DNA of 34,457 nucleotides from positions 1 to 34,457 of IMG/VR virus record IMGVR_UViG_3300037258_000105. The stretch is one strand, 5' to 3'. This document shows, piece by piece, positions 1 to 34,457 of the stretch. The notes under the pieces are model-generated. The model had not been told where the DNA came from. It saw only the letters and a program-made list of their open reading frames with translations, and made no database searches. The DNA comes from a virus. Positions within the stretch are counted from its first letter, which is position 1; every line of letters begins with the position of its first letter. The position numbers were made by a program, and so were the translations under genes.

Positions 1-2
1 AC

Positions 3-896
3 TACGACGCCTATGTGATCGTGGTCATGTCGGACGGAAGTACGAACGGGACGGCGGCGAAGGTGTCGTTCACGGTGTCGATCACCGGCGCGCCGTCCAC
101 CCCGACGATCACCGCCCTCGCCGACACCAGCCTCGACCGGGTGCTACTGACGGTGACAGGGACAGGGTCGAACACCGCGTTCGTCCAGTACTCCGATGAT
201 GCGGGGACCACCTGGACGCAGGTAAGAAACACGAACGACAGCCCAGCCGACTACGCCTACCTCCAGTTGGCGGGCGGGGTCGGCACCGTCTACGACTATG
301 AGCTCACCCCCGGCGCCCAACGCACCTACCGGGGGGCGCAGGTCAACAATGTTGGTACCTTCTCCGCGTATTCATCCACCGTGACCGCGACGTTGACGCC
401 GACGGAATGGTGGTGGAAGAACCCGCTGTTCCCGACCGAGAACATGATCGTCGTTGTTCAGCCGCCGTTCAAAACGAAGATCATGGAAACACTCGGCGAA
501 TACCGGCCGCTGGTTGAGCCGGGGGTGTCGAGTTTCCCGGTGTTTTCGTCCGGTGGTGTGCAGGGGGTTGATGGGACAATCGAGGTGCTCACCATCACCA
601 AAGCCCAGTTCGCTTCTCTGGTGACCTTGTACCGGTATGCGGGCACGACATTGCTGCAATCACCGTTCGGGTACCAGTGGTATATCCGGGTCAATGCACC
701 TAGGCAACCAATCCAGGATCCGGGCACCGCGACGAACCCTCGGCGGGTTACGACGATCTCGTATGCGGAGGTCGCTAAGCCGGTGATCGTGCCGATCCTC
801 CCGACGACCGTGCCTGTCCAGTCTCAGCGGGCCGTCGCCCGCATCAAAACCGCGGTGACCACAACACAAACCGCGCATGCGAGCATCGTCGGCTGA
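3..896 (+). CDS. Minor tail protein with FN3-like and distal-tail-like regions, 5' partial
   Basis: The reading frame is open from the left edge, so the true start lies outside the window. The first ~125 visible residues read as beta-sandwich repeats rich in Thr, Ser and Val, like fibronectin type III or Ig-like modules of phage tail proteins. The following section, from the WWW-containing linker onward, resembles the C-terminal parts of actinophage minor tail proteins placed before the hub protein. It ends with a Thr/Ala/His peptide (ARIKTAVTTTQTAHASIVG) that closely resembles the N-terminus of the protein encoded at 23792. The gene overlaps the next one by one base (TGATG), implying translational coupling. 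The tail role is inferred from neighbours and composition; the exact structural role is unknown. Confidence 0.7.
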   Translation, partial: YDAYVIVVMSDGSTNGTAAKVSFTVSITGAPSTPTITALADTSLDRVLLTVTGTGSNTAFVQYSDDAGTTWTQVRNTNDSPADYAYLQLAGGVGTVYDYELTPGAQRTYRGAQVNNVGTFSAYSSTVTATLTPTEWWWKNPLFPTENMIVVVQPPFKTKIMETLGEYRPLVEPGVSSFPVFSSGGVQGVDGTIEVLTITKAQFASLVTLYRYAGTTLLQSPFGYQWYIRVNAPRQPIQDPGTATNPRRVTTISYAEVAKPVIVPILPTTVPVQSQRAVARIKTAVTTTQTAHASIVG

Positions 897-2059
897 TGTA
901 CCCGGGCCTGTCGAACAACTGGTCTACCGAGGCGACGATCGGCGACGGATCCCGGACTGTCATCACGAAAATCTACGTCGCCCCGTCGAACACCCCGTGC
1001 TCGCCGACCTCCAACTCCGGGGCTTTGGCAACCCTGGTCCCGGTGACGGGGTACACGAAGATCGACCGGACCGCGAGCACCTGGGGGGTTTGCGAGTTCA
1101 CGTACGAGCCGGACGGGACCACCAACACGACCCCGACCGGGCTGACCCACCCGGTATCGCCGAACGGGAACGAACTGTGGGTCTGGCAAGGATTCGTCTA
1201 CCCGAACGGCTCATCGGAGTACGCGCAGCTTGGAGTGTTCCCGATCGAGACGGTCACAATCAACTACGGGCAGACCGGCAACAACGTCCTCGTCGACGCG
1301 TCCGACCGGTCCTCAACCATGAGTCGCCTCAAATCGGTGACCTCGATCACCCTGGCGGCGGGGACGACGGTCGTCGCCGCGATCCAGGCGCTGATCACCT
1401 CGAGGATCCCGTGGGCGACGTTCGCGGTCGCCTCAGGCGTCGGGGCGTTCACGATTCCCGCCGTCCTGTCCTACCCGCAGAACACCGACCTGTGGTCCTC
1501 GTCGCAGACCATCGCCGGTGGGGCTGGGCTGGAGGTGTTCTGCCGGTACGACGGGGTGTTCGTCATCCAACCAATCCCGAACTGGGCGATGCTGACCCCC
1601 GTCTTCGCGGTGTCCGCGACGACCAACCCGAACCTGCTGCGAGGCCAGCGGGTGCTGACCCGGGTTGGGGTAGCGAACGACATTCTCACCAACGGCGAAG
1701 GCACCAGCCTCGCGGTCCCTGTGGGTGGGAGGGCGCAGAACACGAACCCGACATCGCCGACGTCGATCACCGGCGGGTGGGGTGACGTCCCGAACGTCAT
1801 CACCTCAAGTCTGTACACGTCGGACGCTCAGGCAAACGCCGGCGCGCAAGCCGAACTGTTCGAGGAGCTCGGCCAGGTTGATACCCACAATCCGATGGAG
1901 ATCATCCCGAACCCGGCGTTGCAGGCGGAGGATGTGATCACCGGGCAGTCGTCGTTGGCGGGGTTGGCGGCGGCGGTGAACTATGTGATCGACGTGGTCC
2001 AAACCCCGTTCGAGCCCGGCAACCAACAGGTGACCCTACGACGGGCGATCCCCGAGTAA
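896..2059 (+). CDS. Tail hub/baseplate-like protein
   Basis: This 387-residue protein starts at the ATG overlapping the upstream stop (TGATG). It is predicted to be beta-rich, with a conserved-looking core around residues 100-240 containing the segment DASDRSSTMSRLK followed by a helix and a long beta-rich section. This resembles the DUF5047-like/hub proteins that follow large minor tail proteins in actinophages and precede a small OB-fold protein and the lysin. It probably belongs to the tail tip, at the tail tube exit. The family call rests on recalled motifs and gene order, so a different minor tail role is possible. Confidence 0.6.
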   Translation: MYPGLSNNWSTEATIGDGSRTVITKIYVAPSNTPCSPTSNSGALATLVPVTGYTKIDRTASTWGVCEFTYEPDGTTNTTPTGLTHPVSPNGNELWVWQGFVYPNGSSEYAQLGVFPIETVTINYGQTGNNVLVDASDRSSTMSRLKSVTSITLAAGTTVVAAIQALITSRIPWATFAVASGVGAFTIPAVLSYPQNTDLWSSSQTIAGGAGLEVFCRYDGVFVIQPIPNWAMLTPVFAVSATTNPNLLRGQRVLTRVGVANDILTNGEGTSLAVPVGGRAQNTNPTSPTSITGGWGDVPNVITSSLYTSDAQANAGAQAELFEELGQVDTHNPMEIIPNPALQAEDVITGQSSLAGLAAAVNYVIDVVQTPFEPGNQQVTLRRAIPE

Positions 2060-2298
2060 TGGGCGCGATTGATGATGCGGCGGCGGCGATCGCTGAGCCG
2101 TCCGGGCAGGGCGGCCTAGCAATCCGGCAGGGGGTTGTCGTGTCGACGAGCGGGCGGACGGCGACGATCACGTTGGGGAACGACCCAACCGAGATCCCGG
2201 GGATTCACACCCTCAAGAGCTACACGGCCACGCAGGGTGATACGGTCTGGGTGCTCACCTGGGGCTCTGACCTGCTGATTCTGGGGGCCTACGTGTGA
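2059..2298 (+). CDS. Small OB-fold-like tail protein
   Basis: This 79-residue protein starts at an ATG that overlaps the preceding stop (TAATG). A short Ala-rich helix is followed by regular beta strands (QGVVVSTSGRTATITLG, GDTVWVLTWGSDLLILGAYV), the pattern of the small OB-fold domains found in tail-spike and baseplate proteins. Its position between the hub-like protein and the endolysin is the usual one in actinophages. It is likely a minor virion component. No catalytic motif is visible. Confidence 0.55.
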   Translation: MGAIDDAAAAIAEPSGQGGLAIRQGVVVSTSGRTATITLGNDPTEIPGIHTLKSYTATQGDTVWVLTWGSDLLILGAYV

Positions 2299-3209
2299 TC
2301 CACGGCATTGACATTGCGAGCGAGCAGCACCCCGACGGCGCGGCGATCAACTACGAGGCCGTCGTTGGCGTCCTCCGTTCGATGTCGGATCCGGGGGCCA
2401 CGCCGTTCGTGTTCGTGAAGCTCACTGAGGGCGTCGGGTATGTGAACCCGTGGGGTCTGGATGATGTGGCCGGGTTCGATGCGGCGGGGGCGTTCGTGGG
2501 CGGGTACGCGTTTGATCATCCGGGGGTCACGCCGACCGCTGAGGTCGCCTGGTTCCGAGCCCACACACTTGGGGGGCTGACGGTCCGGGTCGTTGACGCG
2601 GAGACGACAGACGGGCTCACAGGGGCGTCTGTGGCCCAGCATGTGGCACAGGTGTTGGCAGACGATCCGGGGGACCTGCTGTACTCCTATCCGTCGTTCC
2701 TCGACGCCGATCTTGCGGGGGAGCCGTGGGGGCATCTGCTCTGGTTGGCGGACCCGAACCACCCGGCCGGATCCCCATCACGACCGTGCGTCATCCAGCA
2801 GTACGGGCAGGGAACGATCAGCGGGATCGTCGGCCAGGTGGACATGGATGTGTGGATGAGCACCCCCCAGGCGCTTGCCGCGCTGTTCAATGGGGTATCA
2901 CCAGTCGCGGAGGGCGTTGAGATGCTACCGAAGATCGTCACGGACCCCACCACCGGCGGAGGTTGGGTCGTCACCGCGGACGGTGGGGTCCAGACGGTCG
3001 GCGGAGCCCCGTTCCTCGGGTCGCTCACCACGCACCCGGAATGGAACGCTGGCGGGTCGAACGATCGGGCGGTGGATGCGGTCTGGTTCCAGAAACCCGG
3101 GACGACGGACCCGGCGCACATGGGGTTGCGGATCATCACGATCGACACCGGCGGTATAGCCCACTCATACGATTTGCCGGCCTCAGGGGTCTACGCCACT
3201 AGGCCCTGA
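2295..3209 (+). CDS. Endolysin, GH25 lysozyme with C-terminal wall-binding-like motif
   Basis: GTG start in a GTGA overlap with the upstream stop; 304 residues. Residues 1-195 match glycoside hydrolase family 25 muramidases: GIDIA with Asp6, VKLTEG with Glu45, VVDAET with Asp101 and Glu103, and the end-of-barrel segment QYGQGTISGIVGQVDMDVW. Such enzymes cleave the N-acetylmuramic acid to N-acetylglucosamine bond of peptidoglycan to release progeny. The C-terminal part contains GGGWVVTADGGVQTVGGAPF, similar to a GG-W-V-DGG-V-G-APF motif seen in actinobacterial extracellular proteins, plausibly a binding module. There is no signal peptide, so export depends on a holin, and several candidates follow immediately. 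Confidence 0.9.
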   Translation: MIHGIDIASEQHPDGAAINYEAVVGVLRSMSDPGATPFVFVKLTEGVGYVNPWGLDDVAGFDAAGAFVGGYAFDHPGVTPTAEVAWFRAHTLGGLTVRVVDAETTDGLTGASVAQHVAQVLADDPGDLLYSYPSFLDADLAGEPWGHLLWLADPNHPAGSPSRPCVIQQYGQGTISGIVGQVDMDVWMSTPQALAALFNGVSPVAEGVEMLPKIVTDPTTGGGWVVTADGGVQTVGGAPFLGSLTTHPEWNAGGSNDRAVDAVWFQKPGTTDPAHMGLRIITIDTGGIAHSYDLPASGVYATRP

Positions 3210-3532
3210 TGTCCAACCTCAGCCTCGCCATCCTTCTGGCCGTCATCAGCCTCGCCGGGACGGTCTTCACCGGGATCCGCTCATGGCTACGGGACCGCCA
3301 GAAACGGCGAGCCCAGCAGGCGCGCCTCGGGCAGGTCAAGGGCACGAACGCCGACGAACTGTGGGATATCGCCGAAGGGATGCGCGAAGAGTTGGCCGCC
3401 GCTCTCGCCGCGTGCCGCAAGGAGACTGAGGAGCTTCGGCAACGGGTATCGCATCTGGAGGATGACCGGATCACGGACCACCGCACGATCGGAGAACTGC
3501 AACGTGAACTCGCCACCCACCGAGACGTCTGA
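3209..3532 (+). CDS. Membrane protein with N-terminal TM and coiled coil (lysis cassette)
   Basis: 107 residues; its ATG overlaps the lysin stop (TGATG). One hydrophobic segment lies at about residues 4-22, followed by a basic stretch (RDRQKRRAQQAR) and then a long charged helix with heptad-like spacing up to the C-terminus. This is the architecture of single-TM accessory lysis proteins in actinophages. It is not obviously a pore former by itself. Translational coupling to the lysin and overlap with the next membrane gene support a lysis role. The precise function (holin partner, spanin-like, regulator) is not determinable. Confidence 0.65.
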   Translation: MSNLSLAILLAVISLAGTVFTGIRSWLRDRQKRRAQQARLGQVKGTNADELWDIAEGMREELAAALAACRKETEELRQRVSHLEDDRITDHRTIGELQRELATHRDV

Positions 3533-3860
3533 GATACCCGAGCAGATCAAGATCAAAAGCCGGCCTGCCCCGCTCTCCTTCGTCCTGGTAGCCATCGTGA
3601 TCCTGAACTGCATCACAACGCTCGGGGTAGGCGCCCGGAACCACAGCGACGTTCGGAGTCTCCTCGGCGAGATCCGCACCCACCAGGTCGCGATCGCGTC
3701 GGACACCACCCAGATCACCAATGACCGGGCGTTCGAGCTGATCTTGGAGGAAGAGATCGAGGTTCTCGCCGCCCAACTCGTTCAGGCTGGGCTGAGCCCG
3801 CATCTGATCCCGTTGCCGGCGCCGAAGCCATCCGGGGTAGCACACCCCGCATCAGGGTAA
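3504..3860 (+). CDS. Second single-TM coiled-coil protein, overlapping the first
   Basis: The frame is open further upstream, but GTG at 3504 is preferred because it has GGAG about 12 bases upstream and limits overlap with the previous gene to 29 bases. The 118-residue product has a Pro/Glu-rich N-terminus, one TM segment at about residues 24-42, and an acidic helical region followed by a Pro-rich tail. Size and topology resemble the upstream protein, suggesting two partners in one envelope complex. An ATG start at 3462 is an alternative. Function is inferred only from the lysis context. Confidence 0.55.
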   Translation: MNSPPTETSEIPEQIKIKSRPAPLSFVLVAIVILNCITTLGVGARNHSDVRSLLGEIRTHQVAIASDTTQITNDRAFELILEEEIEVLAAQLVQAGLSPHLIPLPAPKPSGVAHPASG

Positions 3861-3871
3861 GAACCGCGGTC

Positions 3872-4054
3872 ATGAACCAACCGATCGTCGTTCGTGACCG
3901 TTACGCCCCCGCAGGTCTACGCCTTCTCCTCGTCGTTGTCGCGGTCGTCCTGTTCGTGATCTACGCGCTCGCCGCGGCCGGGACGATCACCACCGCCCAC
4001 TCGGGGGCGTTCCTCGGCTGGGGGCTCGTCGCGTTCGCGGCATCGTTCCTCTGA
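3872..4054 (+). CDS. Small two-TM membrane protein, holin-like
   Basis: 60 residues starting at ATG 3872. There are two hydrophobic stretches at about residues 16-37 and 43-60 with a short polar turn between them, and a basic N-terminus. Size and topology are compatible with a class II holin or a holin partner. It lies 11 bases after the previous gene and 55 before the next membrane gene, which has a stronger ribosome binding site. Function is inferred from size, hydrophobicity and location. Confidence 0.55.
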   Translation: MNQPIVVRDRYAPAGLRLLLVVVAVVLFVIYALAAAGTITTAHSGAFLGWGLVAFAASFL

Positions 4055-4109
4055 GCAGCACAGACACCTACGCTCGGGCGGGTACGTACCGTCACGAGGA
4101 GGTCTGCCT

Positions 4110-4526
4110 GTGTTCCTAGCCGTCGTGGTCACCACGGAGGCCCTGCTGAGCCACGCGGCGCTCATATCCGCCGGGTGGGGCTACATCGCCTCCTACCTCA
4201 ACGAGATCCTGAAACAGGACGGGTTCCCCAAGGTCGTCAATACGGTCCTTGCCGGGCTTGTCGTCATCCTCACCGCCGTCGTCGTCGCCGTGGTCCACGA
4301 ACCGGCCGGGGTGTCGCTGTCGTGGGCGCAGCTCACCTCGACGCTCTGGTACGCCGCCGTCGCAGCCGGGATCAACTACTACCTGTTCCTGAAGCCGACC
4401 GGGTTGGCCGACTGGTTGCAGTCGAAAACGTCGATCATCGGCGGGACGTTCCAGCTGGTCCGAAAACTGGACCCTGCGCCTGTCCCCCCTACACCGGCGT
4501 CCCCGGGGCCGCCTTCGGCGACGTGA
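4110..4526 (+). CDS. Probable holin
   Basis: 138 residues with a GTG start preceded by a strong GAGGAGG site about 10 bases upstream. Hydrophobic segments lie at about residues 44-64 and 75-94, with a further amphipathic N-terminal helix, then a Pro/Ala-rich cytoplasmic tail. Multi-TM topology, the best SD in the cassette, and position after the GH25 lysin make this the best holin candidate, forming the membrane lesion that lets the lysin reach peptidoglycan. Its stop overlaps the next GTG (GTGA). Confidence 0.65.
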   Translation: MFLAVVVTTEALLSHAALISAGWGYIASYLNEILKQDGFPKVVNTVLAGLVVILTAVVVAVVHEPAGVSLSWAQLTSTLWYAAVAAGINYYLFLKPTGLADWLQSKTSIIGGTFQLVRKLDPAPVPPTPASPGPPSAT

Positions 4527-5215
4527 CCACCGGAGAAGACGAACTGAACCTGGTCGGCGCCGCCGCCCAGACCATCGCAGACATCGAACGATTGGAGAAC
4601 GACGTAATGTCCACTTTTGACAGCGAACCAGACCAGCAGCACCTCGACGACCTCGCCACCGCCGAAGAGGCAGTCATCGAGGAAATCAAGGTCGACGTGT
4701 CCGGCCTCCTGGCCGCGTACACGACCGTGTTGGATGACCTGAAAGGTCAGAGCGCAGCCCAGTCGATGAACTTCGCGAAGGCCGACCAGTTGGCCTCCGA
4801 CCTGACCGCCCTGGAGGCGAGCATCCGGGGGCAGATCCCGGTTCCGCCCGTCGAAACGCCTCCGCCGCCCCCGCCGCCTGCCGCTCTTGACCTGACCGTC
4901 GTGAGCTTGCCGGATGTCACCGACGACGGAACGACCGCGTACACGGCAACGCTGACCGCTTCGGGTGGGGTTGAGCCCTATACGTTCGCGGCGTCCGGGC
5001 TGCCGTCAGGGCTCGCCGTGTCGGGCGACACGATCAGCGGTGTGACCTCCGATCCGGTCGGGACGGTTGAGGTTGGGTTGGCGGTCACGGATTCCGCTAC
5101 CCCCACAGCGGGCACCGTGTCGATCACAGTGCCCCTCAACGTTGTTGCCCCCGCCGCACCCCCCGAGGCCCCTGCAGCGCCCACAGAGCCCGCACCGGAG
5201 ACGCCAGCCGCGTAA
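4523..5215 (+). CDS. Coiled-coil protein with C-terminal He_PIG-like Ig domain
   Basis: GTG 4523 overlaps the holin stop and gives 230 residues; ATG 4608 with GGAG upstream is an alternative giving 202. Order of parts: an acidic helical region with coiled-coil character (~1-105), a Pro-rich linker with a run of about seven prolines, an Ig-like domain with the putative-Ig signature ASGLPSGLAVSGDTISG (~125-205), and a Pro/Ala-rich tail. Such domains bind surfaces or other proteins and occur in phage structural proteins. There is no signal peptide or TM. It is the last gene before a strong terminator, so it may be a late decoration or tail accessory protein; its function is unknown. Confidence 0.65.
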   Translation: MTTGEDELNLVGAAAQTIADIERLENDVMSTFDSEPDQQHLDDLATAEEAVIEEIKVDVSGLLAAYTTVLDDLKGQSAAQSMNFAKADQLASDLTALEASIRGQIPVPPVETPPPPPPPAALDLTVVSLPDVTDDGTTAYTATLTASGGVEPYTFAASGLPSGLAVSGDTISGVTSDPVGTVEVGLAVTDSATPTAGTVSITVPLNVVAPAAPPEAPAAPTEPAPETPAA

Positions 5216-5219
5216 GCTG

Positions 5220-5256
5220 AGGTCGCCGATACGAGGCGCTCTGTCCATTGAGCTAG
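5220..5256 (-). other. tRNA 5'-half-like fragment
   Basis: On the minus strand this reads TAGCTCAATGGACAGAGC, an exact match to the consensus position-8/9 plus D-arm of bacterial tRNAs (stem GCTC/GAGC), followed by an anticodon-arm-like GCC-TCGTATC-GGC. No T-arm or acceptor 3' strand follows within 80 bases, so it is not a complete tRNA. It could be a remnant, an attachment-site core, or chance similarity. Confidence 0.35.
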
Positions 5257-5298
5257 AACCGGCCCCGATCACCCCTCTCCGCTGATCGGGGCCGGTTC
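5256..5298 (+). terminator. Strong hairpin closing the late tail/lysis operon
   Basis: A perfect 15-bp inverted repeat (GAACCGGCCCCGATC and its complement) around a 13-nt loop lies 40 bases after the last lysis-region gene and just before the first early promoter. There is no long T tract, as is common for GC-rich actinophage terminators. It should separate late from early transcription. Confidence 0.75.
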
Positions 5299-5303
5299 GC
5301 GTC

Positions 5304-5354
5304 TAGACCCCCAAGGTAATCCGGGGTACACTGGTGGTGTTCCGACCAAGGAGG
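5304..5354 (+). promoter_or_regulatory. Promoter/operator element and SD block ahead of gam
   Basis: TAGACC (5304-5309), 17-bp spacer, TACACT (5327-5332) form a plausible sigma70-type promoter. The element GTAATCCGGGGTAC (5316-5329) overlaps the -10. CCGACCAAGGAGG (5342-5354) is one base shorter than the start-associated block CCGATCCAAGGAGG used elsewhere in the window. Confidence 0.65.
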
Positions 5355-5359
5355 ACACC

Positions 5360-6154
5360 ATGACCGACCCGATCCCCGCGTGGCTCTACACCGACCCGCC
5401 TCTACCCACCGAGGTCGTCGAGGCGATCGTCGATGGGATGATCGCCGGGCGCGACCCCGTCTATTATGAGGACGAAACCGAGGATCACCCGACGCCGTGG
5501 GCGATCACCGATGACCGGACGGCAGACTGGGCGATGCGCCTCTACGCCCAAGCCGACCGGGATCTGGCCGAGGCCGGCGAGCGGGCGACTGAGTGGCACG
5601 CGCAGATCGACCGGTGGTTGACCGACGCCGGCAGACGCCCCGCCCAGACCATGGCCTTTTTTGGGCATCACCTGGAGGCATACCAGCGGGGCCGCCGGGA
5701 GGCCGACCCGAAAGCGGCGACCCTGCTCCTCCCCTCGGGCTCGGTGCCCAGCCGGAAGCGCGCCGAGCATGTGGCTGTCACGGACAGTGAGGATCTGGTG
5801 TTTTGGGCGTGGGCGAACCATCGGCCCGACCTGTTGAAGATGGAGCCCCGGTTGGCCAGCGTGCGGGAATCGGCGCAGATCGAGGACCGGGTCGACCATT
5901 GGTGGTTCGCTCTGTCCTGCGGGTGTGAGGACACCATGGTCCCCCCTGTCGCGGGGGCGAGCCCAGCGTCGATCGTCGGTGCACCAGCCGTTTGTGCTGG
6001 TCACGGCTCGGTCAACATCACGATTGAGGAGGCGCGGGCTGTTCAGGTCCGGGCGGCTGTCGACAAGAAGTCGGGTGAGGTGATCCCCGGCACCGAGGTC
6101 GTGGATGAGGGGTTCACGGTCGGGCCGCCCAAGCCGACCGGGTCTGTCCGATGA
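5360..6154 (+). CDS. Gam-like host nuclease inhibitor
   Basis: 264 residues; ATG 5360 lies 5 bases after AAGGAGG. The central region (~60-165) matches phage Mu Gam-type proteins: a long helix (LYAQADRDLAEAGERATEW), a second helix ending MAFFGHHLEAYQ, then RREADPKAATLLLPSG and a short beta pair before RPDLLKM. Gam-like proteins bind double-stranded DNA ends and block host exonucleases such as RecBCD/AdnAB. The C-terminal ~90 residues, with CGCEDT and a His/Cys pair, are not part of the usual family. It sits directly before an ERF annealing protein, forming a recombination and end-protection pair. It is probably an early gene. Confidence 0.75.
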   Translation: MTDPIPAWLYTDPPLPTEVVEAIVDGMIAGRDPVYYEDETEDHPTPWAITDDRTADWAMRLYAQADRDLAEAGERATEWHAQIDRWLTDAGRRPAQTMAFFGHHLEAYQRGRREADPKAATLLLPSGSVPSRKRAEHVAVTDSEDLVFWAWANHRPDLLKMEPRLASVRESAQIEDRVDHWWFALSCGCEDTMVPPVAGASPASIVGAPAVCAGHGSVNITIEEARAVQVRAAVDKKSGEVIPGTEVVDEGFTVGPPKPTGSVR

Positions 6155-6393
6155 GGATCACGATCGAGCCGACGGACACGATCGTCACCCTCGTCGCCGG
6201 GGTAGGCGACACGGGCGTCGAAGCCAGAATCTGGTCGGGTGTCACGGACAGTGGCGACAAGGTTCATGTGTTCGTGACCCGGGTCGCGGTGCCGTTGGAT
6301 GTCGACCAGTCCAGGTTCGCGGAGGCCCTGCAGGAATGCCGGAAGCCTGAGGCGATCGGCTCGGAGACGTGGCCGACGCGCCTGCTCTTGTAG
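6151..6393 (+). CDS. Small protein of unknown function
   Basis: 80 residues, ATGA overlap with gam, so probably translated with it. The sequence suggests a small beta-sheet domain (RITIEPTDTIVTLVAG, DKVHVFVTRVAV) and a short C-terminal helix with one Cys. I do not recognise the family. It is a genuine gene by overlap and codon pattern. Confidence 0.6.
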   Translation: MRITIEPTDTIVTLVAGVGDTGVEARIWSGVTDSGDKVHVFVTRVAVPLDVDQSRFAEALQECRKPEAIGSETWPTRLLL

Positions 6394-6401
6394 GCTGAGG
6401 T

Positions 6402-6449
6402 CTGACGGAAAGTTCCGCCCAGCGATGGGCGTTGCCTTGGAACCGTCAG
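6402..6449 (+). other. Nested stem-loop after the gam operon
   Basis: CTGACGG (6402-6408) pairs with CCGTCAG (6443-6449). Inside, TTCC (6413-6416) pairs with GGAA (6439-6442), and GCCCA-GCGA-TGGGC (6417-6430) forms an inner hairpin. Small bulges separate the helices. It lies in the 221-bp gap between two operons, so it could be a terminator, a small structured RNA, or a processing site. Confidence 0.5.
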
Positions 6450-6510
6450 CGGACTGGAGGGCGTCGGGCTGCTCGAGGGATCAGCTCGGCGCCCTTCACC
6501 GCGCACCGAC

Positions 6511-6608
6511 GTAATATGGGGTACACTGGTGGGTAGCCGGTGAGGTCGGGGGGTTCCCTAAGTCGAAGCGAACCGATCCGCCGGCCACCAATAGCCGATC
6601 CAAGGAGG
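6511..6608 (+). promoter_or_regulatory. Promoter/operator element with long leader and SD block ahead of erf
   Basis: GTAATATGGGGTAC (6511-6524) overlaps TACACT (6522-6527). No good -35 is seen at 17 bp; TTCACC is 21 bp upstream. The start-associated block CCGATCCAAGGAGG is at 6595-6608. The ~80-base leader between them is unusually long compared with the other copies. Confidence 0.6.
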
Positions 6609-6614
6609 CTCAAA

Positions 6615-7649
6615 ATGGCCAAGACCCAAACGCCGCCCGTCATTCCTGACCATTACCCGGAAGAGGAGATGGAGAAGGCACGCCAGGCGCTCCTGGCAGG
6701 CGTGAGCATCGATACCGTCCGCGGACGTCTACTCCCGGCCGCCCTGCGCGAGTCTGCCGCGCCGGCGGACACCGGGCCACGGAACGTGATCGAAGCCCTC
6801 GCCCGGGTCGAGCGGGAGTTGCCCGGCATCGGGAAAGACCAGTCGGCGTCCGAACAGCAGGGCGGCTACAAGTACCGGGGGATCGAGGCGATCACCGCCC
6901 AAGCGTCCGTCCTGCTCGGCAAATACGGGGTGGTGTTCGTCCCGAAGATCCTGTCCGCCGAACCTCACGATCTCGTCGTGAACGGGAAACCGTGGGTCGA
7001 GTGGCGGGTCATGGTGTCCTACACCGTGTACGGCCCTGGCGGCCCGCTCGACCATGTTGAGGTCGGCCCGATGTTCGGCCTGGGGCGTGACAATTCGGAC
7101 AAGGGGGTGAACAAGGCGCTCACCCAGACGTTCAAGTACGCGTTGCTGCAGGTGTTGTGCATCGGGGATAAGGCGGATGAGGCGGACGGGCAGACCCCGG
7201 AAACGGACCGGTGGGGTGGCGAGCCGCCTGTCCCGCCTGCGCCGACACCGGAGGAGAAGGCCAGGGCGGACGGGTGGGGGTCGCTGGCCGAGGCGTTGGA
7301 GGCTCGCGACAAGCTGCCGCACATCTTCGACGACCTCGAGAACGTCGAAGCCGGCCGCTGTCTGGAGGCGTTGCGGACCTGGCGGGACGCTGAGGGGATC
7401 TTCTGGCCATACTCGAAGGCGAACTACCAGCGGATCGTCGACGAAGCCCTGGTGTTGATGGAGAACTCAGGGCCGGACGGCTCAGATGGCTCCCCGCCGC
7501 CCCCACAAGCCCCTCAGACGCCCGCAACGGACCCGAAGGTGGCGAAGGCGCAGGCGGAGCTCGCCGAGGCGATAGACCGCCGGAAACGGGAAGACGCCTC
7601 ACCCACCGGCCAACTCCCCGTCACCGACCCCGACGAAGATCCGTTCTAG
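6615..7649 (+). CDS. ERF-family single-strand annealing protein
   Basis: The frame opens upstream, but ATG 6615 is chosen because CCGATCCAAGGAGG ends 6 bases before it; 344 residues. Residues ~55-180 match the ERF superfamily: NVIEALARVERELPGIGK, YKYRGIEAITAQASVLLGKYGVVF, GLGRDNSDKGVNKALTQTFKYALLQVLCI. These proteins form rings on ssDNA and anneal complementary strands in phage recombination and replication. The C-terminal half is acidic and Pro-rich, with a helical module (~210-290) and a D-rich tail (DPDEDPF) like the C-terminal tips that contact SSB or recombinase partners. Gam immediately upstream completes a recombination module; no dedicated exonuclease is adjacent. Confidence 0.85.
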   Translation: MAKTQTPPVIPDHYPEEEMEKARQALLAGVSIDTVRGRLLPAALRESAAPADTGPRNVIEALARVERELPGIGKDQSASEQQGGYKYRGIEAITAQASVLLGKYGVVFVPKILSAEPHDLVVNGKPWVEWRVMVSYTVYGPGGPLDHVEVGPMFGLGRDNSDKGVNKALTQTFKYALLQVLCIGDKADEADGQTPETDRWGGEPPVPPAPTPEEKARADGWGSLAEALEARDKLPHIFDDLENVEAGRCLEALRTWRDAEGIFWPYSKANYQRIVDEALVLMENSGPDGSDGSPPPPQAPQTPATDPKVAKAQAELAEAIDRRKREDASPTGQLPVTDPDEDPF

Positions 7650-7662
7650 CTGGCGGTTGTTG

Positions 7663-7752
7663 CGCGGGCGCCCCGCGAGGCGTACCGTGCCGATCCACAA
7701 CCGAAGATGGGACGTGAAAGGGGCTCCTGCGCTCAGCCGCCCAGGAGCCCCT
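7663..7752 (+). terminator. Two tandem hairpins after erf
   Basis: CGCGGG-CGC-CCCGCG (7663-7677) is followed by a perfect 11-bp stem AGGGGCTCCTG/CAGGAGCCCCT (7719-7729 and 7742-7752, 12-nt loop). The second is the stronger terminator. There is no T run. Both lie in the 141-bp gap before the replication operon. No promoter element of the recurrent type is seen here, so downstream genes may depend on read-through. Confidence 0.65.
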
Positions 7753-7790
7753 AGATCGCCACCACCTGTTACCGGCAGGAGGTGCAACCA

Positions 7791-8006
7791 ATGCCAGACC
7801 TTACCCGCTCAGCGGGCTCTCGTAACGTCACAATCGCGAGACGCCGCCGATGGATCAAGGGAGCCATGGAAGCCGTCGAGAACGGCCAAGCCGATGGCTA
7901 CCGTGAATGGCTCGCTACGTCCGGGGAGGACAGCTGGACAGCGTGGCCCGGCTTCGAGGTTCTCCTCGGCGGACCGCTCCCAGCCCACCCAGACGACGCA
8001 GCATGA
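7791..8006 (+). CDS. Small basic/acidic protein of unknown function, first gene of the replication operon
   Basis: 71 residues; ATG 7791 has AGGAGG 8 bases upstream. A basic N-terminal stretch (ARRRRWIKG) suggests nucleic-acid contact; the rest carries several Trp residues and a short Pro-rich end. The stop overlaps the next start (ATGA). I do not recognise the family. Confidence 0.6.
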   Translation: MPDLTRSAGSRNVTIARRRRWIKGAMEAVENGQADGYREWLATSGEDSWTAWPGFEVLLGGPLPAHPDDAA

Positions 8007-8737
8007 TCGTCCGTGTCGAACACAAGACCAGCTACACCGTCATCGACAACACCGCCATCAACGACGACCGACTCTCATTCCGGGCCGTCGGCCTGCTCGC
8101 CTACCTGCTCAGCAGACCAGACGGATGGCACGTCGACTACCGCTCACTGTCGACCACACACAGTGACGGCGAGTCGTCGACTAGGGCGGCCCTGAAAGAG
8201 CTCGAAGAGGCCGGCTACCTGGAACGGAGGCGAGGCCGCGGCGACGACGGAAGGGTCCGATGGGAGCAGATCGTCCACGAGACCTCATCGACACCATGCG
8301 GCGGAAACCATGCGGCGGAAATCCAGGCATGGAAACCCGCCGCAGTAGTAAGTACTGAGAAGCAAGTACTAGAACAAATACCCACGCGTTCGGCTACGCC
8401 GAAGCCTGAACGCGAGAAGGATCTCATCTTCGACGCGATCATTGAGGTCTGTGGCATACCGCCTCGGGAAGCAACCAACGGCACAGCCGCGCGCGTAGGT
8501 AAGACCAAACGCGAGATCGTCGCGTTCGCGCGCGACGCCGGTTTACCGACCGACCCCGCCGAGCTCGCCAAAGGCATCCGAACCAGATCACGCCGTTACC
8601 GGGTCAAGATGCCAGGCTGTGAGCTGACCCCCGAGGCGCTGGCCAAGTGGTGGTCGACGCTCGGGCCATCGGCCGGCGTCGAGAGTTCCGGTTCATTGTT
8701 CGAGGATCTCCGTAGGATGAGCGAGGTGGCCCAGTGA
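8003..8737 (+). CDS. Replication initiator-like winged-helix protein
   Basis: ATG 8003 overlaps the upstream stop; 244 residues. Residues ~15-80 match the N-terminal winged helix common in phage replisome organisers: IDNTAINDDRLSFRAVGLLAYLLSRPDGW, then a recognition-helix region and ALKELEEAGYLERRRGRG. The rest has a basic linker and a helical C-terminal domain. It is followed directly by a DnaB/RepA-type ATPase, as expected for an origin-binding and helicase-loading pair. The internal stretch at about 8280-8390 is richer in A/T and direct repeats (GCGGCGGAAACCATGCGG-like, AAGTACT) than its surroundings and might hold origin iterons. Confidence 0.7.
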   Translation: MIVRVEHKTSYTVIDNTAINDDRLSFRAVGLLAYLLSRPDGWHVDYRSLSTTHSDGESSTRAALKELEEAGYLERRRGRGDDGRVRWEQIVHETSSTPCGGNHAAEIQAWKPAAVVSTEKQVLEQIPTRSATPKPEREKDLIFDAIIEVCGIPPREATNGTAARVGKTKREIVAFARDAGLPTDPAELAKGIRTRSRRYRVKMPGCELTPEALAKWWSTLGPSAGVESSGSLFEDLRRMSEVAQ

Positions 8738-9996
8738 CCCGCGTTATCCCGCACTCCATCGAGGCTGAGCGCACTGTCCTCGGCTGTGCCATGTGGTCCG
8801 GGGATGCCTGCTCGCTGGTAGCCGAGTTCATCGACCCGTCCGATTTCTACCGCCCGATCCACCAGTCGATCGCCTCCGCCATTGTCGAGCTCCACGGGTC
8901 CGGCCAGCCTGTCGACGCAGGCACCGTGGCCGAGCGTCTCCGGGCGCTCGGGCTGCTGGAGCACTGCGGAGGGCTCAGCGAGTTGACATCCCTCGTGGCT
9001 GAGGCAGGTCCGACCGGTTCGGTCACGACCCTCATAGGGCTGATCGCCGAGTACGCCGTTCGCCGCCGCCTGTTGGCCGCCATGGCCGACCTCGATGCAG
9101 CCGCATACGATCTGGCCGTCCCGGTGGAAACCCTGGCCGAGCGGCTCCTAGCCGTCGAGCAGGAGTTCGCGTGCCCGACCAGAACCACCCATTCCGACCA
9201 GACAGCCCCCGACTTCGTGGCCGGCGACCACGACTATGACTGGCTGGTCAGCGGCCTAATCGAGCGTGGCGACCGCTTCATTTTCACTGGGGCCGAGGGC
9301 TATGGGAAGTCGACGCTGCTCCGCCAACTTGCGGTGCAGTTCGCTGCAGGCGTCCACCCATGGACAGCGGAGTACATCCCACCGATCTCAGTGCTGATGA
9401 TCGACCTGGAGAACTCCGCCGCCCAGACCGCCCGCAAACTGCGGGGGCTGCTCACCGAAGCGCAACGTCTCCGCCAGCTGAGTTTCGGTCATCCCGATGT
9501 CGGGTCGGTCGACAATCTCCGGATCAACGTTCACCCGCAGGGACTTGACCTGCTCACATCGAGGGATCGTTCCTGGTTGACGGACCGGCTCCGGGCGAAC
9601 AGACCCGTCGATCTGCTGGTCATCAGCCCGCTCTACAAGCTCCACGCCGGATCGCCGACCGACGAGGAACCAGCCGCTCAGGTAGCACGGTTTCTTGACC
9701 TGCTCCGCGAGCGGTACGGCTGCGCGCTGATGATCGAAGCGCACTCCCCGCACGCCGACGACGGGCGAGGCAGGACCGTCAGACCTTACGGGGCGAGCCT
9801 CTGGATGCGCTGGCCCGAGTTCGGCTACGGACTACGGCCAACGAAGGACGATCCGCTGGTCAGCGACCTAGTGGCATGGCGCGGACCTCGCGACGGCGCC
9901 CGAGATTGGCCGTTCACTCTGCGCCGTGGGTCTCACTGGCCGTGGGAAGCGGCGAACAGTAGGAAGGCCGCCGGACCGGAGCTCGAACAGTGGTGA
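8734..9996 (+). CDS. DnaB N-terminal domain fused to RepA-like AAA_25 ATPase
   Basis: GTG start in a GTGA overlap; 420 residues. Residues 1-~145 match the DnaB helicase N-terminal domain (IPHSIEAERTVLGCAMW, FYRPIHQSIASAIVELHGSG, DAGTVAERLR). Residues ~165-400 form a RecA-like ATPase with Walker A GAEGYGKST (186-194), Walker B-like SVLMIDLEN, and VDLLVISPLYKL followed by MIEAHSPH, the pattern of RepA/AAA_25 helicases. It probably unwinds phage DNA at the origin with the upstream initiator. The DnaB-N plus RepA fusion occurs in actinophages but differs from canonical DnaB, in which the C-terminal domain is DnaB_C. Confidence 0.8.
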   Translation: MTRVIPHSIEAERTVLGCAMWSGDACSLVAEFIDPSDFYRPIHQSIASAIVELHGSGQPVDAGTVAERLRALGLLEHCGGLSELTSLVAEAGPTGSVTTLIGLIAEYAVRRRLLAAMADLDAAAYDLAVPVETLAERLLAVEQEFACPTRTTHSDQTAPDFVAGDHDYDWLVSGLIERGDRFIFTGAEGYGKSTLLRQLAVQFAAGVHPWTAEYIPPISVLMIDLENSAAQTARKLRGLLTEAQRLRQLSFGHPDVGSVDNLRINVHPQGLDLLTSRDRSWLTDRLRANRPVDLLVISPLYKLHAGSPTDEEPAAQVARFLDLLRERYGCALMIEAHSPHADDGRGRTVRPYGASLWMRWPEFGYGLRPTKDDPLVSDLVAWRGPRDGARDWPFTLRRGSHWPWEAANSRKAAGPELEQW

Positions 9997-10274
9997 GCCG
10001 TCTGACCAGCCGCCTACCGTCCCGCCGTCAGATAGCCGAAGACCGCTACACCGCCCTGGTCCGCGCCCTGATCATCGAGGCTGGGGGGGAGGTGCGTATC
10101 CCGCCGGGGGCGATGGAGGTTGCGGGGGTCGTGACCTCCGAACCGTCCGGCGACGGCGGCCTGATATTCCGCGTCTCATGCCAGGAAGGACACCTACCCG
10201 ATTCGCCGGCGGCCGGTCGGGACATTTTCTGCCGCCGGTGTCACGGGCTGCTCGTCGAGGGGAACGGCCGGTGA
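9993..10274 (+). CDS. Small zinc-binding-like protein
   Basis: GTG 9993 overlaps the previous stop (GTGA); GTG 9990 is an alternative. 93 residues: a basic N-terminus, a helix, a short beta section and a C-terminal Cys/His cluster (SCQEGHL and CRRCHG) that could bind one zinc. It overlaps the methyltransferase start by 4 bases. Function unknown. Confidence 0.6.
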   Translation: MSRLTSRLPSRRQIAEDRYTALVRALIIEAGGEVRIPPGAMEVAGVVTSEPSGDGGLIFRVSCQEGHLPDSPAAGRDIFCRRCHGLLVEGNGR

Positions 10275-11302
10275 AACCCACCTTCGGCTCGCTGTTCTCC
10301 GGTATCGGCGGCATCGACCTCGGCCTCGAGCGGGCCGGCTGGTCGTGCGCCTGGCAGAGCGAGATCGACCCGTACGCCTCCCGCGTCCTCACCCACCACT
10401 GGCCGCAGGTCCCGAACCTCGGCGACATCAAAACCATCGATTGGAGCGGCGTTGACCAGGTTGATCTCATCTGCGGCGGATACCCCTGCCAACCCTTCTC
10501 GATGGCTGGGCGGCGAGCCGGAACCGATGACCCCCGACATCTCTGGCCGTGGATGCGAGACGCCATTCGCGTACTACGACCCCGATGGGCGCTCCTTGAG
10601 AACGTCCCAGGGCACCTTGGACTTGGGTTTGCCGAAGTCCTCGCTGATCTTGCCGCCCTCGGGTTCGATGCGGAATGGGAACTGCTACCAGCGGCCGCCT
10701 TTGGTGCCCCGCACCTCCGTTACCGGCTCTTCGTTGTTGCACACGCCGACGGCCAAAGCGAACCAGGACGCCCCGTCGATGCGTTCACGAGACCGGGGTT
10801 CATGGTTCCCGATCCCTGCCGCGGCCAGCTACGGGACGAACCAGTCTCCGTCTTCGGGTGCCAGCGTCCGCCCTGGGCTGGAGACGATGGCGAGACACGG
10901 CTTATGGCCCACGCCGACGACACAGGACGCGGAGAACGACGGGGGACCCAGCCAACTCCGCCGCAATTCGGTGCCGCTCAATACGGCGGTGAAGATGTGG
11001 CCGACGCCGACTCAGAGCGACGGGACTGGAGGCCCGGGGTGTTCGGGGAGGGACGGCGGCCTGAATCTGCGGACCGCGGTCCAATGGGCGACGCCGATTG
11101 CTCATCCGAGAACTCACACGCCGAGACAGGTCGACCATGGAGCACAACTGGCGAACCAGGTTGGTGGGCAGCTGAACCCGACGTGGGTCGAGTGGCTCAT
11201 GGGGTTCCCGCCCGGGTGGACCGACTTAGGTGCCTCGGGAATGCCGTAGTACCCCAGGTGGCCGAGTGGGTGGGTAGACGGATCCTGGAGGCGGTCGGAT
11301 GA
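10271..11302 (+). CDS. C5 cytosine DNA methyltransferase (Dcm-like)
   Basis: GTG 10271 in a GTGA overlap; 343 residues. The longer open frame upstream is a shadow of the ATPase gene. Motif I FGSLFSGIGGIDLGLERAG, motif IV PCQPFS with catalytic Cys73, motif VI ENV (110-112), motif VIII RYRLFVVA and motif X LGNAVVPQVAEWVG are all present, so the enzyme looks intact. It methylates cytosine C5 in a target that cannot be predicted, probably to evade host restriction. The target-recognition region carries four repeats of the (A/G)(H/D)AD type. The same DNA read in the +1 frame encodes TP(T/I) repeats of another recognisable phage protein type. An HNH nuclease gene overlaps its end. Confidence 0.9.
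   Translation: MKPTFGSLFSGIGGIDLGLERAGWSCAWQSEIDPYASRVLTHHWPQVPNLGDIKTIDWSGVDQVDLICGGYPCQPFSMAGRRAGTDDPRHLWPWMRDAIRVLRPRWALLENVPGHLGLGFAEVLADLAALGFDAEWELLPAAAFGAPHLRYRLFVVAHADGQSEPGRPVDAFTRPGFMVPDPCRGQLRDEPVSVFGCQRPPWAGDDGETRLMAHADDTGRGERRGTQPTPPQFGAAQYGGEDVADADSERRDWRPGVFGEGRRPESADRGPMGDADCSSENSHAETGRPWSTTGEPGWWAAEPDVGRVAHGVPARVDRLRCLGNAVVPQVAEWVGRRILEAVG
10527..11249 (+). CDS. Possible overprinted gene inside the methyltransferase (TPT-repeat protein)
   Basis: This is a 240-residue open frame, +1 relative to the methyltransferase. It starts MTPDISGRG and contains FAYYDPDGRSLRTSQGTL, PPLVPRTSVTGSSLLHTPTA, LWPTPTTQD, MWPTPTQSDG and LNPTWVEWLMGFPPGWTDL. These segments resemble, from memory, phage proteins annotated separately or as methyltransferase C-termini. 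By eye, third-position G/C in 10740-10930 is at least as high in this frame as in the methyltransferase frame. No convincing SD precedes ATG 10527, so expression is uncertain. It may be a true overlapping gene, or one of two readings of a shared DNA repeat. Function unknown. Confidence 0.4.
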   Translation: MTPDISGRGCETPFAYYDPDGRSLRTSQGTLDLGLPKSSLILPPSGSMRNGNCYQRPPLVPRTSVTGSSLLHTPTAKANQDAPSMRSRDRGSWFPIPAAASYGTNQSPSSGASVRPGLETMARHGLWPTPTTQDAENDGGPSQLRRNSVPLNTAVKMWPTPTQSDGTGGPGCSGRDGGLNLRTAVQWATPIAHPRTHTPRQVDHGAQLANQVGGQLNPTWVEWLMGFPPGWTDLGASGMP

Positions 11303-11583
11303 AGCGCGGCGGCAGACTCCGGCGCCACACGCCCCTGCGCGCCAAGCCCCACCACGCGGCCAGGGCGGTCACCTCGTTGACCTGCGAGGCTCAGACCCCG
11401 GTCTGCACCTCCTGGGCGGTCCACGTCCACCACGTGCTCCCCAGGGCTCACGGCGGCAACGACCACACCCCGCTACTGGATGTCTGCGCGCCGTGCCATG
11501 AGTACATCCACGGTCACCCGGCGCTCAGCTACGAACGCGGCTGGTTGCTCCACTCTTGGGATGATCCTTCCCCCGCTGCGTAA
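11299..11583 (+). CDS. HNH endonuclease (short)
   Basis: 94 residues, ATGA overlap with the methyltransferase. A basic N-terminus is followed by the HNH core: VHVHHVLPRAHGGNDH with His44/His45 and Asn54, then CAPCHEYIH with His67 and a Cys pair. The small freestanding form resembles phage HNH proteins that assist DNA packaging or act as homing nucleases. Location next to a methyltransferase rather than the terminase suggests an early DNA-processing role, but this is inference. Confidence 0.75.
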   Translation: MKRGGRLRRHTPLRAKPHHAARAVTSLTCEAQTPVCTSWAVHVHHVLPRAHGGNDHTPLLDVCAPCHEYIHGHPALSYERGWLLHSWDDPSPAA

Positions 11584-11630
11584 TCTGGGGTACAGTAGCG
11601 GCTGTTACCGCCAAGGCCGATCCAAGGAGG
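11568..11630 (+). promoter_or_regulatory. Promoter/operator element and SD block
   Basis: TTCCCC (11568-11573), 17-bp spacer, TACAGT (11591-11596), with GTAATCTGGGGTAC at 11580-11593 and CCGATCCAAGGAGG at 11617-11630, 7 bases before the ATG at 11638. The -35 lies inside the end of the HNH gene. Confidence 0.65.
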
Positions 11631-11637
11631 CCCACCC

Positions 11638-11931
11638 ATGCCCGTCATAAATGTCCACATCGTCCGAGGCGACACGCCCGCCCCATGGATGGGCATCGAC
11701 GACCCCATCCACCTCCCGCACGCCGTGATCGCTGTGGCCGCCCTCGAGTCGGGCATGGTGTCGGGCGCCGCGAGCATCGCTATCCGCATCGACCTCCCCG
11801 ACGGTCAGGTGGTGATCGCAGAGACATCGCTGGCCGCGTGGATCGCCGCTACCTGTGCCATCCGCGGCGCATTCCCCGCCGAGTTCTATGACACGCCGCT
11901 GGCCAGCCCGTTGCTGGACGACGAGTTCTGA
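11638..11931 (+). CDS. Protein of unknown function under its own promoter element
   Basis: 97 residues, preceded by the full promoter and SD module. The sequence is hydrophobic/acidic with a regular beta-alpha pattern (VINVHIVRGD, AVIAVAALESG, AIRIDLPDGQVVIAETSLAAWIAATCAI) and no TM. I do not recognise the family. It heads a run of four or five overlapping small genes. Confidence 0.65.
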   Translation: MPVINVHIVRGDTPAPWMGIDDPIHLPHAVIAVAALESGMVSGAASIAIRIDLPDGQVVIAETSLAAWIAATCAIRGAFPAEFYDTPLASPLLDDEF

Positions 11932-12134
11932 TGACCGTCCTGGTCGTCGGGTGTGTCATAGCGTTCATCGTCGGCTTGAACCTGCTGCTCAGCCTCCAGT
12001 TCTGGTTGGGGTACCGGCAGGTTCGTAGGCAGGAACGGGAGTTGGTGCCGGCGCGGGCCACCCAGTTCGGGCCACGCCAGGGCCGCCATTTTCGTCCGGA
12101 GCCGATCGACGTGTACGAATCGGTGGCGTCGTGA
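11931..12134 (+). CDS. Small single-TM protein
   Basis: 67 residues, start overlapping the previous stop (TGATG). One TM segment at residues ~3-24 (VVGCVIAFIVGLNLLLSLQFWL), then a basic cytoplasmic tail. Paired with another single-TM protein immediately downstream. Function unknown; possible superinfection or membrane accessory protein. Confidence 0.6.
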   Translation: MTVLVVGCVIAFIVGLNLLLSLQFWLGYRQVRRQERELVPARATQFGPRQGRHFRPEPIDVYESVAS

Positions 12135-12325
12135 TCCCCGTGCATGTAGCGGTGACCTTGGTGGCCATCGTGATCGGCGGGGCCGTCTTGGCGTTCATCG
12201 CGCTCGGCCTGGTCGACCTGTACGGGTTGGATGTTCCTGCTGATCTGAGGCCGCTGGTGAGGGTGGCTAGGGCGAAACGGAAGCATTCGCGGCGGACCCT
12301 CAAGCGGCTGGCTGCCCGCGGCTGA
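12131..12325 (+). CDS. Small single-TM protein with basic tail
   Basis: 64 residues, GTG start in a GTGA overlap. One TM segment at residues ~5-30, then an Arg/Lys-rich C-terminus (ARAKRKHSRRTLKRLAARG) expected to lie on the cytoplasmic side. It forms a tandem pair with the preceding membrane protein. Function unknown. Confidence 0.6.
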   Translation: MIPVHVAVTLVAIVIGGAVLAFIALGLVDLYGLDVPADLRPLVRVARAKRKHSRRTLKRLAARG

Positions 12326-12786
12326 TGGGCGTACTCCTGTGGGGATCCGATTTCAGGACCACGCCCGACTCTCGCACCAAGGCCCGCAAGGACACCGACA
12401 GGGCGCTCGTGGAGAAGGTCTGGCAAGCGTCGGTCGTTGAGCGTGGCAGGGAGCTCGGTTGGACTCTGATCTACCATCACCGCCCGGCGTGGGTGGGTGA
12501 TCGGGGCAACAAGAGGATGATCACGAATACGCTGCCCGAGGGCGCCGGATTCCCGGATCTGATCTTCGTCGGCCACGCGGTCGCGATCGCGATGGAGTTG
12601 AAACGGGAGTCGAACAAGCCGACCCCGGCGCAGGAGGCATGGCTGGAGGCGTGGGCTGAGGTGCCCGGCACGATCGCCGTGTACGCCCGCCCGAGGGACC
12701 GGGAGCTTGTCTGGGATGTCCTCGCCAGGCCGTGGGCGTACTTGCTGAACCAACCGTCAACAGAGGAGGAACCGTGTCCCCACTAG
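12325..12786 (+). CDS. VRR-NUC domain nuclease
   Basis: 153 residues, TGATG overlap. The C-terminal two thirds matches VRR-NUC nucleases of the PD-(D/E)XK fold: EGAGFPDLIFVG with Asp78, IAMELKRESNKPTPAQEAWL with Glu91 and Lys93, then a beta strand and a final helix. Phage members of this type act on branched or structured DNA such as Holliday junctions. It may resolve recombination or replication intermediates made by the ERF/Gam system or prepare concatemers for packaging. Confidence 0.8.
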   Translation: MGVLLWGSDFRTTPDSRTKARKDTDRALVEKVWQASVVERGRELGWTLIYHHRPAWVGDRGNKRMITNTLPEGAGFPDLIFVGHAVAIAMELKRESNKPTPAQEAWLEAWAEVPGTIAVYARPRDRELVWDVLARPWAYLLNQPSTEEEPCPH

Positions 12787-13298
12787 AGCTCGCAGCGTTC
12801 GAGGACGACGATGTCCGGGAGGTGGCCGTCAAGATCACCCGCGCGGGCGACGGGCTGAGCGAAGCCCTGAAGGTATCGCCAGTCGCGCTGCACCGCGGGG
12901 ACGAGGTGTTCTATGTGCTGCGCGGCCGGGTAGCGAAGATCACGTTCGAGGAGGTCAAACCCGGTTCGGACGATCTGCGCCGGGTGCACGTGATCGTCAC
13001 CCAGGACATCGTCGAGGTCGACGGGGCTGACGTGTCGGCGATCCTGAAGCACGCGCAGGACGTGATCCGCCGGAAACTGGAGGAGGCGTCCGGCCAGGTT
13101 CCCCTCACCGACCCGTCAGGTGTGACCCCGTTCGAGGATCTGACTGACGCTGAGCAGGCGCTCTACATCGCCCACGGCTCGGGTGGGCATGCTGGCGGGC
13201 CGGTTGAGGGGTGCCCGCGGTGTGTGGCCCCACCGGTTCGTGAGCCGACGAAACGTGCGCCTGGCCGGCCTCGAGGCTCGAAGTCCGCAGCGAAGTGA
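12774..13298 (+). CDS. Unknown protein with AT-hook-like C-terminus
   Basis: GTG 12774 is chosen because AGAGGAGG lies just upstream; the product is 174 residues and overlaps the nuclease by 13 bases. Residues 1-~105 form a predicted beta-rich domain (EVAVKITRAGDG, HRGDEVFYVLRGRVAKITFEEV, RVHVIVTQDIVEVDGAD) followed by a charged helix. Near the C-terminus there is a Cys/His group (GGHAGGPVEGCPRCVAP) and an AT-hook-like KRAPGRPRGSK. Minor-groove DNA binding is plausible. Function unknown. Confidence 0.65.
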   Translation: MSPLELAAFEDDDVREVAVKITRAGDGLSEALKVSPVALHRGDEVFYVLRGRVAKITFEEVKPGSDDLRRVHVIVTQDIVEVDGADVSAILKHAQDVIRRKLEEASGQVPLTDPSGVTPFEDLTDAEQALYIAHGSGGHAGGPVEGCPRCVAPPVREPTKRAPGRPRGSKSAAK

Positions 13299-13507
13299 GC
13301 AGTCCTGAGGCGGTTGACATTCTCGCTGAGTTGGATCGGACAGCGGAGAACATCGCCCGTATGGACGGCTCGCTGGACCGGTTGTATGCGGTGCGGTTGG
13401 TGTTGATGCGGCAGGCGAGGGCGGCTGGGGTGTCGCGGGATGAGGTTGCGGTGCATGCTCGGATCGCGGGGCCTCGGGTGTCGCAACTGTTGAAGGGCGA
13501 CGGCTGA
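13295..13507 (+). CDS. Small HTH DNA-binding protein
   Basis: 70 residues, GTG start in a GTGA overlap. An N-terminal helix is followed by a helix-turn-helix (MRQARAAGVSRDEVAVHARIAGPRVSQLLKGDG) of the Xre/sigma-like type. It is a possible regulator of the recurrent promoter elements. No effector domain is present. Confidence 0.6.
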   Translation: MSSPEAVDILAELDRTAENIARMDGSLDRLYAVRLVLMRQARAAGVSRDEVAVHARIAGPRVSQLLKGDG

Positions 13508-13770
13508 TGGTGGCGCTGACGATCTACGACGAGATTCATGCCGAGCGGTGGCGCGCTCACGCCAAACATGGGGCCACGTCGATGGAATCCTTCCCCGTGG
13601 ACGACCTGAACCGGCTGGCGATCCTGACGGAAGAGGTCGGCGAGGTCGCCAAGGAATTCAACGAGGCCCGTCATGAGGCCCGCCCGGTCGATCTGCTCCA
13701 GTTGCGTACCGAACTGATCCAGGTTGCTGCGATGGCCGCCGCTTGGGCTGACGCCTGGTCGCTCATCTGA
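13507..13770 (+). CDS. MazG-like nucleotide pyrophosphohydrolase
   Basis: 87 residues starting at the ATG that overlaps the upstream stop. It carries the MazG-like signature: LTEEVGEVAKEFNEA with Glu42, Glu43, Glu46 and Glu50, and a second helix with RTELIQVAAMAAAW (Glu69), metal-binding acidic residues in a four-helix arrangement. Family members hydrolyse (d)NTPs to monophosphates and may lower ppGpp or non-canonical nucleotides during infection. It is the last + strand gene before a bidirectional terminator. Confidence 0.75.
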   Translation: MVALTIYDEIHAERWRAHAKHGATSMESFPVDDLNRLAILTEEVGEVAKEFNEARHEARPVDLLQLRTELIQVAAMAAAWADAWSLI

Positions 13771-13774
13771 TCGT

Positions 13775-13808
13775 CCCGGCGCGGCCACCCGTCTATGGCC
13801 GCGCCGGG
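13775..13808 (+). terminator. Bidirectional terminator between convergent genes
   Basis: A perfect 13-bp stem (CCCGGCGCGGCCA and TGGCCGCGCCGGG) with an 8-nt loop lies between the end of the + strand MazG-like gene and the end of a minus-strand HNH gene. By symmetry it can serve both strands. Confidence 0.8.
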
Positions 13809-13833
13809 CGAAACTCAACAGCCGTCGTACGGG

Positions 13834-14379
13834 TCAGCGACGGGCCGGGGAACGGTAGAGCCGGTTCGCCGTGGTGCACGTCTCGCACCTGCAACCCCGG
13901 ACATACCCGCCCCGAGTGCCGTGGGTGGTGACGCTCCGGGTACGGGGGCGCTCGCGCTCGCAGTCCCGGCATCGACGGATCATTTGGCCGTTGTACTCGT
14001 ACTCACGGGTGTTGGCCGGTGTGCGCAGATGACCATGGCCGCAGGTCGGTCCAGCTGTGAACCCGTCGAACCGTCCTCGCTCGATTGCGTCGGCCGTGTT
14101 TTGCTTGCCGTCTCCCTCGTAGACGTGCTCCATACCGATCCTGCAGCATGGGGGGTTGTCGCAGCCATGCAGCGCCCATCCGGTCAGTTCTCGTCCGAGG
14201 TCAAGTGCCAGCGCCAGTCGGTTGGCTTTGAACGTGAGCGTGCGCCCGTTGCGCCACACGCCGAACTTGCCGTAGCCGCTGGCGTCGGTGCCTGCCGTCC
14301 ATAGCCAGCATCCGTCGCCAGTCGAATCGATTTTGGTCCTGAACCGTTCTACGTCCCTGTCCGCTAGTCCATAGACCAT
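13834..14379 (-). CDS. HNH endonuclease (homing-type)
   Basis: ATG at 14379 (minus) gives 181 residues; GTG two codons earlier is an alternative. Residues ~10-95 match the HNH_3 type: CWLWTAGTDASGYGKF, KANRLALALDLG, LHGCDNPPCCRIGMEHVYEGDGKQNTADAIERGR, with the His/Asn metal-finger core. A second Cys/His cluster (CGHGHL, CRDCERERP, CRCETC) forms one or two zinc fingers that could direct DNA binding. It is likely a selfish nuclease. It lies downstream of a secreted Rpf-like gene on the same strand, within an island running against the surrounding + strand genes. Confidence 0.8.
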   Translation of the reverse strand: MVYGLADRDVERFRTKIDSTGDGCWLWTAGTDASGYGKFGVWRNGRTLTFKANRLALALDLGRELTGWALHGCDNPPCCRIGMEHVYEGDGKQNTADAIERGRFDGFTAGPTCGHGHLRTPANTREYEYNGQMIRRCRDCERERPRTRSVTTHGTRGGYVRGCRCETCTTANRLYRSPARR

Positions 14380-14404
14380 GGACACTCAGTCTAGCCGACG
14401 GCTG

Positions 14405-14905
14405 CTAACAATGGTCATAGGGGAGCCAAGGCGTGTACGAATCAGCGACGACGACAGACACGAAGACCATGTCCTGCTCGCCGGGGGACGCGGCACCGTA
14501 GTCGGATTGGCCTCCGTAGGCGCCCCAGAGTTCCGCGGACAGCTGGTACCGCCCGTAGTGGCCGGACGGGTTCCACGCCTCGTAGTCGCCGCCTGATTCG
14601 CGGGTGACGATGCACGTCTCGGTCGGGTTGCGGGGGGTCATGTCGCCGGGGTAGCCGCGACGTGCCGCTCGGCACGCGCCGATCTGGTAGGGCGAGCCGA
14701 CACAGTGGGCGTCGTCGCGCTGCGGGGTCCCATCTTCCACGTACCCGCCGCTGTTGATGGGGTGTCCGTTGATCCAGGTGGCGACTGGTTGGCCGTTGTA
14801 GCGGTCTGGGGGGCCGTGGTAGGCCGCGCGGGTAGGACTGGTGCCGGTGAGGGCGAGGATGGCAGCGAACGCCACGTGGGCGCCCGCCGAGAGAACGGCT
14901 CGCAT
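14405..14905 (-). CDS. Secreted Rpf/transglycosylase-like protein
   Basis: 166 residues on the minus strand; ATG 14905 has AAGGAG a few bases upstream. Residues 1-~28 form a Sec-type signal peptide (basic start, hydrophobic core, small residues before the likely cleavage near TRAA). The mature region has TCIVTRESGGDYEAWNPSG then HYGRYQLSAELWGAYGG, the pattern of Rpf and lysozyme-like transglycosylase domains with catalytic Glu103. Four cysteines may form disulfides. It would act outside the membrane on peptidoglycan without a holin. It is flanked by two HNH genes on the same strand, so it may be a moron expressed independently of the lytic operons. Confidence 0.7.
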   Translation of the reverse strand: MRAVLSAGAHVAFAAILALTGTSPTRAAYHGPPDRYNGQPVATWINGHPINSGGYVEDGTPQRDDAHCVGSPYQIGACRAARRGYPGDMTPRNPTETCIVTRESGGDYEAWNPSGHYGRYQLSAELWGAYGGQSDYGAASPGEQDMVFVSVVVADSYTPWLPYDHC

Positions 14906-14991
14906 GCTGCTCCTTCCGTCTCGCCCGCCGGAGTTGGCAGACGCAGGGCGTGGTGGTCAGGTGCGAGCGCCGCTGCTGGCTGCATGGGCGC

Positions 14992-15489
14992 TCAGATGTT
15001 GGCCAAGGGCGCTCCTGAAAGATTGGGACGAGCGAACTCTCCCCATTGCTCGACGGCGGCTCGGTCGTATGCCGCAGCGGCGTCTATTTCATCGGCGAAG
15101 TAGCCGATGTGGTGTTTGACACCCTCGTACTTGATAGCGGCGCGCCAGAGACCCCGGCTCGTGTACCAGTAGACGCCCTTGTACCGGGATGACCGACCGA
15201 CCTGAGGCTTCTGGTTGGCCAGATTGAGCGTTCGGGAGGCGCCCCGGAGGTTCGACCGCTGGTTGTTCAGCCCGTCACCATCGATGTGGTCGACCTCCAT
15301 GCCAGACTCGACCTTCAAGATCAGACGGTGCATGAACTCCACGCCTGAGCCCTGGTTGGAGACGGCATAGAGCGGCCCCTTGCCGCGGTGTAGCCGCCAT
15401 CGCCTCAATGTGAGAGAAGGGAAGTCTTCGTCGTCCACCAGGACACTTAGACCGCCCGCGGCTTCACCAACCAGGCTGATCCGCTGCAT
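14992..15489 (-). CDS. HNH-AP2 homing endonuclease
   Basis: 165 residues on the minus strand, ATG at 15489. Residues ~50-90 contain the HNH core (FMHRLIL, VDHIDGDGLNNQRSNLR), followed by SRYKGVYWYTSRGLWRAAI and a beta-beta-beta-helix AP2 DNA-binding domain (YFADEIDAAAAYDRAAVEQWG). This combination is typical of mobile freestanding homing endonucleases. It diverges from the + strand promoter at 15503-15531, which may overlap its own promoter. Confidence 0.85.
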   Translation of the reverse strand: MQRISLVGEAAGGLSVLVDDEDFPSLTLRRWRLHRGKGPLYAVSNQGSGVEFMHRLILKVESGMEVDHIDGDGLNNQRSNLRGASRTLNLANQKPQVGRSSRYKGVYWYTSRGLWRAAIKYEGVKHHIGYFADEIDAAAAYDRAAVEQWGEFARPNLSGAPLANI

Positions 15490-15502
15490 CCTCGTAGTTT
15501 AC

Positions 15503-15554
15503 TTGCCCCGATAGGTAACCCGTGTTACACTGAGGGAGACCCGATCCAAGGAGG
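15503..15554 (+). promoter_or_regulatory. Promoter/operator element and SD block in a divergent region
   Basis: TTGCCC (15503-15508), 17-bp spacer, TACACT (15526-15531). GTAACCCGTGTTAC (15515-15528) is an inverted repeat with 5-bp arms. CCGATCCAAGGAGG occupies 15541-15554. Its symmetry and position between divergent genes would allow a regulator to affect both directions. Confidence 0.7.
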
Positions 15555-15559
15555 TCGAG

Positions 15560-15769
15560 ATGCAGATGACCATCACTCCGTGTTCCTGGGCTGAACCTCA
15601 CGAGCCTCACACCAATCCCGGCGCGCTCAGAAGCCGGTGTCTTGGTGTGGCTACGGAGTTTCCGAACGAGCACACCCATTCAGCAGTCTGCGCTACGCGT
15701 CGACTCACGGACGGGGTCATGCGCGTGTCGTTCTTGTGTGTCTGTGAACGCCGCCCGGCGAATCAATAA
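15560..15769 (+). CDS. Small Cys/His-containing protein
   Basis: 69 residues; ATG 15560 is 5 bases after the CCGATCCAAGGAGG block. Several Cys and His residues (PCSWAEPHEPH, RCLG, AVCATRR, LCVCERR) suggest a metal-binding fold. Family not recognised. First gene of the operon that resumes after the minus-strand island. Confidence 0.6.
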   Translation: MQMTITPCSWAEPHEPHTNPGALRSRCLGVATEFPNEHTHSAVCATRRLTDGVMRVSFLCVCERRPANQ

Positions 15770-15789
15770 TCGTGGGTACCGTGGGGTCC

Positions 15790-15993
15790 ATGACTTACCG
15801 TCGTGAGGCGGAGCTGCGTCGGGCGAAGGCTGAGGCGATCGCCGCCGCCCTGCGTCAGGCACGCGCTGATGCTCAGATCGCGGCGACGTTCACCCCGAGG
15901 GAACGCCGGTTGGCGGCGAAGGTTGCTGGTCAGCGACCGCCGAGCGAGCAGACGTGGGCTGAGGTCGTCGAACTGTTACGCCAGCCCGCGTAG
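15790..15993 (+). CDS. Small charged helical protein
   Basis: 67 residues from ATG 15790; GTG 15772 would add six residues. It is highly helical and Ala/Arg-rich (EAELRRAKAEAIAAALRQARADAQ), with a C-terminal segment EQTWAEVVELLRQPA. SD is weak. Possible DNA-binding or scaffold-like small protein; function unknown. Confidence 0.5.
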   Translation: MTYRREAELRRAKAEAIAAALRQARADAQIAATFTPRERRLAAKVAGQRPPSEQTWAEVVELLRQPA

Positions 15994-16002
15994 CCTGAGC
16001 CC

Positions 16003-16173
16003 ATGAATCTCACCGTCAGCGCGTTGACCGTCAGCAAGTATCCGCGTGGTGGTGGTCCGCGCACGGCGAAGCAGGTTCGGGTGAGACGGCTGGAGAAGGC
16101 GAAGGCGCGGCCGGCGCGGGTGCAGGCGCAGGAACCCCCGCCGATCAACTGGTCGCTCCTCGCCCGCAGTTGA
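16003..16173 (+). CDS. Very small basic protein
   Basis: 56 residues from ATG 16003, starting MNLTVSALTVSKYPRGGGPR and followed by a strongly basic helix (TAKQVRVRRLEKAKARPARV) and NWSLLARS at the end. It lies 9 bases after the previous gene. Its stop overlaps the -35 of the next promoter element. SD is weak. Real gene likely by position and G/C-rich third positions. Confidence 0.5.
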   Translation: MNLTVSALTVSKYPRGGGPRTAKQVRVRRLEKAKARPARVQAQEPPPINWSLLARS

Positions 16174-16224
16174 CCCCTAAGGTAACCAGGGGTACAGTCG
16201 ATGGTGTAGTCCGATCCAAGGAGG
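16170..16224 (+). promoter_or_regulatory. Promoter/operator element and SD block
   Basis: This is the best-formed copy: TTGACC (16170-16175), 17-bp spacer, TACAGT (16193-16198). GTAACCAGGGGTAC is at 16182-16195, CCGATCCAAGGAGG at 16211-16224, and the ATG follows at 16230. Confidence 0.7.
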
Positions 16225-16229
16225 ACAAC

Positions 16230-16571
16230 ATGCACACCCACGAAACCTATGAGAAGGGCATCGCCCGCGCCCTACTCGACCAGCACCTCAACACCCAAGC
16301 AACCGACACCGCCGTCAACGCCTTCCACTGGAGCGTGGTTCACGGGATGCCGGTCGAACGGTTCGAGCAGATCACCCCCGCCTTCATCGACGGCTGGCTC
16401 GCCGCCTATAGGTGGGGCAGAAACCCCGCTTCACCAGCTGGTGTCGCGATCACGGTCGATACCGAGTTGGCGCAGGAGGTCGCGATCCGGCATGCCGAAC
16501 GGGCACGCGAGGCGTTCTACACGTTGGACATCGCCCGCCGCCGTGAGGCCGACTGGGAGAAGACCCTGTGA
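16230..16571 (+). CDS. Helical protein of unknown function
   Basis: 113 residues; ATG 16230 is 5 bases after the SD block. Alpha-helical throughout, with a His-rich start (MHTHETYEKG) and conserved-looking FHWSVVHGMPVERFEQITPAFIDGWLAAYRWG. No membrane segments. Heads a coupled group of small genes leading to the small terminase. Family not recognised. Confidence 0.65.
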   Translation: MHTHETYEKGIARALLDQHLNTQATDTAVNAFHWSVVHGMPVERFEQITPAFIDGWLAAYRWGRNPASPAGVAITVDTELAQEVAIRHAERAREAFYTLDIARRREADWEKTL

Positions 16572-16720
16572 CGTGGCGTCAACGTCTCCTCGCCGCTGTC
16601 GTGGTCCCGCTTGTCGTCGCCGCCTATGTGGTCGACACGATCGCCCGCCGGGCGTGGGACCCTGACCAGGAGATCGACCTGGAGAACCGCCAATGCGACC
16701 CGGAATGGCAGGAGCGGTGA
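16568..16720 (+). CDS. Very small single-TM protein
   Basis: 50 residues, GTG start in a GTGA overlap. One TM segment at ~8-23 (LLAAVVVPLVVAAYVV) follows a short basic N-terminus; the tail is acidic (DPDQEIDLENRQCDPEWQER). The overlaps at both ends support it being real. Function unknown. Confidence 0.55.
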   Translation: MTWRQRLLAAVVVPLVVAAYVVDTIARRAWDPDQEIDLENRQCDPEWQER

Positions 16721-17001
16721 CCCGCAACGACGAACTGAAACTCGTCGTCGAGCTCGCCTGCCTCACCGAAGCCCGTTCGGATGATGAGCAGCGTGCTCTG
16801 GTCGCGGTGGCGTGGCGGTGCGACCAGGAACACAACCGGGACACGGTAACGAACCGAGCCCGCCGGGACCCGGAGTTCAAACTGTGGGATGTGACCAGCT
16901 ATGCGGTGTCAAGCCGGGAGTTGGATCCGGGGAACGGTGATCATCGGATTACGGAGCCGGCGGGCTGGTCGCGGGCGTGGGCACGATGGGCGCCAGCATG
17001 A
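16717..17001 (+). CDS. Small protein of unknown function
   Basis: GTG 16717 in a GTGA overlap, 94 residues. An N-terminal helix (DELKLVVELACLTEARSDDEQRAL) is followed by a polar region and a Trp-rich C-terminus. Not recognised. It leads by overlap into a 10-codon mini-ORF. Confidence 0.55.
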   Translation: MTRNDELKLVVELACLTEARSDDEQRALVAVAWRCDQEHNRDTVTNRARRDPEFKLWDVTSYAVSSRELDPGNGDHRITEPAGWSRAWARWAPA

Positions 17002-17030
17002 GCAGCCAGGAAGGTCCGGTGACTGAGTGA
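16998..17030 (+). CDS. Ten-residue mini-ORF bridging two genes
   Basis: ATG 16998 overlaps the previous stop (ATGA), encodes MSSQEGPVTE, and its stop overlaps the next GTG (GTGA at 17027). It could carry ribosomes across the 25-base gap for coupled re-initiation. It may have no function as a peptide. Confidence 0.3.
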   Translation: MSSQEGPVTE

Positions 17031-17230
17031 GGTACAACGATCCGGCCGTGAGCATCGGCTCGAAGGCGAAGGGCTACCCATGCCCGAAGGATGGCGAGTT
17101 GCTGATTCTCCTCCCACGAGGCGCCTGGTGCCCGCTGTGTCACACCGTCTGGCGTGAAGCCGACGAAGTGGGCCTGGATGACCTCGACGAGCTACCCGGG
17201 CCAGAACATCCTGCTCACAACCCCACCTGA
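17027..17230 (+). CDS. Small zinc-ribbon-like protein
   Basis: 67 residues from GTG 17027; GTG 17048 is an alternative. The pattern YPCPKDGELLI...WCPLCHTVW places one Cys pair and a C-x-x-C-H group as in a zinc ribbon. The C-terminus is acidic. Positioned just before the small terminase. Function unknown. Confidence 0.55.
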   Translation: MRYNDPAVSIGSKAKGYPCPKDGELLILLPRGAWCPLCHTVWREADEVGLDDLDELPGPEHPAHNPT

Positions 17231-17252
17231 CCATGCATGTACGGTTTCAAAC

Positions 17253-17810
17253 GTGACAGGAAGAAGGACCAAACTCACGCCGGCACGCCAGGAACGGATC
17301 CTCGCCGCGCTCCGAACGAACGTCCCGATCAAAGTCGCCGCCGGCGCCGCAGGCATCGGAAGATCAACCCTCGACCACTGGCGCGAACAGGGCGAACGAG
17401 CCCGAGAACGCCTCGAGGTTGGCGAGCAGATCACCGCCTACCAACGCCGCTGCCTAGGCTTCTTGGAAGCGTTCGAGCAGGTAGACGCAGAGAACCATGT
17501 GTTCATCGCCGGCACCCACCAGAAACAAGCGCTCGAGGGATCCACCAAAACGGTGACCGTGACCAAAGAAGCGATCCGCGACGGCCAGGTCGTGACACTC
17601 ACCGAGACCAGGATCGAGCACATCCCCCCAGACCAACGAGCTCAGGAGTTCATCCTCCGAAGCCGCTGGTCGGAGACATGGAACCCTGCTACTTCGGTCG
17701 AGGTTGGCGGGAAGGGTGGTGGGCCGGTGCCGGTGGAGGTGTCGATGGCGGACCTGGTCGCGAAGTTGCGGGAGATCAAAGGCAAACCACAGGCGGAGCT
17801 CGGCCCGTGA
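17253..17810 (+). CDS. Small terminase subunit
   Basis: GTG 17253 gives 185 residues; the SD is weak, and the frame is open to 17154. The N-terminal ~55 residues are a helix-turn-helix (PARQERILAALRTNVPIKVAAGAAGIGRSTLDHWREQG), followed by a helical oligomerisation region and a beta/Glu-rich segment ending RSRWSETWNP, typical of small terminases of actinophages. It recognises the phage packaging site and hands DNA to the large terminase. Unusually, the large subunit gene begins about 4.4 kb downstream, with a dozen small genes between. Confidence 0.7.
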   Translation: MTGRRTKLTPARQERILAALRTNVPIKVAAGAAGIGRSTLDHWREQGERARERLEVGEQITAYQRRCLGFLEAFEQVDAENHVFIAGTHQKQALEGSTKTVTVTKEAIRDGQVVTLTETRIEHIPPDQRAQEFILRSRWSETWNPATSVEVGGKGGGPVPVEVSMADLVAKLREIKGKPQAELGP

Positions 17811-18034
17811 CGATGGTGCAGGTCACCGTGTTACGCCGGTACGGGCGGAAACGTTGGCAGGTCCACCGCGACGGCTCCCTCAAACATGACCTGGTGACTG
17901 TCTGCCCGCCGTACGAGCCGTCTGAGGGTGTGTTGGCGGCCATGTATTTGGGGTCTGGGCCTGGGGTGTTGGTGTGTTCGTGGGCGGCGTGGATGAGCGT
18001 GCGACCAGCGAAGGCGCGCAGTGGGCTGGGCTGA
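17807..18034 (+). CDS. Small protein of unknown function
   Basis: 75 residues from a GTG in a GTGA overlap with the small terminase. The start is basic (VTVLRRYGRKRWQVHRDGS), followed by a short hydrophobic stretch with Trp residues. The upstream part of this open frame is a shadow of the terminase gene. Not recognised. Confidence 0.55.
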   Translation: MTMVQVTVLRRYGRKRWQVHRDGSLKHDLVTVCPPYEPSEGVLAAMYLGSGPGVLVCSWAAWMSVRPAKARSGLG

Positions 18035-18257
18035 AGCCATCACGCCGACCCGGAAGTGTCTGCGTTGCCGCCGGTTTCATTGGGACCACCCGGACATCGG
18101 CCTGGACATCCTGGTCGTCCGGGATGAGCACGGGCAGGATCCGGTCATGCACTACGAACGGCTGGCCGGATGGCGAGCATGCACGCCGAGACCGGCGTGG
18201 GCTCTTGGGATGCCGGACCGACCGTTCGACGAAGGATCCCTAACCCGCGTCAGTTAG
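18021..18257 (+). CDS. Small Cys-containing protein
   Basis: 78 residues from GTG 18021, overlapping the previous gene by 14 bases. The segment RKCLRCRRFHWDHPD may bind a metal with few ligands; the rest is a short alpha/beta-like stretch. Last gene before the promoter region at 18264. Function unknown. Confidence 0.5.
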   Translation: MGWAEAITPTRKCLRCRRFHWDHPDIGLDILVVRDEHGQDPVMHYERLAGWRACTPRPAWALGMPDRPFDEGSLTRVS

Positions 18258-18263
18258 CTGTAT

Positions 18264-18303
18264 ACAACAACGCTGATGTGGTGTACAGTAACGGACTGTC
18301 GAA
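18264..18303 (+). promoter_or_regulatory. Divergent variant of the promoter element
   Basis: TGTGGTGTACAGT (18277-18289) resembles the recurrent element, with TACAGT as -10 (18284-18289). A palindromic GTATAC lies about 20 bases upstream, and ACAGT-AACGG-ACTGT forms a small inverted repeat overlapping the -10. The start-associated block is absent; the SD is AAAGGA. Confidence 0.45.
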
Positions 18304-18314
18304 AGGATCCCCCG

Positions 18315-18953
18315 ATGACCATCGTCAACCATCTCGACCTGGCTGAAATCCACCTCCTCGGAGGCGCTCACGATGCGAACGCCGACCGCGAATGGTGCCT
18401 CCTCGAAGCCGCCGCCTACATGGCCGGCGAACCCTGGTCCGATCACCCGGACTGTGTGAGCCCGGTCATCGCAGCGTTCGGCCGTCGGTGGAATGACGAC
18501 CTCGACGACGAAGGACGCCAGCGGCTGGTGGCGCTGCTGCCGAAGATGATCGGCACGCGCACCACCGAAGCGGACGAGAGCATCCGAGCGTGGATGTGCA
18601 CCGATTGGATGGTCCGTTCCTATCTGCCCGCATGGCTCGACCTCGCTGGGCTAACCGAACAAGCCTCAACGGTCCGGGCGTTCCCGCCGCTCACATCAGC
18701 GGCGACCGTCCAGATGGATGTGCTTGACCGAGTCCGCCAGGATGCGGATGCGGATGCGGCTGGGGCTGCGGCTGGGGCTGCGGCTCGGGTTGCGGCTTGG
18801 GCTTGGGTTGCGGCTTGGAATGCGGCTGGGCCTGCGGATGCGGATGCGGCTGGGGCTGCGGCTGGGGCTGCGGCTGCCTTACGCCCGACTGTCGTCGGGC
18901 TCCAGGTCTCAGCGATCGATCTATTCGACCGGATGTGCGGTGTCGGCCGCTGA
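18315..18953 (+). CDS. Unknown protein with Ala-rich hexanucleotide-repeat segment
   Basis: 213 residues from ATG 18315. Residues 1-~125 form a helical domain (EWCLLEAAAYMAGEPWSDHPDCVSPVIAAF, WNDDLDDEGRQRLVALLPKMIGT, WLDLAGLTEQA) that I recall from other actinobacterial and phage proteins with repeat-rich C-termini. Residues ~142-188 are Ala/Gly/Asp-rich repeats encoded by hexanucleotide repeats. A final helix (VVGLQVSAIDLFDRMCGVG) follows. Repeat copy number may vary between relatives. Function unknown. The next gene starts in a TGATG overlap. Confidence 0.7.
   Translation: MTIVNHLDLAEIHLLGGAHDANADREWCLLEAAAYMAGEPWSDHPDCVSPVIAAFGRRWNDDLDDEGRQRLVALLPKMIGTRTTEADESIRAWMCTDWMVRSYLPAWLDLAGLTEQASTVRAFPPLTSAATVQMDVLDRVRQDADADAAGAAAGAAARVAAWAWVAAWNAAGPADADAAGAAAGAAAALRPTVVGLQVSAIDLFDRMCGVGR
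18741..18876 (+). repeat. Hexanucleotide-type coding repeat with a 40-bp exact direct repeat
   Basis: Units of the form GCGGAT, GCGGCT and GGGGCT recur through this segment. An exact 40-base block occurs at 18746-18785 and again at 18836-18875, with degenerate units between. It encodes the Ala-rich part of the enclosing protein and gives low-complexity open frames in other frames, which are not genes. Confidence 0.85.
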
Positions 18954-19129
18954 TGGCTCGTCCCAAATCTACGGACGCGAAGGTGCCGCTTACGATCCGT
19001 CTGCCGGTGTCGGCTATGGCGTGGTGGGAGACCGAAGCGAAAGAACGGGGGAAGACGATCCGGGCGTACATCGAGGATCGGCTGACCACCACAGCCCAAC
19101 GAGCACAGGAGGCTCCTGATGCTGGCTGA
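18953..19129 (+). CDS. Ribbon-helix-helix DNA-binding protein
   Basis: 58 residues, ATG in a TGATG overlap. The pattern KVPLTIRLPVSAMAWWETEAKERGKTIRAYIEDRL fits an RHH (CopG/Arc-like) fold: a short beta strand followed by two helices. Such proteins dimerise on palindromic operators and could regulate the recurrent elements in this genome. No toxin partner is recognisable downstream. Confidence 0.7.
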   Translation: MARPKSTDAKVPLTIRLPVSAMAWWETEAKERGKTIRAYIEDRLTTTAQRAQEAPDAG

Positions 19130-19448
19130 TTATCCGGGGATCGCGCCGTGCGTGCCGATCTACCAGTCGTTCGTGGTCGACACCCTGCCGGTGACCGTGA
19201 CCGACGACCGAGGCCCGCAGACAACCGTCTGGGTGCGCCTGCGGATCGACTCAGGAGCTGGGACGGCGTTGGCGTGGCTCGGAGCGCAGAACGCCCTCAT
19301 GCTCGCCCAACAGTTGGATGGGGCAGCACGGGACGCGGTTCGGGCGAACATGGCCGGCCCGAAACTGTTGGTCGCGCAGAGCGGTGACACTCCGGAGATG
19401 CTCGCCAAGTTGGCTGACGAAGCCCGCCGCAAACGCGGACAGGGATGA
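19119..19448 (+). CDS. Protein of unknown function
   Basis: 109 residues from ATG 19119, with AGGAGG about 8 bases upstream inside the RHH gene. It has a beta-rich N-terminus (SFVVDTLPVTVTDDRGPQ, VWVRLRIDSGAG) and a helical, basic C-terminus (EMLAKLADEARRKRGQG). Not recognised. Confidence 0.6.
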   Translation: MLADYPGIAPCVPIYQSFVVDTLPVTVTDDRGPQTTVWVRLRIDSGAGTALAWLGAQNALMLAQQLDGAARDAVRANMAGPKLLVAQSGDTPEMLAKLADEARRKRGQG

Positions 19449-19461
19449 AAGGGGACACGCT

Positions 19462-19626
19462 GTGAGAATCGAGATCCGTCATCTTGATGGCGCATTGTGG
19501 GAGTGGCTGATCGTGGCCGGTAATGGGGCGATCGTCGCTGAATGCAAGACGCCGACCTACCGGGGGCGCATCGAGAAGCAGGCGGTCCAGATCAGCCTCG
19601 GGCTACCCGTCGTCATCGTCGAGTGA
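19462..19626 (+). CDS. Very small beta-sheet protein
   Basis: 54 residues from GTG 19462, with AAAGGGG upstream. The strand pattern IEIRHLDGALWEWLIVAGNGAIVAEC plus a short helix is loosely like DUF1508/YegP modules, but this is uncertain. Coupled to the next tiny gene by GTGA. Confidence 0.5.
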   Translation: MRIEIRHLDGALWEWLIVAGNGAIVAECKTPTYRGRIEKQAVQISLGLPVVIVE

Positions 19627-19733
19627 CTGATCCTCGCTCCCCTGGCGAGCTGGCGTCGCGGTTCCGTGTGGCGCGCGCCGTCGCCGAGCATTGGCATTCG
19701 GCGGCTATCGAGTGGATCGCGGCAGGGCTGTGA
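19623..19733 (+). CDS. Tiny helical protein
   Basis: 36 residues, GTG start and stop both in four-base overlaps with neighbours. Content: MTDPRSPGELASRFRVARAV then a Trp-containing helix. Supported only by overlaps and composition. Confidence 0.4.
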   Translation: MTDPRSPGELASRFRVARAVAEHWHSAAIEWIAAGL

Positions 19734-19978
19734 GGCGCCTGTGGGGCTGTGTGGGGCGTTGGTTGGTCCCGGACTGGGCGTTACGCTACGACCGCCCCCC
19801 GCAAGACCTGGCCGACCGGTGGGAATGGGAACAGAAGATCATTGCTCGTATGCGCGCCGAAGCCCGCGTCGTCTGGTCGGAGGAGCTGTTGGCGAGGGCT
19901 GGGTTGGGGCCGCCGTCGCCGGGCGCGGTGGTCGCGAAACCCGGGTCGATGCTCGAATGGGTCGACATATGGCCGTGA
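19730..19978 (+). CDS. Small protein of unknown function
   Basis: 82 residues from a GTG in a GTGA overlap. Basic, Trp-rich N-terminus (RRLWGCVGRWLVPDWALRY), then an amphipathic helix (WEWEQKIIARMRAEARVVW). Not recognised; may be membrane associated through the amphipathic start. Confidence 0.5.
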   Translation: MRRLWGCVGRWLVPDWALRYDRPPQDLADRWEWEQKIIARMRAEARVVWSEELLARAGLGPPSPGAVVAKPGSMLEWVDIWP

Positions 19979-20151
19979 AGAACCGGTCGATCCTCCGGAC
20001 CGCCTTGGCTGATGCCATCGAGGAGACCTTGGCAGAGCATGGGCTCGGCTACGGGGCGAACGGTTATGACTACGCCATTGAGACGGTCGCACTCGTCGGC
20101 GCCGTTCTCAAGGTGCTGGATGACATCCTCGATGACAAGGGAGCGCCGTGA
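19969..20151 (+). CDS. Small helical protein
   Basis: 60 residues from ATG 19969, or 58 from GTG 19975, which gives the GTGA overlap used throughout this operon. Two helices (ILRTALADAIEETLAEHG, TVALVGAVLKVLDDILDD) with an acidic end. Not recognised. Confidence 0.5.
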   Translation: MAVKNRSILRTALADAIEETLAEHGLGYGANGYDYAIETVALVGAVLKVLDDILDDKGAP

Positions 20152-20678
20152 GCGTGAGCAGGGTCGGGTTGCTCCGCTCCGTCGACGAGGTCGTCTCGCG
20201 GCTGATGGGTGTTGAGACACCCGAACCGGACATCGAACCGGCACCCGTCTATGAGGGCCGGTGTGTTGAGGGATGCGGAGCGTGCTGCAACCCCGTCACC
20301 CTGCCAGGCCCGAAATCCAAGATCCTCGCCAGTCTCCGCGCCGCCGGGAACGCAGACGACATCGCCTGGATGCGCCGCCTCCGCCGCCTCTCGAAACTTG
20401 AGGCCACCAACCGTTACCGGCCGCTCGGAATCACCGCCGAATGGATGGCGAAGCATCACAGCCCCGTCGTCCACTACTACGCCTGCCCTGACTTCGTGGA
20501 AGCTACCCGGACGTGCGGTCGCTACGAGACTCGCCCGCCGGTCTGCAGGAACTTTCCGTGGGGTTACCACGGCGGCCCCATACCTGACGCGAGCCTCCCG
20601 CCGACCTGCGGGTACCGTGTCGACATCGGCCTCGAGGTTCAGCCCGTCACCCTCACCCGAAAGGAAGACCGCCGATGA
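20148..20678 (+). CDS. YkgJ-like Cys-cluster protein
   Basis: 176 residues, GTG in a GTGA overlap. The Cys motif CVEGCGACCNPV (Cys39, 43, 46, 47) and the later CPDFVEATRTCGRYETRPPVCRNFPWG match the YkgJ/zinc- or iron-chelating family, in which 7-8 cysteines bind metal. The biochemical role of the family is unclear. Its presence in an actinophage accessory operon may relate to metal handling or an Fe-S type modification. It overlaps the next gene by 4 bases. Confidence 0.7.
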   Translation: MSVSRVGLLRSVDEVVSRLMGVETPEPDIEPAPVYEGRCVEGCGACCNPVTLPGPKSKILASLRAAGNADDIAWMRRLRRLSKLEATNRYRPLGITAEWMAKHHSPVVHYYACPDFVEATRTCGRYETRPPVCRNFPWGYHGGPIPDASLPPTCGYRVDIGLEVQPVTLTRKEDRR

Positions 20679-20965
20679 GCGACCCCACGAAAGAGGATTT
20701 CAAGCGGTACGCGGTGCTGGTCAACAAGATCCGGGCTGTCCGAGGGCTCGCGCCGATCACGGCTCTCGTCCCGATTGACGATCCTCGCCCGTTCATCCGC
20801 CAGATGGAGCAGCAACTCGACGAGGTCCCGGTCGGTTTCGATCTGATGGTTCACCCCGAGCGGGAACCTGGGCCTCTTGACCCGCCGGTCTTCGCGAAGC
20901 CACGGACCCACCCGTCCCCGCAGGGCGAACGGATGACAGGCACCTCCCGGGTGCAGCAGAAGTGA
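20675..20965 (+). CDS. Protein of unknown function
   Basis: 96 residues, ATGA overlap. A helical N-terminal half (KEDFKRYAVLVNKIRAVRG, FIRQMEQQLDEVP) leads into a Pro-rich C-terminal part. Not recognised. Coupled to a DUF7448-like gene. Confidence 0.55.
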   Translation: MSDPTKEDFKRYAVLVNKIRAVRGLAPITALVPIDDPRPFIRQMEQQLDEVPVGFDLMVHPEREPGPLDPPVFAKPRTHPSPQGERMTGTSRVQQK

Positions 20966-21351
20966 CCGTTACGCTTGACCAGGACAGCAAGGTCGAAGAG
21001 CTACGCGCCCTGCTCGTCGGCCACTCGATCGCCAAGGTCGCCGATGACCGTCTCGAACTCGACGACGGGACGATCCTGACCATCATCCCGAACGAGGGCG
21101 GCTGCTCCTGCGGGGCTGGTGACTATGAGCTCACCGAGCTCAACGGCTGCGAGAACGTTGTCACCGATGTCCGCACCGAGACCGAGGAGATACCGGACCC
21201 CGCGTATCCCGGTGACGACGAGACCGGGATGACGGTTTATCGGATCTACGTGTTCGCCGTCGAAGAGCGAGTCAACCTGATGGCCGTCACCGGCGATGAC
21301 GGTAACGGGTACTACGGAACCGGCTATGAGATCCAGGTCACACGGCCATGA
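20962..21351 (+). CDS. DUF7448-like phage protein
   Basis: 129 residues, GTG in a GTGA overlap. The pattern RLELDDGTILTIIPNEGGCSCGAG, DYELTELNGCENVVTDV and VEERVNLMAVTGDDGNGYYGTGYEI matches the DUF7448 family as I recall it from actinophages. It is a beta-rich domain with conserved Cys and Gly; function unknown. Immediately followed by a GH16 gene (ATGA). Confidence 0.65.
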   Translation: MTVTLDQDSKVEELRALLVGHSIAKVADDRLELDDGTILTIIPNEGGCSCGAGDYELTELNGCENVVTDVRTETEEIPDPAYPGDDETGMTVYRIYVFAVEERVNLMAVTGDDGNGYYGTGYEIQVTRP

Positions 21352-22199
21352 CCGTCACGATCGTGACCAGCGGTGATCTTCCTGCTGGGACGTACACGCT
21401 TACCCCGGTGACCCCACCACCCGTCGCCCCACCCGCGGCGTCGCTTCCCGTCCCGACCGCGCTCCGCGCCCTGTACCCGACCCTCGAATGGTCCGACACC
21501 TTCGCCGGGACCGCCCTGAACCTGAAACGGTGGGGGTATTACGAGTACGGCGGCACCAACAACTCGCTCGCCGACGCCGACAACGGCGGCAGCTACTCGC
21601 TCCCCGCGAACGTCATCGTCAACAACGGCCTCGAGCTGCTCGCCTCATCCCCCACGCCCACCAACCCCGCATCGTGGGGGTCCGGGTACATCACGACATG
21701 GGGTCTGGTGTCCGTGAAGGCGCCGTTCTACATCGAGTTCCAGGCGACATGCCCGCCAAGCAAACCGGGCTACTGGGCTGGCCTCTGCCTCTACGAAGCG
21801 TCGTGGGCTGGCGCAACCGAGTACGCGGAGATCGACGTTCTCGAACGGGTCCAGCCGAACGGGAACCCCGCCGGGTTCCAAAGTTTCCACCCGCCCGGAT
21901 CCGCCCCTGGGATCTCGAACCAGATCGGCGCGTACGGCATCGACCTGACCGGTACCCACACCTACGGGGCGGCCGTCGACAACGCCGGGAACCTCTCAAC
22001 CTGGTTCGACGGCACGCAGACGGGGAAGACGTTCGAGGCTGGCGCATCGGCGTTGCAGCCGTTCACGGTCACGTTGGGGATGTTCATCTCCGGGAACGCG
22101 AACGGGCAGGCGGCAGGCTGGGCGATGATCCCGACCACCGCCACACCCTCACCCGCCAAGCTGGGCATCGGGTACGTCAAGGTCTTCGCTGCTGCGTGA
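21348..22199 (+). CDS. GH16-family glycoside hydrolase
   Basis: 283 residues from ATG 21348. A Pro/Thr-rich N-terminal linker (~1-40) precedes a GH16 beta-jelly-roll: LEWSDTFAGTALNLKRWGYYEYGG, a strand-rich core, and the catalytic signature EIDVLE with Glu161, Asp163 and Glu166. GH16 enzymes cleave beta-1,3/1,4-glucans or galactans. No signal peptide is visible, so it is probably a virion protein that degrades or binds surface polysaccharide, or is released at lysis. Its site directly before the large terminase (GTGA overlap), away from tail genes, is unusual. Confidence 0.75.
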   Translation: MTVTIVTSGDLPAGTYTLTPVTPPPVAPPAASLPVPTALRALYPTLEWSDTFAGTALNLKRWGYYEYGGTNNSLADADNGGSYSLPANVIVNNGLELLASSPTPTNPASWGSGYITTWGLVSVKAPFYIEFQATCPPSKPGYWAGLCLYEASWAGATEYAEIDVLERVQPNGNPAGFQSFHPPGSAPGISNQIGAYGIDLTGTHTYGAAVDNAGNLSTWFDGTQTGKTFEAGASALQPFTVTLGMFISGNANGQAAGWAMIPTTATPSPAKLGIGYVKVFAAA

Positions 22200-23782
22200 C
22201 CGATCTGTCTGATCTCGTCGCCGAGCTCGACGATCTCACCGACGAACAGTTGGCCCGCCTCGACCTGACACCCCAAGAACGCGCCGTGCTCATGCGCGCC
22301 ATGACCGACCCGGATGTGCTCACTCACCGCGAACTCATCGCTGCGAGAGCATCCCGGTCGTGGTTGGCGGGCGCCCGGCGGGAGCAGATGGCCCCCGCAG
22401 CGTGGCGGGCCGGGGAGTACTCCACTTGGTATGTCCGCGGCGGGCGTGGGGCAGGAAAGACTTTCACCGGGTCGAACAACCTCGCCGACCTGATCCTCGA
22501 CTACTGGGACGAACCCGGCGAATGGGGAGTCGTCGCCCCGACGTTCGAGAAGGACGCCGTCGCGACCTGCCTGGAATCCCAACAGTCCGGGCTCCTCGTC
22601 GCCCTAGGCGCCCGCGTAGGCCCTGGTGGCGGGTTAGTTGAGCGGGGACCGTACATCGCCCGGTACGTGGCCTCCGCCGGTGAGGTGTGGCTCGCGAACG
22701 GCGGGGTCGTGTACGCCGCCGGCGCGGACTCAGGCGCAGACCGGGTGCAAGGAAAGAACCTGAAAGGCTGTTGGTGCGAGGAAATAGGGCTTTGGAAGCG
22801 GTGGCGGCAGGCGTGGGAGGAGTCCATCGCGTTCGCTGTCCGCCTCGAGCCGGGCCTGATCATCGTGACCGGCACCCCGAAAGCCGAACGGGACGCCCGG
22901 GCGCTCGTCAAGAAACTGATCGACGACCCGAACGTGATCAAGACGGTGCTCCGTACCCGCGAGAACCTTGCGAACCTGTCGCAGACCCGGGCAAAAGAAC
23001 TTCTCCAAATGGAAGGCACCCGCCGAGGCCGCCAGGAGCTCGACGGGGAACTGTTGGAGGAGATCGAGGGCGCCCTGTGGACATTGACGACGATCGAATC
23101 AGACCGGCTTGTCGATCCGTCCGGGAACTTGTACCCGCTGGGCTGGATCCTCGAGAACCTCCGGCCGAAGATGGCCGAGATCGTCGTCGGGGTCGACCCG
23201 TCCGGCTCGAACAGCCAACAGGCCGATGAGTGCGGGATCGTGGTCGTCGGGAAAGGAAACGCCCAGCTGGACGGCCACGGGTATGTCCTCGACGACCGGT
23301 CGGATGCTGTCGCCCCGCACGTGTGGGCGCGGGCGGCGGTCGACGCCTACCGGTTCTGGCAGGCGGATGCGATCGTGTGCGAAACGAATTTCGGTGGTGA
23401 GATGGTTGTTGAGGCGATCCACAACGTCGACCCTGGTGTCCCGGTCCGTCGGGCGCACGCCGCGAGAGGGAAGCTGGTTCGGGCCGAACCGGTATCGGTC
23501 CTGTATGGCGAGGCGCACATGATCCACCATGTCGCGATCTTCCCGGAGCTTGAGGAACAAATGACATCCTTCACTCGGGACAGCCGCTGGTCGCCGGACA
23601 GGATGGATGCGCTGGTGTGGGGGTTCTCGAAAGACGGGCAGGGTGGCGGCCGTGGCGGCCTCGACATCACTGGCGGTTCGGGTGAGGGGTGGAAGACGGC
23701 TATGGCGAACATCGCGGCGAAAGCGAACGCCCCGGCCAGGCGTGGCGGTCCTATCGACCGACCCCCGAGGTTCCTGACCTAG
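22196..23782 (+). CDS. Large terminase subunit
   Basis: GTG 22196 overlaps the GH16 stop; 528 residues. The upstream continuation of this frame is a shadow. Walker A WYVRGGRGAGKTF (~82-89), Walker B KGCWCEEIGLW, and motif III-like IIVTGTPKAERD define the packaging ATPase. VVGVDPSGS and VCETNFGGEMV carry acidic residues of the RNase H-like nuclease, with further acidic residues near RMDALVWG. It drives DNA into the prohead and cuts concatemers, working with the small terminase encoded at 17253 and the portal. Confidence 0.93.
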   Translation: MTDLSDLVAELDDLTDEQLARLDLTPQERAVLMRAMTDPDVLTHRELIAARASRSWLAGARREQMAPAAWRAGEYSTWYVRGGRGAGKTFTGSNNLADLILDYWDEPGEWGVVAPTFEKDAVATCLESQQSGLLVALGARVGPGGGLVERGPYIARYVASAGEVWLANGGVVYAAGADSGADRVQGKNLKGCWCEEIGLWKRWRQAWEESIAFAVRLEPGLIIVTGTPKAERDARALVKKLIDDPNVIKTVLRTRENLANLSQTRAKELLQMEGTRRGRQELDGELLEEIEGALWTLTTIESDRLVDPSGNLYPLGWILENLRPKMAEIVVGVDPSGSNSQQADECGIVVVGKGNAQLDGHGYVLDDRSDAVAPHVWARAAVDAYRFWQADAIVCETNFGGEMVVEAIHNVDPGVPVRRAHAARGKLVRAEPVSVLYGEAHMIHHVAIFPELEEQMTSFTRDSRWSPDRMDALVWGFSKDGQGGGRGGLDITGGSGEGWKTAMANIAAKANAPARRGGPIDRPPRFLT

Positions 23783-23791
23783 CCTTGCGGC

Positions 23792-24181
23792 ATGGCGAAC
23801 CCCACGACCCAGAACGCGCTCGCCAGGATCTCGAAGCCGGTCACCGCGACACAGAAGGCCCACGCGAGTATCGGCACCTACGCCGGCGGGAACTCGGTGC
23901 ACCAAACGTTGGCGGCCACCACCATCCAGCGGATCGTGCTGACAACCCCCGCGCAGACGTTCACGGTGTTCAACCGGACCGGCACCAACGAAATCTATTT
24001 CACGTACCGTGAGGCCGGTGGGGCTGACCCGGTAGACCCGGCGGTCGGCGGATCGGGGTGTCTGGTCGTCCCGGCTGTCGCTGGTGCGAGCGTCACCATC
24101 GCGGCGTCCGCGTCGAACGGGTTGACGGTGAAACTGATTTCGGCTGGGGCGATGGCTTACAGCGTGGAGGCGTTCGCCTAA
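23792..24181 (+). CDS. Small beta-rich virion-type protein
   Basis: 129 residues from ATG 23792, 9 bases after the terminase stop; SD weak. The N-terminus NALARISKPVTATQKAHASIG parallels the C-terminal peptide of the tail protein ending at 896. The remainder is a beta-sandwich-like domain (FTVFNRTGTNEIYFTYREAGG, SVTIAASASNGLTVKLISAG), as in small capsid decoration or head-tail accessory proteins. Position between TerL and portal supports a structural role; not recognised further. Confidence 0.55.
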   Translation: MANPTTQNALARISKPVTATQKAHASIGTYAGGNSVHQTLAATTIQRIVLTTPAQTFTVFNRTGTNEIYFTYREAGGADPVDPAVGGSGCLVVPAVAGASVTIAASASNGLTVKLISAGAMAYSVEAFA

Positions 24182-24214
24182 CCTGATCGTGTCCCCCTGG
24201 GGGTGAGGCTGCTA

Positions 24215-24233
24215 AAGGTGCTGCAGACACCTT
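24215..24233 (+). terminator. Small hairpin before the portal gene
   Basis: AAGGTG-CTGCAGA-CACCTT is a perfect 6-bp stem in the 105-bp gap after 24181. A second small element, CCCCCTGGGGG, precedes it at 24193-24203. It may attenuate transcription into the portal gene. Confidence 0.4.
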
Positions 24234-24241
24234 GAGGCGTC

Positions 24242-24280
24242 CCGGGCGCAGGAGTCGAACCTCCGGGGGCGTTCGCCCCT
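24242..24280 (-). other. Type II tRNA 3'-half-like fragment
   Basis: On the minus strand this reads a GGGGC-GAAC-GCCCC hairpin like a long variable arm (Ser/Leu tRNAs), then GGAGG-TTCGACT-CCTGC like a T-arm with one mismatch, then GCCCGGG-A like an acceptor 3' strand plus discriminator. No matching 5' half is seen upstream on that strand. It may be a tRNA remnant, an attachment-type core, or chance. Confidence 0.35.
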
Positions 24281-24286
24281 ATCCTC

Positions 24287-27200
24287 ATGGGCGTGGCGAA
24301 ACGTCGAGGTCGTGGCCCCGTCCGACCCTCAGGCCCGCGCCCGGTGAGCAAAGCGTCAGGCCCGCAACCCACATCCGTGGTCCCGATCGACCCGTTCCTC
24401 GCCGACTTCTACGATCCCCAAACGAGACGGTCGACCTCTTACCAGCCGCCTCCCGCTGAGATTCAGGAGGCGTTGGAAGGCGAGGGGATGGGGTACGCCG
24501 CCCCGTTCAGCCCTGGCCGGCCGATCGACACGTTCTGGCCGTCGGGGAGCCCACCACGCGGGTGGGACATGCCGACCGGCTACAACCTCGTCACCCGCGC
24601 CCGGTCGACCGCCGGAAAAATGTCGTTCGGGACGTTGGATCGGATCATCGGCGCGTACGACACCGCCCGAATCTGCATCGAGCACATCGAGGACGACATC
24701 CGCAGCCTGGAATGGCGGGTCACACCGATGGACGGGATCGCCTCCGACGTCACCGACGCCGTCTCAGCCGCCACCCGACTGATGAAAAAGCCGGACGGGA
24801 CGACCCCGTTCGACTCGTGGGTCATCCAATGGCTCGAGGACATCCTCCGCTATGACGCCGGCGCCCTCCACAAGATCCGCACCCGCTCAGGCGCATTGGC
24901 CGGTCTCGAGGTTGTGTCCGGAACCGAGATCGCGCCGCTGCTCAACTACGGCGGTCGTAGACCTGTCCCACCGGCCCCAGCGTTCGTCCAGTTCTTGAAC
25001 GGCGTCCCCGGCGTGTGGATGTCCGATACGAACCCGTTCTGGCAGCCCGGCGACCTCCACGAGCTCATCTACCAGCCGTACCGGCCGCAACCCCAAGGCC
25101 CGTACGGGTTGCCGCCGATGGAGTACCTGCTCCTCAACGCCAACACGGACTTAAGGTTCCAATGGTACTTTTTGCAGTTCTTCTGCTACGACGACCAGAC
25201 CGAAGTCCTGACCCGCGACGGCTGGCGCCGGTTCGATGTCCTCGACGGGTCCGAGGAGTTCGCCACGCGCTCAGCCGAGGGCGAGTTCGAGTGGCAGCAC
25301 ACCAAGGACCAAACCGTGCACCGGTTCGACTACGACGGCGACCTGGTCCACTTCGACAACCAATGTGTCGACATGGCCGTCACCCCGAACCACCGGATGC
25401 TGGTCCGTCGCATGTCGCAGCGAGGCGAGCACACCCGCTGGCACGACTGGCACATCCGCCGGGCCGACTACTTCGTCGATCACCCGACCGCCCAGTTCCA
25501 GGTGCCGATCACCTCAACCTGGACCGGTATCGACCCGGGCCCGGAAATTGAACTTACTGCCGAGCAGGGACGCCAGAACTCGCCTCAAACCCTGGTCAGG
25601 ATGCCTATGTGGGCCTGGGCCCGGTTCCTCGGCCTCTACCTGGCTGAAGGCTGGCGGCGCCGACCGAACAAGGACGGCACGAACCGCTGGGAGATCACCG
25701 TCGCGCAATGGCCCGGCGGTTCGCTTGACGAGGTCCGACGGGTGCTGAAGGACACGGGGCTGGCCTGGCGTTACACCGAGCGGACCGGCAAGTTCACGGT
25801 GGGTTGTAAGGCCCTCTGGCTGGCCCTGGCGGCGTGCGGAGACGGCGCGCCGAACAAACACCTCCCGGAAGGCGTGCTCGACTGGACGCCCGCCCTCCTT
25901 GGCTATCTGCTCGATGGGTTGATGATGGGCGATGGCACTGTCACCAAGAGCGGACAAAGCGTGTACGTCACGACCTCGCCGGTGCTCGCCGACCAGGTCC
26001 AGGAGGCGTGGCAGAAGACCGGCACCTACGCCTGGGTGCGGCCGTGGGATCCGCCGCCCGAGACGAAAGGCAAGCTCCGCCAGTACCACGTCCGGACGAG
26101 GACTGAGGATGCGTTCCGGGTGCCGCGCCCGACGCTGCGCCCCTACCACGGGCAGGTGTCGTGCGTCTCGGTGCCGAACGGGATCATCCTCGTCCGCCGG
26201 AACGGCAAGGCGATGTGGTGCGGGAACACCGACGGCTCAGTGCCCGACCAGTTCGCGACCGCACCGCCCGATCAGAGCCGCCCGGATCAGATCGAGCAGT
26301 GGCAGGAGTTGTGGGACGCGGCGATGGAGGGCGACCAGTCCGCGAAACACAAGATCAAGTGGGTACCCGCCGGTACCGAACTGCATCCGGCGCGGACCGG
26401 GGACAGCTGGAACCCTGAGTTCCCGCTGTACCTGATGAGGAAGACGGCCGCCGCGTACAAGGTCAACGTCAACGACCTCGGCTTCACCGACAACAGCAAC
26501 AGATCCACGGGGGAAACGCAGGTCGACGTCCAGTTCCGGGTCGGGACGAAACCCCGCGCCCAGTACCTGTCGAACATCATCAACTCGTTTCTTCAGGACG
26601 ACCTGATGCTCCCCGTCCAATTCGATTTCGATCTCGGCCAGGAGTCCGAGGATCGGCTGGCGGAGGCGCAGACGTGGGCGGTATGGATTCAGAACGGGGT
26701 GTGCAGCCCTGATGAGCCGCGCAGCAAGATCCTCGGCCTGCCGACCGACCCGACGATGCCAACCCCCCGCTACGTGTTCACGTCCCGTGGCGGTCCGATC
26801 CCACTGTCCGCGGTGCTCGGGGTGGCCGGCGAGTTGAACACCGAGACGTTCGCGCCGTCGAACGCGTCGCAGCTTCCGCATTCGGAGTTCATCCCGATCC
26901 CGGGTGTGGTCCCCGCGAAACCGCCGCAGACGGCCGAGCTCGCCACCCAGATGTACGGGGCGACGGTCGACCCGGACGCCGCGCAGCCGCTCGGTGCGCC
27001 GTCACCCGCGGATGTCGGGAACCAGGGGGTCACGACATCGTCGGCGGCTGGTGTGCAGGCGGACGGGTCGTTCGACGCCCAATCCGCGTTGGACGCGAAC
27101 GGCGGCGAACCCGACACCTCCCAGGTCGCGAAGGCGCAGGAGCCGCTTACCCTGCCCGACGTCGCCATCAACGGCGCCCTTCGCCGCAGCCTCGACCGGT

Positions 27201-27940
27201 TCAATTCGATCCCAGCGACCGCGGTCGTGAAACAGGACGGCCCGACCTGCGCCGGGCTCGTCGTTGTCGCGTCGGACACTGGCCGCATCCTCCTCCTGCA
27301 GCGAGCCATGGACGACGACGACCCCGCTGGTGGATGCTGGGAGTTCCCTGGCGGGCATCTCGAGCCGGGCGAAACACCCTTGCAGGCCGCGAGACGGGAA
27401 TGGCAGGAGGAGATCGGCGTCGCACTCCCAGCGGGAACCGTTGTGGCCTCGTGGGTGTCAGCGAACGAGGTCTACAAAGGATTCGTGTACGTCATCGACT
27501 CCGAGGACGGCGTGCTGATCAACCTGACCGGCTCGATCCGCCACGTCCTCAACCCGGACGACCCCGACCAGGACGGGATCGAGGTCGCAGCGTTCTTCCT
27601 GCCCGAGGACTGCCCGTCGATGCCGTCACTGCGGATGGAATGCCAGTCGGCCCCGTGGGACGTGATCATGAACGCCGTCAACGACGCCAAACTCAGCGTC
27701 GTGAAAGCCCAGCGGGACCTGATCTCAGCGGATTTGCGCAGGTGGCGGGACATGGCCCGTAACCGTGTACGCGACGGGCATCAGCCGAGAGAGTTCCGTT
27801 CGGCGGTCATTCCGACCTGGCTGCACCAGAAAATCGCTGCGGGGTTGGAGGTCAACATGAACCTCGACGCGATCCCCCTCGTGTTCGAAGCGGCGCTTGA
27901 GGTCGTGAAGGCAGACAACCCAAAAGCGCCAGCCCGGTAG
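24287..27940 (+). CDS. Portal protein precursor with intein and C-terminal Nudix domain
   Basis: 1217 residues from ATG 24287 (GTG 24293 possible; SD poor). Residues ~95-299 and 648-860 are a portal of the HK97/SPP1-like kind (AYDTARICIEHIEDDIRSLEW, QPYGLPPMEYLL-type segment, then TDGSVPDQFATAPPDQ, WDAAMEGDQSAKHKIKWVP). An intein occupies 300-647; splicing would leave 869 residues. Residues ~980-1125 form a Nudix domain whose box starts at residue 1023 and fits GX5EX7REUXEEXGU completely (GHLEPGE, then ARREWQEEIGV). It is followed by a helical tail (LRRWRDMARNRVRDG) typical of portals fused to or followed by MuF. The end contains a predicted -1 frameshift site into the MuF frame. The portal dodecamer forms the DNA channel at the head vertex. 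Role of the Nudix domain is unknown. Confidence 0.9.
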   Translation: MGVAKRRGRGPVRPSGPRPVSKASGPQPTSVVPIDPFLADFYDPQTRRSTSYQPPPAEIQEALEGEGMGYAAPFSPGRPIDTFWPSGSPPRGWDMPTGYNLVTRARSTAGKMSFGTLDRIIGAYDTARICIEHIEDDIRSLEWRVTPMDGIASDVTDAVSAATRLMKKPDGTTPFDSWVIQWLEDILRYDAGALHKIRTRSGALAGLEVVSGTEIAPLLNYGGRRPVPPAPAFVQFLNGVPGVWMSDTNPFWQPGDLHELIYQPYRPQPQGPYGLPPMEYLLLNANTDLRFQWYFLQFFCYDDQTEVLTRDGWRRFDVLDGSEEFATRSAEGEFEWQHTKDQTVHRFDYDGDLVHFDNQCVDMAVTPNHRMLVRRMSQRGEHTRWHDWHIRRADYFVDHPTAQFQVPITSTWTGIDPGPEIELTAEQGRQNSPQTLVRMPMWAWARFLGLYLAEGWRRRPNKDGTNRWEITVAQWPGGSLDEVRRVLKDTGLAWRYTERTGKFTVGCKALWLALAACGDGAPNKHLPEGVLDWTPALLGYLLDGLMMGDGTVTKSGQSVYVTTSPVLADQVQEAWQKTGTYAWVRPWDPPPETKGKLRQYHVRTRTEDAFRVPRPTLRPYHGQVSCVSVPNGIILVRRNGKAMWCGNTDGSVPDQFATAPPDQSRPDQIEQWQELWDAAMEGDQSAKHKIKWVPAGTELHPARTGDSWNPEFPLYLMRKTAAAYKVNVNDLGFTDNSNRSTGETQVDVQFRVGTKPRAQYLSNIINSFLQDDLMLPVQFDFDLGQESEDRLAEAQTWAVWIQNGVCSPDEPRSKILGLPTDPTMPTPRYVFTSRGGPIPLSAVLGVAGELNTETFAPSNASQLPHSEFIPIPGVVPAKPPQTAELATQMYGATVDPDAAQPLGAPSPADVGNQGVTTSSAAGVQADGSFDAQSALDANGGEPDTSQVAKAQEPLTLPDVAINGALRRSLDRFNSIPATAVVKQDGPTCAGLVVVASDTGRILLLQRAMDDDDPAGGCWEFPGGHLEPGETPLQAARREWQEEIGVALPAGTVVASWVSANEVYKGFVYVIDSEDGVLINLTGSIRHVLNPDDPDQDGIEVAAFFLPEDCPSMPSLRMECQSAPWDVIMNAVNDAKLSVVKAQRDLISADLRRWRDMARNRVRDGHQPREFRSAVIPTWLHQKIAAGLEVNMNLDAIPLVFEAALEVVKADNPKAPAR
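25184..26227 (+). mobile_element. Intein with LAGLIDADG homing endonuclease inside the portal gene
   Basis: 348 residues in frame. It begins with Cys (CYDDQTEVLTRDGWRRF, block A) and has block B as VTPNHRMLVRR. The endonuclease contains two LAGLIDADG helices (ARFLGLYLAEGW and LLGYLLDGLMMGDGT). It ends VSVPNGIILVRRNGKAMWCGN followed by extein Thr. Penultimate Gly replaces the usual His, a form I recall from other phage inteins ending VRRNGK..GN. The spliced junction restores QFF-TDGSVPDQF, a conserved portal segment. The intact motifs suggest both splicing and homing activity. Confidence 0.9.
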
Positions 27941-27944
27941 GGCT
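27919..27944 (+). promoter_or_regulatory. Predicted -1 programmed ribosomal frameshift signal
   Basis: In portal frame the codons are AAC CCA AAA, giving the slippery heptamer C CCA AAA (27919-27925) of the X XXY YYZ type. After a 5-nt spacer, AGCCC-GGTA-GGGCT (27931-27944) forms a 5-bp hairpin that includes the portal stop TAG (27938-27940). A -1 shift continues as SASPVGLPTHKYDQRIVAHYAPKL into the MuF-like frame. Confidence 0.65.
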
Positions 27945-28017
27945 CCCCACCCACAAGTATGACCAGCGGATCGTCGCCCATTACGCCCCGAAACTTGCTG
28001 GGGCGATAGCGGCTGGG

Positions 28018-28737
28018 GTGGGGGCTGGGATGATCACCGCAGCCGTCCACAAGGCTCTGAGCGCCATCGGACCGGCCGCCACCCACGATGAGGTGTCAGC
28101 GGCGGCTGAGCAGGCTGCAGGCGCTATCAGCATCGACGACGACGCCATCACCGACGTGCTGGCCCAGATGTGGGGTGATGCGTACGCGGCCGGCGCGCAC
28201 GCCGCCACCGAGATGATCGTCTCGCGGGGCGGCCCTGTCGCCCTGTCCGCGGGGACGACCGCTGAGGGCGCGGAGTTCTCGCAGGTCGTCGACTGGTCAA
28301 CCTGGGCGCCCGGCAACCCCATCGCCGCCCAACTCGCCTCCGGACCCGGGCTGCAGGCCATGTTGGATCAGGCGGGGCAGACGATCATCGGACTCGACGC
28401 GACGAGCCTCGACGCCCTCGGCGACGCCCTCGCACGCGGACTCAACGAAGGCGCGAACGTGGACACGATCGCCGGGTATATGAGCGATGTGCTCACCGAC
28501 CCTGACCGTGCGCTCGCGATCGCGAACACCGAGACATGCCGGGCGATGACCAACGGCGTGGTAGATACGTACACGGCGAACGGGATCGGGTCGGTCGAAT
28601 GGTTGGCCGAGGACGACGCCTGTTTTGCCTGTGAGGCGAACGCCGACGGGTCACCGTACGACCTCGCTGACGCACCCCAACCGCCTGAGCATCCGAACTG
28701 CCGGTGCGCACTCGCGCCCGTGGTCGATCAGGGCTGA
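28018..28737 (+). CDS. MuF-like head morphogenesis protein, probably made as a portal fusion by frameshift
   Basis: The frame is open from 27901, and coding-like sequence (KYDQRIVAHYAPKLAGAIAAG) precedes the first possible starts, GTG 28018 and ATG 28030, neither with an SD. As a separate product from 28018 it has 239 residues. The C-terminal ~80 residues match the phage Mu gpF-like domain: ALAIANTETCRAMTNGVVDTY, WLAEDDACFACEANADG and PPEHPNCRCALAPV. MuF proteins are minor capsid proteins bound near the portal, with roles in prohead assembly or ejection. Because the predicted -1 site enters this frame at 27925, the main product may be the C-terminal part of a portal-Nudix-MuF protein. Confidence 0.8.
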   Translation: MGAGMITAAVHKALSAIGPAATHDEVSAAAEQAAGAISIDDDAITDVLAQMWGDAYAAGAHAATEMIVSRGGPVALSAGTTAEGAEFSQVVDWSTWAPGNPIAAQLASGPGLQAMLDQAGQTIIGLDATSLDALGDALARGLNEGANVDTIAGYMSDVLTDPDRALAIANTETCRAMTNGVVDTYTANGIGSVEWLAEDDACFACEANADGSPYDLADAPQPPEHPNCRCALAPVVDQG

Positions 28738-28740
28738 GTG

Positions 28741-28770
28741 GTAACCTTGGTTACAGCCGATCCAAGGAGG
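28741..28770 (+). promoter_or_regulatory. Symmetric operator element fused to the SD block
   Basis: GTAACC-TT-GGTTAC (28741-28754) has perfect 6-bp arms and directly abuts CCGATCCAAGGAGG (28757-28770). A -10-like TACAGC overlaps the right arm; no -35 is evident. This most symmetric copy lies inside the head operon, just after the MuF stop. Confidence 0.65.
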
Positions 28771-28780
28771 CTTGATCGTT

Positions 28781-28963
28781 GTGACGCAGATAGAGATTTT
28801 TGTTGCGCTGATCGTGGGGTTCTTTGCTATTGGGGCGGTAGCTGCCCTCGTGACGAAGAGTTCCGCCGCCGCCGTCCTGGCGCCACTGCTCACGATCTTT
28901 TTTGGTATCTTCACCACCCTGCTCGTTGTCCTCTTCTGGAACGTGGCTGCGAGCCTCAAGTGA
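28781..28963 (+). CDS. Small two-TM membrane protein with its own control element
   Basis: 60 residues; GTG 28781 is chosen because it is 10 bases after AAGGAGG, whereas TTG 28772 is too close. Two long hydrophobic helices (~4-27 and ~33-56, with FFGIFTTLLVVLFW) separated by a short Lys/Ser turn. Holin-like in size but placed within head genes. The dedicated operator suggests expression distinct from capsid genes. It could be a second holin, antiholin or superinfection factor; function unknown. Confidence 0.6.
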   Translation: MTQIEIFVALIVGFFAIGAVAALVTKSSAAAVLAPLLTIFFGIFTTLLVVLFWNVAASLK

Positions 28964-29073
28964 GCGACTACCGCGAGCGCTGTTGGCTGGTCCGCCTGCT
29001 GCATTGGTTGGGGATCGTCCCGCTTCGAGGCGGCGGCTGCCGCTGCCATCCGAGGGGCGAATCCACTTCCTGA
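28960..29073 (+). CDS. Tiny Cys-rich protein
   Basis: 37 residues from GTG 28960 in a GTGA overlap. Contains RERCWLVRLLHWLGIVPLRGGGCRC and a His near the end; an amphipathic helix plus three Cys. Supported by overlap only. Confidence 0.4.
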   Translation: MSDYRERCWLVRLLHWLGIVPLRGGGCRCHPRGESTS

Positions 29074-29100
29074 CCGGCTCCGTCTGCCACGCTTCACGGC

Positions 29101-29901
29101 ATGGCCACAGCAGCAGGTTTCTTCCGGTTCGAGGCTTCAGCCCACGGGATCAGCGGCACCGTCACCGTGTACAACCACGGGACCGTCCAGTTGGCGAACA
29201 TCTACACCGACCAGACACTCGTTGTTGCTGCGCCGAACCCGATCCCCGTCGGGAAAGCCGGGTTCGTGACCGGCTGGGTCGTCCCCGGCATCTACGACAT
29301 CCCCGACCCGCTGTACGGGGCGACCGCGACGATCGTGGCCCCACCGTCGAACACAGCCGAAACGGTCCTCGACGGGCTCGTCGCCCCGGCCGCCGCTGCC
29401 CGCGAGTTCATCCCTCGAGCCGGGACAGTCCTCACGGATGTGGCTGCCGCTCTCGACGGAACCCACATCCTGATGGGCTTGTACGGGGCGGCTGCTGGGG
29501 ATGTGGTCACGAACCTCAACTTCTTGTCCGGGGCTACCGCCCTGTCCGGCCCGACCCACCAGTTCGCCGGGCTCGCGACAGCCGGTCGGGTCGTCCTCGC
29601 CGTGTCCGCGGACGGGACTTCGGTCGGGACGTGGGCGGCGAACACGGCCAAGGCGTTCGCGATGGGCTCCCCGTACACGGTTACCGCCGACGGCGCTCTC
29701 TACTGGTTCTTGGGGGTCACCGAATCCGCCGGCGCTGTCCCCTCACTCCAGTCCGTCGTCCAGGACCTCTCCGCGATCAACAACCTCGCCCCGATCCTCG
29801 TCGGCCAATCGTCGACCGCCGCGAACGCTCTGCCGACCGTCGGGCAGACGTTGGGGACGATCACCGTTGGTGTGAATACCCCGTACGGGTACACGAGCTA
29901 G
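29101..29901 (+). CDS. Fibre- or decoration-type virion protein
   Basis: 266 residues from ATG 29101; SD weak. It is beta-rich and Ala/Gly/Thr-rich: an N-terminal section (FFRFEASAHGISGTVTVYNHG), a linker, then a domain like those in actinophage fibres and receptor-binding proteins (THQFAGLATAGRVVLAVSADG, TWAANTAKAFAMGSPYTVTADGALYWFLGV). Located between MuF and the protease, so it may be a head fibre or a decoration protein. Ligand unknown. Confidence 0.65.
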   Translation: MATAAGFFRFEASAHGISGTVTVYNHGTVQLANIYTDQTLVVAAPNPIPVGKAGFVTGWVVPGIYDIPDPLYGATATIVAPPSNTAETVLDGLVAPAAAAREFIPRAGTVLTDVAAALDGTHILMGLYGAAAGDVVTNLNFLSGATALSGPTHQFAGLATAGRVVLAVSADGTSVGTWAANTAKAFAMGSPYTVTADGALYWFLGVTESAGAVPSLQSVVQDLSAINNLAPILVGQSSTAANALPTVGQTLGTITVGVNTPYGYTS

Positions 29902-29941
29902 CCGGTTGGCTTCCTTCCGGTTGGAGCTCCACGGGGTGATC

Positions 29942-30118
29942 ATGGCCCGCACCTGGGGCGGCTGGTGCGAGGTGTGCCGACTCCCGTCGGCGCAGGAGAT
30001 GGTGTGCGCGGTGGAGATCAACGACAGCCCTCAGTGGTTGGTGACGGTCACGGCCTGCGAGGATTGTGGGACGGTCCAGGCACCAGACGGGCGCCGCTAC
30101 ACCGTCGGAGGAGGCTGA
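29942..30118 (+). CDS. Small zinc-ribbon protein
   Basis: 58 residues from ATG 29942; TTG 29906 would extend it. Two Cys pairs (WCEVCRLPS and ACEDCGTVQ) about 35 residues apart form a zinc-ribbon-like fold. Followed 3 bases later by another Cys-pair protein. Function unknown. Confidence 0.55.
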   Translation: MARTWGGWCEVCRLPSAQEMVCAVEINDSPQWLVTVTACEDCGTVQAPDGRRYTVGGG

Positions 30119-30121
30119 ACC

Positions 30122-30388
30122 ATGACCACGCTCTCGACCGCCGTCTCGACCGGTACCAGCAGCTATACCCACTTCGTCTGCCCGGAGTGTGGCGCGCCGC
30201 TGTACTGCTCGGAGGCCGAGGAGTGGATGACCAACCTGATCGACGTGTCGGGCGCAACCGAACAGGTAGACGATGTGCCCACCGGGTTCGGGTTCTGCCC
30301 GCACCTCGACGACGATGACGGCATTCCCGTGGTCGTGTTCACGTCCCCGCCCGGCGAGACGGCGTGGCACCGATGCGGAGGTGGTTGA
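30122..30388 (+). CDS. Small zinc-ribbon-like protein
   Basis: 88 residues from ATG 30122 with GGAGGAGG upstream. FVCPECGAPLYC and later GFCPHL and HRCGGG supply metal ligands; an acidic middle segment (LDDDDG). Resembles small actinophage zinc-finger proteins between structural genes. Function unknown. Confidence 0.55.
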   Translation: MTTLSTAVSTGTSSYTHFVCPECGAPLYCSEAEEWMTNLIDVSGATEQVDDVPTGFGFCPHLDDDDGIPVVVFTSPPGETAWHRCGGG

Positions 30389-30389
30389 G

Positions 30390-31073
30390 GTGTGTTTGGG
30401 CTGCCCCGAGGCTGACGCTGACCCCACCGACGACCACGGCTTCTTCGGGAGTGTCGTGTGGAACACGTTGCAGTTGGCGGGCGACCAGTACGGCATCACA
30501 CCCCAGCAGGTCGCCGCGAACATCGTCCAATCCATCGCGACGGTCGGCGAGCCGATCACCGACGACACCGAAGACGACGGCACCTTCTCCGCCGCCGCGT
30601 TGCAGGCCGCGTTGGATGAGGGTCAGGGGTACGCGGACACCATCCAGAAAGCGCTCGGCGATGATGGTGAGGGGATCATCGGCGCCGTCGTCAAAGCGGA
30701 AAGCGCGCAGCGGTTCACTCTGACGGTCGCATATCCGGTGTTACGTAAGGACGGGCACGGCGAGACCGCGGATTATGGGACGGTCGAGAAGGCGGCGTGG
30801 GACTACCTGCGGAACAGCCAGGAGATCGGGTTGTGGCATGTCGACGGGCTGGTAGGCGCGGGGACGGTGGTGGAGTCGTCGATCTACCGGGGGCCGGATT
30901 GGGTCACGAAGGCGGTTGATGGGTCGGCGCAGACCATTCACGCCGGGGACTGGCTGCTTGGGGTTCAATGGGACGAGCCTGGATGGCAGGCGATCACCTC
31001 AGGATTGGTTGACGGGATGAGCGTGCAGGGCAAGTCACGGCGTCGCCGTGTGACACTGAGCGGAGCCCGCTGA
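30390..31073 (+). CDS. XkdF-like prohead protease
   Basis: GTG 30390 gives 227 residues; GTG 30381 is an alternative. After a Cys-containing N-terminus and a helical region (~10-105), residues ~108-225 match the XkdF/peptidase S78_2-type phage protease: FTLTVAYPVLRKDGHGE, VEKAAWDYLRNSQEIGLWHVDG (candidate His), IHAGDWLLGVQWDEPGW and GMSVQGKSRRRR (candidate Ser). It should trim scaffold and capsid proteins during head maturation. It sits directly upstream of the scaffold (TGATG overlap) and capsid genes. Confidence 0.75.
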   Translation: MCLGCPEADADPTDDHGFFGSVVWNTLQLAGDQYGITPQQVAANIVQSIATVGEPITDDTEDDGTFSAAALQAALDEGQGYADTIQKALGDDGEGIIGAVVKAESAQRFTLTVAYPVLRKDGHGETADYGTVEKAAWDYLRNSQEIGLWHVDGLVGAGTVVESSIYRGPDWVTKAVDGSAQTIHAGDWLLGVQWDEPGWQAITSGLVDGMSVQGKSRRRRVTLSGAR

Positions 31074-32593
31074 TGGCAGCTAACGGCCGTCCCGCGCTCG
31101 CCACCCCGTTGGCTGCTGACGAGGCGTTGGAGCTTGTCGACCTGCGGGTTGACCGCATCGACGGTGTCAAAGGCCCCGCGACGCACATCCCGTTCCTGGT
31201 CATGAAAGCGCAGGACCGTCAACCAACGATGCAGGAAGCGCTCCGCGCTCTCGCCAGGCCCGTGGTCAAAGCCGACAAGGAGACGACCGTGTCACCCAAC
31301 CCGTTCTCGCACGGCCTGGCCGCCTCCCTCGGCTCCCCGGACGCCGTCAAGACCGCCGCCGCAGCGGCCGCGCCTGTCCGGAAGGACCTCGATCTGGCCG
31401 ACCCGGACGCCATGGCAGACCTTGGCGAGCCGGGCGGCACGGACGCCTCGGACATGATGGGCGATGCTGCGAACAACGCGGACGGCCAGCCGGTCCCAAC
31501 CCCCGCCCCCGGCAGCCCTGACGCTCCTGGGGATCCGGCGTGGGAAGCCGTAGACGCCGCCCGCGCCCGCGAATCAACCCAGGTGCTGGTCGCCCTGCGG
31601 AACATGGTCTCCCAGATGCGTATACGCGAAGCGACCGAGGTCGTCGCCGGGCAGGCTGACGATTCGGAGGATGTGTGGGCGTTGGACATGGCCGACGACG
31701 CCCTCGACTGCGCTTTGGGTGTGTTGGCGAAGTTCGCGATCGACGAGCAGAACGAAGCGGACCGCGGGACAGCCATGATGGCCGGCACGTTGGCGGTCGC
31801 CTCAGACCAGACGCCCGATCAGATCGGCGACGCCCTCGGCTTGGATGTCGAGAAAGCGTTGGGCATGCCGTTGCATGAGTCGGTGAAACGGGCGATCCGC
31901 ACGTCGTTCGTGGGGTTGGTCGGCGAGGAAGGCCCGATCGAGAAGGTCGGCGCCCGCCTCAGTTCAGCCACCCAGTCGGCGTTGAAGCAGGCGATGGCGA
32001 CGATGTCCGCCGTCCTTGACGGCACCCTCGACGCCGGCGGGAACGCCCCCGTACCCGACGATGATGCTGCGGCGCCTGCTGCTGCTCCTGCAACACCACC
32101 GGCGGCTCCCGCAGCCGCATCACCCGTGGCCAAGAGTCTCAGTGACATCATGGTCACCGATGAGGAATGGGAGGAAGTCGTGAAGTCCCTAGCAGATCCC
32201 GAGTTCGCCGACGTGTTCAAGAGCATGTTGAGCGAGTCGCTGGATTCGACGATCGGCCCCAGGCTGACGTCGATCGAGCAGCGTCTCGCCCGCGTGGAAG
32301 GACAGCCAGCGGATGGAGGCCCGGTCCTCAAGTCCCAAGCCGTCCAGCAGATCGCACCAGGAGGGGCGCTGCCCGCAGCGTCCGGTACGCCTGCACCCGG
32401 AACGGCCCCGGTCCTGCGGCCAACCGCCCGCCAGGATCCGCGTCTCGACGAGATCGCCAAGCTGGAGAAGTCGATGGAAGACCAGAATCTCACCCCGAAG
32501 CAACGGGACGAGCTCGGTCGTCGACTGACCCGCGAGCGGCTCGTCGCGTTCAACCTCGGGCTCATCGAAGCCCCGGTGGTTCAGCGGGTCTGA
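31073..32593 (+). CDS. Head scaffolding-type protein
   Basis: 506 residues, TGATG overlap with the protease. The N-terminus ELVDLRVDRIDGVKGPATHIPFLVMKAQ resembles the segment linking XkdF-type proteases and scaffolds. The rest is Ala/Asp/Glu-rich and helical with Pro/Ala linkers (~130-150 and ~330-350) and a C-terminal coiled-coil region (DEIAKLEKSMEDQNLTPKQR). Composition and place just before the major capsid gene fit a scaffold, probably cleaved and lost during maturation. Confidence 0.65.
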   Translation: MAANGRPALATPLAADEALELVDLRVDRIDGVKGPATHIPFLVMKAQDRQPTMQEALRALARPVVKADKETTVSPNPFSHGLAASLGSPDAVKTAAAAAAPVRKDLDLADPDAMADLGEPGGTDASDMMGDAANNADGQPVPTPAPGSPDAPGDPAWEAVDAARARESTQVLVALRNMVSQMRIREATEVVAGQADDSEDVWALDMADDALDCALGVLAKFAIDEQNEADRGTAMMAGTLAVASDQTPDQIGDALGLDVEKALGMPLHESVKRAIRTSFVGLVGEEGPIEKVGARLSSATQSALKQAMATMSAVLDGTLDAGGNAPVPDDDAAAPAAAPATPPAAPAAASPVAKSLSDIMVTDEEWEEVVKSLADPEFADVFKSMLSESLDSTIGPRLTSIEQRLARVEGQPADGGPVLKSQAVQQIAPGGALPAASGTPAPGTAPVLRPTARQDPRLDEIAKLEKSMEDQNLTPKQRDELGRRLTRERLVAFNLGLIEAPVVQRV

Positions 32594-32619
32594 GGGGCGT
32601 AACCCCCACCCAGCTGTAA

Positions 32620-32639
32620 AACCCAGCCTGATCTGGGTT
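32620..32639 (+). other. Hairpin in the leader of the capsid gene
   Basis: AACCCAG-CCTGAT-CTGGGTT is a perfect 7-bp stem 25 bases before the capsid ATG, without a T run. It might be an RNA processing or stability element, or a weak terminator that adjusts capsid to scaffold ratio. Confidence 0.5.
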
Positions 32640-32664
32640 CCATCCACGAAAGGAACCGCACCCC

Positions 32665-34176
32665 ATGAGTTACGCGTCTGACGTCGCGGCCTATGCGGGT
32701 CTCGAGGGCATCTCTCAGGAGACGCTCGACGGGATCGCCGACTACGTCCGCAAGTCCCAGACCTCGGGTATCACGACCGGGACGGGGATCTTCGGTATCG
32801 ACCTGACCGGGCTTGTGAGCTTGGTCCCCGTGAACACCAAGTTCCGGAACAGCGTCGGCCGTGAAGGTTCCCCCGACGGCGCGAAGCAAACCCAGTGGAG
32901 AGCTTTGCTGAACGTGAACAACGCTCAGCCTTCGCCGCTCACCGGGTTCGACTACGCCGCCTCGTTGGTCGTCGTCGACGAGCAGGACGTGTTCGCCCCG
33001 TACGTGCCGCTCGGTATGGCCGGCCGGGTCACCCAAGACTCCATCGACCTCGCGAAGGGCTACGCGGACGCCCTCGCCATCGAGCAGATGTCGGTCCTCA
33101 ACCAGTTGATGATCGGCGAGAACAAGATCGGATTGGGCGGCCAGGCGTACGCCCTCCCGACGATCGTGACCCCCACCGCCACCAGCGCGGCTACCGGCGG
33201 AACGATCCTGCATGCCACCCAGTACGACATCAAGGTCCAGGCCCGCAGCGGCCTGAACTACTACTACGGCGGGTCCGGTATCGCATCCTCCGCCGTGTCC
33301 CCCACGACCGCCTCGACGCCGACGGCGGACACGTACACGATCACCGCGACCACCGCAGCGGTGAAGGGGGCTGTGGCGTACGACTGGTTCATCGGGACCC
33401 ACTCGGGGACGCTGTACTACTACACGACGACGTTCGTCGCGACGTGCACGTTCACGAGCATCCCGACGGCGAACCTCGCCCTCCCGTCGCTTCCCGACCT
33501 GTCGACCGTCGCGCCGACCGCCGCAGCCACCGTCGACACCAGCTACTCGGCGAACAGCTTCAACGGGCTCCTCGCCGGGATCCTCGGCGACTACGGGTCG
33601 ACCGCCATCGTCACCCCCAGCACCGGCACCCCATCCGGCGCCTACTGGTCCGACGCTGGCGCAGCCACCTTCACCTACTCCGGTGGGGCCATCACCCAGA
33701 TCGACGCCATGCTCCTGTCGATCTACCAGTCGGTCCGCCTGAGCCCGGACACGCTGATCATGAACGCCCAACAGGCCCAGGACCTCACCAACAAACTGTT
33801 CGCGACATCCGCCGCCTACACGGTCCTTCAGCCCGACGAGTCAGGAAAGGCGAACACCATCGCCGGCGGATTCGTCGCCCACTACATCAACAAAGCCTCC
33901 GGCGGGGACATCGTCGACATCTTCGTCGAACCCGACATGCCCCAAGGCACCATCGTCGCCCGCACCGACTCAGTGCCGTTCCCCGGAGCCAACATCGAAG
34001 CCACCCTCAAGTTCCGGACACTGCGCGACTACAGCTCTTTCGCGTACGGGGCGTCATACAACCCAGGGGTTGCAGGCGGCGGCCCGAGAGAAGATTTCGA
34101 GATCAGATCGGTGGAAACGCTCGTAAATCGAGCTCCTGTCACGTTCGGTGTGATCTCTAACATCGCCAACGGCTAG
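32665..34176 (+). CDS. Major capsid protein (HK97-type) with inserted beta domain
   Basis: 503 residues from ATG 32665, preceded by AAAGGAA. The N-terminal part (~1-155) and C-terminal part (~290-503) fit actinophage HK97-fold capsids: VPVNTKFRNSVGREGSPDG, ASLVVVDEQDVFAPYVPLG, then LLSIYQSVRLSPDTLIMNAQQ and FPGANIEATLKFRTLRDYSSFAYG. A Thr/Ser/Tyr-rich insertion at ~165-285 looks like an Ig/FN3-like beta domain (YDIKVQARSGLNYYYGG, VAYDWFIGTHSGTLYYY) projecting from the capsomer. It is the shell protein of the head. A very strong terminator follows. Confidence 0.85.
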   Translation: MSYASDVAAYAGLEGISQETLDGIADYVRKSQTSGITTGTGIFGIDLTGLVSLVPVNTKFRNSVGREGSPDGAKQTQWRALLNVNNAQPSPLTGFDYAASLVVVDEQDVFAPYVPLGMAGRVTQDSIDLAKGYADALAIEQMSVLNQLMIGENKIGLGGQAYALPTIVTPTATSAATGGTILHATQYDIKVQARSGLNYYYGGSGIASSAVSPTTASTPTADTYTITATTAAVKGAVAYDWFIGTHSGTLYYYTTTFVATCTFTSIPTANLALPSLPDLSTVAPTAAATVDTSYSANSFNGLLAGILGDYGSTAIVTPSTGTPSGAYWSDAGAATFTYSGGAITQIDAMLLSIYQSVRLSPDTLIMNAQQAQDLTNKLFATSAAYTVLQPDESGKANTIAGGFVAHYINKASGGDIVDIFVEPDMPQGTIVARTDSVPFPGANIEATLKFRTLRDYSSFAYGASYNPGVAGGGPREDFEIRSVETLVNRAPVTFGVISNIANG

Positions 34177-34215
34177 GGGTATCCTGTTCACAGGGGATTC
34201 AGCATGCGCTTCGGG

Positions 34216-34243
34216 CCGCCCGGGTCCTTCGGGATCCGGGCGG
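34216..34243 (+). terminator. UUCG-tetraloop terminator after the capsid gene
   Basis: A 12-bp stem (CCGCCCGGGTCC and GGATCCGGGCGG, one G-U pair) is closed by TTCG, a very stable tetraloop, about 40 bases after the capsid stop. No long T run follows. It should stop most transcription or protect the capsid mRNA 3' end. Confidence 0.8.
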
Positions 34244-34252
34244 TTGCGCGTA

Positions 34253-34269
34253 GTAACATGGCGTACACC
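34253..34269 (+). promoter_or_regulatory. Variant of the recurrent promoter/operator element
   Basis: GTAACATGGCGTAC (34253-34266) followed by CC gives a -10-like TACACC. No clear -35, and the CCGATCC block is absent; the SD is GAAAGG. It restarts transcription after the capsid terminator. Confidence 0.5.
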
Positions 34270-34291
34270 GTCAACTAGAAAGGTCACCGTC

Positions 34292-34457
34292 ATGGCCGAA
34301 GCGTTCGATATCCCCGACGACGACAACCAGCTTGTCGGCTGGGTGCGAGGTTTGAAGTCTCCGGACCAGAGGCGTATGGCTCACGCGCTGTCCGAGTTGT
34401 TCCCTGAGGAGTGGGGGTTTCGTCTCACCGATCAGGGCAGGGAGTTGATGCGACGGG
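34292..34457 (+). CDS. Protein of unknown function, 3' partial
   Basis: ATG 34292, 8 bases after AGAAAGG; open to the right edge (55 residues visible). Acidic N-terminus (EAFDIPDDDN), then a helical region (GLKSPDQRRMAHALSELFPEEW). In this position head-tail connector genes are common, but nothing here is diagnostic. Confidence 0.55.
   Translation, partial: MAEAFDIPDDDNQLVGWVRGLKSPDQRRMAHALSELFPEEWGFRLTDQGRELMRR

Follow-up and report, generated by a model that had tools for sequence, protein, structure and literature searches.

The record analysed here, of a bacterial virus from a metagenome (the window, 34,457 bases, 66% GC), contains a genome-wide control cassette of the SAS/ESAS kind, written in other letters. 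It is fairly probable that this cassette is a family of SigA-type promoters with a dyad operator for one regulator and a hairpin start block (Table 1). In the proposed mechanism, one family of host SigA-type promoters would start several separate transcripts, and a dyad DNA site (TAAC-N4-GTTA type) would overlie the spacer together with the opening bases of the -10. This could let a single dimeric regulator, probably a phage protein, hold all the promoters back or release them jointly, and the putative operator, GTAACCNNGGTTAC, is a candidate target for phage DNA-binding proteins. Most transcripts would then run into a constant start block, CCGATCCAAGGAGG, in which CC at one end and GG at the other may pair and, extended by covarying neighbours, may form a small hairpin with AAGGA in the loop, which would set or gate the translation of the same genes.

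The gene order of the window runs from tail and lysis genes through gam, erf, replication genes and small early genes to a capsid gene near the end. Since the tail and lysis genes stand at the start and the sequence ends just past the capsid gene, the window is probably a fragment without part of the structural genes. The gene behind site 1 (5360) is gam-like and belongs to the Mu Gam family, and the gene behind site 2 (6615) is erf, of the ERF family. The capsid protein has 47% identity to the capsid proteins of Arthrobacter phages Sonali and Mufasa8, relatives of this protein (MCP) were not found in bacterial genomes, and there is no near DNA relative for the first 25 kb among phage records. 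In addition, the portal protein ORF (24287-27940, 1217 aa) contains a LAGLIDADG-type intein insertion and a C-terminal NUDIX domain, and gene 18315 contains a repetitive GCGGATGCGGCTGGGGCT tract (18748-18880) encoding an Ala/Asp/Gly-rich run. On the minus strand, the intergenic stretch 5220-5262 reads like the 5′ half of a tRNA (GGTTCTAGCTCAATGGACAGAGC) and the intergenic stretch 24229-24270 like a T-arm/3′ half (GGAGGTTCGACTCCTGC); a whole tRNA was found at neither place by ARAGORN or Rfam, and both stretches are possibly att or tRNA remnants.

Table 1. Promoter-like elements, start blocks and neighbouring hairpins of the window
Feature	Position	Strand	Description
GC-rich long hairpin, terminator-like	5256..5298	+	adjoins site 1 upstream; fold 5225-5305: -44.2 kcal/mol, z -5.7
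Site 1	5304..5332	+	TAGACC, 17-nt spacer, TACACT; GTAATCCGGGGTAC at 5316-5329; precedes gam-like 5360
Start block, near copy	5342..5354	+	CCGACCAAGGAGG, one T missing; 5 nt before ATG 5360; stem GTTC/GGAC, 10-nt loop
GC-rich hairpin, terminator-like	6455..6497	+	upstream of site 2; fold 6394-6508: -61.8 kcal/mol, z -3.6
Site 2	6511..6527	+	GTAATATGGGGTACACT, without -35; precedes erf gene 6615
Start block CCGATCCAAGGAGG	6595..6608	+	6 nt before ATG 6615; stem AGCC/GGCT
Site 3	11568..11596	+	TTCCCC-17-TACAGT; GTAATCTGGGGTAC at 11580-11593
Start block	11617..11630	+	7 nt before ATG 11638; stem GGCC/GGCC
Site 4	15503..15531	+	TTGCCC-17-TACACT; GTAACCCGTGTTAC at 15515-15528; between divergent genes 15489(-) and 15560(+)
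Start block	15541..15554	+	5 nt before ATG 15560; stem GACC/GGTC after one-base shift
Weak ninth element	15766..15782	+	ATAATCGTGGGTACCGT; -10 end 7 nt before leaderless-type ATG 15790
Site 5	16170..16198	+	TTGACC-17-TACAGT; GTAACCAGGGGTAC at 16182-16195
Start block	16211..16224	+	5 nt before ATG 16230; stem GTCC/GGAC
Degenerate site	18273..18289	+	CTGATGTGGTGTACAGT; precedes gene 18315; without start block
Site 6	28741..28757	+	perfect GTAACCTTGGTTAC, TACAGC, without -35; in structural region, upstream of GTG 28781
Start block	28757..28770	+	abuts site 6; 10 nt before GTG 28781; stem AGCC/GGCT
Hairpin, TTCG loop, terminator-like	34214..34245	+	after capsid gene, upstream of site 7; fold 34176-34255: -45.9 kcal/mol, z -4.5
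Site 7	34253..34269	+	GTAACATGGCGTACACC, without -35, without start block; GAAAGG SD; ATG 34292

The pattern GTAAY-N6-TACA-N-Y occurs seven times on the plus strand, never on the minus strand and in none of 40 Markov shuffles. All seven element positions given in an earlier note on this DNA (5316, 6511, 11580, 15515, 16182, 28741 and 34253) are exact plus-strand matches to GTAAYNNNNNNTACANY, which has none on the minus strand. When it was checked whether the motif is equally frequent inside genes, 115 of the 119 bases of the seven elements proved to be non-coding, against 4.2% of the whole window by our own gene calls; the sole coding overlap is that of the first 4 bases of 11580 with a stop codon. 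The palindrome GTAACC-NN-GGTTAC, also claimed before, is perfect at 28741 only, the other sites keeping 3-5 of 6 symmetric pairs (30 of 42 over all seven), and alternative dyad centres give at most 17 pairs. Column information has its maxima at GTAA and TACA, and most right arms read GGGGTAC, not GGTTAC, the outer TAC belonging to the -10. As for the variant placed near 18277, a trace is present at 18273 which keeps the -10 half only and is weak, and the weak ninth candidate at 15766 is an addition to the earlier note. The combined pattern gave 0 matches in viral contigs. That the palindrome acts as an RNA hairpin was rejected, since its arms are without covariation and it overlaps the -10.

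Moreover, the -35-like hexamers described at 17 nt from TACAST were confirmed at 5304, 11568, 15503 and 16170. Their match to a TTGACA-like -35 is 4/6 for TAGACC, 3/6 for TTCCCC, 4/6 for TTGCCC and 5/6 for TTGACC, the background chance of a match of at least 4/6 being 0.025, and no -35 is present at sites 6511, 28741 and 34253. A generic sigma70-type scan of 5000-19000 found site 5 alone, so the -35 boxes are weak. Judged from these letters, the best reading is that the elements would be host SigA-type promoters (TTGAC-17-TACAST) with a dyad operator over the spacer and the -10. Strong hairpins (z -3.6 to -5.7) lie directly upstream of sites 1, 2 and 7, and therefore new transcripts are probably needed there; because these hairpins are without clear T-tracts, they are termed terminator-like and are not proven terminators. 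Starts of the leaderless type, in which TANNNT precedes the start codon by about 7 nt, occur at 15790, 16003, 17250, 23792 and 24287, and the palindrome is absent from all of them with the exception of 15766/15790. For a SigF/sigma-B type promoter (GTTT-N15-GGGTAC), no GTTT-like -35 at 15-17 nt from GGGTA was seen upstream by inspection, a TTGAC-like one standing at 17 nt instead. Two further readings were rejected because the spacing does not fit: MerR-type activation, for which the spacer must be 19-20 bp, and binding by BldD, whose site reads AC-N5-GT.

The second part of the cassette is the 14-mer CCGATCCAAGGAGG, whose five exact copies and one near copy lie where they had been reported, 5-10 nt before starts and on the plus strand only, with AAGGAGG inside. 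Identity among the copies ends sharply at 14 nt, and promoter and block lie between 0 and about 70 nt apart. None of the first-retrieved relatives carries the 14-mer, and elsewhere it has single-copy matches only, among the matches listed. A point absent from the earlier note is that the 14-mer, which reads CC-GATCCAAGGA-GG, looks like a small RNA hairpin: the flanking bases vary among the copies yet are complementary (AG/CT, GG/CC, GT/AC, AG/CT). Among 720 permutations of the 3′ flanks, 4 pair as well as the real arrangement, the pattern having been noticed post hoc. In the block alignment two pairs are changed on both sides and 91.7% of cells pair; of 500 shuffles, 5 attained the covariation score, which is lower in all shifted registers. 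The stem has no more than 4 bp, the folds around it range from -4.6 to -6.8 kcal/mol (site 1 excepted), and chance 4-bp stems near an SD occur at 47% of background starts. Since the stem is short and the pattern was seen after the fact, the hairpin is given moderate weight. Site 6 poses a problem for it, as a transcript beginning about 7 nt past the -10 would have its first base within the 14-mer and lack the 5′ arm of the hairpin.

The nearest relatives found for the early region, IMGVR_UViG_3300015209_000001 (G001) and IMGVR_UViG_3300032770_000017 (G002), came from a DnaB-like helicase search. G001 shares more early genes beyond the helicase, and G002 has seven early genes in common with the window, mostly at about 50% identity (Gam 36%); the proteins common to the window and its relatives are Gam, ERF, the replication initiator, the helicase, HNH, a VRR-NUC-like protein and a protein with an AT-hook-like tail. 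In G002 the family reads TTGAC-N4-ATCCTAAC-N4-GTTAGGAT, and ATCCTAAC-N4-GTTAGGAT has 13 sites (at most 4 mismatches of 16) against 0.8 expected. Each arm independently has the consensus ATCCTAAC, with no covariation between the arms, the mark of a site bound by a dimeric protein and not of RNA. The right arm forms the -10 (TAGGAT), TTGAC lies 17 nt upstream in several sites, and the starts are often leaderless; site 9884 (TTGACT-CCCATCCTAACCGAGGT-TACCGT) is arranged like the window sites. In G001, CCTAACNGCGC-TANNNT occurs at least 8 times in forward orientation, in two cases with TTGACT at 17-18 nt, and two copies precede its gam and erf, whose window homologues follow sites 1 and 2. The core shared by the elements of the window and the relatives is TAAC at 9-10 nt before the -10. 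That is to say, analogous families stand at corresponding places, so the position is kept and the letters change. The G001 element is hardly palindromic, which keeps alive the simple-promoter explanation weighed below. Two further promoter-like families recur in the helicase-relative viral contigs L256, L259, L262 and L268, namely TTGAC..TGTCACACCC..TGTCANNAT and GCACACTT..CGTGCGTTTAT / CGTTCGTTCTAGT.

It had been suggested that one regulator or sigma preference co-ordinates dispersed gene groups. Co-ordination fits the hairpins before sites 1, 2 and 7 and the analogous family at the relative's homologues, whereas the preference of a host sigma factor by itself is less likely, as the -10-like starts 16003, 17250, 23792 and 24287 are without the element. 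A link of the sites to the RHH (18953) and HTH (13295) proteins, which the earlier note had put forward for binding assays, was not borne out: nothing was found for it, and neither protein has a relative in 50,697 phage records or in G001 and G002. No HTH or RHH protein of the candidate type is common to the window, G001 and G002, a comparison of the window with its relatives yielded no regulator gene in common, and no repressor or integrase was recognised among the window proteins scanned. The protein encoded at 12774-13298 has an AT-hook-like tail (PGRPRGSKSAAK), 49% identity in G002 and no Pfam family; it is possibly a DNA-binding protein common to two phages with related promoter families. 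As an alternative to any dedicated regulator, the element may be only the preferred strong host promoter of the phage (spacer TAAY plus TACAST), its near-symmetry being incidental. We consider this rather unlikely. It agrees with the conserved G001 element, which is non-palindromic yet keeps TAAC 9 nt upstream of the -10, and with the window's outer TAC as part of the -10 and its mostly GGGGTAC right arms. However, TAAC near -22 is not known to be a SigA contact, sites without a -35 still carry the TAAC element, and other -10-like starts of the window do without it; the shared 8-mer of the G002 arms and the 30 pairs at the proposed dyad centre, against at most 17 at other offsets, also argue against it.

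Two other explanations concern the block. That the 14-mer is merely an extended, efficient Shine-Dalgarno site would account for the position of AAGGAGG, 5-10 nt ahead of start codons, but CCGATCC would fall past the point where 16S rRNA ends, its 3′ tail being conserved in actinobacteria, and cannot pair with it. Since other start sites of the window are also without the 14-mer, this explanation appears improbable; the same argument was made for SAS by Pope et al. It is still far less credible that the blocks are recent copies or recombination joints of a mobile or recombinogenic cassette, whose similarity is kept by exchange and not by function. Five identical 14-mers, and the cluster O repeats involved in deletions (PMC4351075), would suit such a cassette, but not the sharp end of identity, the varying promoter-block distance, the flanks that differ yet stay complementary, or the constant placement at starts on one strand.

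In a survey, 10-mers shared by SD-bearing start regions were counted against random SD-like places of the same locus. The 179 loci had been retrieved either through their kinship to window genes or through the 14-mer and are not a random sample. The top ranks were taken by Anaya and AnnaSerena, which are published SAS phages; beside them the window 14-mer was recovered blind (p = 1/201), and 11 other loci were flagged, about nine independent contigs given the near duplicates L051/L056 and L256/L274. The recovery of both published phages together with these loci suggests a phenomenon that is probably widespread among phages whose hosts are high-GC bacteria. The L037 block is CTCTGGAAGGAGC, with TTCCCAC-GTGGGAA upstream, and the L256 block is AGCCCCAAGGAGGCC, with TTGACTCTGTCACACCCATGTGTCATGAT upstream. 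In L037 a stem of GCTC or GCTT with GAGC persists despite loop-length changes, and the hairpin claim is based on this together with the covariation in the window. A general rule by which every start block would be an SD hairpin was rejected, since L154, L246 and L051 cannot pair and chance stems reach the 47% given above; the hairpin is thus not universal among start blocks. A wider proposal, which we regard as doubtful, is that start blocks would be phage-private SD-core hairpins read by a phage-made factor, forming a translation code of each lineage tied to its own promoter operator, in which letters change fast while place and shape stay.

SAS/ESAS have been known since 2011 without a function, and the window adds a hairpin model that can be tested by base changes. 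Also new are a simple survey that recovers both published SAS phages and the two relatives, whose analogous promoter elements differ in sequence and, in one of the relatives, stand at the same two genes. Matched control cassettes with private letters may be widespread in phages, and if the regulator of the proposed promoter family were found, each phage would be a source of an orthogonal operator/RBS pair.

The parallel with SAS/ESAS under different sequences, drawn in the earlier note, is borne out. In cluster K (Anaya, Adephagia, TM4), SAS is likewise a rigid RBS-containing block 3-9 nt before starts on one strand, and ESAS adds to a subset an upstream inverted repeat, a SigA-like promoter with the -10 in its right arm (PMC3203893, PMC11373665). 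The Anaya ESAS, TTGACATGCATACAG-N8-CTGTATGCA, combines a SigA-like promoter and an inverted repeat over the -10, followed by a rigid RBS block (PMC3203893, PMC11373665). The window block is, like SAS, short, asymmetric, repeated, SD-containing, just upstream of starts and in one orientation; the block follows six of the seven elements, and -35 and -10 stand at 17 bp in four. The published SAS blocks GGG-ATAGGAG-CCC and GGG-AAAGGA-CCC have the same outline as the 14-mer, and their outer symmetry was noted by Pope et al. However, the block does not match the SAS consensus GGGATAGGAGCCC, and the element matches neither the geometry nor the sequence of ESAS, whose arms of 15-17 bp are imperfect with a 4-14 bp gap; the window has a tight 14-bp dyad (6-bp arms, 2-bp gap), covarying flanks of the block, two sites in the structural region and fewer copies. 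Microbacterium cluster EF (AnnaSerena) similarly has GGGAAAGGACCCC at the RBS position and a linked upstream element centred on GTAGAG, but the sequences are others and the upstream element shows poor conservation and has not been called a palindrome (PMC7302621). The 18-bp inverted repeats GATCAACCNNGGTTGATC of Microbacterium cluster EG are dispersed start-associated dyads with an AACC-NN-GGTT core as well; they differ in lying 14-22 bp before starts among closely packed genes, an overlap with a -10 was not seen, and a repeated RBS block is absent (PMC7302621). Another close counterpart is the set of gp33 operators of BPs, where one repressor serves several dispersed promoters and an operator lies between the -35 and -10 of PR; these are experimentally proven, consist of two 12-bp half sites CGACATATGTCG and have no start block (PMC4557955).
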